In this document: piece by piece, positions 1-64,000 of the stretch
Layout: every line of letters starts with the position of its first letter
How positions within the stretch are numbered: the first letter of the stretch is position 1
Assembly (NCBI GenBank): GCA_963966185.1
Contig: CAWZYM010000020.1
Span: 311,001 to 375,000 of the forward strand
DNA length: 64,000 nt
Direction of reading: 5' to 3'
Source of the DNA: Rhabditoides inermis
Taxonomy: Eukaryota; Nematoda; Chromadorea; Rhabditida; Rhabditidae
Position numbers and translations under genes: made by a program
The notes under the pieces: model-generated
Told to the model about the DNA's origin: nothing
The model's input: the letters and a program-made list of their open reading frames with translations, nothing else
Databases searched by the model: none

Positions 1-38
1 GAAAGAGAGACAGAGACAGAGACAAATCCCCCTCTCAC

Positions 39-3000
39 CGCCGGTCCGTGGTCGTCGCTCTCCCTGCGGTGCTCGTCGCTGTCCCTGGAGAACTGTACTT
101 GCTTCCTGGGTGAGGCTGCCCGCAGCCGGCTGTCGATGGCCCCGGCGGGTGATGGGACGGGGTAGTTCTCCCTGGCAGACGAGGGCGGCGAGCGACTCGC
201 GTCCAACACAACGTCGTCGATCACCGTCTCTGTCCTGCGCAGCATGTACCACATCAGTCGCCTCACATCTCACACTAATGCTCCAACACATTGTCTCTAA
301 CTGTCTGCCTCTCTACGTTATGGGAGTTGACTCTCCTTATTCTTCTGCTCTACGTTGCAGGTACTTGTATATATCCCCCCCTCCCCCCACCTTCTCGTGC
401 TCAGATCGAGCAGCTGTCTGTACCGCATCCGCTCCTCGGCGCTCAGATCCATCGACGAATCCAGCCGGTCCAACTCCTCCTCCATCTCGGCACGGGACTG
501 CAAACAAACACGTAAATGTAAACAAACAACAACTCACCATGACAATTTGCGTGGCGGTCTCGAGCGCGCGCAGCTCTCCGTCCATATCATGTCTCTGCTG
601 CTGGTGTGGCTTGGCTACCGAGGAGAGGCCGGACGCCGACGAGAGACCCGCCTGTGCGAACACCTAGACACTCATAAAGGTAATCGAATCAACAAACAAA
701 ACTATCTGAATGAACACCTCAACGTACTAGTTCACAACAAGCATCTCTCTAATCTATTAGCAAACATAAAATACGCGTTAGTACCGTCGGCACTGCGCCC
801 TGCATCACTCCGAATGTCGTCGTCTGGCGAGCCGACTGCTGATGATGATCAGCCGAGCGATCAGCTGATCGGTCAGCTGTTGGCACGTGATCAGCGGCGG
901 CGGGCACGACGCGCTCCTCGATCACTACCCGGTACTGACCCTCCTCCGACGGTCGGGGCTCCTGATGTTATCAGTCACACTCACACAGCTAGAGTTACAG
1001 GGTTACAGCAAACAGTGAGAGGAGAGTGACATGTGAGTATTGCTCACCCTCGGACTCCTCATCGACTCGTACGTCTGGTACGTGGGCAGGGCGTGTTGCG
1101 GCGAACGCTGCTGCTGCGGCTGCTGCTGTTGCATGGGCACAAACGCCGAGTTGCGTCTCTCCGGGAACCCACTACCAGGCTGCTCGCGGGGAGAGCTCTG
1201 CGCCAGCGGAGACGACAAATCAGACTAAAGGGGGAATCATGCGGGGGAAGAGATCACACACAAGCAACTCATATGCAACACACCCACCGCCCGATACGTC
1301 TGTCCATTCTGCGGGTGGTAGCCGGAAGTGGTGGGAGTGGGCTGGGCAGGTGCTGGCATGCCGACCGGGTCGCGCAGACTGACCACACTGGGCGGGCGGT
1401 AGATGGACGAGGCGGGAGAGTGCGCGCGGCGCAGCGAAGACGGAGACGCGCACGGACGTCCCGGCTGGATGACGGTGGGGCGGGTGCTGGCTGAGCGGTA
1501 GTGCGCGGGCAGCTGGTGCCCGCTCTGCTGGCGCTCACCCAGCACCGAGCCCGTCAGCGCGCGCTGCTGAGCCATCTGAAACAAGGACTGCTCTCTCTCC
1601 CTCTCTCTCTCCACTCACGCTCTCCTGATGCAGATCACTGGCGGACGCACTCCTCACATGTCTCTGTTGACCCATCGGCTGTTGCTGAGGCTGGGCTGGC
1701 GGGAGCACAAAGGCGGACGAACGAGGCGGGGCTGAACATACGATCATAGACCACGCCCAGTTAGACCCCGCCCACTCACGTCTCTGCTCATAGCGCACGT
1801 TCTGCTGCTGGTTCGTGTGCAGCGGCAGCTGCTGATAGTGGCTGTTCGTGGACATTGACGGCGAGGGAGGAACACGCGAAGCTCCGCCCATCGAAGCCCC
1901 GCCCACCACACTGCCGCCAATCGACGAGGTGCTCGCGCCAATCGCATATGCGGGTGGAACGCGATGCGAGAGCGAGGGAGTTCCCTGCTCGGACTGAAAC
2001 AAGGGAGGTGATAATCCTATCTTTCTTCTCTCTCTCTCTCTTCCTCTCTCGCATACCGGTGTGGGCTGACAAAGCCATGTGGCGAGTCCGTTGCTGAGTG
2101 CCGCTCCCTTTCTCACTTCCAGGTGCACTTCGGGACCGCTTCGGCCCATGTGACCCGCAGCCCTGCAAATCAATTGATGATAATAATAATAAAGAATCGA
2201 AATCACTCGATATCAAAACTATCTAAAAAAGAGAGAAAGGAACTCACTGTTCCTGGCTGATTCCGATGAGGGGTATGCCGTTGACGGAGAGTAGCTGATC
2301 GCCTGCCGACAGACGTCCGTCGACCGCCGCCGGAGTACCATCCACCACCTTCTTCACGTAGATGCCCACCTCACGGTCGCCCACACCCTGAAAGACAGAG
2401 AGGTGGAGGAGGAGGAGAAAGAGGAGGAGGAGGAGAAGGTGGAGGAGGAGGAGGAGAAGGTGGGGGAGGGGGGGAGGAGGAGGAGGAGGAGAAGGAGTAG
2501 GAGGAGGAGAAGGAGGAGCAGCCGCAACACTTACAATCGGTCGTCGCGTGACACAGATGAGCATAGTTCTCGCTCGCTCGATACACAATAACAGGCGCAC
2601 ACACACACACAGTGCGCACTGCGCGATCCCTATCTACATCCACGCCCACAGCCCACAGGCCGCCGCACCCTCCGCGAGATTACATCCCGCAGTTATTCCA
2701 CCCATTTCAATCAACCTGTCGCATGAACCCCCGCTCTCTCACCTGTGCCGCCACGATACTCAGTCCGATTCCTCCGCCCGCACCTCGCCGCAACACCACT
2801 CGAACGATCTCGGACGAGCCGGCCGCCTGGAAGAGAATGGAATATGCAAATGTACGTATCAACAAACTCAAAAATGTGGTCTCTGGTCCAGTGGAAATCA
2901 GCAACGCTAAAGGTGCGGTCAGTCTCTTCGAAACAGCCCCTTCAAAACGCCTTCGGAACAGGCTGTTTGGTCGTGTTTCGAAGGCGTTTCAGTATCGAAG

Positions 3001-6000
3001 GGAGTTTCGAAGAGACTGACCGGTCAGTATCGAAGGAAGTCAGTATCGAAGGGAGTTTCGAAGAGACTGACCGCTACTTAACAAACTGACCACGGTGCTG
3101 ACCGAGTGAAGGCTGGTGTTGGACGGGAGCTTGTGCGGTCGCTGAGGCTGCTGCGGCTGCTGTGTCTGCCGCGTTGACTGCTTCTCGGGCGCAGTCCACT
3201 CGTTGGGTGTGGTGGGTGTGTGGAGTGGGTGGGCGGGCATCGGAAGTGGCTGCCAGCCGGCGCTGTTCTCAGAGAGAGTCACCGAGTGACACAGACCTGC
3301 AACATTCGATCCTTACATCGCATATCTTACTGTATTCACCATAGATTAAACAAAACGACTCACCCTTCTCCTGAAGCGCGAAAAGGTACTGAACGAGTCC
3401 GTCCGGCGCGCCGCGCAGCTGCTCTGAAAACACGACGACGTAATCGTAAACGCAGTATATGACGCAAACAGATGTGAAGGAAAACTGTTTGCGATCACAT
3501 GTGATCTACGCTCCACACACGCCTCCACAAACACGTATCTCGCGCGCGCGCCTATCCCCAATTTTGGAGGATTGTCTCCCTCATCGTCTTCTTACACAAA
3601 CACACCAATACACACGAGGGGCGAATAGCAATGCGGAAATGCGGAAATAGCGTCACTCAATGTCGGCACATACTTCACGACGACAAACACAAATAATATA
3701 GATATATACAATAAAAGAAACCAAACCGAACCAACCAGCTGCGAAGCCGTCCCTCGGCATGATGAATGGGAGGCCAAGTCGCTGCTCCTCCTCCAGCTTC
3801 AACTCACGGCTGTCCTGCAAGCAATACACCTTACACACTTGTCCTGAAGTCCTGACTAATTCAATATACGGGACTTTGACACTATTATGTAACAGAGTTG
3901 ATACATCTAGATCGTCGTTGACAAGTGCCTCTCTGTTCTTCTTACCTGCACAGTGGTCTCATCGGCCTGTCTCTCCGCCAGTCCAATGACCCGCGCGGCC
4001 GCCTCCGAAGACACGCGTTCCGCATCCGACAAAGGCACAAAGTGCTCCAGAAGGTAGCGCACCTAAACAACAACATAAATAAACAAGTAAACAACACACA
4101 CCTGCAGGCTGTTGAGCTTGTAGCAAGTTGCACCCATAGCGGCGACGTCGTCCTTGTTGGCTGCGAGTAGGAGGGCGGCCTGGTGGGCAGTGTCCAGATG
4201 GCACTCGGCAGCCAGCTCCAGACCCCTCTGCTCCGCCCAGCCACGCACGCGCGACAGACGGGACAGCAGCAGACGGCCCGTAGAAGAGGAGACGCGCACT
4301 GCCTGCAATGTCGGCGGTATTGCGGCAGAGTACAGATAAAGTACGATACTACTGTATGCTTCACATACCATCATGATTGTGTTGTCATATTCAGATATAA
4401 CGATTTCGGATAAACGATTGATTGATTGATTGATACAATACCACAATCAAGAGAAGGAAGCGAATAGCAAACGACAGCATACCTGCCGACTCTTGCCAAT
4501 CAGTGCTCCAAAGAGGGTGGCATTGACAGTGTGGAGTAGCTGGCTGGCGAGCTGGATGGTGAGGGCGGCGTTGAGTCGCCACTGGCGGGCAGACCGCAGA
4601 CACTCGTCCAGCACACCGATCACGTCTCCTGCAGGGGGGGGGGGTGAGAGAGAGAGAGAGAGAGAGGGGGGGGGAGAGAGAGACTGACTGGTGGCGTCGT
4701 CGTCGCTGAGTGCCTCCTCGAAGATGACGTCGGACGCGGCGGCGACTGGCTCGGCCAGAACCACCACCAGACGACTAAAACATAGCAACGTCAACTCCAA
4801 GCTTAAAACAACCCAATCAATAACAACAATCATGGAAGTGTGTGTGACTGACCGAAAGAGTCTCTCAACCGCCGCGACCAAGGCAGCGACCCCGCCCGCC
4901 TGTCCGAGATCCGCGTCCCTCCCCACAAGGAACGACAGCTCACTGCTGTTCGACAACCAGCACAACAGCTGCTCCCGAGAATCAGACTCCTGCAAGTCGA
5001 GCATGCACCAACCAATCAATCAATAATTGACTCACCTGCGCAATCTGTGTGACATGTGTGGCTATCCTCGTGATGAACTGCACGAGGTAGGGCTTGGAGT
5101 GTGCGAGGAAAGAGCGCAGAGCGAGGTAGAGGGAGAAGGCGGGCGAGAGACGGAACGACGACGAGGACGCCTCCTCCGCGCCTCGCGACACCACCTAAAC
5201 ACGTAAACAACAACAACAACAAGGCGGTCCCACCTCGACCAGGTAGTCCCATACTCGGTAGTCGCCAATCTGGAGGGCGATCGGCAGACCGCTCGCGTCC
5301 ATCGCCTCTTGTGTGGGAGGAGGGCGGGGCATGGAAGTGGGACGGGAAGGGACAGCAGCGCGGGTCGAACCAGACAGACTGAAGACAAAATGAATCGGTG
5401 AATGTGGCATGATTGAATTCGTTTTTCCCTATAGTTACACCCCTCCAGAGTTGTCCACCATACAAAGCAATCTGTCGTTGTGGTTCATGCAAGAACGGTT
5501 AGGACAGTTAGTGACGCACACAACTCAACACAAACAAACGCGTCATGCTCACAGCTTCTCCAGTGTGGCCGATGTGATGCTGCTCATAGAGTTCCATCGG
5601 GGCAGTGACCGGTGCTGGGGCGGGGCGTAGGGGGGCGGGGCTGGACGACCGATCGGCGTGCTCTGACTGGCTGGCTCTTCCACATCAAACGTTGTCTCCA
5701 GCTGACCCCGTCGCATTCTGTGAGTTGTGAGGTGCAAACAGAATAGTGAGTGAGTGAGTGAGTATAGTGAGCGGATACAAATAAAAACGCGCGGCGCGGT
5801 TCAATATCACAGCGGGATGAAATGTCAGTATAGGAAAGATGCAAGGCGGGGGTCAGTGAGTCATGCAATCCAAATATGGGCATGCAACACAGACAACCAT
5901 TCCCACGCCCGAAACGCTGAACGGGGAAATCGATCGAGACACGAAACGAGATGGAGCCGTACCAACCGGCTAGCATGCGCCGAACACATCGATATTTGCG

Positions 6001-8003
6001 CATCTCCTTATCACACACTGACAACAACTGATAGGACCACCCACGTGGCCACGCCCCTTTTGTGGGAGACTCACGTTGGCTGGAGGGACTGCGGACGCGC
6101 GTAGGTGGAGGAGGAGGAATGCGGATTGGCGGATTGGAAGCGACTCTGAAAGGGTGGGAATGGAAAACATGGAATACACAACAACACGACATGGACAGGG
6201 CGCGCAGTGGGCAGCCGGGAAGAGGCCAGGAGTGGTGAGAGGTTCGAGTGCCCCTCGCGAGAGAGAGAGCGAGAGAGAAAGAGAAAGAGAGAGAGAGAGA
6301 GACATCAGGTCTGTTTGTCTCTGCTCAATCCTCCATCACTCCATCTCTGATCGCTTCGAAAAAAAACTCAAATCTCCAAAACAGAGAGGGAAACGCACGT
6401 TGGCTAGGAATCGGAAGACGTTCGTCTCTCCGATGCGCAGCGTGTCTCCATCCGACAGAATCACAGTCTGCTCACAGCGACGATCGTTCACCTGTAAAAC
6501 AATACATAGGAAAACTGTAAACAAACTGTGAACAACAAAACAAACACACGTACCTCGAGTAGTGCCTGCTGGGTGCTGGGAGTGACGGTGACGACCCCGT
6601 CCATGAATGCAAGCACACAGTGCCTGCCCAGCACACCCCCGCCCGGCGGCAACTGGAAAATGATTGTGAGGAAAGACAACCACAAAAAGTGCAATAATAA
6701 CAAGACAATGTGAAAAATACTGACCAAGACGTTGTTGGCGGAGAAGTGTGCGAGTCGCGGGTCGCTGCCCACCTCCGTCACCCCATCCGACACACGCAGC
6801 TCCTGGCCGGCAGAGGAGACGAGCAGCGGAGCGACCGCCCCTCCCCCTCCTCCTCCCCCTCCCCCTCCACGGCCACTACTCGCTGTCGAGTGAGCGTACT
6901 CCTGGAAATAGAGAACGTGGAATCAGAATCAGAATATTTTTCTCAAATTAAACAGCACATTACAATTATGTAAATTACGGCAAGATTACGGTAAATTACA
7001 GTAATGAAACGCCTACTGCGATCTTTCTGTCGGTGTGGTACGTGGAAGACGAAAGATTATAGAATGGACAAACTGCACGTGCCTCATAGTCTCCTGCCCC
7101 GTTGACACTGTGCTGACTCTGCTGGAGCTGGAACGCCTGCTGGTTCTGCTGGTGCAGCGACGCAGAGTTGCTGAAGACGCCATCGTCACACCACGACACC
7201 ACAAGACACAGTACCGGTAGTGCGACTGGGGTCGTCGGCGGATGGCGAAGATGACGTCATCGGCGCGCGCGCGATTCGCCAGCTCCATCAGCGGGCACTC
7301 GTCGTCGGAGAGGACGCGCTCTCTGCAGAGGGGGAGTAGAGGAGCCAAACACAAAACACAGCGAGTGAATGGATGAGTAGGGTGTACCTGCTGATGGATT
7401 CCACTTGTCGCAAGTCGACCAAACTTCTTCTCTGATCCTCCGAGCGGGGATCCACTATCTAAAAACATTTGCTTGTAATCAATAAACAAAACCTAGCCAA
7501 AAAAGGCTTAAAGTTTTTTTTTCGGGTAAACAAATTCGTACGCATGACGCTAAATATTTACTAGACAGGAACGACGAGAGGAGCGGATCAAAGGGGCTGA
7601 AATCCGCTAAAGCCAGGACACAGCGCAATTGCGATTTCCACAGACGCGAATTAGCCAAGAGTAGCAAAGTGGGGCAGGGATCAAGAAATGGAGAGAGGAG
7701 AGAGAGGGGGGGGGGGGAGAAGGCGCGGTGACATGAACCCAGAAACGAGAAATGAAGAGGATCGCATGACCAAACTGGTACATATGAGGGAGGGATAGAG
7801 GCAACGGGTCACTCACCGACCACTCTAGCAAATTATAACGTGGGATGGGGAGACAATCGTGAAAGACGACGAAAACAAGACGGATATGCATAACATTTCA
7901 CGCGCTTCAACGAGCGAGCCAAAAAAGTCTATTAATGGAATGAGTACAGTTCGAGTAGTGGAGTGTGAATGAGCAAATGAAAGGACCGATAGGTGACCTC
8001 GGA

Positions 8004-8040
<37 letters not shown>

Positions 8041-8345
8041 GGGGGGGCGGCGGTTGCCAAATGTAATCCCACTCTCCCATCACACACCAACTGATCGCGC
8101 ACTATTGATAACACAACACAACCAGTCCAGCCATAGTATCAACACACACAATCACTCATTATCACACTTGCAACGAAGGGAGAGAGAATGTTGCAGATCA
8201 TCGATAAGAGCCACAATCCACAACATCAAAACACCATAGTATTCACCACACCTCGACCAGACAGAACTCGGCGGGGTCGTCGAGACCATACTTCTCCGCG
8301 GCTTCCGTCACGATCTGAGAAGCGCGGTCCCTGGAAGGAGGTGAT

Positions 8346-8384
<39 letters not shown>

Positions 8385-9473
8385 AGTTACTTGAGCGAGA
8401 CTAGGAGAGTGACGTAGGGTCGAGTGGGCACCAGCTCCCCTCCGTACACCTTCAGAGAACCACCTGAAAGATCATCTCTACATCTTCTCTCCCTCGCTCT
8501 CTCACCATGTCCAATGTTCTGCAGCTTCTGCTCCAGCTTCTTCTCCCTCCTCTTTTTCATCACCACCTCCGGATTAGAAATGGTGCGCGTGAACGTCGTA
8601 GGTGGCACCTGAGACAATCAAGCGAACAATCAATAATCAATCAATACAAAATCTAACCTGACGGTACAGCTCACTGCCCGCCCTGTCGAGCGGCTCCTCT
8701 CGTCCAGCGTTCACGGATACTGAGAATATGGTATAACGAGTGTATAATGCCTTGCGCATACCTATCTGGTGTTTCTTCTTCAGCTCCTTCTTCTTGTCGC
8801 GCTTCGAGTATCGCTTGCCGTTCCGCTCCATCTCACCCTCCTGCATGTCGTGCAGATGGAGCGCCTAGACCATCATTGAATTAGAATAAACAAACAAACA
8901 ACCGACCGCGATGTCGCCGTAGTTTGCCTTCTCCTTGCGCAGCAGGAAGCGTCCCTCCCGGTCGTCGCGGTGCCAGGTGAGCTGAACCAGCAGCGGCTTC
9001 TCCTCCTCCTCAAGACGACGCTCCTCCCCAGACTCGTGCACCTAATTTGCATAATCAAATCATAACAAACAATGGTAAACAAAAAAAGAAACCTCATAGA
9101 GGGAATAGTCCGGATCGGAGAGCATCTTGAGATCGGGTAGGAACTTCTCCACGAGGGCTTCGATCACGGCGCGAGTAGTGGCGGTGGAGGAGACGCGAAT
9201 GCACTTGGTTGACACCTGCATGCGTATTTCAACGTCAAACACGTGTACTCGCAAGCAACACAATCCCAGCAATGCCACCGCACCCACCTTCTCGCCGTCG
9301 TCTTGAAAATAGAAGCGCATCACGCCTTGAATCTCCAGGTCCTACAAGCACAATACATTAGTGAACATCGATTGATTCCTACCTCGGTGGGCTGAGAGAG
9401 GTGGAATAGGTCGAGTCGGTTCTCGTTCCATTGCTGCACCAGTGCGTGTAGCTGCTCCCGTTCGGTCAGCATT
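39..9473 (-). CDS. AFDN: Afadin / canoe homologue, multi-exon, 3' end beyond the left edge
   Basis: Adherens-junction scaffold linking nectins, Rap/Ras GTPases and F-actin. Read right to left I can place about 37 coding exons with GT-AG edges. Start exon 9383-9473 (MLTEREQL...) runs into RA1: 9288-9341, 9093-9215 (CIRVSSTATT) and 8907-9041. RA2: 8506-8608 (FTRTISNPEVVMKK), 8391-8463, 8252-8330, 7388-7458, 7215-7322 (LSDDECPL). FHA-like: 6725-6901, 6554-6652 (MDGVVTVTP), 6399-6491. DIL/cargo-binding: 5234-5378, 5036-5194, 4853-4989, 4689-4774, 4483-4628 (NAALTIQLASQL), 4102-4302 (GLELAAECHL), 3946-4062, 3736-3814. PDZ: 2743-2826 (GIGLSIVAAQ), 2248-2387 (VDGRLSAGDQLLSVNG), 2057-2162. The tail is Gln/Pro/Ser-rich, with an acidic coiled-coil exon at 391-497 (LSAEERMRYRQLLDL) matching the afadin C-terminal helix, and a last visible exon 39-234. 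Domain order is that of afadin and I saw no disabling lesion. A possible Gln-rich exon near 7092-7167 is uncertain. Confidence 0.93.
2399..2522 (+). repeat. Homopurine GAGGAGGAG/GGGA tract in an afadin intron
   Basis: About 120 nt of almost pure purine on the + strand (GAGGAGGAGAA units with G runs), in the intron just upstream of the second PDZ exon. On the transcribed sense it is a CCTCCT/TTCTCC polypyrimidine stretch. Such tracts can form triplexes; no function is shown here. Confidence 0.85.
2908..3080. mobile_element. MITE-like element, TIR GCGGTCAGTCTCTTCGAAAC (copy 1)
   Basis: Perfect 20-bp terminal inverted repeats: GCGGTCAGTCTCTTCGAAAC at 2915 and its complement ending at 3074, flanked by a weaker extension (TTAAAGGT / TACTTAA). 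The interior repeats a TCGAAGGGAGTTTCGAAGAG module near the right end. There is no coding capacity. It lies in an afadin intron between the exon at 3091-3296 and the PDZ exon. A second copy is at 28455-28570. Confidence 0.75.
8007..8383. repeat. (GA)n microsatellites in afadin introns
   Basis: Uninterrupted GA dinucleotide tracts at about 8007-8038 and 8349-8382 flank the exon at 8252-8330. Similar shorter tracts lie at 4647-4668, 6260-6303 and 7690-7720. All are intronic. Confidence 0.85.
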
Positions 9474-10477
9474 GTGTAGAGCGACACCGGGCCGCACAAT
9501 CACATCAATCAAAGCCGACTCTGGCGAACACTGCAACGCTATTCTCATTCATCGTGTGAATCAACACAAAAAGATAACATCATGAATGAGAGGCGCGAAG
9601 TGGTGGTAAAAACGCGAAACGAGAAAACAGAAACACGCGGTGGTGATTAGTGTTGAGGTAGGGAAACATGAAATGGGGGGAGAGGGAGGGGAGCGAAGCG
9701 CGGGCAGTGTGTGGTTTCGTGAGAGCAGGGATTACCCGCGCCCGATGAGTCGGCATTCGATCGAAGGAGAGGGGAGACAGCGCGGGTCAGAGCTGATCGA
9801 GAGAGCGCGCGATCGGAGAGACGCAGACGGTCAGTGTGGGGAGAGAGAGCACGCGATCAGGGAGCGTGCGGTCAGGGCAGACGGACAACTCGGCCGCCAA
9901 TCAAGGTCACTTGCATAGCATCTCAAGTGAGAGGAGGAGGAGCTCGCTGGCGCTTGTCAGAATAGATATGATGCGGCAGCAATCTGGACGAATTCTTGAA
10001 TGCAAATGCAAAGTACAAAGCTACAACACAACAACTGAGTGATTGAAACAATGCGAGACGAGCGAGACATTCCGGCAAAGTGTGTGTTATGATAGAGTGC
10101 GCAGTAGCGGGCTAGCGCGCACCCAGCTGGCAGGAAAATGGCGGGAAACTACGCTTGATTGTGTGCGCGCGTGTGCCGCCATCTGCTGTCGCCGTGGTGA
10201 GCTCCTGCTTTCAAGACGACGATGGAAGGTGAGCGTGGCTTCATCGTATGATTGGGTTGCATGTTCATCATATGCAAACACAAATGCCAACTGCCTATGT
10301 AATTTAGATGCACAAGTATGGCGCGACGCGTCGTCGGGAGGAGAAGGAGAAGTCTCTGCTGATTCACCTCATCCGGTGAACATTTTTAATCTTTGGATTC
10401 CAATTCCTTTCCCTTTCCGTTCTTTTCACTTTATCCCCACCACACTGGGGACATACTAATTTATTGCGAAAACATCT
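9474..10477. other. Intergenic region between the afadin start and the stop of the OTU/USP gene
   Basis: About 1 kb with no credible exon. It should contain the afadin promoter and 5' UTR and the 3' UTR/terminator of the upstream gene, both on the minus strand. GA-rich stretches occur at about 9,660-9,860. I could not recognise a specific promoter element or polyadenylation signal. Confidence 0.5.
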
Positions 10478-11197
10478 CTAAGCAGTCTTGGGCTTCTTGG
10501 CGGGCGGGTCGTCTCCCTGCTCCTCCTGCTCCTTCTCCTCATCCTCCACATGCCGCGCGTAGTGGAGCAGCGTGGCCGTGTTGGCCGCGTGCGCCAGTGC
10601 CGCTTCCTCGGTCACCTCGACGATCTTGTCGTCGTCGAACTTGTACCACGCCGCGCCCTCCTTCACGAGCGCCACGTAGTGTTCTGAAAGGACAGGGTGA
10701 AACTAGTGCGGTGCTCACTCTCACCACTCACTCTCACTCACCGCGGTGCGCGTGATAGCAGACTGCCCCGATCAGCTCGAAGGCGTCCTCGCCGGTGGTG
10801 GTCTGCAATATGCAAAATCATTTCTCTCTCTCTCTCTCTCGCCTTCGCTCTCGCTCTCTCGCTCTCTCGTTCTTTCGCTCTCTCGCTGTTCCCTACCCGC
10901 ATGTCAGTGACCAGTTTGTAGTGGCTGTTATCAAGGTGGAGATAAATGCCGCGCATCTCCTCCTGGTCCTGGGACTCTGCAGTGGTCACTGATCAGCTTC
11001 TGATCACCCTCGGCCAAAGTGACTTGGCTAGTTGTCACTCACGGAATGCGGAGGGGTAGAGCGGCTCTGAAACGTGCCACATGCCCGTCTCAGCTTTGTG
11101 CACGTGGATGGGCAGGCCAAGGTACGTCGCGCACGCAGTCACCTCGGCTTGCGTCGCGAACACCTCCACACCCCCGTTCGTCCTCACCATGTCCCTG

Positions 11198-11245
<48 letters not shown>

Positions 11246-14200
11246 TTCTCTCCAACCCACTTGAGGTGCTGCTCGAACTCCTCGAGTGTGCCTCCGTAGA
11301 TGCGCTTGTAGGTGGAGTAGCCCTCGTACATCTCCTGGCGGATCGCGTGGCGGATGTCGACGTGGGCACTCTCCGACCCGCAGAGGAGAGTCGATATGCA
11401 CCTGCAGTATTCACAATTGTATTTTGATTGTAAATTCTTGATTCTTAATTGGACATATGATTGATTGATATGACCATTTTCTCATTACTTATGGTCGTTC
11501 AGATTACTGGAAGCTGTGGAGATTTACTGACCGAAAGAAACACGAGCCGTCAGCGGCAACGTCCAGCAGATCGTCCTCGTGCGGGTTGAGCGTGCGCGGA
11601 AGAGCTCGCGGAGACAGGGTGTGCGCCACCCGCATACCCCTACAATGAGAGCTCGTGATAAGCGGAGAGGAGGAAGGAGATGGGTGAACACTCACTGGAA
11701 CTCCACGTCCAGGCGCTCGCACATCTTCTCACGCCACTCCTCGGATGGGGTGCCGAACGTGTAGTCCGTGTTTACTCGAGGCGGGCACGGTTCGAGTCCC
11801 GCCTCCTCCTCCAGTTTCTGCAGAAGCGTGGACAAGAGTTCCACCGGACACTGGAAGAGAGTAAAGATACGAGGACCGAGACACCCACGTGGTGGTGTCC
11901 GTCGCCGAAGGCCCGCGGCTCTCCCTCGACAGGATCTGTCGAGAGATACTCTGCCAGCACGTCCAGGTACGCCGTCACTTCCTCCGCAGCGAGCACACGC
12001 GAGCCGGTGAGCAGGTGGCGCAGAATACCGACAGTGTAACTGAAAGGCGTTGCATTGTGAGAAGCTACACTATTCATTCAAATCTGCGCACTCACAGCAG
12101 AAGACGAGAGGGCAGGGTATCCCTGCTGATGAGCCGTCCCAATCCAGCCGTCAGAGCGTCGTGCAGTCGGTTGTCGGCAGCCAGAAGCTGCAAGACGGCC
12201 GATGCGTAGCAGTTGTTACGCGTGTTCGCCAGCCTAAATGGACATTTTCCAGAGGGACAGAAAGAGGTAGCAATAGAAAGAAAAGGGGACACCCACTTTC
12301 GGTGGAGCAGATGCTGGGGAGGCACGATTGACTGGTCGCCCGTCTCGCCCTCTCCCTGAGAGGATGGGTTTTCGTATATCAACGGATGGAAGACGGGGGG
12401 GGGATGCGACCCACCTCATACACAACGTGTGCTCCCTCTGCCAGCAGCTGGTCCTCGATGTGACCCTCCGGTCGCACGATGGCGTCCTGCCGAGATATGC
12501 ACTGACTCTTCCGAAGAAGCACGCAGGTCGGAACATACTGTAAGTTGAACATCATCATCATAATCTATCCCGTTCCTTATCTCTCCCCTCCCCCCTCCCC
12601 CTCCCTATCTCTCCCCTCCCTCCCACCCTCCCCTCCCCCACCCCCTCCCTTTCACTACCTTGTTTACGGGTAAGCACTCCTGCGCTCCCGTCCTCTGAAC
12701 GGCGATGAGAATGTTGCTGCAATCAAATTCGTTAAGCCCCAATGCTCAGCGGCTGCACTCACGGAGGGAGGGTGGTGTGCTGCGTGATGGTGCAGCGTCC
12801 GGGGCACTTTGTGCAATACTGGTCGGCGGCCGGCCACTGAGCGTGCGAGAGCGCGCGTACTCTCTCCAGCACAGACGTTCTGCAACACACGCTCACATCC
12901 TCTCTTCCCTCTTTCTCGCGACTTCTCTTCCCCCCTTCTATCACCCCCTCTCTCACCCGGCAGTGCCGATATGGTGGATCCTCTGCACGACCGTGCCCTT
13001 CATCATCGTCGAGAGACGGCAGCCTCGCGTATGGCAGTGTGATCTGTAATTAGTTTTGAGATGCCTAGTTTGTATACGTTTAACGTAACGTATCATTTGC
13101 TATTACGTTGCATATGTATCACCTTAAAACGTAGTGTTTTGCTTGATTTTAGTATTAGAATTTTTGTAAATAGATCGATATAGTATTTGGTATTCTGTCA
13201 CGTATGAGTTGATTGTTGTGAACTGAGATGAGGCCGCTTTTACAGAAAAACAGAATACAGTACCGCCAGAGTACGTGTCGGTCACTCCTCTTATTTATTA
13301 TCTTGTTTTGCAGCTCGCCGCTGTCTATCCAGCCTCCAATCGTCTACACTCTTCCCGGATGATTGTTGGGTGGGTGAATTACATCCGCTGTATGCATTAA
13401 TTATTACACTTACACATTATCCTGTGCTATTGCTATAGTGTGTTCCCTTTTCTGACCGACAAATTTGGGTTGCCGGAATATTGGACCGGAATATCACACT
13501 TGCGCGTTAGCGCGGTTGCTTTTCCGCTATGCAATTGGATCTGAAGAAAATTTAAAATAAGGAGTTTTCCTTTTCTAGTGTATAAAACTTTCTGAATTTG
13601 AAATATGTCACGCAGCCACTTGTCATACACTACTACCGTAAAGCTCTTGTTTACATGAACTCAAATCAGTTTGGTTTTTCACCGCCGAAAAAGTGTACCT
13701 AAGTGTATGATATGAATATGAATTTTTCACAGTAGTTGTATCTTATGTGTGCCGACGTATCCACAGAGCCCGAGTTGTCGTTTTCGATTTTGTTGAGCCG
13801 CAATTTCAATTCATTTGGTTGTATGATTTTATGAAGTATCTCACAACTCAGAAACGAAAAAGAGATTAGAGGCTCAAATTTTCACAGAAACTAACTATTG
13901 ATTGCACACTAACTTTTCTCGTGGACTTGTTGTAGAGCTCTATATTATTTGAGCTTTTCAGTTCGGTACACTTTTTCGGAGGAGGAAAGATCTAGAGATA
14001 TGAAATTTTCACATTAGATGTTGCTCATGTAGATCAAAGGCCCCCACAGAGCCCGATTTTTGATTTAGTTGTTTGTTGAGCCGCAATGTCGATCAACACA
14101 ACTTCTTGATTTCACAAAGTAGCTCATAACACAATAACGAAAAGACATGTAGATCTCACATTTTTACAACATTTGACCCTACCATATTCGAAGAGATGTG

Positions 14201-14787
14201 TGAAAACTAGAACCGAACTGTCTAGAAACTGTCTATGTCGGTAAAAAGAACAAATACCGCCGCAAGTTTTGGAATCCTCCGTGAGAAACGCTGGGCCCGA
14301 GCAGAGTAGCCCAATTGGAAGTCAGCAACGCTAGTTCGAGGAATGGATTCCTATTTGGAGTGGATATCGTTCCCTGCCGTCAGTTTGATACTGGACTCGA
14401 AGCGCATTTGGATTATCGATGAATTATCGATCGATTATCAACATCTACGCCAATATTGATTCAATGGGATGGTCCGCAAGACGAATTCCCTCTATGGATG
14501 GGCAAGAGCCCGATTAGTGAACCTGCATCTTCCATTCGGCGCAAAAATCTATACTACAATCATAGACTCTTATGAGTGATTGCGTTTTGTACGTATCATA
14601 ATCATGTTTCCGATTCCGAATAAATTGATTTGAGTACGTATTTATATGTTAGCGTTGTTTGAAGTTTGATCATACATGTATGCAATTGCAATACTTGACA
14701 CACCGACCTGTTGGAGGTGGTGAATGAAAAGGGAGAGGCGGGGCCGGGCTGAATCGCGGTGACCGAAACAGACGGCGAAGACGACAT
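10478..14787 (-). CDS. Deubiquitinase with an OTU domain embedded in a rearranged USP domain
   Basis: Fifteen exons keep one frame across every GT-AG junction and encode about 571 residues: 14708-14787 (start), 12957-13043, 12763-12879, 12659-12716, 12415-12537, 12297-12355, 12096-12233, 11889-12039, 11696-11850, 11532-11639, 11261-11401, 11043-11194, 10897-10976, 10742-10802, 10478-10683 (stop). Visible motifs in protein order: a CxxC pair followed by TTLPPNILIAVQRTG (about 78-105), like the USP fingers and LPPxLxxxLKRF segment; ANTRNNCYASAVLQLL (about 177-192), like the USP Cys box, Cys183; an OTU domain from LDVAADGSCFFR (Cys356) through YGGTLEEFEQHL and TNGGVEVFATQAEV to LDNSHYKLV (His475); then REHYVALVKEGAAWYKFDDD (His505, Asp520-522), a typical USP His box. 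The C-terminus is basic (PAKKPKTA). Predicted activity is ubiquitin hydrolysis by cysteine chemistry. The first exon is the least certain: it is separated by a 1.66-kb intron but its phase fits. Mixed-pyrimidine tracts sit in introns at 11200-11250 and 10820-10890. Confidence 0.85.
13720..14165. repeat. Two diverged tandem copies of a ~230-bp non-coding repeat
   Basis: Copy one (about 13720-13920) and copy two (about 14000-14165) share the order GAAATTTTCACA, CCACAGAGCCCGA, TTGTTGAGCCGCAAT, then CAACACAAC-type and AACGAAAA-type strings. They lie in the proposed first intron of the OTU/USP gene, which is otherwise AT-rich and without exons. Confidence 0.6.
14280..14570 (+). repeat. Dispersed repeat related to 53,725-54,030
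   Basis: GTGAGAAACGCTG, GATTATCGAT, GTCCGCAAG, GCAAGAGCCCGATT and CTTATGAGTGATT occur in the same order here and at 53,725-54,030; a part reappears inverted near 51,900-51,990. No protein is encoded. It is probably a non-autonomous element. Confidence 0.65.
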
Positions 14788-15119
14788 TCTAAAAATAGAC
14801 GTGTTGAAGAAGAGGAGCACGGAGTGTAGAAATGAAATGACCAGCTGTTGTCACACGTGAGAAATGATGATACAATTCGTCAGTAGTCCGTGGCGGGACC
14901 AATTTCGAAAACAAATTCTCTATCCATTTTATATTAATTGTTAGAATTTTTATTTTGGTTTCAATTTGATCGCCATATCGATATTGATTATGTCGACTTT
15001 ATGTTATTATTCCGTGCACCTCTCTTTTAAATAGAATCCAACTCGAATAAAACCAATACGTAACACCGCCACCTAGAAGGGAGGTGCTAAGGGAAATGAC
15101 ATGGCTGGAGGATGCAAGG

Positions 15120-15865
15120 CTATGTGTTAAAAGAACTTTGATCGTGGCGTATGCTAATTTGACTTTGCGCCACACGTGTCGGCCGCCGGTCGAACGGCCA
15201 GTTATTTGATGTGTGTGATTGGTGAGGGATGGCAGACTGGCCGCCGCTCCCTACCTCGCCCTTTCACGGCGATTCACGTTAGTGAAAAAGAAATCAAGAC
15301 GCGTCGCGGTTACAAAAGGATAATTTCAATTGGAGCGCGAAAGTTTATGCAGTTCTGGACGAAAATTTATTTATTTTCCTTGCTGTGCCGGGAGCCTGAG
15401 TGATAGACATTTATCTCTAATCGAAATAATGTGAGAAACGGAAGCAAAACATACGATAATAACAACAGCACAAACACGAATCGGTCACCGGAAGAATCAA
15501 GAGATGGGTAAAGATGAGTGAGATACCGCGCGGCGCAAAAAGAAGTGTTTTATACCGGATTCCATAGGACAAGGACAGGGGACGGGACGGTGCGGACAAA
15601 GGACGGTGCATAGGACCTGGCGGATTCTGTAGCAACTGTTGCAGGGAGAAACAATTTTCGTTTTTAACTGATCGTGAATTCAGAGTTGCCGTGCCTCCCT
15701 CCCCCACTCGCGACTGTCCGCATCCCCCGCGCCCGCACCCGCCTTCTGGAGCGGCCGAGCCACTCTGCCGCCACACGCTGCTCCCCTCACCGTCAACCAA
15801 TAGGTACCATTCAGTGTACCTACAGGAATCTTACCGTATGCCTAGAGCGATGCATCTCTCTCTCT
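15120..15865 (+). repeat. Duplicated intergenic block, paralogous to 62,360-62,632, with an extra ~430-bp insert
   Basis: 15,170-15,260 (GTCGGCCGCCGGTCGAA) and 15,695-15,863 (ACTCGCGACTGTCCGCATCC, TACCGTATGCCTAGAGCGA) are adjacent at 62,360-62,632 but here are separated by about 430 bp beginning TTTCACGGCGATTCACG and ending near GAATTCAGAGTTGCCGTG. The insert has short CACGGC inverted ends, so it may be a small transposon. Confidence 0.6.
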
Positions 15866-15977
15866 ATCTGACTCAATCTTTCACTTTCTCACTGCTAAAC
15901 CTTCTCGTTTCTAAGCTGCTTTTGATAAGTGCTCTCCAATTGTGTGGTTTTTTTCTTCCACTCACTTAGGCCTCCGG

Positions 15978-16603
15978 CAGACTTTTTCGCGAGCGAAATG
16001 CGAAAATAATCGCAAAACTTTTAGCTTGAGAGAATCGCGAAACTACCCATAATCGCGCGAATTCGTGATCTTTTCGCTGAAATTCGGCGAGTCCGAAGAT
16101 ATTCGCGTCCACTGAGAATTACACAGATTTGTTTTCTTTGTTATAAATGAAAACTTACTTCTTAGAGATTGGGTGACATGTTCAACACCAAACATTTAAA
16201 TAGGAACATTGTTTTGTCACTGTCGCACGCCTTTTTTCAAATTCGCCAAAATTTTCGCGCAAATCGGGTGGTACGAGTGCGCAACGACTAGTATGTAATA
16301 ACTTCAAATAATTGTGATCAATACAGCTTCCACGATGTTTATGAAATGTCTTTTCATTTATAAAGAACGAAAAATATACATAATAGTCAAGTTTCGTACA
16401 TGGATTCGCGAAAAAGTAGCGAATCTCTGGTATCTCGTTTCGCAGCGAAAACGGAGTCCGCGAAAATTTTCGCGCGAAAAAGTATGGCACCTATTTTTTT
16501 ACCGAAAGCATTTTCGCGTTTCGCACTGCGATTCGCAAATCGATAATGCATGCTAGCTAAAGCATTGCAGTTTTCGCGCGATTTTTTTTCGCGAAAAAGT
16601 CTG
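15978..16603. mobile_element. MITE with CAGACTTTTTCGCG terminal inverted repeats
   Basis: The left end CAGACTTTTTCGCG at 15978 is mirrored by CGCGAAAAAGTCTG ending at 16603. The interior is dense in TTTTCGCG and CGCGAAAA motifs in both orientations and has no coding potential. CAG...CTG ends suggest a hAT-like origin, but I could not identify an 8-bp target duplication. The paralogous block at 62,955 resumes immediately right of its end. Confidence 0.65.
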
Positions 16604-16705
16604 TTATCACATCGATTGATTGTTGATAGATGGGACCCTTGACTGTTGTATAGTTCTATGCTCGCAATAAGTTGCTCGCGGTGGGGTAGATCAGAGGAAG
16701 ACAGA
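16604..16705 (+). repeat. Block duplicated at 62,958-63,062
   Basis: About 100 bp starting TTATCACATCGATTGATTG and running through CTATGCTCGCAATAAGTTGC to GATCAGAGGAAGAC is nearly identical to 62,958-63,062 in the same orientation. It lies just upstream of CNOT1 copy A. Confidence 0.8.
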
Positions 16706-16740
16706 GCAGAGACAGAACTCTACGGTCACTCGTCAGAAGT

Positions 16741-18124
16741 GCTACTACACTCTCTTGGAACGAGTTCCAAGCAATGCCGTACCACCGCATCTTGATAATC
16801 ATGTTCAACGAGTTGACTGCACCCGATCCGGCACTCGAGCCGATTGCCTGGAACATTCTCGAGGCGTTCGGACAAGCGCTCTTCATCCTCCAGCCGAGAC
16901 GCGTGCCCGGATTCACCTATGCCTGGCTCGATATTGTCGGACACAGGTATGTCGATGGAGAGTGGGAGTAGGGGATATGTGATGTGTGATGTTTCAGGTT
17001 GCTTGATTGATTGATTGATGTTTCAGGCATGTATCGCTCGTATGCTCGGTGAGAACTGTGACGGCCTGCGGACAGGAGCCATGTACACACAGCTGATCAT
17101 CTGCCACCTCAAGTTCCTCGCGCCTTTCCTCCGCAACATCCAGCTGCCCAAGACTGTGGCTGTGCTGTACAAGGGCACTCTGCGAGTGTTGTTAGTGATC
17201 CTGCACGACTTCCCGGAGCGTGCCCTCATTACTCCTCTGGTGCTGTCTGCGTACCCCCGCAACATGCGCTTACCCGACCCGTTCGCCCTCAACTTCAAGC
17301 AGATCGATGCGATTGCCGAGATGGGCGAGGAGCCCAAGAACCACATCTCGATGACCACCATCATCCCGCCCGAGCTGCGCGCCCAGCTGGACGTGTACCT
17401 CACCAGCCGCTCGCCCGTCGAGTTCCTCTCCACTCTGCCCTCGCTACTCCAGGTATGCTCTCTTGATCCGTGCCCTCATTACTCCTTGGATTCCAGGTGT
17501 CGCAAACTCCCGGCAGCAAGTACAACACGACTGTGATGAACGCGGTGGTGCTGTACGTGGGCATCCGCGCGATTGGAAACCTGCACGAGAGGGGACAGCG
17601 CATCTCGATGACCACCATTGCCCACAACGAATTCATGGACATCTTCCAGAACCTCGCTGTTCAGTTGTGCCCCAAGGGTGAGTGGCGGGTGAGAAAACTA
17701 GGGAAGGGATGGGTTGTATGTCTGTAATTGCGTTTTCCAGGCCGCTTGCTGTTGTTCAACGCGGTAGCCAACCAGCTGCGGTACCCGACCGCGCACACTC
17801 ACTACTTCAGCTGCGCGTTCCTTTTCCTTTTCTTCCATTCTGACTTGCCCGCCATCCAGGTATGTAGACGAGAGAGAGAGAGAGAGAGAGGAAGGACGAG
17901 GCTGACTCGTTGTTTGCAGGAGCAGATCACGCTAGAACGTGGCCAACAGCGTCTCCCGAGATAGAGCGTCTCTTCCAGAACGTGGCCAACACGTGCGTCT
18001 CGAACACGACCGCCACTCAGGTAGGGAAAGAGAGGGGAGGAGGGGAGAGCAGGAGTGAGTGATGGGATTGCAGCGTGCGGGCGCGGCGTTGGCTGCGGCT
18101 GCTGGTGGTTCGGAGGCCAAGTGA
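16741..18124 (+). pseudogene. CNOT1: CNOT1 copy A: 3' end (NOT1 C-terminal domain), damaged
   Basis: CNOT1 is the scaffold of the CCR4-NOT deadenylase; its C-terminal NOT1 domain docks CNOT2/CNOT3. Exons: ~16741-16946 (NEFQAMPYHRI ... PGFTYAWLDIVGHR), 17027-17452 (CIARMLGENCDG ... LYKGTLRVLLVILHDFPE ... LSAYPRNMRLPDPF), 17497-17677 (VMNAVVLYVG ... MDIFQNLAV), 17741-17859 ([18 protein letters not shown]), 17920-18020, 18074-18124 (stop TGA). Lesions: the first junction is one nucleotide out of frame; about 20 residues after HDFPE are replaced by RALITPL; after EQIT about 45 residues are missing and a stop (TAG, ~17960) follows, while [14 protein letters not shown] continues in another frame. 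Upstream CNOT1 exons are not adjacent. It could be a divergent 3' end of a real gene with assembly damage, but I favour a pseudogene. Confidence 0.8.
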
Positions 18125-18580
18125 GTGAGTGGTTGGCGGGCGTGCGGGCTGACTAGGAGGGCGGCAGTGTGCGCGGACGGCAGCAGGGCGAGACACTGCG
18201 GGTCTAGTCTCCGCGGCGGTGGACCCGGGTCACCCCCGCCGCGGCAGAACCTTCTCCCTTGTATCCACTCCCACTCACCTTGTACTCATACTATCTCTCT
18301 CATTCTCGCGATGCTGGTCTCTGCGATGCGTCTCTCTCTCTCTTTGTCTCACTCGCCTGCCTCCCCACCTCTCACTCTTGCATTCAGTGATACATTCTCC
18401 CTCTCTTTAGAAACCTTATATCTGCTAATCTTGTTTTACAAACACAATGTGTGATTTTGCGAGTTTTCGAAGAGATCATCTTTTATTCGTTACAAGACCG
18501 CGTTTTTTCTTATTACCGCGTATTGTATTATATTGTATCGTAGTGTATTGTAATTTATTTGGAGTGATGGTGTTATATTT
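18125..18580 (+). repeat. 3' flank of CNOT1 copy A, repeated inverted at 26,755-27,200
   Basis: Contains CCGCGGCGGTGGACCCGGGT, a CT-rich stretch and GATTTTGCGAGTTTTCGAAG, all found in reverse order and complement at 26,755-27,200. No exon is seen; it is presumably the old 3' UTR and downstream flank. Confidence 0.8.
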
Positions 18581-18718
18581 GGGGTTTGGTTTATGGGAGT
18601 TCACTCTCGGTGTGTGCAATGGACTAAACAGTGACTGTGAGAAACATATTTATTAAATGCTAAGACAAGACAAGAAGCAAAGGTTAGATTAGACTGAGGT
18701 TCTTGGGGGTGTAGCGGT

Positions 18719-18721
<3 letters not shown>

Positions 18722-18770
<49 letters not shown>

Positions 18771-18799
18771 CTCTCTCCTTGATCCTCTCTGTGCTCTCT

Positions 18800-18851
<52 letters not shown>

Positions 18852-18863
18852 ATCCTCTCTGTG

Positions 18864-18916
<53 letters not shown>
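18722..18916. repeat. (CT)n microsatellite, three long blocks
   Basis: Three CT dinucleotide blocks of about 40 nt each are separated by the repeated spacer TGTGCTCTCTCC..TTGATCCTCT. The higher-order unit, about 65-70 bp, is itself tandem. Confidence 0.9.
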
Positions 18917-18918
<2 letters not shown>

Positions 18919-19179
18919 TGGCGAGTGATTGTTACATCCACTGCCAATGCTCTCGCTCACTCACACGCGACATCTTCCCTTATATTGCCGAGCTCCTGCG
19001 AGGCGAGCTAAGGGGAGGAGGAATTCTGATACAGCATTTTATTTTCTAACAATGCTGGATTTGCTGCAGCGAGTTAGTAGCTGTCGATGATGACGTGAAG
19101 CCACAGTGGTTGCAACGGTTGGGCTTGCGGCAGCTGAGCTAGTGCGGCTCATCCTTTTTATGTAAATCAGAATGGACCA

Positions 19180-19517
19180 CTGGCGTCGGCGCTCTGCTGC
19201 GGTGCGGGCGTTGAAGCAATTGTCCGCGTTGGGGTGTACGCTGGCGGCAGACGGCAATGTCAGTCTGACGACCGCATTGTTGTTGGGATGCATGCTGGCA
19301 GGTGCGAAACTGATTCTGCTGACGATGCTGCTGACTGCTGCAGAGAGACATCGAAGTCGCTGGGATATGGAGAGTTAGTGGTGGGTGTGAGTGGGGTGTC
19401 TGAGTACTGGGTAACGATAGTGTTTGGCGATGAATCGGTGTGGGGTTTGCCGTGTCCCTCTCATCGAAAATGCCGTCGAACTTCGCGAGACTTCTCGGCT
19501 CGCCGGCTGGCAGTTGG
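19180..19517 (-). other. Possible exon of an unrecognised gene (Gln/Ser/His-rich)
   Basis: On the minus strand an acceptor-like TTCTTTACAG at about 19,518 is followed by an open frame starting EAQLPAGEPRSLAKFDGIFDE and then low-complexity Ser/Thr/Gln/His sequence. I found no second exon and no family match. It may be a gene remnant or chance. Confidence 0.2.
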
Positions 19518-20013
19518 GCCTCTGTAAAGAAAAGAAAGGTTAGAATGGTTTTGAATTCTCGCTCTGTTCGGAACAAGTATTATGACATCGCGCACTTTAT
19601 TTTTATTTTTTAACTGTCAGACTGTTCTGTCAATGTCAGTAATGGATGCAGAGATCAAATTATCATTTGCTAGATGAGACATGTAGCTCTGTGAGCAAAC
19701 CTCGCACACGTCAGCAACTGCTGCTACCTACACATATAGCGAAGATTTGAAGAAGAAGAAAAATCGTCTGTAAACGCTGAATGTGATAATGCGAATACGA
19801 ATCAACACTACACGTCACCACAATCAAATAGCTTACTATGCAAATATGTAGAAGTCTATCAGATATGACACCATTATTTTTTCAAGCAACATTAACTATA
19901 TTACTTCTGAAAACGAGTAACATGATTTTGAAACGGAACTTATATCAAAAAAATGCATGAGCGAAATGCTTCTTACGAAAATACGCGCGAAAAATGATAC
20001 TTGTAAAACCCAT

Positions 20014-20135
20014 GGGTGGTGGTGCGATCGGTGGTGCGATAAAGCGTGGTGCGATAGAATGTGGTGCGATGGTGTGATGGTGCAGTGGTGCGGTGGTGTA
20101 GTGGTGCGGTGGTGCGGTGGTGCGGTGGTGCGTGG
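20014..20135. repeat. Degenerate GGTGCG/GGTGTG minisatellite
   Basis: Irregular GGTGCGAT, GGTGCGGT and GGTGTGAT units ending exactly where a LINE fragment begins. It resembles the large TGTGGTGG arrays 1.6 kb to the right. Confidence 0.8.
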
Positions 20136-20680
20136 TGCGAATTCCTAATAGGATACTCTGCCAGACTCTGCCTGCTAGGCTTGGAGACTCTCGAGTCACG
20201 ACGAGCAGTCAATGATATTGCCTACATACATAAAATTGTACACGGTCGCACCGTCTTTGACTCATCCGCCATCTATAATATCATATCCACATCATCGAGA
20301 CACTCTCACTGCCACCGAATCGTACCCTCTTTTGATCCGTCCGTTAGAACACAGACATTCATTCACCGCAAGTTTCGAATATGGAATTCCTTACCATCTA
20401 ACATTATAGCTATCAGAGACACCAGTTCTTTCAAAGAGGAGGTTAGAAAATGCATGATTGAACCATCTCGCATCCGCGCTTCCTGATCGATTCGGGTACG
20501 GGCTCCCCAGTATATGTAACAGAGTACATTCATTTCATATACATATGTCTGTTGTATTGTCCCATACGCATTTGTAATCCCAAATACGTTGTACCACTTA
20601 TTACAGCCACATATTTTTGTCCCCATATGTTTTCTGAATACGCAATGATAAATAATTGGAATTGAAATTGAAATTGAATG
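20136..20680 (+). mobile_element. Non-LTR retrotransposon 3' end (reverse transcriptase C-terminal remnant)
   Basis: Frame 20,136-20,486 reads YSARLCLLGLETLESRRAV, AYIHKIVHGRT and FRIWNSLPSNIIAIRDTSSF before a stop, typical of the C-terminus of CR1/Jockey-like ORF2 proteins (LxxLxLxSLExRR ... RxWNSLP). A 3' UTR ends in TTGAAA repeats at about 20,655-20,680, a LINE-style microsatellite tail. It is 5' truncated. Confidence 0.85.
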
Positions 20681-21784
20681 ATAAAATGCTGGTTGTGCTC
20701 ATATGCAATGCTGGACACTACTGTATCACTCATTATGCTAAATGCTAAATGCGGTGATTGCTTTTGATCCTCTCTGATCGTTGATCTTATCAGAGTAGAT
20801 GTGTGCTCTTTCGTTTTCTACACTACAGTTTCACGCTCTCCCGGGTCAACCATCCCCAAATCCCCATGCTTGCTTTGGCTGCTGGCACTCAAGGTGATGC
20901 TTTGCTCTATTCCTATGAAAGACGTTACTCTTATCAAAGTTCAAGTTCAAGTGTTTATCCGGAATCAGTATAGCTGAATATGACAATCACAATCACAATT
21001 ATAGGATAGGAAGCATACAGTGGGCCAAGATCTTATGGGCTAACGCCGGGGAAAGACAGTAGGGCAGACGACGTGGCGGAAGACGATTCTTGATCGATAA
21101 TTCTCCGATACTTGATCAATATTTTTTTCCATAGACCATTAGAGTACCATTGTTGATGTGGACAGCTCCGGAGACTCCTTTGCTTTGCACATAGTATCTC
21201 CTCGCGCCTGAACTGCTTCCACATGAGCTACTTCCCGCCGGCTCAATGGTTGTCTTGGGAAGGATTCTTGTCGATGCGCCCGATCATTCGGCAGCGGCGG
21301 GGCAAAATGAAGACTTTCGGATTCTGGATAGAACGAGTGAGTTGACTACAGTACATGGTCGTCTACGTCGACATGCTTGCTGACGCTGGTTTTCAGAATA
21401 TCATTAGCGAGAAGACACTCCTTCCATTGACACTCGTGTTAATCGCAAATGCAACCGTGGACAGATATTTGTGCCAATCACATCGATGTGTGGTTCGTTT
21501 GTTGATGCTGTAATTTTGTACTGTTAGGGCTGTAGAGGAGTGTTATGCTGTAGTGGTTGTATGTGGCGTTATGATATAAGATATCCAATAATATACACAC
21601 CTCCTGGTATAGACGAGACGTTGGAGTATCGGTATTAGTATCTCAAACCCGAGTCGCGACCGTGATGCGAATAGTGATGGTCACGCGAATAGTGATGCTC
21701 GCACTGATAGTACCTATCACGGGAATCGCGCCTATCACGTCTGTCACGGGAATCGTGACGATGACGGTCGCTGAAATATCCCCT
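20681..21784. other. Non-coding stretch
   Basis: About 1.1 kb without exons I can support. Near 21,655-21,775 a degenerate repeat of GCGAATAGTGATG and CACGGGAATCG strings occurs just before the first minisatellite array. Confidence 0.5.
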
Positions 21785-22330
21785 ATTTTTGGTGTGGTGG
21801 TGTGGTGGTGTGGTGGTGGTGTGGTGTGGTGGTGTGGTGGTGTGGTGGTGTGGTGATGTGGTGGTGTGGTGGTGTGGTGATGTGGTGGTGTGGTGGTGTG
21901 GTGGTGTGATGGTGTGGTGGTGTGGTGGTGTGATGGTGTGATGGTGTGATGGTGTGATGGTGTGGTGGTGTGGTGATGTGGTGGTGTGGTGGTGTGGTGG
22001 TGTGGTGGTGTGGTGGTGTGGTGGTGTGGTGGTGTGGTGGTGTGGTGGTGTGGTGGTGTGGTGGTGTGGTGGTGTGGTGGTGTGGTGGTGTGGTGGTGTG
22101 GTGGTGTGGTGGTGTGGTGGTGTGGTGGTGTGGTGGTGTGGTGGTGTGGTGGTGTGGTGGTGTGGTGGTGTGGTGGTGTGGTGGTGTGGTGGTGTGGTGG
22201 TGTGGTGGTGTGGTGGTGTGATGGTGTGGTGGTGTGGTGGTGTGGTGGTGTGGTGGTGTGGTGGTGTGGTGGTGTGGTGGTGTGGTGGTGTGGTGGTGTG
22301 GTGTGGTGGTGTGATGGTGTGATGGTGTGA
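21785..22330. repeat. TGTGGTGG octamer minisatellite, array 1
   Basis: About 545 bp of 8-bp units TGTGGTGG with rare GATGGTGT variants concentrated at the ends. Because 8 is not a multiple of 3, all frames stay open and give artefactual WWCGGVVV or HHHTTTPP peptides; these are not genes. Confidence 0.97.
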
Positions 22331-22540
22331 ACTTCATATTGCCAAAATTGCGTACCTCGAATGCTGTTTCGGCTTTCGACAATAGTGTAGTGCGTGCTGC
22401 GACGCCTCTTTGATCAGCGCTAGTAACGAAAAATGATCTAAAGAGATCTAACAATTTAAAGGATTTATCCGGACAATGTAATCTTGCCTGATCTTAAGGT
22501 TGGGGTCGCTTTTGTTCTCGTTAATGAAACCTTCTTTTGA
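22331..22540 (-). mobile_element. LINE ORF2 fragment between the minisatellite arrays
   Basis: On the minus strand it reads KIRQDYIVRINPL, the same segment found in the LINE at 25,100-26,355, then diverges and runs straight into the octamer array. It is nearly identical to 22,771-22,985. Confidence 0.8.
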
Positions 22541-22770
22541 AATCGTGGTGGTGTGGTGGTGTGGTGGTGTGGTGGTGTGGTGGTGTGGTGGTGTGGTGGT
22601 GTGGTGGTGTGGTGGTGTGGTGGTGTGGTGGTGTGGTGGTGTGGTGGTGTGGTGGTGTGGTGGTGTGGTGGTGTGGTGGTGTGGTGGTGTGGTGGTGTGG
22701 TGGTGTGGTGTGGTGGTGGTGTGGTGGTGTGGTGGTGTGGTGTGGTGGTGTGATGGTGTGATGGTGTGAA
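22541..22770. repeat. TGTGGTGG octamer minisatellite, array 2
   Basis: About 230 bp of the same unit as array 1. The composite array plus LINE fragment is duplicated in tandem, with only array length differing. Confidence 0.97.
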
Positions 22771-23128
22771 CTTCATATTGCCAAAATTGCGTACCTCGAA
22801 TGCTGTTTCGGCTTTCGACAATAGTGTAGTGCGTGCTGCGACGCCTCTTTGATCAGCGCTAGTAACGAAAAATGATCTAAAGAGATCTAACAATTTAAAG
22901 GATTTATCCGGACAATGTAATCTTGCCTGATCTTAAGGTTGGGGTCGCTTTTGTTCTCGTTAATGAAACCTTCTTTTGAAATTGTATAAACGTGGAAAAA
23001 ATGTCTGTATTTTTAACAATTTTTCTGCGCAAACAGAACTTCAAAACTCGTCTTCATTGAAGAGAAAGAAAACGGCCCCATCATGAAGATCAGGGAATAA
23101 TACACTGTCCGGATAAATCCTTTAAAAG
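22771..23128 (-). mobile_element. Second LINE fragment copy plus an inverted piece of the same element
   Basis: 22,771-22,985 repeats 22,331-22,540 almost exactly. From about 23,040 to 23,128 the GAAGATCAGG..GTCCGGATAAATCC segment of the same LINE appears on the + strand, so two oppositely oriented fragments abut. Confidence 0.75.
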
Positions 23129-23765
23129 GATAAGGTGCGGCTTCTCGTGTCGAGGTATGCAAATAGAGTATAGAGTGGGCTTGGCCCCCTATAAGCAACC
23201 GTAAGACTCGGAGCTGGCGTGGCTGTAAAGTGCCAGGCAGGCGCCAATGATTCCATTTGTCATGACCCTATCCCTATTGTAATCCCTGCGTGATGGTCGA
23301 AGTCGGCTCATCAGATGAATGGCTCTCACGGATCATTGATGTGCCGTGTATTGCTATTTGTCTGTCGATCTTGGGGTGTGAATCGACATGAATGAATGAT
23401 GAATTTATTACAGTAATAATCTGCATCACACATCAATAATCAACGTTCAAAACCAGAGAAAAAGAGGATATCGCATAAAGCACGTGTCATCGTAGATAGA
23501 GGAACAGGATCACCCGCTTGGATGGTGGGAGTGGAGCGACGGAAGGAACCGCTTGCTACACCGCGAGGCGAGCACAAGGCAAAATCATCCAGATCATAAC
23601 AAATCGCATTTAAATGCTATATCGGAGACTTGATCATATAAGATTTTTGGATTGGTGTTAATAGGAACAATGGGAACGTGATTGTAGCAATATTGGTGAT
23701 GTGGTGCGGGGGTCGGCGATTTCTCTACTGGGGTACAATGACACTTATTCAATTTGTGTACGTGA
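23129..23765. other. Non-coding stretch
   Basis: I see no exons, no long repeat and no RNA gene in this 640 bp. Confidence 0.4.
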
Positions 23766-23769
23766 GCGT

Positions 23770-23836
23770 CTCGGGATCGTATAGTGGTATAGTGGAAAGG
23801 CGATGTTCGGAAAGGTCGAGGTTCCAAATTCTTCCG
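23770..23836 (+). repeat. tRNA-like SINE head
   Basis: A-box-like TAGTGGTATAGTGG and B-box-like GAGGTTCCAAATTC are spaced as in a tRNA, but the arms do not pair into a clean cloverleaf, so this is a tRNA-derived repeat rather than a gene. Confidence 0.45.
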
Positions 23837-24204
23837 AGAGGGCGCCGCCAGAAGGAGAGGACACAGCCGAGGCGGTTGATGAGCAGCGACGCGCCAGGCA
23901 TTACACATATCACACCAAGTGCATGGGCGGATTAGAAAGGGCGGGTCTAGGGGGCGCATTGCCGATTCAAGGCGGCAACAAAGGTCCTCTACAAAATGCA
24001 AATAGTCATTTTTGTAAAATATTTAAATTTGGCCCATTAAGGGACCACTACCTCAAATCGGTCAGTTTTTGTTAAAAACACTTCAAATAAGGACTCGTTC
24101 GATTTCTTATCCGGTTTTAAAAACTTTTCCATATACTGAACTTTTCGAAAAAATGATTTAAAAAAAGTTATGACAAAAAAATGAAAAATTTGCATATTTT
24201 CAAT

Positions 24205-24520
24205 TTTTATGAGTATGTTCCGGTCCAAAAAAACAAAAATGAATTACACCATTAAAAAAAGCGTTTTATGTTTAGTTTGCATGATTTTTACACAAAAATC
24301 GATTGGACCGTCTTTCGCCATCCAGACGATTGAAAGTGTTCCAGGCAGCAGAAATGGGGTTTTCATGTTATATCAATCCGAAAAAACAAAAACTAAATAC
24401 ACCATCAAAATCTACGTGTTTTGTTTTGTAAATAAGCACGTTTTCACGAAAATCGATTGCACTGTCTTTCACAATCCGGACAGAAATGTAACCCTAATGT
24501 GCGCTGACATAGCTTCTAGT
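24205..24520 (+). repeat. Two tandem copies of a ~155-bp AT-rich repeat
   Basis: AAAAAACAAAAA..AATACACCAT, ..GCGTTTTATG/TGTTTTGTTT.. and AAAATCGATTG.ACCGTCTTTC..CAATCC.GACG recur in order at about 24,225-24,335 and 24,380-24,485. Long runs of A and T precede it (24,010-24,205). No gene is seen. Confidence 0.55.
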
Positions 24521-24729
24521 AACCACATGCCTGAAAAGTGTTCGATTCTTACAGAGACAGTGTGATATACAGGACAGGACATGGCGTTACAAACACTCAC
24601 ACAGAACAATACAAACGAAACGACACATTCATGGAACATAAAGCACATGGATCAGAAAAAGGTGCTCATGATTTGCTTGCGATGGCGACATGAGAGAGAT
24701 GGTGGATGGTCGAGTGACGTCATGACGGC

Positions 24730-24882
24730 ATACTTACCGTAACCACGACGAGTTACACTCTCATTCCAGGTGCTAACATGTCTGCTGCTCAACTTTCTCT
24801 TTGACTGCATCTGAAATAGGAAAGAGGCGTCCTTCCTATTTCAGATGCAGTTCACAAAGTATCCTGGTTACGGTAGCCAACA
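24730..24882. repeat. Long imperfect hairpin
   Basis: An inner near-perfect stem TGACTGCATCTGAAATAGGA (from 24,802) pairs with TCCTATTTCAGATGCAGTTC (to 24,853) around a ~10-nt loop. Outer arms TTACCGTAACCA (24,736) and TGGTTACGGTA (24,865-24,876) also pair. It could be a small foldback element or a structured RNA; I cannot tell which. Confidence 0.6.
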
Positions 24883-25079
24883 TGAACACGTGGACATGGT
24901 GGGTCTTCTCCCTCGGAGATGTGCCGGAAAACCTGCCAGTCACCTGGAATAACACCTGCTAGACTGCCCTTCCATCTCCATTCCCCTAGGTATTCCCTTC
25001 CCAGTGATCTAGATTGCCTTTCCAGCCTTACCAATGAGGCGCACGTTCACTTCTTTGCTCAATTGAGAAGAACGTGTGA

Positions 25080-26355
25080 TTGAATATTCACAATTTATAC
25101 ATAACTTGTAAATAATTATTATAAACAATCAGTAGAGAAATTGTGAATTGGATAAAAGTATATCTAAATGGTCGACATCAAATAGTGAGAGTGAATGGTC
25201 TCCCAGTATGCATGCAGATGATACTAAATTTTCTATAAGTAGAAGTATTCCTGGACTATTTAACAAAGCTTCAAACTGATATGAACTCAGCTTTTGATTG
25301 GTTCTCTAATCGGCAATTTAAAATTTCAATTGGCAAGTGCGCTGTATTGTGTACGAATACTGGAAGACAAAAACGCCATATTAGCAATGTCAGAGATATT
25401 TTCAAAGTTTGTCATATGAGTCATACTGTATTTCAATATGAAGTATAATATAATACTATTACAATATTGTTTAGTTTGTTTCAATATCTTCATGCGTTTT
25501 AGAGATATGCGCGCCTAAAGCGCGTCGTTTGGTGCGCGCGCGGCACAGGAATCAGAAAGAGAGAGGGTCAGAGAGGTTAGGCTCCGCCCACTTTTTGGCT
25601 TACAGAATATAGTTTTTGTATGATAATGTGCGACTCGGCAAAACGCAGTCTTTCGGGAATAGCACTACTAGATGTAACTTTTCGCGACGAATTCAACGGT
25701 GTGCGTCGTTTGAGACTGCGTGATGCCGGAAAAATTGTGCCATCTAAGCCCCGCCCCCTCGGCATTAGTGTTATTCTATTATTCTACATAATTCGTGTTA
25801 TTCTACGGAATACAGCTGCAACAAAAAGACCATATCCGAGATCTTGGAGTTAAAATATCAAGTGATCTTAAACCTCGAATTCACTTACTACAGCAAGCTC
25901 GTAAGGCAGGTGCAATAATGAATAATATGTTCAGAGCCTTCATTTTTAACAAGAAAGGCTTTATGACGCTCTTTAATGCTAAGGTTTTACCTATTTTGGA
26001 ATACAATATTGAGTTCCTCATTGATATAAAGAAAACTTACTGGGATCCAGTTGAGAAAATCCAAAGAAAGTTTACAAAACGTTTTTGTCCGAACGTTTAT
26101 ACGATTTCAAAAGAAGGTTTCATTGACGAGAACAAAAGCGACTCCAACCTGAAGATCAGGCAAGATTACATTGTCCGGATAAATCCTTTAAAATCAACCA
26201 CTGTTCTCGAACAATCTCACAGAGTTTGCACTGTTTGGAATCAGTTACCAACTTCCATCGTTTGTGAAGACAATTCCAAAATATTCAAAGCCAATCTGAC
26301 GAACTATTTCATGAAAAAATGTTCTGAAATCATATACAGCGAACTAATATACTGA
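25080..26355 (+). mobile_element. Non-LTR retrotransposon ORF2 remnant
   Basis: 25,130-25,400 reads WIKVYLNGRHQIVRVNG then MHADDTKFSISRS, a mutated YADD reverse-transcriptase core, followed by frameshifts. About 400 bp of unrelated sequence intervenes, then 25,800-26,355 reads KDHIRDLGVKISSDLKPRIH, AKVLPILEYNIEF, WDPVEKIQRKFTKRF and VCTVWNQLPTSIV, the conserved post-RT region, to a stop. It is dead (frameshifts, interruption). Confidence 0.85.
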
Positions 26356-26754
26356 CTGCACTTTACCGCGCAATGCTGCGCGTCTTCCTCAATTACAGTT
26401 AGCGGCACTACTCCACTATGTGGTAGCCACTCCACTCTTGGGCGGTGCCGGGGTAGGCATCGGGGGCGCGGGTCGATTACGATTACAAACTCCACTGCGG
26501 TCTGTCTTCCACGGCAGCAGCATCTATCCACCAAAAAAATACGGTAGCATGTACTGTACATTGTTGCATTTGCATCTTCGTTATTTATTGCTCCCGTGTA
26601 TACCTATCCTAGTCGATTACGATAAACATTACATTACATTACAAACACTCGATGCAAATCAACGTTTTATATAACACTTTGAAAATGATACATCCTCTAC
26701 AAATAATTGGAGACTCGATACGATTCCAAATTGCGCACAAACATACACACATCG
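26356..26754. other. Non-coding stretch
   Basis: I see no supported exon or structured element between the LINE end and the inverted CNOT1 flank. Confidence 0.4.
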
Positions 26755-27690
26755 GGGCTATTATACCATCACTCCAAATATAATACGATACACTCACTAT
26801 AGGCGGTAATAAGAAAACAAAAACGCGGCCTTGTAACGAATAAAAAGATGATCTCTTCGAAAACTCGCAAAATCACACAGTGTGTTTATAAAACAAGATT
26901 AGCAGATATAAGGTTTCTAAAGAGAGGGAGAATGTATCACTGAATGCAAGAGTGAGAGGTGGGGAGGCAGGCGAGTGAGACAAAGAGAGAGAGAGAGACG
27001 CATCGCAGAGACCAGCATCGCGAGAATGAGAGAGATAGTATGAGTACAAGGTGAGTGGGAGTGGATACAAGGGAGAAGGTTCTGCCGCGGCGGGGGTGAC
27101 CCGGGTCCACCGCCGCGGAGACTAGACCCGCAGTGTCTCACCCTGCTGCCGTCCGCGCACACTGCCGCCCTCCTAGTCAGCCCGCACGCCCGCCAACCAC
27201 TCACTCACTTGGCCTCCGAACCACCAGCAGCCGCAGCCAATGCCGCGCCCGCACGCTGCAATCCCATCACTCACCCCTGCTCTCCCCTCCCTCCCCTCTC
27301 TTTCCCTACCTGAGTGGCCGTCGTGTTCGAGACGCACGTGTTGGCCACGTTCTGGAATAGACGCTCTATCCGGGAGACGCTGTTGGCCACGTTCTAGCGT
27401 GATCTGCTCCTGCAAACAACGAGTCAGCCTCGTCCTTCCTCCACTCTTTCTCCCTCCCCCTCCTCTCTCTCTCCCCCCCCCCCCTCTCTCTCTCTCTCGT
27501 CTACATACCTGGATGGCGGGCAAGTCAGAATGGAAGAAAAGGAAAAGGAACAGGTTTCCAATCGCGCGGATGCCCACGTACAGCACCACCGCGTTCATCA
27601 CAGTCGTGTTGTACTTGTTGCCGGGAGTTTGCGACACCTGCAAACCAAACAGTGGTGATGGCATGCATCGAGAGAGAAGTATACCTGAAG
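26755..27690 (-). pseudogene. CNOT1: CNOT1 copy B: inverted, shortened copy of the CNOT1 3' end
   Basis: Right to left: VMNAVVLYVGIRAIGNL at about 27,640-27,560 is fused directly to [14 protein letters not shown], so the residues between (LHERGQ to YFSC) are lost. Then the [13 protein letters not shown] exon at about 27,410 carries the same internal deletion as copy A but without its premature TAG, then the Ala-rich last exon at about 27,205-27,255 and the same 3' flank as A. The upstream intron begins GTATACTTCTCTCTCG and is of the type in copy C, not copy A. The spacer between A and B is about 8 kb and the arms are inverted. Confidence 0.8.
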
Positions 27691-27938
27691 TAGCGAGGAT
27701 CGCCTGCGCAACCTGCCTTCTCCACTCGCACTCTCTCCCAGTCAGCCCGCTCTCCTGCAAGCCCTTTCGTCAAAAAACCTGCAGCCTAAATAGCAGTGTT
27801 TGCTGCAGAATCGCGCATCGTCGCGAGTGGCAATTCCTACCACGTGTACTTCCTACCTACTATCTCACTAAAGCATTAAACTGAATCAAACTACAATGTC
27901 AAAAGAAAATGAATAATTAATAGACTCATTCTACTCAC

Positions 27939-28890
27939 CCTCGTTGTCTGGTTGACCTCATCGCTTCCCTTAATCACAAGGTAGCTTCTTGTAGCAGTCT
28001 ATCAGGATCAACTGAACAAAATCTATGATTAATCAATACATTCATTTCTTTCTCATTTGTTGAAACGAGGCAAGTATATGCCCGTTTCAGCAATGAAAGT
28101 ATTCACACTACTCATTATGAGCAATATGTTGGAACATTTAAAACTCAATACTCACTCTTCCCTGGTCAGTCGTATAGAACTTGCGCGCAGAGCGCAGTCC
28201 CCGGCGCACGTAGATCACACGTTCAATCACATCGAACTCCACGAGAAATCTGCGAGATAGCTTCTTAATATTCTTCTTGATCAGCCCGCTGAAATTCAAA
28301 GAATTAAAATCACAAAAACAAAAAAAAATGCTTACTATGCCATTGGATTGCTCTCAAAGTTTAGGACACGAAGCGTTGGCATAGGATGAAACACATCAAT
28401 AACGGGCAGAGAGAAGAGCACGCGAGCCATGTCGCCCATCTCAAATGTTACAATTAAGTAGCGGTCAGTCTCTTCAAAACTGTCTTCGATACTGACTTCG
28501 AAACACGACCAAACAGCGTGTTGCGAAAGCGTTTTGAAGGAGCCGTTTTGAATAGACTGACCACGCCTTCAAAAACAATAGGAGAATAAAACAGCTACCT
28601 CTTCTAAGATCTCATGGCAGAAAAGGTCTCTGTCAGCGCGCGGATGGAGAAGGGAAGATAGAACCTGCTCTCGCGCAGACTGCTCCCACATGGACTTCTT
28701 TTCAGCGAACTGCAAATAAGTGCGTGTGACCCAATCACGAACATAACGCGTACTTTGATTGTAGTTGGAACCGCGTGGAGCACTTCTTGAACGCGTGTTC
28801 GGAGCTTGTAATACTTGTCCTTCACCGCGCAGCAGGTCTGTAAGGCAAACTCTCTCTCTATCTATCTCTCTCTCTCTCTCTTTCTTTCTC

Positions 28891-28928
<38 letters not shown>

Positions 28929-30814
28929 ATTTTCACCATTCTCACTCAACTCACAGGTAAGTGAGATGCGTCAGTCAACTTGTCCACAAAGATGTCGATC
29001 TGGTACATCACGGTTACTAACAGCTCAGCTGCCTTCCACGCTTCCCCGTCCACCTTCTTGTCGAGCAGAAACTGCGCCTTGCGTATCTTCACCTTCTGCA
29101 ATATTAAAACATCAAAACATCACACACCACAAAAAACCATTTCGGAGTAGTCCATTTCATGCCTTGAGCATATATTTGATGCCGTCATGACAGCCTGCGC
29201 GCCTCTCCTCAGTAGTTCCGCATGTTTGCGAGCGCGCCACCAGCAGCGCTCCGGGTACTCCATGTCGACCTTCGGGACAAAATACAGAGTAACAAAACAA
29301 ACTATTAGCATACCGTATCATAGTGTCGAATCTATAGAGTAACAAAACAAACTATTCGCATACCGTATCGTAGTGTCGAATCCCTTGCCCCGCGATTCCT
29401 ATCCCGTCGATTGCCAATTGTGCTATGGCAGGAAATTCCCACTCAAAGCCACACGCCGACACCTAAAGTATGTAGAAAAACAACAATGCCGTCATTCGCA
29501 GTTCCACTTACGGTAAGACCTGTTACAGTTGTGGCGAATGAAAACCAGATAACATCACCAGTTGAAAGACCGAAATGACGCATCGGAAAACTGTTGCATC
29601 CGCTTCCTTCAGATATCGTCACCTGAACAACTGCATACATATACATAAACAAATCAGTGCAAGACACATAATGCAGACAAAAACTTACACAGTTCTGGTT
29701 CAAAACAAAAGAGTGCACGGATCCTCCACACAAATATAGTAGCACAGTAATACTGGAATATACAAAAAGTAGACAAAACACAAGCAATAGTGACTAACCT
29801 GAATTTGTTTTTGCATACGGTGGTGTAAAATGTTGTGAAGGAGTGAGGACGGAATGAAGGCAAGGGGGTCTGAGAAGTAATTAATAACAAAGTACCAGTA
29901 AAATCAAAAAGCGAACTCATACCGATAAATCCGACAAAACAACGGAGTCATCCGAAAATCTAAAAAGCACCGGATAGAGTTAACAACGCAAACATCACCC
30001 ACATGATGCGGTCGGAGATAGAGTCGAGACGTGCGATGAGCTTGGCTGCCTCGTATCCATTTGTTGGCCAAGGAATACCTCGCAGCTCGATCTAAAGAGA
30101 TACAAAGCTATTAAAACATGAAAGAATTACTTACATAAATATCATGAGGAGACACGGGAACGTTGCAGACAGCCATGGTCCCGGCAGCCTCTCGGAGTCC
30201 GGCAACATCTTGGACATCAGCCGTTTCGGATGGACCCCTCGCCATCACCTTGCCACTATACCACGCGAATTCCTTCATTGACTGCACGAACGGCGGTACG
30301 TTCTGCAACGCTCACGTTAATCTTCACAGTCAATAAAGCTATGTTAACATTACGTCATCAATCAATTAAACGCGATTAGTGAGCCCTTCAATTCAACTCA
30401 GTTGAATAAAACATTTTGAACACTTCAGTGAGTCCTTCTACACTGACTCACACAGTTCAATTGGATCGTAGTACTATCAGTCGACGCCGAACTATCCACG
30501 GTCATTGGTCGATCCTTCTCGAACGACTGACGTTCGGGCAAACTAGACGACAGGCTGCAAGAACGAATATACAACGAATGCAGCAGAACACGTATTTCTA
30601 CTAACCTCGAGTGGCCTCTTACACATAGCGACGACATGTCCACTCTGCCGGAAGGTGAATCACGTGAGACTTTCCTAAATTTAATTACGATCACACTCGC
30701 AAGCGTTGTAGTGATCACTGAGGGTTAAACGCTTACTTTAGCTCAACTTCTCCTACTTTTCCTTGGACCAAGGCGGTTAGCGCCGCGTCGTACTGCGGCG
30801 CCAACTCCGACATC
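27939..30814 (-). CDS. Unrecognised multi-exon gene (about 16 exons visible, 3' end unclear)
   Basis: A start codon at 30,813 (MSELAPQYDAALTALVQGK) is in exon 30737-30814, then 30606-30674. From 30135-30302 the phases of most junctions agree: 30003-30091, 29923-29959, 29799-29869, 29689-29752, 29512-29622, 29364-29462, about 29160-29272, 28955-29095, 28754-28837, 28599-28709, 28336-28439, 28156-28288, 27939-27998. The join between the second exon and 30135-30302 is out of phase, so one small exon is missing from my model. Readable segments include FVQSMKEFAWYSGKV, GYEAAKLIARLDSI, GDVIWFSFATTVTGLT, WWRARKHAELLRRGAQ, KVKIRKAQFLLDKKVDGEAW and RRFLVEFDVIERVIYVRRGL. I recognise no family, no signal peptide and no membrane span. 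It runs into CNOT1 copy B, so its 3' end may be lost or lie in an exon near 27,707-27,752. The first two exons are duplicated at 60,934-61,140. Confidence 0.6.
28455..28570. mobile_element. MITE-like element, GCGGTCAGTCTC family (copy 2)
   Basis: TTAAGTAGCGGTCAGTCTCTTC at the left and GACTGACCACGCCTTCA at the right pair as diverged terminal inverted repeats of the family at 2908-3080; the interior shares CGAAACACGACCAAACAG. It lies in an intron of the unrecognised minus-strand gene. Confidence 0.7.
28850..28928. repeat. (CT)n followed by (CTGT)n microsatellite
   Basis: About 30 nt of CT-rich dinucleotides run into nine or so CTGT tetramers, inside an intron of the unrecognised minus-strand gene. 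Confidence 0.9.
29285..29388 (-). repeat. ~50-bp tandem duplication spanning an exon edge
   Basis: AGAGTAACAAAACAAACTAT and CATACCGTATC.TAGTGTCGAAT occur twice in succession. The right copy contains the 3' end of the exon 29364-29462 and its donor site, so a second, decoy donor and exon tail lie 50 bp downstream. Confidence 0.8.
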
Positions 30815-30929
30815 CTGCAAACAACATAGAACATCAACAAGAGGAACGCTCTGACAAATACGATGTATGGTAGTAAATTGACCAATATATGTGAACAAAA
30901 AATTGAACAAATACAAAATAATAGTTTTA

Positions 30930-33560
30930 TTCATTATTTCAGTATACGGGAAGTGGGTGCGAGTGAAAAGGAATATGAATGCGTCGCGGCCATCGAGATA
31001 CGCTGTCCCCTCTCGTGCAGGTATCCAATCGCGCGGATGTCCACGTACAGCACCACTGCGTTCATCACGTCGTGCTGATCTTGCTGCCGAAAGTCTGCGG
31101 CACCTGCAAACCAAACAGTGGTGATGGCATGCATCGAGAGAGGAGTATACCTTGAGTAGCGAGGACAGAGTGGAGAGGAACTCAAGAGTGGTGGCGTTGG
31201 CCTTGGATCCGCTGAAGTCGGAGAGGTGCTCGTCGGCAGAAAAGGGCTTGAATCCGCATATGCGAGCAGCGAACTCCTCGTAGACGGCCATCTGCTGTGC
31301 AGTGGTGGTGGTGGTGGCTCCAGCGCAGCTTCTCGGGAAGAGAGGCCTGCTCGGCGGCCGCCGCCTCATTCGTCCACTCCCTGGCCCTGCCCGCTGCCCT
31401 AGCGCCTAGCACCTAGCATACAGGCCGTCATAGTCATAGCACGCATCATCTGGTGACACGTCCGCCTCAATACGCACAATTAGTACCCGACGAACATGTA
31501 TTGGTTTTCTCACCTCATCTTCTGCTCGTCTGCCTCCAGCTGGAAGTCCTTCTTCACCACCTGCTCAGTAACAGTCATCGCCACCTTCAGAGAGCGCTGA
31601 GTCACAGGCTCTGAAACACAATTTGATAATTGATAAACAAAAAACAATATTAGTTCAAGGAGATGATCTCTTCCACTCACCGATGAGTTCCCTGATGGTC
31701 ATGTTGATGACCTGTTTGACAATCGTCTTGAGCTGTGGGTGCATCTGGAAGAGCGGTAGAGTGGGCAGAATCTTGAGATGCGGCAGCAGGCCGGCGAGCG
31801 AGACGACGTTGATGTCATGGTAGGAGAAGTGTGCGGGCATCTGCTGGAGCTGCTGCTCGGGCGCGTTCGGATCGGCATCGGGCGCCGGTGTGCTGCGCTT
31901 CGTATCACTGCCCGGCATCAGACCAGAATGAAATCTATAACGTGCCGTTATTCATTGTGATCACATTGCAATCGCCCTCTCGTTTTCGCCAAACAATAAC
32001 CACCCAACACAACATACCGCAAAGGCACACAGTGAATAGAGAACAACTGACCGCATGCTGCTGGGAACGGGACTGCTACCAAATCCATCCGGCTGCAGGC
32101 TGCTTCAGATTCATCAGATCCGACAGCTGCTGCTTGAGCCGCACCAGTCGCTCCGTGTCCTTGAGAACTCTCTCGATAGACAGAGAGTGCAGATCAACAA
32201 ACAACTCCTAACACAACATCTGAACAACATGATTTGCTTTCTGTTCAATCCTACTAGTTTCCACATCGATCTCGAACTTGAGGTTGACCTTCAGATTCGA
32301 CTCGATGTGGAGCTCTGCCAACACCTTCAAAGATTGGCCGCACCCAGGCACAAGTTGCCGTAAAGATCTAAAAAAAAACACGATAAAATGATTGACGAGA
32401 AGAAACGATAACAACTTAACAGTGTCTTTGCGCATGCGAGTATCTTCTTGGCAATGAACGGCACAACAAAGAGCCTTCGATCCGTTTTAGCAAGGCTCCA
32501 GCAGGAGAGATTTGAGATCCAGATCCTGCAACGATGTAACGGCCAAAGATGTAAGTGAACCGATGAACAGTTCAAACAGAACTTACAGAGACAACGATGG
32601 GCTTTCCATGGGCAATAGTAATCTGTCCGAGCCAGAGACCAAGGTTCTTGAGAAGCTGCCTGTCCGAGCACAGAGTTGCCCTGCAAAGTGCTCTCCAGTT
32701 ATTCGTAATTCTTCAAACGCATGGTACACACCGTCCTGCTGTTGGGGAGGGGGACGGCGATCGTGTCCCTTCCGTGTATCGCAGGCAGCTGCTGCATGTT
32801 GCAAGCAGACTTGACGTACTGCGCCAAGTTCCATGGGAACTGGCCAACGTTCGGATTCTGCGAGATCTGGCACATCTAAAACACAACACAATCATTACGA
32901 AAAACACGCGCATCGCTGATGTTGTAACCAAGGTCGTTACGAGTTACGAAACACACAGACATGTGGGAGTGGGATCTTGAGATTGTGAAATCGCACAATG
33001 TATTTGAATGCTTCACACCTTGGAATAGAGGCACAGTTTGAGACACGCGTTCAGAGCGACAATTCCGAACTTCCAGAGCATGCTTCCCACTTGAGACGGC
33101 AGATGCTCGATCACCTTGCGAACATCGATGGCGAATTGCAGATTTCTAAAAAATGAACCGGTATAACATTGAAATGAATATGTGTTACATGACCAATTTA
33201 ATTCTATCACACAATGATCTCCTCACGGATGATGCCTCCGTACACCACCCCGGCCGTGGTGGTTAGCTCCAGCTCGGGGTACTCGTTGAAGAATTTGTAC
33301 TTCTCGAACAAGAATTTGTACTTCTGCAACAACACAAGGTTAATCATGATTAACAATGTACTATTGCAGAAGTAGTAACAAAACAATTACCTGGTCGAAT
33401 CCTCTAAACATGGAAGATTGTCGATGTTGTTGCGATTGCTTTCAGGATCTTTTCGATGCGGTCTCCGAAGTAAGACCTAAAAAGAGAAGATGGATAAAGA
33501 GAGAGTCAAACAATAAATACTTACGAAATAAACGCCAAAAAGATCTCATTTGCTGCTGCC
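30930..33560 (-). pseudogene. CNOT1: CNOT1 copy C: HEAT/MIF4G/DUF3819 segment fused to the 3' region
   Basis: Right to left: KYKFLFEKYKFFNEYPE (~33,310), LQFAIDVRKVIEHLPS (~33,130), MCQISQNPNVGQFPWNLAQY (~32,870), LLKNLGLWLGQITIAHGK (~32,660), DLDLKSLLLEPC-stop (~32,510), FVVPFIAKK (~32,450), NLKVNLKFEID (~32,290), [18 protein letters not shown] (~31,810), TQRSLKVAMTV (~31,600), MAVYEEFAARICGFKP (~31,270). The frame then jumps from SGSKANATTL to EFLSTLSSLLK, joining the NOT1 start to a much later exon (VMNAVVLYV, one nucleotide deleted). Other lesions: TAA after LLLEPC, a 5-bp deletion just after it compared with copy E, TAG in the MLC exon, and loss of about 250 nt after MMRAMTMTA. About 150 residues of MIF4G are absent in every copy. 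Confidence 0.85.
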
Positions 33561-33693
33561 GGTTGTTTGAATAAAAACGAACGGCCGGCCGGCAGCGCGC
33601 GATGCGGCTTGCAAACCACGCCTACTTTTCGCTGATTGTGCATATTTTCAACGCGAGACAGCTGTCTACCACCCAAAGTACTACGCTGTAGGC

Positions 33694-33695
<2 letters not shown>

Positions 33696-33733
<38 letters not shown>

Positions 33734-33735
33734 GA
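33696..33735. repeat. (TA)n followed by (CA)n at a duplication breakpoint
   Basis: About 12 TA units run into CA units. It marks the right end of CNOT1 block C; its partner is at 38,451-38,485. Confidence 0.9.
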
Positions 33736-34254
33736 CAACGTATACATGCTACATACTTACAGACAGATATCGGACCGTCTTTATTCATTGTCCCTGCCCC
33801 TTCACACTCACATACAATTGAAAAAGTGAAACGGTGGCTGTGCAAATCACATTTATAATATTCGCACCCGAATAATATCAACGATTATATTCGCAATTCA
33901 CATTCAGCGTGCGGCACGTTCCGCTAAGGAATCATTCCCATCAACTTTCCATTCACATCTGCCGTCTCTCTTATCTTAATTAACATGTGTTCTTTCTTTC
34001 TTTCTTTCTTTTTTTCTTTCTCTCTTTCTCTCTCTCTCCCCCCCCCCTCTCTCTGTCTGTCTTAATCCGTATGATAAATCTCGGAACGTAAACAACGTTA
34101 ATACGATTTGTCACAATGTCATATCTGTTCTGTTGAGAATTGTCATGTATATGTTTTGTGTGATTCAGATGATGCGCCAGTTGAGTCAGACGATGCCGCA
34201 CGTGCACAACCCGTATGATCGCTCAGAGATGAGTCCCTTCTTCATTCCTTGCTA

Positions 34255-34935
34255 ATCTGGAGCATATATAGGGGCTCGTATTCAGCTCAGGATTTTTCGT
34301 TAAAAACATTATTGCGTACTCTGAAAATGCTATAGATTTATTTTTGTGGTTCATACCTCTAATGCACTCATTCCCTCACATCATCATGTGGCTTAGTGGT
34401 AACGCTCTCGCTTAAAGGCACACTGGCGACTTATTTTTGACTCGGAATGTTTGAAAGAATTATATTAACTTAAATCTCAATCGATTTGTGAGAAAAAATA
34501 ACGATTATCCATTCCTTTCAAATGTTGTAACTCGCTGTTGCAACATTTTATTTCAAACGCAAAATTGGTCCCGCCACGACTTCCATTCCGTGGAACTCTT
34601 CAATACTGCAGAAATAGCGAGAGAAGACATAACCGCAGATGACAGAAACCCGATCACTTACTGTGTGACTCAATGCGCGTGTGCGCTGTTATGGAGCAGA
34701 TCTCCCCGGTTCGAGTCCTCTCTACGGCGAATGTTTTGAATGAGTGGTACTACGCGTGTAAGAGAGATAGTTGCAGAATTAGGTCGCCGCTGTGCCTTTA
34801 AGGGCTTAGGAAGCAGTGGTTCGCGGGTTCGATCTTTGCTACGCACGCGAAATTCAGTCAAAATGAAACATCACCCAAAGGGTTTTGATCGTTGTCTAAC
34901 TATATACTTTGGTGTCTCTCGTGAAAAAAGTGGAA
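34255..34935 (+). mobile_element. tRNA-derived SINE interrupted by a second element
   Basis: The SINE starts near GGGGCTCGTATTCAGCTCAGG (34,271), has an A-box-like GTGGCTTAGTGGTAACGCTC (34,389) and, after the interruption, a B-box GCGGGTTCGATC (about 34,825). It ends near GAAAAAAGTGGAACTCATTTGCG (34,925-34,947). The insert at about 34,418-34,803 has ends AAAGGCACACTGGCGACT and GCTGTGCCTTT and contains its own tRNA-like motif (GTGACTCAATGCGC ... GGTTCGAGTCC). Relatives of both occur at 43,985-44,900. Confidence 0.7.
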
Positions 34936-35082
34936 CTCATTTGCGCTCCCACATTACCACTAGTACACTAGTGCTGTCCCTAATGTTGTATAGGTCGTTA
35001 CGAAACACAACATATGTATATTCTGCTTACTTGCACTTAGCTCAACATTTCTCATCAAAAACTTTATGTTGTCCAATAGTTT

Positions 35083-38000
35083 CACAGTACCCTGAACAGT
35101 TGGACAGGCTGGTCGTCGGGCACTCCCTCTGGCTATCCGTTTTGCGCGTCCTTGCTGCCCGCCTGCTGCAGGAATCTCACAGGCGTGTCTGTCGTCGGCG
35201 TCGGCCGCGCTCCCATCTGCATCTGCTGGATCTTGCGCAGCTCCTCGATCACGCGAGGGAAGTTGCGGCGCAGAACCTCGTGCGACGCCAGCGGGTGATC
35301 CGACGTACTCATAGCCTAAACACATGGCATCACCATCCCTCCCATCTCCTCATTCTCTCCTTCTCCCACCTTTATGAGCCTCTGGGCGAAGATGCTGGCC
35401 TGTAGGTTGCCTCCGTCGTCCATGAGCTGGGCGAGGAACGCGTCGTACTCGGCGGACAGCAGCAGCTGGTGCTTGTACAGGAACTCCATCGCGTCCACGT
35501 TGTTGCGGCTGTCCATGCGGTTGCTCAGAATGATGGCAGTCACCTTCCTCTGTAGCTCGTGCAGGGGCATGAGCGCCTGCAGGATGCGGCAGAAGCCCAC
35601 GAACAGCTCTCCGGCGCGCAGCACCCAGTCAGAGCTCTGTCGGGTGGCAGGGTCCACTTGGTAGGCGAACAGCAGCTGCTCCACCGCGCGCAGCACCGCG
35701 TTGTACAGCTGCACGGGGTCGCGAGGGGCGGCAGCCAGCTGCGAGAGCGAGTCGCGCATCGCAACCACCGCCTGGTAGCCCTTGTTCGTCGGCTGAGGGT
35801 CGCGCGCCGACAGCATAGTCGTCACCTCACGCACCTGCAACAACAAAATGCGCATCAATCAATCATTCACTCACAACATGTTCCACTCACCACAATGCCA
35901 ATCTGCGCCACAAACACCTCGAGCTCCTTGTCCGAGAGAGTGGTGGCGTTGGCCTTGGATCCGCTGAAGTCGGAGAGGTGCTCGTCGGCAGAAAAGGGCT
36001 TGAATCCGCATATGCGAGCAGCGAACTCCTCGTAGACGGCCATCTGCTGTGCAGTGGTGGTGGTGGTGGCTCCAGCGCAGCTTCTCGGGAAGAGAGGCCT
36101 GCTCGGCGGCCGCCGCCTCATTCGTCCACTCCCTGGCCCTGCCCGCTGCCCTAGCGCCTAGCACCTAGCATACAGGCCGTCATAGTCATAGCACGCATCA
36201 TCTGGTGACACGTCCGCCTCAATACGCACAATTAGTACCCGACGAACATGTATTGGTTTTCTCACCTCATCTTCTGCTCGTCTGCCTCCAGCTGGAAGTC
36301 CTTCTTCACCACCTGCTCAGTAACAGTCATCGCCACCTTCAGAGAGCGCTGAGTCACAGGCTCTGAAACACAATTTGATAATTGATAAACAAAAAACAAT
36401 ATTAGTTCAAGGAGATGATCTCTTCCACTCACCGATGAGTTCCCTGATGGTCATGTTGATGACCTGTTTGACAATCGTCTTGAGCTGTGGGTGCATCTGG
36501 AAGAGCGGTAGAGTGGGCAGAATCTTGAGATGCGGCAGCAGGCCGGCGAGCGAGACGACGTTGATGTCATGGTAGGAGAAGTGTGCGGGCATCTGCTGGA
36601 GCTGCTGCTCGGGCGCGTTCGGATCGGCATCGGGCGCCGGTGTGCTGCGCTTCGTATCACTGCCCGGCATCAGACCAGAATGAAATCTATAACGTGCCGT
36701 TATTCATTGTGATCACATTGCAATCGCCCTCTCGTTTTCGCCAAACAATAACCACCCAACACAACATACCGCAAAGGCACACAGTGAATAGAGAACAACT
36801 GACCGCATGCTGCTGGGAACGGGACTGCTACCAAATCCATCCGGCTGCAGGCTGCTTCAGATTCATCAGATCCGACAGCTGCTGCTTGAGCCGCACAGGT
36901 CGCTCCGTGTCCTTGAGAACTCTCTCGATAGACAGAGAGTGCAGATCAACAGACAACTCCTAACACAACATCTGAACAACATGATTTGCTTTCTGTTCAA
37001 TCCTACTAGTTTCCACATCGATCTCGAACTTGAGGTTGACCTTCAGATTCGACTCGATGTGGAGCTCTGCCAACACCTTCAAAGATTGGCCGCACCCAGG
37101 CACAAGTTGCCGTAAAGATCTAAAAAAAAACACGATAAAATGATTGACGAGAAGAAACGATAACAACTTAACAGTGTCTTTGCGCATGCGAGTATCTTCT
37201 TGGCAATGAACGGCACAACAAAGAGCCTTCGATCCGTTTTAGCAAGGCTCCACCAGGAGAGATTTGAGATCCAGATCCTGCTACGATGTAACGGCCAAAG
37301 ATGTAAGTGAACCGATGAACAGTTCAAACAGAACTTACAGAGACAACGATGGGCTTTCCATGGGCAATAGTAATCTGTCCGAGCCAGAGACCAAGGTTCT
37401 TGAGAAGCTGCCTGTCCGAGCACAGAGTTGCCCTGCAAAGTGCTCTCCAGTTATTCGTAATTCTTCAAACGCATGGTACACACCGTCCTGCTGTTGGGGA
37501 GGGGGACGGCGATCGTGTCCCTTCCGTGTATCGCAGGCAGCTGCTGCATGTTGCAAGCAGACTTGACGTACTGCGCCAAGTTCCATGGGAACTGGCCAAC
37601 GTTCGGATTCTGCGAGATCTGGCACATCTAAAACACAACACAATCATTACGAAAAACACGCGCATCGCTGATGTTGTAACCAAGGTCGTTACGAGTTACG
37701 AAACACACAGACATGTGGGAGTGGGATCTTGAGATTGTGAAATCGCACAATGTATTTGAATGCTTCACACCTTGGAATAGAGGCACAGTTTGAGACACGC
37801 GTTCAGAGCGACAATTCCGAACTTCCAGAGCATGCTTCCCACTTGAGACGGCAGATGCTCGATCACCTTGCGAACATCGATGGCGAATTGCAGATTTCTA
37901 AAAAATGAACCGGTATAACATTGAAATGAATATGTGTTACATGACAAATTTAATTCTATCACACAATGATCTCCTCACGGATGATGCCTCCGTACACCAC

Positions 38001-38300
38001 CCCGGCCGTGGTGGTTAGCTCCAGCTCGGGGTACTCGTTGAAGAATTTGTACTTCTCGAACAAGAATTTGTACTTCTGCAACAACACAAGGTTAATCATG
38101 ATTAACAATGTACTATTGCAGAAGTAGTAACAAAACAATTACCTGGTCGAATCCTCTAAACATGGAAGATTGTCGATGTTGTTGCGATTGCTTTCAGGAT
38201 CTTTTCGATGCGGTCTCCGAAGTAAGACCTAAAAAGAGAAGATGGATAAAGAGAGAGTCAAACAATAAATACTTACGAAATAAACGCCAAAAAGATCTCA
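35083..38300 (-). pseudogene. CNOT1: CNOT1 copy D: most contiguous middle region, incl. the start of the NOT1 domain
   Basis: Shares block C through MAVYEEFAARICGFKP (~36,020), then continues correctly: KANATTLSDKELEVFVAQIG (to 35,889), REVTTMLSARDPQPTNKGYQ ... GELFVGFCRILQALMPLHEL ... SIFAQRLIK (35,370-35,836) and MSTSDHPLASHEVLRRNFPR ... LQQAGSKDAK (about 35,140-35,316). These match the human CNOT1 order from DUF3819 into the NOT1 domain. It has the same TAA after LLVEPC, the TAG in the MLC exon and the deletion after MMRAMTMTA as copy C, so it cannot make a full protein as written. The exons at 35,140-35,836 are intact and may be the youngest functional remnant. Confidence 0.85.
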
Positions 38301-38447
38301 TTTGCTGCTGCCGGTTGTTTCGTTTGAATAAAAACGAACGGCCGGCCGGCAGCGCGCGATGCGGCTTGCAAACCACGCCTACTTTTCGCTGATTGTGCAT
38401 ATTTTCAACGCGAGACAGCTGTCTACCACCCAAAGTACTACGCTGTA

Positions 38448-38450
<3 letters not shown>

Positions 38451-38485
<35 letters not shown>
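38451..38485. repeat. (TA)n at the second duplication breakpoint
   Basis: About 17 TA units at the right end of CNOT1 block D. To the right, sequence switches to unique DNA and then a LINE. Confidence 0.9.
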
Positions 38486-38489
<4 letters not shown>

Positions 38490-38639
38490 TGAAAACGTGA
38501 AAAAACGACGATTATCTTCGCAATTAACAATCAGCGTGTGTGCGTGGAGAGGTGATGGCTCTGCTGTGTGTGTGATCCAGGTGTGCGTGCGCACCGGTCA
38601 CTCAGCATCCCCTCTGGTCTGTGATACCAGTTGATAAGG

Positions 38640-41203
38640 AGGAGGCGCGGACGGCCCCCGCCTCGTGCATGTCGTCGAACAAGAGCGTAATGGAGAAAAT
38701 GAATGGAAATGGAGATGGGCCGGGAACAAGTGCGAATTGTGCAGTGTGTATGGGTCACTTAGGGGAGAATGTGATTGCATGTGCATCATGTGAGTGTGAA
38801 CTGCAATCACTCAACTCTTCCCGATCTCGATGGACTCTTCTTTGACAGTCCGCTCACTCGCCCTAAGGGGAAACGATATGTGCTGGAGAGTGTCGTAGTA
38901 GAGACGGGAGAGGGTGAGCCCCATTGTGTACGCATGATATCACTGAATATCAACGGATTGAGAGGAAAGATAGATGATGAACTGTTTCGGAAAGACCGGA
39001 CAGCGGGAGGAGAGGGAGTGGCACTGTATGTGAACAGTGCGTTGCGCCCCTCGCTGGTGAAGGAAGAGACTTCTTTGGAATTAGTGGCGGTGAAATGCAG
39101 GGGAGAGAAAAAAGTCAATTCGTGGTGGCCTCGGTCTACCGTAGCCCGACTAGAGCGCTGAACACTCGATGAAACAAGTCGTTTCACACGTGAATCGAAA
39201 TCGATTGATTGATATTATGATGGTGAGCAGGTGAGTGAGGATAGCTGGAGTAAAGCACTTCGCTCCTGTCAAGAAAGAACATGAACCCATTATGGTTGAC
39301 ACATGCATTTGATGCGAGAATCGAAAGGAGAAGCCAGTAAAGGGCTACGATTTCAAGAAGGCAAACTGGACGGGTCTGATAGAGTTTCTTGGAAAAGAAG
39401 TGCGATGTGAGTGGATAGAGGATAGGAGTCTGTCGATTGATGACATTTGGAGAAAGTTTGTGGATGTGGTTAAAGCGGGTATGCAGAAGTGGATACCGCT
39501 CAAAACATTCCGCAGGAGAAGAGGGTGCGAGTGGATGAGCGAGAATGTCAAGACTTTGCAGCGGCGGAAAGACGCACTGCACAAGTTGAGCAAGGAAAGG
39601 GGAGACAGCGAGGCAAAAGCTGCGTTTAGACATGCTCGAAAAGAGCTGGCTAAAGAGACAGCCAACGAGAAGAAGAATTTTTTTGATAAGAAGTTTGCCT
39701 CTGTTGAGAGTCCCACAGATTTTTGGAAGACGAATGAGTGTCTGACAGGGAAAACGAAGGGCAAGGGAATCCCCGATCTGATTGACTCGAATGGGAAGAT
39801 GGCTGTGTCAGATCAGCAGAAGGCAGACATGCTCATGGAGCAGTTTGTCAAGGTTGGAAACACAATGGAAAGTGAGATTATCTTTCAAAAGTACTTCCAA
39901 GTAAAAGTAGTTGGTTTGTACTGTTGTCTCAGTTGAGCAAAAGGACTGACATGTTTTCAATGGAGACATGTGCCAACAGGCTCTCTCTCTCATACCAGTG
40001 CAAAGCGGCCATAATATAATGAACGCGTTTACGAAGTTATGCAGTTATTATCTAAAAGCACAACTTCTGTTGTAACATAACACGTCGAATAATGCTGAGA
40101 GCCTGTTTGCACATGTCTCCATTGAAAACATGTCAGTCCTTTTGCTCAACTGAGACAACAGTACAAACCAACTACTTTTACTTGGAAGTACTTTTGAAAG
40201 ATAATATCTGTCCTTTTCTTAAGTTTTGTTTCACAAAATTACATTTCCATACACGTTCGCGATTCGCTGCGAGGATACCGACGCGCACCGCCCGCTATTC
40301 TCCTCTCTCTCACTCACACACAGAGGGGGCGGAGCGAAAGCGATTGTCCGACGACCGCCCGCCCGCCCGCCCGAGCGACCGACACCAATCTCAATCCGCA
40401 CTCGAATGCGGACTCTTCGTATCTCGCTTCAAATTCAATCAAACTCAATACAACTTTCTATAACTCTATCGAATAGAGATGTGAATGCAATGTAACAGTG
40501 GAAATCACTTCAAAATGAGGAAAAGTGCTTCATCCGGGAAAAGTCGTTATTGAGCATTCTAGCGCGCGAGGACATCCAGTACAAACGAGAGGGCGCTGGC
40601 GCGCCCTCTCTAATGCCGGAGATTGGATCGGATGCGGAGAGAATCCTTCCCTGCTCGAGAGAGTTTGTGGAGAAGTACATACGAGAGGCATCCGAGCAGA
40701 AGGCGAGTGGAATAGATGGAATAACTGTGCGGTTGTTGAAGAGGTGTGTGAAACCATTGACTGCGCCAATCGTGGCTATGATCAATCGGTGTCTACACGA
40801 GGAGAAGTTCCCTCGGGAATGGAAGGAAGCGGTGATATCACCCATTCAGAAAGTGGAACACCCACAGCACCCAGTCGATTTCCGACCGGTGTCACTGCTA
40901 CCTATTGTGAGCAAGATGGCAGAAGAGTACGTGTTTGGAATGATGGTTGGAGAGGTTGACGGGAAGCTGTCTCCGAATCAGTTCGGATTCCGGAAGGGAA
41001 GGAGCACCGTGGACGCGGTACTGAGTTTCCAGTATGGAATTAGTGAATGCCTGCAGAGTTGTAAGAGGAAGGCTGCTCGGGCGGTTGCAGTGTTTTTCGA
41101 TATTTCGAAAGCATTCGATACGATCCCTCTTGGACATTTGGTAAATGTTCTAAGACATGAATTCAATCTTGCAGATTCGTACCTCACAAGGAGTGTCGTT
41201 TAG
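38640..41203 (+). mobile_element. Non-LTR retrotransposon with zinc-finger, endonuclease and RT remnants
   Basis: 38,668-38,800 carries a CAVCMGHLGENVIACASC zinc-finger like the PHD-type fingers of some LINE ORFs. 38,930-39,160 has ISLNINGLRGKID and GGEGVALYVNS, parts of an APE-type endonuclease with internal deletions. 39,345-39,890 is the linker before RT. After an inserted palindromic element, 40,550-41,203 has RT motifs DFRPVSLLPIVSK, NQFGFRKGRSTVDAV and AVFFDISKAFDTI; the YADD motif and 3' end are missing. CR1/Jockey-like by motif, inactive. Confidence 0.88.
39880..40225. mobile_element. Palindromic MITE inserted in the LINE
   Basis: The left arm (AAAAGTACTTCCAAGTAAAAGTAG ... GAGACATGTGCCAACAGGCTCTC) and right arm (GAGAGCCTGTTTGCACATGTCTCC ... 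CTACTTTTACTTGGAAGTAC) are near-perfect inverted repeats of about 105 bp around a ~110-bp centre. A related single arm is at 42,190-42,290. Confidence 0.8.
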
Positions 41204-41575
41204 GTCACAGAAGCCGATGATAATCAAACTGATATCAGAGATACCCTAGGAGGTACTCGTAGTCGAAAACCGTTGTCAAATTCACATGACCGGCCATACG
41301 TTTCGTGTGGATTGATTTTGCGGCCTGTCATTCTATTCGCTCAAGCTGTGAAACAGCGGCCGTGGCTTAGTGGATAGAGCGGCTCTCTGTCAAGCGGCAG
41401 GCTATGGGTTCGCTCTCCGGATATCCTTTTCATTTTGCCGATTCTCTTCGGACTTGTACTTGTACTTGTACTTGTACTTGTACTTGTACGGACTTGTACA
41501 GTACACCACTACAGTGAGAAAAATCAATATTCTAAGCCGTTTTATTGATAAATTATCGATTCGTTTCTATATATC
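41204..41575 (+). repeat. tRNA-like repeat and CTTGTA hexamer array
   Basis: At 41,357-41,425 GTGGCTTAGTGGATAGAGCG and GGGTTCGCTCTCC are spaced like A and B boxes of a tRNA-derived SINE. Directly after (about 41,452-41,492) lie six copies of CTTGTA. No exon is seen. Confidence 0.6.
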
Positions 41576-42310
41576 GTTTGAGAGAGCAGGTTTGTGTTCA
41601 TTTTATAGATTAGAATAGAAATAGTAGTTTTATGCACGCGCTTTTGTTGAATTGAAATGAACCCAAACAAAGATACTTTACGCTTGTATTTTTCAAAAGA
41701 GAATTTTTTTGTGATTGATTTAAATCGAAGCGAGATACATATAGAGAGTCCGCATTTGGCCGTGGTGTGATGTTGGTGTACTTACAACTTACTTACACTT
41801 GCTTACAACTTACTCACAACTAACTGTACTACAACTGTACTTGTTAAGGACCGTTTATACAAGAACTTTGACGCCCCGCGTCAAAATTTGACGCGAGGCG
41901 TCAAAAAAACAAAGGAAAAGTGATGTCACTTTGACTCAGCGCGTCTAATTTTGACGCGGGGCGTCAAAGTTCTTGACGCGAGGCGTCAACTTTGACGCTT
42001 GACGCAGCGCGTCGAGTTGACGCGTTGTGTAGTATAAACGGTTCTTAAGTGCTGCGATGGTGCAGACAATTGCGGCCCTGTGTGTGAGAGAGAGGCGAAT
42101 AGCGGGAATGCCGCCGGTATCAGTGCCGCGCAAAAGTAAAGGTGCGAATGTAATTTTGTCAAACAAAACTAGAAAAGAACAGATATTATATTTTAAAAGT
42201 ACTTCCAAGTAAAAGTAGTCGGCTTGTACTGGTCTCAAATGAGAAAAAAATGATTTCAATTGAGACATGTACAAGCAGGCTCTCAGAATGGTTCGTGCTA
42301 TAAAAGAAAA
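41575..42310 (-). repeat. Inverted partner of the 40.1-40.5 kb repeat
   Basis: Complementary to 40,100-40,445 in pieces: GAAGCGAGATAC..AGAGTCCGCATT (41,727) matches the reverse of 40,400-40,440, GTGTGTGAGAGAGAGGCGAATAGCGGG (42,079) matches the reverse of about 40,295-40,320, and the 42,170-42,290 arm matches 40,100-40,215. The pair brackets the RT segment. Confidence 0.65.
41844..42048. mobile_element. Small MITE with TTAAGGACCGTTTATAC ends and TGACGC repeats
   Basis: The left end TTAAGGACCGTTTATAC is mirrored by GTATAAACGGTTCTTAA. The interior has a dozen or so TGACGC/GCGTCA motifs in both orientations (GACGCGAGGCGTCAA). It is nested in the inverted repeat at 41,575-42,310. Confidence 0.8.
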
Positions 42311-42465
42311 GAATGTATAGGCCATTCCCCCTTCCATCGTACGACAATATGCTCGCCAGACATATTACAATTTTATGCAAATTTGCCATAATTGTGAGTT
42401 TGTGTTCTCAAACGTGGTAGAAATGACGGAAATCGAGAAATCGAGCACTAGAGATCTATAACTAG

Positions 42466-42595
42466 ATGATGTGTTTTACGAGGCGCGGGCGGCGAGGGAG
42501 TGTGCGTTCGCACTGATGCGCGAGTCGGAGAGGGACGAGTCGTCGGACGAACTCGAGAGGTCCAATCATGTCGACGCCGACGTCACTCAGCAGAG
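42466..42595 (+). other. Candidate exon (DDVFYEARAARECAFAL...)
   Basis: An open 130-nt segment between AG at 42,464-42,465 and GT at 42,596, charged and Ser/Glu-rich (MRESERDESSDELERSNHV). It could be an upstream exon of the gene at 43,338-49,081, but the phase does not fit a direct join, so I list it separately. Confidence 0.35.
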
Positions 42596-42783
42596 GTAGA
42601 ATCATTAAGAACTGGTTATATCAAAGAATCAGCTGCCCTTGTTTCCGTTTTGGCATACTTTACAAAATAAGAGTAAGAACTCAAGTTTTTTTTCAAGTCC
42701 AGACACTCATTAGAGGCAGTGTTGGACGTTTTTGATCACATTTCGGCTGTAAATAGATGAAACCTCATTTAAAATACAGTAGT

Positions 42784-43162
42784 GGGCCGGTTTGGCCAAG
42801 TGGATAGCATCGCAGCTAGCTATGTCGCTGGTTCGATTTCCTTCGCGGGCAATTGTTCTGCCGAATTCCACTACCTCCCGGTGGGGCGTGTGAACCCACT
42901 CTCACTCTCTGAGAGCCTTACCATCGGAGCGGCAGTCTTTCAAGATCTTCTGCCACGCCTCGCATCCAGAACTGGTCACTTCGCGATGTTCACGCCCATC
43001 TACCATGAACAGTCAGGACTCGAGCCGCACTGTTCCAGCCAAGGAGCACCATTACCCCACTGTAGGATGGCGTGTGCTTCCAGATAACCCATCATGCTAC
43101 CATTGTATATGTACTTGTCGGAATTAGGCTGATAAACAAACAAACAACAACAAAAAAACAGT
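42784..43162 (+). mobile_element. tRNA-derived SINE with A-rich tail
   Basis: GGCCGGTTTGGCCAAGTGGA (A box region, 42,785) and GCTGGTTCGATTTCC (B box, 42,828) form the tRNA-like head. A GC-rich body follows, then a tail of AAACAAACAAACAACAACAA (43,134 on). Confidence 0.75.
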
Positions 43163-43337
43163 AATCTGGTCTCAACTTTTCAAACGTAGATTGCGGAACT
43201 TGAATGGACACGAGGACAGCTGAAAACTACGTTGTTCACGGTTTCATTCAATCACACCCTCCTTTTCACTCTCCTCTCTCTACACACACACATATATACA
43301 CACACACACAAATATACACGCACTTTATACTTACAAG

Positions 43338-43889
43338 TTACAAAGTGCAACCGCACGCCGCAATGCGTTTCGCCGCATTTGAAAGGACCTGAATGGCGTT
43401 GCAGTGCGAGTGTGCGCGCGACGGCGACGGGCGAGACGGGTGCTCGCGTCAATTCGCAGGCGATCTTCGATCTCAAGGTATGTGTTTCATCTAGTTAAAT
43501 TAGGACGGTTAGTAGTGATTGACTGTTCAAATAAATCTATTAATACAGGTGTCTATTGGCAAAGTGGAGATGAAGCCAGTGACGTGTGGTGTACAGGCTG
43601 CAGATGCCGTGCGAGAGCTGCAGAGCATCGCCAAAAACCTGCCCAGGTGTGCTCTTTTTTATTTTAGTATCTATTTCACGTGTTTGGTATCACATTTGCT
43701 GATCATAGATATGCTATATACATATGCTATATTGGTATCAACGAATCACTAGATAGTCCGAAACTGAAACTGAATCTGTGTAATATATACCCATTCTAGT
43801 GCGTGCTGGTTTCTCTATTTCTCTTTCCTCTTTTCCTCATTTTTTCTTGGATAAATACTTAGTTAGGTATCGACATAATAGAAAATCGA

Positions 43890-43961
<72 letters not shown>

Positions 43962-46020
43962 ATGATGAAATAAACGACAGGTATAATAGGCTCGCACTTA
44001 GCTCAGGCTTTTTCGTTGAAAACATTATCGTGGGTTTTGAACACTGAACACCGTATACTGAACGAAATGCACAACAGACTTGTTTTGCCGTTCATCTCTA
44101 CTCCACTGATCTTCTCACATGACCAGGTGGCCTAGTGGTAACGGCTGTCGCTTAGCAAGCAGCGTTCCACGGGTTCAATATTTTATTTTATTGAAGTTTT
44201 TATTTCTACGGCAAGGACAAAGTAATAACGATAAAAAACAAACACGAAAAATATTTGGATAAACAAGGCTGACCCTAGGCTGACCAACATCCAAAGGGTT
44301 CTTTCTGATCGTTATATATAATCTCCTCAATGTCTCTCATGAAAAGAGTGGAACTTATTTGCGAGCCCAAATATGGATGGGGTTTAGAATATCACGGAGA
44401 ATCGTTGTTCTTTTACACTATTCGATTTTATGTTAGAACTATTTAAAAAATCTAACTTTTAGGTTAAAGGAACAGTAGCGACTTATTTTTGACTCGGAGT
44501 ATTATTTAAAATATATATTAACCTAACACATTAGCAATTTTTGCGAAAGAACAACAATTCTGCTTTACTTTCGAATCTGCCACTGGCACTGCCAAGGATG
44601 CAGACGGAAATTTGAATTACATTGCAACTGACTTTTGCAACATTTTATTTCAATTTCAAAATTGGTCCCGTCACGACATTCCGTTGATCTTCAAAACTGC
44701 ACAAATGGCGAGAAAACACATAATCCCAGACGAAAGAAGCCAGTTCACTTACTGTGTGGCTTAATGCGTGTTTGCGCCGTTATGGCGCTGAACTCGCCAG
44801 TTCGAGTCCTGTCTACGGTAAATGTTTTGCATGAGTGGTAATGCGCGTTCAAGAGAGCTAGTTGCAGAATTATGCCGCCACTATTTCTCTAATATATGCC
44901 TCACATAATAGATAAAAACACCTACTAGATGAAAAGTTCTGAAAATTTGTTTCCAATGAATTATTACCGAAAAAAAACAAAAAAAAACAGGTTTATTCCA
45001 TATGCTAAAATGAAGTTTTCAAAAATCAACGCAGTTCGGTAACGCAGTTCCGGGGATCTCTAAAAAATCATTCCAATAACCCATTGAACACATTTTGATA
45101 TATTTTGAAATGACGGGGATATTGCGATTTGAAAGACTTCCCAGGGACTTCGTGGCGGGACCAATTTATATTGCCCGTATTCATTCTTTAAAGGTCGACT
45201 CTGCGGGAGGAGACGACGCTTCGTTGCGGTCAGGTTGGTAGTTTTTGGGTACTATTATGAGTACTATGTTGATTGAAATTGTTCTTCAGCTTCCCAACCA
45301 ACTCGAGTTGGAGTGCGAGGACCAGAAGACGAGAGTGCTGCGTGTCGTCTTCCGCCAGCACTCGCCCGATGCCACGTGAGTAATTGATAGCCTTGTCTAT
45401 GTCCACAATTCAACATATCTACAGGGTGGTCATCTCTCTGCCGTCTCGCGCTCCGCAGGGATTTCCCGCTCACGTCTCGTTCCGCGCTCACTCGGTGCGT
45501 AATATATTTATCACTCAGAGCTGAGCCTTATTACACGCAAGCACGGGATATGCGCAGGAACGAGAATAGACCATGCACGCTGCACGGCGTCTAATCACTG
45601 GCATTTACAATAGAAACGTAACAAGTGTGTGGGTTCGTTCAACCGCGGAAGTGCAACATTGCAACAACACAGCAGAATCTCGTCATCACTCACTAAAACT
45701 ACTTTTATGCGGGAATAACATGTCGCTGTTAGATACAAAGAACATCTCAATGTAAAACACGTACAGCGCGTTCATATTCCAGATGTGGATAGGTGGAGTG
45801 GACACTAGTGGTATGCACAGGCATCATATGCAATCTTTTTTCTAGGATATCCGTCAAGCGCAACTCAAATGTATTTCTCTTAGGTGAACCTCTCAATTGG
45901 CAACGCCGTTGGACAGACTCTCTCGTTCGTTCGCTACTCTCTGCGCATAGGCGAGATAAACTTCATCGACATCTTCACAGACGGAGAGGTCCTCAAGGTA
46001 CGAGTTTCGTCAGTGACACT

Positions 46021-46069
<49 letters not shown>

Positions 46070-49000
46070 CTCTCTGCAAACTAGCCTTGAATGAAGTATA
46101 CTTCCAATTATTGAATCATCAACATAGTTTTTTTTTTAATAATCGTGTGTTGAAATCACCGCCCATGGAGAATCATATCATAGTTGTACGTTGAGAAGGA
46201 CCGAATACGTTATACGTCCCGCCTTCTAGGTCTTGCTGAACGGAGTCGAGGCGGAAGGAGCCACTCTCCGTTGTGCCTTTTCTGGCACGCCGGCTCGAGC
46301 GACTGTGAAGGTGGACGACGCGGCCCTTCTGAACGTCAGCGCGGTGTGTGAATGCATTGATCCATTGATACACGTCTATACATCATATGACGTTGTCCTT
46401 ATTTTCTTCACAAGTGTTTAGGAATACAAGGAGGCGACGCTGCCGCTGTGGGCTTTCTGTCTGCGGAGGCGGCATGAGACAGTGATGCGGTGGATGTCGG
46501 TGCTCCTGCAGCTCTACAATGCTCTTCCGCGCCACCTGCGTGTCATCGACAAGGCTGTGTGTTTTTTTTGTTTTCTTTTACTTGGTTGGTTAGTGTTTTG
46601 TCTCATACGCGCTCGGTACAGAGAAAGAAAAGCGGAGTGACAGAAAAGTGACAGAAATGTCCCCCGTCAGTGGCTCAACAGAGCTCACGAAAACTCAACA
46701 AAGATACATAGCTCAACAAAAAATAACTTGATGGGAATCAGGTCTGATTTACTGTGATGATCTTTGACCCACTGTCAGGGCGAAGAGATTAACCTTCCAA
46801 ATCAAGTGGACAACAGCTTTCGATATAGCTCAACGAAGCACTTTTTTATTCTAGAGGCTTTCTGACGTATTCACTAGATTCAGCATGCCTATTTTGCTGA
46901 TAGGGGTTTTCTGAAGTTCTGTAAGGATAATTATGAGACTGTGTTACAGTGTACCAGCACAAAGTGCTCGATGGAGAGTCTCTAAGGCTCAAATTACTTA
47001 ATATGGACCTTCGTTTTTTTTTAAATGACTCAAAACGAAAGTTGTCCTGTAAAATTATTTACTTTCTCACTTTCGATGAAGTGATGAAGTGATGTCTGAT
47101 AAATTTTTCAGGATGCCAAACGAAAAAAAGTAAAATCCGGGACGAAAACACAAAAACCATGGAGTCTCTTTTAAAAATTGTGCATTACAACCAGCGCGGC
47201 ACCGCAGGAATAGTCACGCGCTAGAATCGGCAAAAGGCGACTGAACGAAAGGTCCCTTAGAATCTTTGCGAGAACAATGTGATGCTGATAGATGTTATCA
47301 GAATGTTAGAAAATGGGTAAGTTTCGATTTTGGTAACGCTAGCTGTTGTAGGAAGCGAGATACGCGCGCGCGCCCCCTGAGGGGCAGGCAATCCCCCGTG
47401 TACACAGGGAGTGCACATTCCGCACTGCCTGTGGATTGCACTGATATCGTTCAGATCGCGTGCGTGCCGTGTTCACAGTAGTGTCGTGGTTAGCGATTGC
47501 GCCCGTTGAGATACATGGCTCGAATTCGGTTCCGGCTGGTGGCAAGCCTTTCGTACTATAAGAATTTACATAGAAATGACATTGGGATTGTAAATTTTCC
47601 TATCAGCATTAACTCTTTTTTTTGTAAAAATTTTACATTTTTGGACTAAACAAGATGGGTGAACAGTTGGATTTCTTTAAAAATGTTTTATGGTTTATGT
47701 TAATGCAAATAGATTTATATGAAATCCAATAAAAGTACATTCATTATCTTTTAAAAAGACTTCCGTAAGAGAAGAGTTTGTGTTACCCAACGTAATGTAA
47801 CAAAAGCTCATGTATTTTATCAATCGAAATAGTAAAAACCTGCCTAAAACCTGCTCCAATAGTTCAACAAGATACATTTACGCTAGTGACGTTTGTTTCA
47901 GACGGCTTTGTCTGGGGCGAGTACAGCTGAGGATGAAGAGACCATGGCTCGGAAGCTCACCAAGACCATCCTCGACATTCGAGAGTGCGAGCAGCAGCTG
48001 CGCCCTCATCTCGGAACTGGAAACGCGGTGAGTGACGTCATGTTATATAGGATACGTTCGCGAAACGCTTGAGCACTTGCCGCATATTTTCACAAAAAAA
48101 TCTCATCGCACTCGGCCGCGCTTTCGTTAAAAAAAACCTCGTTTCTCTTGTTATTTAGTCGTTAGCGCTAATTCTCGTGGAGTCTCTCTCTAGAATAGTT
48201 TGGTCGCCGGTGTGGCCGATATCGATTGTTTATCGATTGTTTTTGATCGCATACAAACACGCATCTCTCTGAACGAGGGTCGAGTAAGGTATCAAATTGA
48301 AGACAATATACCGTCTGAGGAAGAAGTTTTGGACAATTTCGTGACTTCTGAGACACCAACGTATGTAGAATGCTGGTTCAACGTGGCAGGTCACTATAAC
48401 TTTTCTTCGAACGTTGATTATTTGTGTTTTTCAGACATTGGCTGTCATAAACTCGCGTCTGCTGAGCTCGCTGGCAGCGCTCACGTCCAAGAGGGACGGA
48501 CTCACCGATCTCGTGAGTTCAATGGCAGAGTGATGTTGCTATGATGTTGCTACGCAGTTCTCGTGTGAGACCGCCATCAACTACCAAGAAGCGGGATGGG
48601 CGGCTGAGCATCGAGACGAGCTGATCGCAGCTGGCGGCGACTCGCTTGCGCTCACTTCCATCCCGTCGGTCGCTTCCACCCAGGTGAGTGATCGCATGCT
48701 ATCGATCGCACCAAGTGCGCGTTTTCAGTCGATCTCGGAGCTGGCGCACGCGATGCTGCAGAAGACGGGCCGTCGCTGGGTGAGCCTCCGTCTGTTCGGA
48801 GACATGAAGTGCGTGGTTGCGTGTTGTGGGCTGTGCAGTGCAATGAACATGTTTCAGTCGCAAGTTGGCCGCTCTGTTCGCGTGGCGACCGCTCTCGCAC
48901 ATGCTGGCGATCGAATCGCGTGTGAGCGGCGGAGAGGTGCAGGTACGCCAGTCGCTCCGATGGGCGAAAATCGTGCACACGAACGGAAAGGTGGGTCCTT

Positions 49001-49081
49001 GTAAAATACATCTGTACGTTCGAGTGTCGTTAGGTGCGCTACGTGGGAGCGGCGTCCGAGGCGCTGCCGTGCGATCAGTGA
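43338..49081 (+). CDS. Unrecognised 14-exon gene, intact frame to stop
   Basis: Exons in one continuous frame: 43338-43477, 43549-43646, 45194-45233, 45290-45375, 45425-45494, 45884-45997, 46230-46343, 46422-46556, 47902-48027, 48435-48512, 48558-48683, 48729-48808, 48858-48990, 49034-49081 (TGA). This gives about 460 residues; the true start is upstream and not identified. Segments: SQAIFDLKVSIGKVEMKPVT, NQLELECEDQKTRVLRVVFR, VGQTLSFVRYSLRIGEINFI, ATLPLWAFCLRRRHETVMRW, ARKLTKTILDIRECEQQLRP, SISELAHAMLQKTGRRWVSL and a C-terminus VRYVGAASEALPCDQ. The first half looks beta-rich, the second half helical. I recognise no family, membrane span or catalytic motif. Introns 2 (43,647-45,193) and 8 (46,557-47,901) hold repeats. 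All predicted junctions preserve frame, which argues for a live gene. Confidence 0.7.
43896..43960. repeat. (TA)n microsatellite
   Basis: About 32 TA units in the second intron of the plus-strand gene. Confidence 0.95.
43985..44900 (+). mobile_element. SINE plus a following element, both related to 34,255-34,935
   Basis: 43,989-44,365 repeats the SINE (GCTCGCACTTAGCTCAGGC, GTGGCCTAGTGGTAACGGCT, AAAGAGTGGAACTTATTTGCG). 44,460-44,890 repeats the inserted element (AAAGGAACAGTAGCGACTTATTTTTGACTCGG-like start, tRNA-like GTGTGGCTTAATGCGTGTTT ... AGTTCGAGTCC). Here they sit side by side instead of nested. Confidence 0.7.
46600..47560. repeat. Intron with diverged repeats and a tRNA-like sequence
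   Basis: GCTCAAC recurs at 46,673, 46,721 and 46,830, in sequence of the same flavour as 13,720-14,165. At about 47,480-47,540 GTCGTGGTTAGCGATTGCGC and GGCTCGAATTCGG resemble A and B boxes of a SINE. No exon falls between 46,557 and 47,901. Confidence 0.45.
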
Positions 49082-49770
49082 GCAGAGTGAGAGGGGCGAG
49101 AGGCGGAAAGGAGCAGTATGAGGAGCAGGAGGAGGCGGCGGCGGAGGAGATGGAGGAGGAGGAGAGATGAGAGAGAACGGCGGCGTGCGGCGGGTGGGCG
49201 GACCCGCCGTATTGGTACTCGCCGTTTCTTTTTGTCGGTGAGCATCGATTGATTAGTATTAGTATTTATTAGGAGTACGGTAGTTTCGATGTTGTACTGA
49301 TTTTAGTGTACGTGGTTTAGTGGTCGGGAGGAGGAGAAGGAGAGGAAGGAGAGGGTATGCGGGCGGCGTGCGGCGGGAGGGCGGGTCCGCCGTATCCACT
49401 CACCTCATCCACTCTCACCCGTCTCCACTCTCCCATTTCTCCATCCTCGTCTCCCCCATACGTCTCATCTGTCTCTCATCCCATCCCACCCTCCTTCACT
49501 GCGCTCCACTATCTCTCTACGCTATACTCTCAGATATTTTTGTAAGTGATTCGTGTGTTTCTCTGAAGAGAACGTATTTTTGTTCGGTTCGTAATAATAT
49601 CGGTTTCTGGTTCGGGGTTGCCGTGTGTATAATTTGTGTAACCGTTGATGTGTTGTTGATGTGCACGTGGTCATTTGTCATTTGTATACCACGCAATCTC
49701 TGAGAGAATCGGACACCACTGGGATCTAGGATATGAAATAGTGAAAAGTTATGTTTTGGTGTTTTCAGTA
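49082..49770 (+). other. 3' flank of the plus-strand gene
   Basis: A GA/GC-rich stretch carries a repeated GGCGTGCGGCGGG..GGCGG.(A/T)CCGCCGTAT motif at 49,182-49,220 and 49,363-49,395. No supported exon is seen. Poly(A) signal not identified. Confidence 0.45.
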
Positions 49771-50247
49771 ACAAATAACTATAGTCTGATTGGATCCTAT
49801 ATGCCATCCGTGACATTTCACATGTTGTGCAGTTTTGTGCAACACAACATGTATGTCATCAAATATCCAAAACGCTTCCATGAGTAGAAATCGAACCCGT
49901 GGACAGGTCGAGGCGATTGTGCGCTGGCGGCTCACACTACTACTGCGTCATAGAGGCAGTGTTTGAGAGATCGAAGAGAGCGCCCATCGATCTCCACTGG
50001 CCTCTTCAGTGTACAACGATGAGAAATTACGATCAAACATATCTGCGAAATTCAATGACCTCTCAGTATGAGCCTCGATGGCGCAGTGGTAGAGCGCGCC
50101 GCCAGCGCGCGATCGTTGCGAACTGCCCAAGGGTTCGTTTACCTCTCACAAAGCGTTTTGGTTATTTGAAGACATACACGTTGTGTTGCACGAAACTGCA
50201 CAACATGTAAAGTGTCACGGATGGCATATAGGATCTAATCCGACTAT
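49771..50247. repeat. Two tRNA-derived SINEs head to head (palindrome)
   Basis: The right copy has the tRNA-like GCCTCGATGGCGCAGTGGTA ... AAGGGTTCGTTTACC and tail ACGTTGTGTTGCACGAAACTG ... GGATGGCATATAGGATC (50,073-50,247). The left copy is its inverse: GATCC.ATATGCCATCC ... GAAATCGAACCC ... (49,790-49,967). About 105 bp of spacer separates them. Confidence 0.8.
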
Positions 50248-51400
50248 ACCAACAACGTGTTAAGCAACTTTTTTTGAAAATAAAATGATTATTTTTTGAT
50301 AAGCTAAATTGGTCAAATGTCTAAATTGGTCAAATGTCAAAGGTTAAGCTTTTATGAGCGAAAATATGATTGCCTTTGTAAAAAATAAATTCTTATAAAT
50401 ATATGGAAGTTTGATAGCAGTCTCTAATTTCCATTATTCAAAGCTTGAAGTTGTCTATAACAAAAGAAAAATTATACGAGAAAAGTCGAAGGGTACGCCT
50501 TTTTTGCTACAGCCTTTTGAAAATGACCCACTCATGGTGGTCCATCGCAAATGAACCATAAGCAGATAAGAACCATACAAAAACTGAATAGTTTCGAAAA
50601 TAATTTAAAGCATACTTTGCGTTCACAATGTTGTTGTAGCACCAAATCCTAAAAAGTTATGAGCATTTCGCATTTCAATTTAAAAAAAAATTAAAAAATT
50701 CTTTTTTTGGACGTGGTGAGTATCCAGCCTTCAATAGCAACTTATTTTAGTTAGTTCATGAAAATGTAACCTCTAACAAGTGTAAAACGCTTTTGTTTCA
50801 AAAATCGAAGGGTACATCTTATGTCTTATGAGATATCGGCCTTTGAATGTTGCAGACTCGCGAACATGACTGCTAATACCGAATCATACAAACACTATAG
50901 TAATACTTTTGTGCGATGTTTATCGGATACTTATCATTTAAAAAGTTCAGAACAAACTTGTTTTTAATAAACAAATGTTTTTTCTATGAAAGCATTGTAT
51001 GACAATTTCAACGATCTTTTTGATGACAGTGACTATATCGTGTTCGCGATGAAATGATTTGAATTTGAATAAAACGATTCACATATAAAAATTGAATAAC
51101 TTGTTTCCCATAAACAAATACAAATATACGGGAAAAAATGAGACGCAGAGATAATTTATCTATAGTCGCTACATATTTCATAGAAAAAAACATTTTTTTG
51201 ATTATTTAAAACAAGTTTGTTTTGAACGGGTGGCGCAAGGACATACGACATCAAACAGGCGAGGTGAGGTGAGGAATTGATCGTATTTCACTCTACTGAC
51301 CCGCTTCATAGATTTGATTCAAATGAAAAACATTAAGTGAAAACGGTAATAGCTAATAGCGCTAGTATGTAAATGTGTAGGTATTGTATTGTTACAAATC

Positions 51401-51402
<2 letters not shown>
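50248..51402. other. AT-rich non-coding stretch
   Basis: More than 1 kb of AT-rich sequence with A and T homopolymers and no exon, RNA gene or clear repeat that I can support. Confidence 0.5.

Positions 51403-51461
<59 letters not shown>
51403..51461. repeat. (TA)n microsatellite
   Basis: About 29 TA units immediately outside the left arm of the large palindrome. Confidence 0.95.
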
Positions 51462-51465
<4 letters not shown>

Positions 51466-52239
51466 TTTAACTTTTCTGAAGTTTTCGAACAGTCTGAACA
51501 CATCCTGCGCAGTGGCTAAATCCAAAAAAATTGGTACCAGATATGGTATACGGTACCCCAAATTTGCATAATGGCCCAAACTCAACCAAACTTCGATACT
51601 GTCATTTTACTCCTCACATGATTAGAAACAAGTTTATAATTGAACATTTCTGTATAATTTCAATGATTGAAAAATTATAGTCACGATACCGAAAATTTTC
51701 TATTTTTCCAGATATTTTATTTTTTTGAAAATTTAACCGAAGTCAGCCCAGTCCAAATGAAAGCAACGTTATATTGAGCAGATTGTTATGGTCATTTTCA
51801 GCTATAAAAATCTAAAATCGAAAGACACCTTTTTTTGGGAACAGCCGCTCAAAGTTGGTACACTCCGACATTTCTAGTCAACAAAATTTTAACTGCAAAG
51901 CATTTATTAACAAAAATTGCGAAAAGGCACACCAATCGGGCTCTTGCATTCATCCCCATTTGGGTATTTGCCTTGCGGACAATTAGGGGCGGCGCGCAGC
52001 GGCGCCCGTTTGTTTTGAGCTGTGACGCGCGCAACACGCCACTCCCAAGGCACACACGATTTCTCTATTCTAATACAATATACTTAATTAGTGTGCGTTA
52101 TTTGTTAGAATATCACTTTGTAAGACCTATGAGTATGATTCGTGAAACCAATATCGGTTGCGGCATCCAAAAACCGCCCTCTCTTGCTCTCTCCCGCTTT
52201 GCCACTAAACGTGTTTACGACGGCGGCGGCGGCGGCGAC

Positions 52240-52500
52240 GACGGTGTGCATCACGTAAGCTCCGCCCACTGCACTTTGCGCTCATTGGTCGCTCGGCTCT
52301 CTTGCGTGCGCACTCTGATTGGCTGAGCGCATGCCTTCGTTCACCCACTCTCGTGTCGGCTCGCCGTCCAGGCCACCGCCCCAGTTTTGGCGCGAAAACT
52401 GTGGGGGGAGGGGAGTGTGCGGAGCGGAGTGAGTGGGTAAGAGAGAGAGACGCGAAATAGCGCGTGTCAATGAGAGACTGGCATTGGCAGGCGCACGAGC
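52240..52500. other. GC-rich island inside the palindrome
   Basis: A GGCGGCGGCGGCGGCGACGA run at 52,223 and CGC-rich sequence to 52,500 contrast with the AT-rich surroundings. I see no exon structure; it may be captured host promoter-like DNA. Confidence 0.3.
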
Positions 52501-52604
52501 GATTCGACAAAGCAGTGCGTTTCCATATTCAGGATACGTTTTCTAAAGTTTCGAATATGTATACATAACATGTTCGGCACATCAACCTGAAAAACAATTT
52601 CTTC

Positions 52605-53008
52605 GAAATTTGAGAAAAGGACATCCATTCTCTTTCGAAAAGTACACGAGTAAAGAGGAGTGGTTTGTTTTGATCTAATTCAACAAAAGCACATGCATAA
52701 AATCTCTTCGCAGCTGACTAAAATTTCAAAACTAACCTGCTCTTTCTGATCGATGAAAAATATAGTATGCACTATAATCGTGTCATACATTTTGTTGCAA
52801 GTTACTTGTTGGGATTAACAGTATCCTGAATACCTGAACTCAACATGCTAACAAGAAAACAATTAGAGTTTTAAAACATCGTTCGAAAGAGCAGGTTTGT
52901 TTTGAAATTTTAGTCAGCTGCGAAGAGATTTTATGCATGTGCTTTTGTTGAATTAGATCAAAACAAACCACTCCTCTTTACTCGTGTACTTTTCGAAAGA
53001 GAATACTC
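52605..53008. mobile_element. Nested palindromic MITE
   Basis: The left arm (TTCTCTTTCGAAAAGTACACGA ... CAGCTGACTAAAATTTCAAAAC) and right arm (GTTTTGAAATTTTAGTCAGC ... ACTCGTGTACTTTTCGAAAGAGAA) are near-perfect inverted repeats of about 125 bp around ~150 bp. A diverged arm is at 41,585-41,705 (GAGAGAGCAGGTTTGTG, GCGCTTTTGTTGAATTGAA). Confidence 0.8.
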
Positions 53009-53219
53009 ATACAAACAAACATTGAACCAACATTGATGTTGGTAATCGATAGATATTTGATATCCATCGATAATCGAATGCGCAGCAACTAATAAGGACC
53101 AGCTTGCGTTGTTTTGCTTGCGGTATCCTCAGCACAAAAGCACAAACCAACCTCTTTCACTTTGATCTGTCCGTAGATGTAGAATCAGAAATAATAGGGA
53201 TGTGAACGACTCCGATCTC

Positions 53220-53221
<2 letters not shown>

Positions 53222-53263
<42 letters not shown>

Positions 53264-53264
53264 T
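53222..53264. repeat. (CT)n microsatellite
   Basis: About 20 CT units in the centre of the large palindrome. The open sequence that follows (53,266-53,770) has no recognisable domain. Confidence 0.9.
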
Positions 53265-55199
53265 CTTGCGCGCTCTCTCAGGATCCTTTAATTCCAAGCA
53301 AGTCTCATTCTGCAGTCATCTCATCAGATGCGAAAAAATACAACATTTTCTTCTTATGGAGTCCAAGATGATGGTTTACCGAGATGAAATAAACAAGATT
53401 GGAATCATCACCTACATATGTATAACAACAATACTTTTGAAAAAAAGTAGATTTACTTCGCTCACTTCCTCGTATCAAGTAATCAAGTTTGCCTTTGGCG
53501 ATCAGCCTGCTTCGGCCTTGGCTGAAGCGCCTGTCGCGCAAAGAACTAAGGATACCGGAGTACGTAAGTACGAAAAAACCAAATCTTTTCTACTTCACTC
53601 CTCTCAGGACTATGGAATATGTATATGTGGACCTCGAAACAACAGCCAAATCATGGTCACTGCGACCAAGTCAGGAGTTGATAATAGATTTTCAGCCGAA
53701 GACTGTCGTAGATAAGTATCCGTCCGTGAGAAACGCTGAGCCTGCACGGAGTAGGCTACACGGATTTTAGAATCACTGTTGACATTAAGTGGAGTGGTTA
53801 TAGGAATTCGTTTCCTGTGGTCAGTTGAATCTCACATTAATGGACAAGCTGGTCCTTAGTTGCCGCGCATTCGATTATCGATGGATATCAAATATCTATC
53901 GATTAACAACATCAATTTTGGTTCGTATGAGTATTGTCCGCAAGGCAAATACCCAAATGGGAATGAATGCAAGAGCCCGATTGGTGTATCTGCAATCATC
54001 GCAAAACGTTAACGATTTTATGTTCTTATGAGTGATTTACTTTACTACGAGTAATTATCGTGTTAGAGATAACGTATAAACATTCGAATAGTTTTGATTT
54101 CAAGATGCCCCGCAATTTTTGTTGGTAAATGCTTTGCAGTTAAATTTTGTTGACTAGAAATGTCGGAGTGTACCAACTTTGAGCGGCTGTTCCCAAAAAA
54201 GGTGTTTCTCGATTTTAGATTTCAATAGCTGGAAATGACCGTAATAATCTGCCTTAATATAACGTTGCTTTCATTTGGACTGAGCGAACTTCGGTTAAAT
54301 TTTCAAAAAATAAAATATTTGGAAAAATAGAAATTTTTTCGGTATCGTGACTATAATTTTTAAATCATTGAAATTATACAGAAATGTTCTATTATAAACT
54401 TGTTTCTAATCATGTAATGAGTAAAATGACACGTTTAGATCGAAGTTTGGTTGAGTTTAGGCCATTATGCAAATTTGGGGTACCGTATACCATATCTGGT
54501 ACCAAGTTTTTTTTTTTGGATTTAGCCACTGCGCAGGATGTGTTCGAAATTTTCGAAAACCTCAGGAAAATTAATCTCATCAAAATCCGTGATTATGATC
54601 TTTCTAGTTCATCGCTAGAGTTTGCTTTTACAGAGACCGTACCGTGTGATATATAAATAAATACGTTGAAAATATGCACAATCGGCGAAAAGTAGGCGTG
54701 GTTTGCAAGCCGCATCGCGCGCAGCCGACCGGCCGTTCGTTTTTATTCAAACAACCGGCAGCAGCAAATGAGATCTTTTTGGCGTTTATTTCGTAAGTAT
54801 TTATTGTTTGACTCTACAATTTATCCATCTTCTCTTTTTGGGTCTTACTTCGGAGACCGCATCGAAAAGATCCTGAAAGCAATCGCAACAACATCGACAA
54901 TCTCCCATGTTTAGAGGATTCGACCAGGTAATTGTTTTGTTACTACTTCTGTAATAGTACATTGTTAATCATGATCAACCTTGTGTTGTTGCAGAAGTAC
55001 AAGTTCTTGTTCGAGAAGTACAAATTCTTCAACGAGTAACCCGAGCGGGAGCTGACCACCACGGCCGAGGTGAACGGAGGCATCATCCGTGAGTAGATCA
55101 TTGTGTGAGATAATTAAATTTGTCATGTAACACATATTCATGTCAATGTTATACCATTTTATTTTTAGAAATCTGCAATTCGCCATCGCTGTTCGCAAG

Positions 55200-58100
55200 G
55201 GGTGTTGGTAAAAGCCGGACCGGACCGGACCCGGACCGGACCGGACCGCATGGTAAAAGCCGGACCGGACCGAAATCACCGGACCGGCAATAATTTCGCT
55301 TTTTCACCTCAAACATTGTTCTTAAACATTATTATTACATTCTTTTCACTCATTCTACTCCACACAACAGTTCTTTATCAAGTTTAATCCTTGTCCGGTG
55401 AATCTCACTGTTTCCGGACGAGCCGGACCGATTTGAATCGAGCCGGACCGAGCCGGACAGAGCCGGATCGGCAGATTTTATCACTAATAGGTGATGAATG
55501 GTAGAATTCCAAGTCCCCTTGACTATATCACAACATTGTAACAGCCAACACGCTTCATAATTACTCTATATGCGACACATATACATATCTCTCCGTCCGG
55601 TGATTTCATGTCTACCGGACCGAGGCGAACTGAGCCGGACCGAGCCGGACCGGCTGATCTTATCACTAATAGGTGATAAATGATGTGTTTTCGAGTTCCC
55701 TGAACTAGAATATAACATTTTAATAGTCGATACGTTTCAGATTGTATGCATAGATCATATGTTCCTCTCCGTCCGGTGATTTCATGTCTACCGGACCGAG
55801 GCGAACTGAGCCGGACCGAGCCGGACCGGCTGATCTTATCACTAATAGGTGATAAATGATGCGCTTTCGATTTCCCTGAACCAGAATATAGCATTTCAAT
55901 AGTCGATACGTTTCAGATTGTATGCATAGATGACACATATCACATATCTCTCCGTCCGGTGATTTCATGTCTACCGGACCGAGGCGAACTGTGCCGACCG
56001 AGCCGGACCGGCTGATCTTATCACTAATATGTGATAAATGATGCGCTTTCGAGTTCCCTGAACTAGAATATAACATTTTAATAGTCGATACGTTTCAGAT
56101 TGTATGCATAGATCATATGTTTCTCTCCGTCCGGTGATTTAACATCTACCGGACCGAGGCGAACTGAGCCGGACCGAGCCGGACCGGCTGATCTTATTAC
56201 TAATATGTGATAAATGATGCGCTTTCGAGTTCCCTGAACTAGAATATAACATTTTAATAGTCGATACGTTTCAGATTGTATGCATAGATGACACATATCT
56301 CTCCGTCCGGTGATTTCATGTCTACCGGACCGAGGCGAACTGTGCCGACCGAGCCGGACCGGCTGATCTTATCACTAATATGTGATAAATGATGCGCTTT
56401 CGAGTTCCCTGAACTAGAATATAACATTTTAATAGTCGATACGTTTCAGATTGTATGCATAGATCATATGTTTCTCTCCGTCCGGTGATTTCATGTCTAC
56501 CGGACCGAGGCGAACTGAGCCGGACCGAGCCGGACCGGCTGATCTTATCACTAATATGTGATAAATGATGCGCTTTCGAGTTCCCTGAAACAGAATATAA
56601 CATTTCAATAGTCGATACGTTTCAGGTGCTGGACCGGCTGATCGCGGCAGGATTTCGAGAATCCATATTTGAATGTTATTCCAAGGCGCATGCGGGTACG
56701 TTTTCATACACGCTTCAATTCCGATGGTGTGAAGGGAAAATACAACAACAAATGTGTTACTTCAGCTGGGTGATGGCGGCTCAGATGTGACCCTGATTGG
56801 AGTGACGGTGCACAGCAGCAGCGGACGCGGACACATCACCATGGTTATCCCTACCGGCTGCTCATTTCTCCACTACAATGGACTTCTGCGAGTTCCACAT
56901 CGCGTCCTCCCCCGTGGGGACACAGACGCGCTTCCAACGGAAACTATCACCACATTGTATTATGCCGCCACATCGTTTCTTGTTTAGTGTACCGGCTTAC
57001 TCGCACGTGCCTTTTCAAAGAATATATTTCACATCTGTGCCTTTATGAAATTGTATAGTTCTGTACATTACATTGACTTTTTTAAGATTACTTTTCATTT
57101 CAACTTTCTGCACAATCTTCTTATGTTGTTGTTCTTACATGTACATCGTTCGTTAATATCTTACAACTTGTCATTGTGACATATATGAGATTGTTTTTAT
57201 TGTTCTATCCAAATCTTGAGGATATTTTCCATAAATATTTTATCAATGATATAATAATAATAGGTCCTGCTCGAAAAAAAATGTAGTCTAGTGAACTTTA
57301 TAACCTATTAGTGAAACGTATCGACTATTGAAATGCTATATTCTGGTTCAGGGAAATCGAAAGCGCATCATTTATCACCTATTAGTGATAAGATCAGCCG
57401 GTCCGGCTCGGTCCGGCTCAGTTCGCCTCGGTCCGGTAGACATGAAATCACCGGACGGAGAGGAACATATGATCTATGCATACAATCTGAAACGTATCGA
57501 CTATTAAAATGTTATATTCTAGTTCAGGGAACTCGAAAACACATCATTTATCACCTATTAGTGATAAGATCAGCCGGTCCGGCTCGGTCCGGCTCAGTTC
57601 GCCTCGGTCCGGTAGACATGAAATCACCGGACGGAGAGATATGTATATGTGTCGCATATAGAGTAATTATGAAGCGTGTGGGCTGTTACAATGTTGTAAT
57701 CTAGTCAAGGGGACTTGGAATTCTACCATTCATCACCTATCAGTGATAAAATCTTCCGGTTCGGCTCTATCCAGGTCGGTCCGGCTCGGTCCGGTGAGTA
57801 TGAAATCACCGGACGGAGAGATATGTGTCATCTATGCATACAATCTGAAACGTATCGACTATTAAAATGTTATATTCTAGTTCAGGGAACTCGAAAGCGC
57901 ATCATTTATCACATATTAGTAATAAGATCAGCCGGTCCGGCTCGGTCCGGCACAGTTCGCCTCGGTCCGGTAGACATGAAATCACCGGACGGAGAGATAT
58001 GTGTCGCATATAGAGTAATTATGAAGCGTGTTGGCTGTTACAATGTTGTGATATAGTCAAGTGGACTTGGAATTCTACCATTCATCACCTATCAGTGATA

Positions 58101-58379
58101 AAATCTGCCGATCCGGCTCTGTCCGGCTCGGTCCGGTTCTATTCAAATTGGTCCGGCTCGTCCGGAAACAATGGGATTCACCAGGCAAGGATGAAACTTG
58201 ATAAAGGAACGTTGTATGGAGTAGAATGAGTAGAAACAATGCAATAATAACGTTTTAATACAATGACAGAAGTGAAAATGTGAAATTAATGCCGGTCCGG
58301 TGATTTCGGTCCGGTCCGGCTTTTACCATGCGGTCCGGTCCGGTCCGGGTCCGGTCCGGTCCGGCTTTTACCAACACCC
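55200..58379. mobile_element. Foldback-type DNA transposon, 3,180 bp, inside a CNOT1 exon
   Basis: The ends are GGGTGTTGGTAAAAGCCGG and its exact complement, followed inward by repeated CGGACCGGAC. The left arm (to ~56,625) has six units of about 177 bp, each with CTCCGTCCGGTGATTTCATG, GGACCGAGCCGGACCGGCTG and a TAGTCGATACGTTTCAG end. The right arm (from ~57,310) has four such units in inverse orientation. A single-copy loop of about 680 bp separates the arms. Long arms of internal repeats and a 9-bp target duplication fit Foldback/Mutator-like elements. I see no transposase, so it is probably non-autonomous. Confidence 0.9.
56627..57000 (+). other. Single-copy loop sequence with exon-like open frames
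   Basis: 56,630-56,697 reads VLDRLIAAGFRESIFECYSK and ends at a GTACGT donor. After TTACTTCAG a second open stretch reads LGDGGSDVTLIGVTVHSSS ... to a stop near 56,984. The two are not in one frame if the obvious splice is used. I recognise no domain. It may be a captured host gene fragment or a remnant of the element's own gene. Confidence 0.4.
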
Positions 58380-61300
58380 GTTCGCAAGATGATCGAGCAT
58401 CTGCCGTCTCAAGTGGGAAGCATGCTCTGGAAGTTCGGAATTGTCGCTTTGAACGCGTGTCGCAAACCGTGCCTCTATTCCAAGGTGTGAAGCATTCAAA
58501 TACATTGTGCAATTTCACAATCTCAAGATCCCACTCCCACATGTCTGTGTGTTTCGTAACTCGTAACGACCTTGGATACAACATCAGCGATGCGCGTGTT
58601 TTTCGTAATGATTGTGTTGTGTTTTAGATGTGCCAGATCTCGCAGAATCCGAACGTTGGCCAGTTCCCATGGAACTTGGCGCAGTACGTCAAGTCTGCTT
58701 GCAACATGCAGCAGCTGCCTGCGATACACGGAAGGGACACGATCGCCGTCCCCCTCCCCAACAGCAGGACGGTGTGTACCATGCGTTTGAAGAATTACGA
58801 ATAACTGGAGAGCACTTTGCAGGGCAACTCTGTGCTCGGACAGGCAGCCTCTCAAGAACCTTGGTCTCTGGCTCGGACAGATTACTATTGCCCATGGAAA
58901 GCCCATCGTTGTCTCTGTAAGTTCTGTTTGAACTGTTCATCAGTTCACTTACATCTTTTGCCGTCATCGTTGCAGGATCTGGATCTCAAATCTCTCCTGC
59001 TGGAGCCTTGCTAAAACGGATCGAAGGAGTTGCTCTTTGTTGTGCCGTTCATTGCCAAGAAGATACTCGCATGCGCAAAGACACTGTTAAGTTGTTATCG
59101 TTTCTTCTCGTCAATCATTTTATCGTGTTTTTATAGATCTTTACGGCAACTTGTGCCTGGGTGCGGTCAGTCTTTGAAGGTGTTGGCAGAGCTCAACAAC
59201 GAGTCGGATCTGAAGGTCAACCTCAAGTTCGAGATCGATGTGGAAACTAGTAGGATTGAACAGAAAGCAAATCATGTTGTTCAGATGTTGTGTAAGAAGT
59301 TGTCTGTTGATCTGCACTCTCTGCCTATCGAGAGAGTTCTCAAGGACACGGAGCGACTGGTGCGGCTCAAGCAGCAGCTGTCGGATCTGAAGAATCTGAA
59401 GCAGCCTGCAGCCGGATGGATTTGGTAGCAGTCCCGTTCCCAGCAGCATGCGGTCAGTTGTTCTCTATTCACTGTGTGCCGTTGCAGTATGTTGTGTTGG
59501 GTGGTTATTGGTTGGCGAAAGCGAGAGGGCGAGTGCAATGTGATCACAATGAATAACGGCGTGTTATAGATTCGATTCTGGTCTGATGCCGGGCAGTGAT
59601 ACGAAGCGCAGCACACCGGCGCCCGATGCCGATCCGAACGCGCCCGAGCAGCAGCTCCAGCAGATGCCCGCACACTTCTCCTACCATGACATCAACGTCG
59701 TCTCGCTCGACGGCCTGCTGCCGCATCTCAAGATTCTGCCCACTCTACCGCTTTTCCAGATGCACCCACAGCTCAAGACGATTGTCAAACAGGAAATCAA
59801 CATGACCATCAGAAAAATCATCGGTTAGTGGAAGAGATCATCTCCTTGAATTAATATTGTTTTTTTGTTTATCAATTATCAAATTGTCTTTTAGAGCCTG
59901 TGACTCAGCGCTCTCTGAAGGTGGCGATGACTGTTACTGAGCAGGTGGTGAAGAAGGACTTCCAGCTGGAGGCAGACGAGCAGAAGATGAGGTGAGAAAA
60001 CCAATACATGCTCGTCGGGTACTAATTGTGCGTATTGAGGCGGACGTGTCACCAGATGATGCGTGCTATGACTATGACGGCCGGTATGACTGCGATCACG
60101 TGCCGCGGTCCGTTCACGTCGTCGATGCAGAACTACCTTGTGCAGGGATTCACCAACAGTCTCCGCGGAGCCATGACAATCGAGACGCAGAAGATGATCG
60201 AGCGGGCTGCTAACGTGATCACGGCGGACAACGTGGAACTGGCGACCAACTTCATCGTGAAGACTGCGTGCGAGAAGGCGACGCCGAAGATGGACGAGAA
60301 GCTGTTGTCGGAGTTTGCGGCGAGGGAAGCTGCTAGGTGCTAGGGCAGCGGGCAGGGCCAGGGAGTGGACGAATGAGGCGGCGGCCGCCGAGCAGGCCTC
60401 TCTTCCCGAGAAGCTGCGCCGCGGCGGAGCCACCACCACCACCACTGCACAGCAGATGGCCGTCTACGAGGAGTTCGCTGCTCGCATATGCGGATTCAAG
60501 CCCTCTTCTGCCGACGAGCATCTCTCTTCAGCGGATCCAAGGCCAACGCCACCACTCTCGAGTTCCTCTCCACTCTGCCCTCGATACTCCAGGTATGCAC
60601 TCTTGATCCGTGCCCTCATTACTCCTTGTATTCCAGGTGTCGCAAACTCCCGGCAGCAAGTACAGCACGACGGTGATGAACGCAGTGGTGTTGTACGTGG
60701 GCATATGCGCGATTGGATACCTGCACGAGAGGGGACAGCGTATCTCGATGGCCGCGACGCATTCATATTCCTTGTCACTCTCACCCACTTCCCGTATACT
60801 GAAATAATGAATAAAACATTTATTTTGTATTTGTTCAATTCTTTGTTCACATATATTGGTCAATTTACTACCATACATCGTATTTGTCAGAGCGTTCCTC
60901 TTGTTGATGTTCTATGCTGTATGTTGTTTGCAGGATGTCGGAGTGGGCGCCGCAGTACGACGCGGCGCTAACCGCCTTGGTCCAAGGAAAAGTAGGAGAA
61001 GTTGAGCTAAAGTAAGCGTTTAACCCTCAGTGATCACTACAACGCTTGCGAGTGTGATCGTATTTAATTTTAGGAAAGTCTCACGTGATTCACCTTCCGG
61101 CAGAGTGGACATGTCGTCGCTATGTGTAAGAGGCCACTCGAGGTTAGTAGAAATACGTGTTCTGCTGCATTCGTTGTATATTCGTTCTTGCAGCCTGTCG
61201 TCTAGTTTGCCCGATGTGCGGATTCGCCATATGCGGATTCAAGCCCTCTTCTGCCGACGAACACCTCTCCGACTTCAGCGGATCCAAGGCCAACGCCACC

Positions 61301-62110
61301 ACTCTCTCGGACAAGGAGCTCGAGGTGTTTGTGGCGCAGATTGGCATTGTGGTGAGTGGAACATGTTGTGAGTGAATGATTGATTGATGCGCATTTTGTT
61401 GTTGCAGGTGCGTGAGGTGACGACTATGCTGTCGGCGCGCGACCCTCAGCCGACGAACAAGGGCTACCAGGCGGTGGTTGCGATGCGCGACTCGCTCTCG
61501 CAGCTGGCTGCCGCCCCTCGCGACCCCGTGCAGCTGTACAACGCGGTGCTGCGCGCGGTGGAGCAGCTGCTGTTCGCCTACCAAGTGGACCCTGCCACCC
61601 GACAGAGCTCTGACTGGGTGCTGCGCGCCGGATAGCTGTTCGTGGGCTTCTGCCGCATCCTGCAGGCGCTCATGCCCCTGCACGAGCTACAGAGGAAGGT
61701 GACTGCCATCATTCTGAGCAACCGCATGGACAGCCGCAACAACGTGGACGCGATGGAGTTCCTGTACAAGCACCAGCTGCTGCTGTCCGCCGAGTACGAC
61801 GCGTTCCTCGCCCAGCTCATGGACGACGGAGGCAACCTACAGGCCAGCATCTTCGCCCAGAGGCTCATAAAGGTGGGAGAAGGAGAGAATGAGGAGATGG
61901 GAGAGATGGTGATGCCATGTGTTTAGGCTATGAGTACGTCGGATCACCCGCTGGCGTCGCACGAGGTTCTGCGCCGCAACTTCCCTCGCGTGATCGAGGA
62001 GCTGCGCAAGATCCAGCAGATGCAGATGGGAGCGCGGCCGACGCCGACGACGGACACGCCTGTGGGATTCCTGCAGCAGGCGGGCAGCAAGGACGCGAAG
62101 ATTGTTGTTG

Positions 62111-62359
62111 TAGTTTTTGTCGAGTGTATAATTATTCATTTACAAGTTATTTACATTTTGTAAATGTTAAACACGTTCTTCTCAATTGCGCGAAAAAAAG
62201 GCACTCTCAACTCTCAACCGGTTAGACTCGTGAAGGAATAGAGGCTGCTCGCTCCGCTCCCCCTCGCTCGCCCCCCCCCCCCTTTCTTTTCCCTCACCTC
62301 ACCACCCCCACATCACGTTCGCGAATGTTCTTTGATCGAAGCATATGCTAATTTGAGTT
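62111..62359. other. Right junction of CNOT1 copy E
   Basis: Similarity to copy D stops just after GSKDAK (about 62,100). The following bases are AT-rich, then a C-rich stretch (CCCCCCCCCC at about 62,272). Confidence 0.5.
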
Positions 62360-62632
62360 TGAGGTACGCGTGTCGTCGGCCGCCGGTCGAATGGCCAGTC
62401 ATTTGATGTGTGTGATAGGTGAGGGATGGCAGTCTGGCCGCCGCTCCCTACCTCGCCCTCCCCTCCCCCCACTCGCGACTGTCCGCATCCCCCGCACCCG
62501 CACCCGCCTTCCGGAGCGGCCGAGCCACTCTGCCGCCACACGCTGCTCCCCTCACCGTCAACCAATAGGTACCATTCAGTGTACCTACAGTAACCTTACC
62601 GTATGCCTAGAGCGACGCATCGAGGATGAGAT
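62360..62632 (+). repeat. Copy of the block at 15,170-15,863 without its insert
   Basis: GTCGGCCGCCGGTCGAATGG, ACTCGCGACTGTCCGCATCC and TACCGTATGCCTAGAGCGA occur in the same order and orientation as at 15.1-15.9 kb, contiguous here, so this is the uninterrupted version. Confidence 0.85.
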
Positions 62633-62708
62633 GGCGAGGCGGTGGCACGGGAGCTGCTCCGGATCCGGGACGATCGACAAGGACGACCCAGGAGTCTTCT
62701 TTCCCAGG
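62603..62708 (+). other. Candidate exon (RIEDEMARRWHGSCSGSG...)
   Basis: An open stretch ending CTTTCCCAG|GTGAGT, a strong donor, encoding RRIEDEMARRWHGSCSGSG and then TIDKDDPGVFFP. It follows copy E at the place where CNOT1 should continue, but I could not align it with known CNOT1 sequence. Confidence 0.3.
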
Positions 62709-62954
62709 TGAGTCGCGCAGTGGCGAGGTCGCGTTGGCACGTGCCAATTCTCACTATCAAACTTTCGACGTTCATTTTCTGAATCGGATTGCTACGAGTT
62801 TATTCTAATGGTATCTAGTCTAGACACGAACATGCATTAGTCGCGTAAGCCTAGCTCCGCGCTGTCATGGAATGAATCCACGCTTCATTCAACAAAGACA
62901 CCTGAGGGACCAGAGGTGCTTATTCAGCCACTTCATATGAAGCTCTCACATAAC

Positions 62955-63065
62955 ACTGAAGAGGTCTTATCACATCGATTGATTGTTGATAGATGGGACC
63001 TCTTGACTGTTGTATAGTTCTATGCTCGCAATAAGTTGCTTGCGGTGGGGTAGATCAGAGGAAGA
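62955..63065 (+). repeat. Copy of the block at 16,604-16,705
   Basis: TTATCACATCGATTGATTGT, CTATGCTCGCAATAAGTTGC and GATCAGAGGAAGAC match the sequence directly upstream of CNOT1 copy A. Confidence 0.85.
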
Positions 63066-63815
63066 CGGAGAGCGCGCAAAGCAAGAGAGACAGACGGTTA
63101 TGGCACCGTAACTCGAACTGCAAACGAGGTAGATCGAAAACTATCGCTTTTGCGCAAGCTATAGCTTGACTGTTACTGTTACTGTTATACCATATTGATA
63201 GATGGAACTTGGAACATCATAACTACTAGACTACTAGATAAGTAATGATGCAATGAAGGTCCTAGAGAAAGAAGATCATGCGAATATGAGAGAGTACATT
63301 AGAGAAACTGGTGCCTCTCACCTTTTGAATAACTGACGATGCATTCTCGCAAGCATTATCTGATTGGATGAAACGTCTTATGAAACTCACGCTTTCGTTT
63401 CAGTCTCGCTTTCTTCAGATGAAACCTGTGGACATTATCGAAAGAAGGACGCAGAATACTCATTAGCCCTATTGTCAGGTTCGTCAGCTTTGTATTTCTC
63501 TGTTAGATTTCTTGTTTTCCTATTATAATGGAACCTTTTCATACGCGCAGTCTCCCAAGAAGAGAAGAACAAGATTGGACATAGCAGAAACTCCCGATCC
63601 CAGCCACAGGACAGAGAACAACGATGCGCCAAACAAGGGGAGTGGTGTGTCTTACCAGTGTGACTTATGCCGCGTTCTATCACCCCCCTCTCTCTCTCTC
63701 TCTCACTCACTTTCTTACTTACTTATTCACTATTCATAAACCTTATCGATACCTACATACGACAAGTGTCACTGTGTCAGATTCGCTATCCTATTGGGTT
63801 TCTTTTTATTTCACT
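63066..63815. other. Non-coding stretch
   Basis: No exon I can support. A short open frame at 63,512-63,690 (SPKKRRTRLDIAETPDPS, QCDLCR) is basic but has no partner exon or family match. Confidence 0.4.
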
Positions 63816-63819
63816 CAAT

Positions 63820-64000
63820 TATTAAGCGCGAAACTAGCTCAGCATTTTTCAGCATTTTCCGAGCGAAAAATTATCGTGTTCTAATTGGTACCACATGACG
63901 AAGGCGATACAGATCGCAGATTTTCCTTTGCGATTGCGTTCTCATATGACAAAGTGGCTTAATGGAGTAACACTCTCGCTTATCAAGCACCGTTCCGCGG
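63820..64000 (+). mobile_element. SINE copy cut by the window edge
   Basis: CGCGAAACTAGCTCAGCATTTTTC and GTGGCTTAATGGAGTAACAC ... CACCGTTCCGCGG match the SINE at 34,255 and 43,985; the B box lies beyond the window. Confidence 0.65.

What the first reader, a model, noticed from the sequence alone, without database searches (positions are those of the whole stretch)
10478..14787. Two deubiquitinase folds in one: OTU domain nested between the Cys and His boxes of a USP
Fifteen exons with fully consistent phases encode about 571 residues. The OTU triad region (DGSC at 353-356, NSHYKLV with His475) lies between NNCYASAVLQLL (Cys183) and REHYVALV (His505) plus WYKFDDD, which are USP signatures. I know of no described family with an OTU inserted within a USP catalytic domain. 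If both sites are active this would be a dual-specificity enzyme; if one is dead, the insert may replace the USP fingers as a ubiquitin-binding module.
Basis: partly seen in the sequence, partly recalled or inferred. Interest (0 to 1): 0.88.

Follow-up and report, generated by a model that had tools for sequence, protein, structure and literature searches.

The report
Deubiquitinase nested inside another deubiquitinase
A gene in this eukaryotic genome encodes one ubiquitin-removing enzyme domain set into the middle of another, and related genes elsewhere in the same genome show that the arrangement is an old, maintained gene family rather than a misreading of the sequence.

Summary
On the minus strand, 14 exons from 13043 to 10478 (plus a doubtful one at 14787-14708) encode a protein with a UCH/USP match at 175-545 (E 9.4e-12) and an OTU match inside it at 352-465 (E 3.5e-6). 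Relatives in the same genome support it. A paralogue on contig C90 has the same nested order, 32% identity and mostly the same introns. C28, C100 and C244 also run USP Cys box, OTU, USP His box on one strand; C69 is a 5'-truncated copy. [quoted passage not shown] The window gene and C90 are stranger: exons resembling box 4 precede the Cys box, giving the order 4-1-2-OTU-5-6, on shared intron positions and a UCH score gain after reordering. Both catalytic triads are intact in sequence. I propose a two-site deubiquitinase; transcripts, fold and activity are untested. My literature searches listed no OTU-in-USP protein.

The parts
14708..14787 (-).
   Evidence: GT-AG and phase fit, but 1.66 kb away and not needed in the C90 model
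12957..13043 (-). E2, possible start exon (Met40/41)
   Evidence: the C90 model starts at a Met in the matching exon, with the same phase-2 donor
12763..12879 (-). E3, displaced USP box 3/4 piece: CTKC motif to TTLPP
12659..12716 (-). E4, displaced USP box 4 strand (NILIAVQR ... VNK)
   Evidence: ends at a phase-0 intron like box 4 in C28; not recovered by the C90-trained predictor
12415..12537 (-). E5, end of box-4-like piece and linker
12297..12355 (-). E6, linker to the Cys box
12096..12233 (-). E7, USP Cys box: Asn178 (oxyanion position) and Cys183
   Evidence: aligned with USP14 NTCYMN
11889..12039 (-). E8, USP region between Cys box and box 2
11696..11850 (-). E9, USP box 2 (CPVELLSTLLQKLEEE), then PSEEWR lead-in to the OTU
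   Evidence: same phase-0 intron as QQ|DSHEFL in C28
11532..11639 (-). E10, OTU Cys loop DGSC (Asp353, Cys356)
11261..11401 (-). E11, OTU
11043..11194 (-). E12, OTU
10897..10976 (-). E13, OTU His strand (NSHYKLV, His475)
10742..10802 (-). E14, USP box 5 (FELIGAVCYH)
10478..10683 (-). E15, USP box 6: His505, Asp520/Asp521, acidic tail and KKPK end

Best explanation
The gene encodes a composite deubiquitinase: an OTU-class protease domain inserted within a USP-class catalytic domain, one member of a family of such enzymes in this genome. In the longer members (C28, C100) the OTU, after a long charged linker, sits at the box 4/5 insertion point of an otherwise ordinary USP. In the compact members (window, C90) box-4-like exons lie in front of the Cys box, so the USP palm and fingers must be completed by an N-terminal segment folding back while the OTU occupies the gap. 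Most likely both sites are catalytic, and the OTU, placed next to the USP's ubiquitin-binding face, engages the proximal ubiquitin or a neighbouring linkage of a chain whose distal ubiquitin sits in the USP site; this would couple linkage-selective chain trimming to general deubiquitination. Shown here: gene structure, nesting, recurrence, intact triads, purifying selection on both parts in the C28/C100 pair. Inferred: the fold of the permuted USP, both activities, the division of labour.
For: Exons and phases. Nested UCH and OTU matches in the window gene, C90 (UCH E 6e-8 over 122-495, OTU 20.7 bits at 295-387), C28 and C100 drafts (UCH E 3.6e-19 and 1.7e-23 spanning OTU E 3.1e-12 and 4.4e-12); C244 has the UCH front part and OTU, with OTU His (GNHYDMV) and USP GHYRAV...FDDAVV downstream, read by eye. 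C90: 160 of 501 aligned residues identical; 9 of the window gene's 13 introns (E2-E15) at the same column and phase, 3 more with the same phase within 1-12 columns. Against C28, 7 introns outside box 4 fall, by eye, at matching places with the same phase, including CFF|R, QHL|K and the one just before the USP His. OTU Asp, Cys and His, USP His and the fourth-position Asp are invariant in 4 of 4 aligned members. dN/dS between C28 and C100 is 0.19 over 8 USP blocks and 0.28 over 6 OTU blocks. Displaced box 4: with the N-terminal piece put in canonical place UCH scores 53.9 bits for the window gene (4 shuffles 47.1-49.8) and 48.3 for C90 (4 shuffles 30.8-33.6); three introns coincide with box 4 of C28: A|GTS and L|GQS (phase 2), KCA|TC of C90 and KCS|KC of C28 (phase 2), VNK|Y and IDQ|V (phase 0). 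Precedent for inserts acting on chains: USP37 UIMs act on the proximal ubiquitin (PMC6412040, title and abstract start in the listing); USP11 UBL2 steers towards K48 chains (PMC12718135, passages).
Against: No transcript, structural or enzymatic evidence. The N-terminal piece alone matches nothing in Pfam or PDB; a profile comparison with C28/C100 box 4 aligned only 7 columns and 3 of 300 column shuffles did as well; the second USP profile, UCH_1, did not gain from the reordering (17.4 bits real, 18.4 in one of 4 shuffles); and the cross-trained predictor missed the box 4 strand exon in both genes. No box 3 was found in the window gene, and its Cys box is atypical (TRNNCY). C90 has Ser at the third catalytic position, though USP16, USP30 and USP45 have Ser and are active (PMC10867860, passages). 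C90's OTU score is under Pfam's cut-off (20.7 against 23.3). The genome-wide UCH and OTU scans, which work exon by exon, listed neither the window gene nor C90. C90 was spliced by eye with the window gene as guide, and the C28/C100/C244 models use a predictor trained on both, so agreement is not fully independent. C28 has further introns in the OTU that the window gene lacks, C90 has two more and one at a different place. The dN/dS blocks were picked for being alignable.
Confidence: 0.6

Rival explanations
1. The architecture is real but only one site works: the OTU is the catalyst and the permuted USP halves survive as a ubiquitin-binding cradle, or the reverse.
For: No box 3 found and box 4 displaced in the compact members; the window gene's Cys box is atypical and C90 has Ser at the third position.
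Against: USP Cys, the Asn five before it, His and the fourth-position Asp, and OTU Asp/Cys/His, are kept in both compact members at 32% identity; Ser at the third position occurs in active human USPs.
Confidence: 0.3
2. Two adjacent or overlapping genes, or a false exon chain, were joined by the reader.
For: No transcripts available; all models are predictions.
Against: The same order on one strand at C90, C28, C100 and C244, shared intron positions and phases across the USP/OTU borders, introns of 38-130 bases within E2-E15.
Confidence: 0.04
3. The window gene is a rearranged pseudogene of the longer form.
For: C69 is 5'-truncated; the neighbourhood holds many duplications; the window gene has a shortened, reordered USP.
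Against: The window gene's spliced frame is open throughout, and C90 shares the reordered layout at 32% identity, which unconstrained copies would not keep.
Confidence: 0.06

Closest known systems
USP (peptidase C19, Pfam PF00443) with insertions at the box 4/5 point, such as USP25/USP28
   Same: Cys box, box 2, box 5, His box and third/fourth residues; in C28/C100 also boxes 3-4; an insert at the box 4/5 point, called a common insertion point in PMC6509359 (passages). Nearest PDB sequences: USP12/USP14/USP46 for the window/C90 USP parts, USP30, USP12 and USP46 for C28
   Different: the insert holds a protease domain; in the window gene and C90 a box-4-like piece precedes box 1
USP37 (UIMs inserted in the catalytic domain)
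   Same: ubiquitin-engaging module inside the USP domain (listing); C28/C100 look USP37-like to me from recalled sequence, which was not computed
   Different: UIMs are binding motifs; here a whole OTU domain with an intact triad
USP4/USP11/USP15 (UBL plus disordered stretch splitting the catalytic domain into D1 and D2)
   Same: catalytic domain split by a long insert, as in C28/C100
   Different: the inserted UBL is described as non-catalytic; box order is normal (recalled)
OTUD-type OTU proteases (OTUD5, OTUD1, OTUD3; Pfam PF02338)
   Same: closest PDB sequences to the OTU part (E 0.001, 0.0086, 0.065); D-G-x-C loop and HY strand
   Different: not known to me inside another protease

Membership tests
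USP (PF00443) | profile score above Pfam's cut-off (23.9) | tested here: met
   45.5 bits; C90 33.0; C28 69.8 and C100 84.0; C244 31.1
USP (PF00443) | Cys box with catalytic Cys and Asn five residues before it | tested here: met
   Asn178/Cys183, and Asn/Cys in C90; role of the Asn as in USP7 N218/C223
USP (PF00443) | His box and following third/fourth residues | tested here: met
   His505, Asp520, Asp521; Ser-Asp in C90
USP (PF00443) | boxes in the order 1-2-3-4-5-6 | tested here: not met
   window gene and C90: 4-1-2-OTU-5-6; met, apart from the insert, in C28 and C100
USP (PF00443) | zinc fingers with two CxxC pairs (recalled) | tested here: inconclusive
   one CxxC (CTKC) at the N-terminus; no second pair seen in the window gene
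USP (PF00443) | ubiquitin hydrolysis | not testable with these tools
   needs enzyme assay
OTU (PF02338) | profile score above Pfam's cut-off (23.3) | tested here: met
   28.0 bits; C28 47.5, C100 47.0; C244 24.7; C90 20.7, below
OTU (PF02338) | D-G-x-C loop and HY (or HF) strand with catalytic His | tested here: met
   Asp353, Cys356, His475, invariant in 4 of 4 aligned members
OTU (PF02338) | OTU fold and ubiquitin hydrolysis | not testable with these tools
   spliced proteins were not handed to structure prediction; needs assay

The most novel reading that the evidence does not exclude
A protease domain of one family inserted in the catalytic domain of another, both active, with the host USP domain assembled from exons in a permuted order: a two-headed, linkage-sorting deubiquitinase and a natural test of how far a USP fold can be rearranged.
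Probability: 0.4. Interest if true: 0.85.

Novelty: new variant of a known kind. Interest (0 to 1): 0.7.

Why it matters
USPs are known to take insertions, but the inserts in the papers I saw are binding, steering or oligomerising modules. A protease inside a protease would put two ubiquitin specificities in fixed geometry, a natural version of what engineers build as fusions. The compact members also pose a sharp folding question: can a USP work when box 4 is supplied from the N-terminus? Six other copies in one genome, from long to compact to truncated, offer a series for following how the permutation arose.

Tried and rejected
Protein database (5.8 billion sequences): the window protein gave 1 hit at E<=10 of 7999 scored, a helicase-OTU protein at E 0.1; the two-member alignment none at E<=1 of 7997; the C100 draft none at E<=0.1 of 7990. 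Viral contigs: 274 and 240 pattern matches, none confirmed; prokaryotic genome contigs: 219, none confirmed. I could not search a collection of eukaryotic genomes, so absence says little about other organisms.

OTU loci C122 and C43 were set aside: by eye and from recalled sequences OTUD6-like and OTUD7-like, no USP boxes seen in the part read. Weak own-genome matches of the C90 protein (C45, C260, C331, C26) were compared again and not pursued. I first took NNNYTLC for a lost OTU His in C244; GNHYDMV lies further down, so that was dropped. Profile comparison of the N-terminal piece with C28/C100 box 4 was weak and was followed by the reordering test, with 4 shuffles per gene. Collecting more box 4 sequences by pattern gave one.

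Literature: ('otu and usp domains', 'usp and otu domains', 'usp-otu', 'otu-usp', 'otu-uch fusion') found 0 papers. Searches listed 2 of 2, 12 of 101, 10 of 14, 7 of 7, 10 of 25, 12 of 19 and 4 of 4 papers; none of the titles and abstract starts shown concerns an OTU inside a USP. I saw passages of PMC6238601, PMC6509359, PMC10867860, PMC5976635 and PMC12718135, and only the listing of PMC6412040. The library lacks most subscription papers and all bioRxiv preprints.

Full report
What is there. I rebuilt them: introns GT-AG, phases consistent, 571 residues, stop ending at 10478. Pfam scores UCH (USP) at 45.5 bits over residues 175-545 and OTU at 28.0 bits over 352-465, both over their cut-offs. 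With the OTU cut out, the USP part scores 47.2 bits, and the OTU piece alone 30.4 bits. In PDB the window protein aligns weakly with USP14 (E 0.0026) at the Cys and His boxes.

Is it one gene? A search of the same genome (172.6 Mb, 599 contigs) with the protein found the window locus and a second place on contig C90. The C90 locus can be spliced into 16 exons and 535 residues with the same layout. The two proteins share 160 of 501 aligned residues. Of the window gene's 13 introns between E2 and E15, 9 are at the same column and phase in C90, 3 have the same phase within 1-12 columns, and 1 differs; C90 has two more. C90 passes Pfam's UCH cut-off on its own (33.0 bits over 122-495); its OTU score (20.7) is just short. 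A predictor trained on C90 alone, given start and end, recovers 12 of 14 window exons exactly; trained on the window alone it recovers 9 of 16 C90 exons exactly and 25 of 32 boundaries. In both directions the exon with the box 4 strand is among those missed.

The wider family. Scanning the genome with the OTU profile gave 8 places in seven loci; the scan works exon by exon and listed neither the window gene nor C90, as the UCH scan did not either, so the family may have further members. I fetched the seven loci. C28 and C100 encode a longer form: Cys box (NTVNSCYMNAALQLL in C28), box 2 (QQDSHEFLQQL), box 3 (GCKQHVNTIKDEQ), box 4 (ELEGYKCSKC ... YLILTTLR), a long charged linker, the OTU, and boxes 5-6 (YKLRSVLSHLGGAR ... 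HYRSHV ... WLLCDDST). Pfam gives the edited drafts UCH 69.8 and 84.0 bits spanning OTU 47.5 and 47.0 bits. C244 has two inverted copies (97% over 5.4 kb and 95% over the next 1.8 kb); the one read in full has Cys box, OTU and, further down, GHYRAV...FDDAVV. C69 lacks the 5' part but keeps the OTU end followed by boxes 5-6. C122 and C43 look like separate OTU genes. So the family loci found that hold both ends (C20, C90, C28, C100, C244, and its copy by alignment) show the nested order.

Two layouts. In C28 and C100 the OTU stands between boxes 4 and 5, described as a common insertion point in PMC6509359 (passages). In the window gene and C90 nothing resembling boxes 3-4 was seen between box 2 and the OTU; instead the N-terminal exons read like box 4: a CxxC motif, TTLP, a strand ending in QR, then VNK-YVP or VDE-VIP. 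Alone this piece matches nothing in Pfam or PDB, and a direct profile comparison with C28/C100 was weak (3 of 300 column shuffles did as well). Put into canonical place it raises the UCH score from 47.2 to 53.9 bits in the window gene (4 shuffles: 47.1-49.8) and from 29.4 to 48.3 in C90 (4 shuffles: 30.8-33.6); the UCH_1 profile does not gain. Three introns match box 4 of C28 in place and phase: before G-x-S or GQS (phase 2), inside the CxxC of C90 (phase 2), and after the strand (phase 0). The simplest history is a long-form gene whose box 4 exons came to lie in front of the Cys box, perhaps through a tandem copy and deletion; this is inference.

Selection and active sites. Between C28 and C100, dN/dS is 0.19 over 8 USP blocks and 0.28 over 6 OTU blocks chosen as alignable, so both parts seem to be under constraint. 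In the alignment of four members OTU Asp, Cys and His, and USP His and the fourth-position Asp are invariant. C90 has Ser where the third USP residue sits; PMC10867860 (passages) reports that this residue may be Asp, Asn or Ser, that USP16, USP30 and USP45 with Ser are active, and that USP1, USP15, USP40 and USP48, but not USP7, rely on the fourth residue.

How it may work. Inserts in other USPs shape chain handling: the third UIM of USP37 recognises the proximal ubiquitin (PMC6412040, abstract start in the listing), and UBL2 of USP11 directs it to K48 chains (PMC12718135, passages). By analogy the OTU next to the USP face would hold or cut the neighbouring ubiquitin of a chain. With both triads present I favour two active sites (0.6 for the whole statement); one-site versions remain open at about 0.3.

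Novelty. No paper on an OTU inside a USP appeared among those listed (several lists were capped), and no relative in the protein, viral or prokaryotic collections. How widely the family is spread among eukaryotes is unknown. I call it a new variant of a known kind: the parts are USP and OTU, the way they are put together is new to me.

Noticed in passing
window 11195-11260: The 66-base intron between E11 and E12 is largely a GA repeat, a multiple of three and free of stops, so its retention would add 22 residues inside the OTU without breaking the frame. The matching intron of C90 also holds a GA repeat.
   Followed up: partly
window 16774-16950 and 35316-35858: Pieces of a CCR4-NOT subunit 1 (CNOT1) gene: PDB match E 1.1e-12 for the first, Pfam Cnot1 ARM repeat E 3.2e-17 for the second; the second is copied at about 61384-61926 (99.2%).
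   Followed up: partly
window 31185-33720, 35937-38477, 58380-62097: Duplications: a direct 2.5 kb repeat at 99.6% and inverted copies at 93-99% near 58-62 kb.
   Followed up: no
window 55439-58129: A cluster of repeats in both orientations, with offsets of about 180 bases.
   Followed up: no
window 40496-41203: Reverse transcriptase frame (RVT_1, E 5.5e-12).
   Followed up: no
window 9000-9360, minus strand: Exons of a gene with a Ras-association domain (PF00788, E 6.6e-8 for two exons joined by eye).
   Followed up: no
L055 and L056 (contig C244): Two inverted, 95-97% identical copies of a nested USP/OTU gene about 220 kb apart on one contig; real duplication or assembly artefact not decided.
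   Followed up: partly
L041 (contig C260) 1504-1746: A stretch resembling the OTU-end to USP-end part of the C90 protein (E 6e-5 in a 2.9 kb search, one stop inside); possibly a decayed relative, possibly chance.
   Followed up: no
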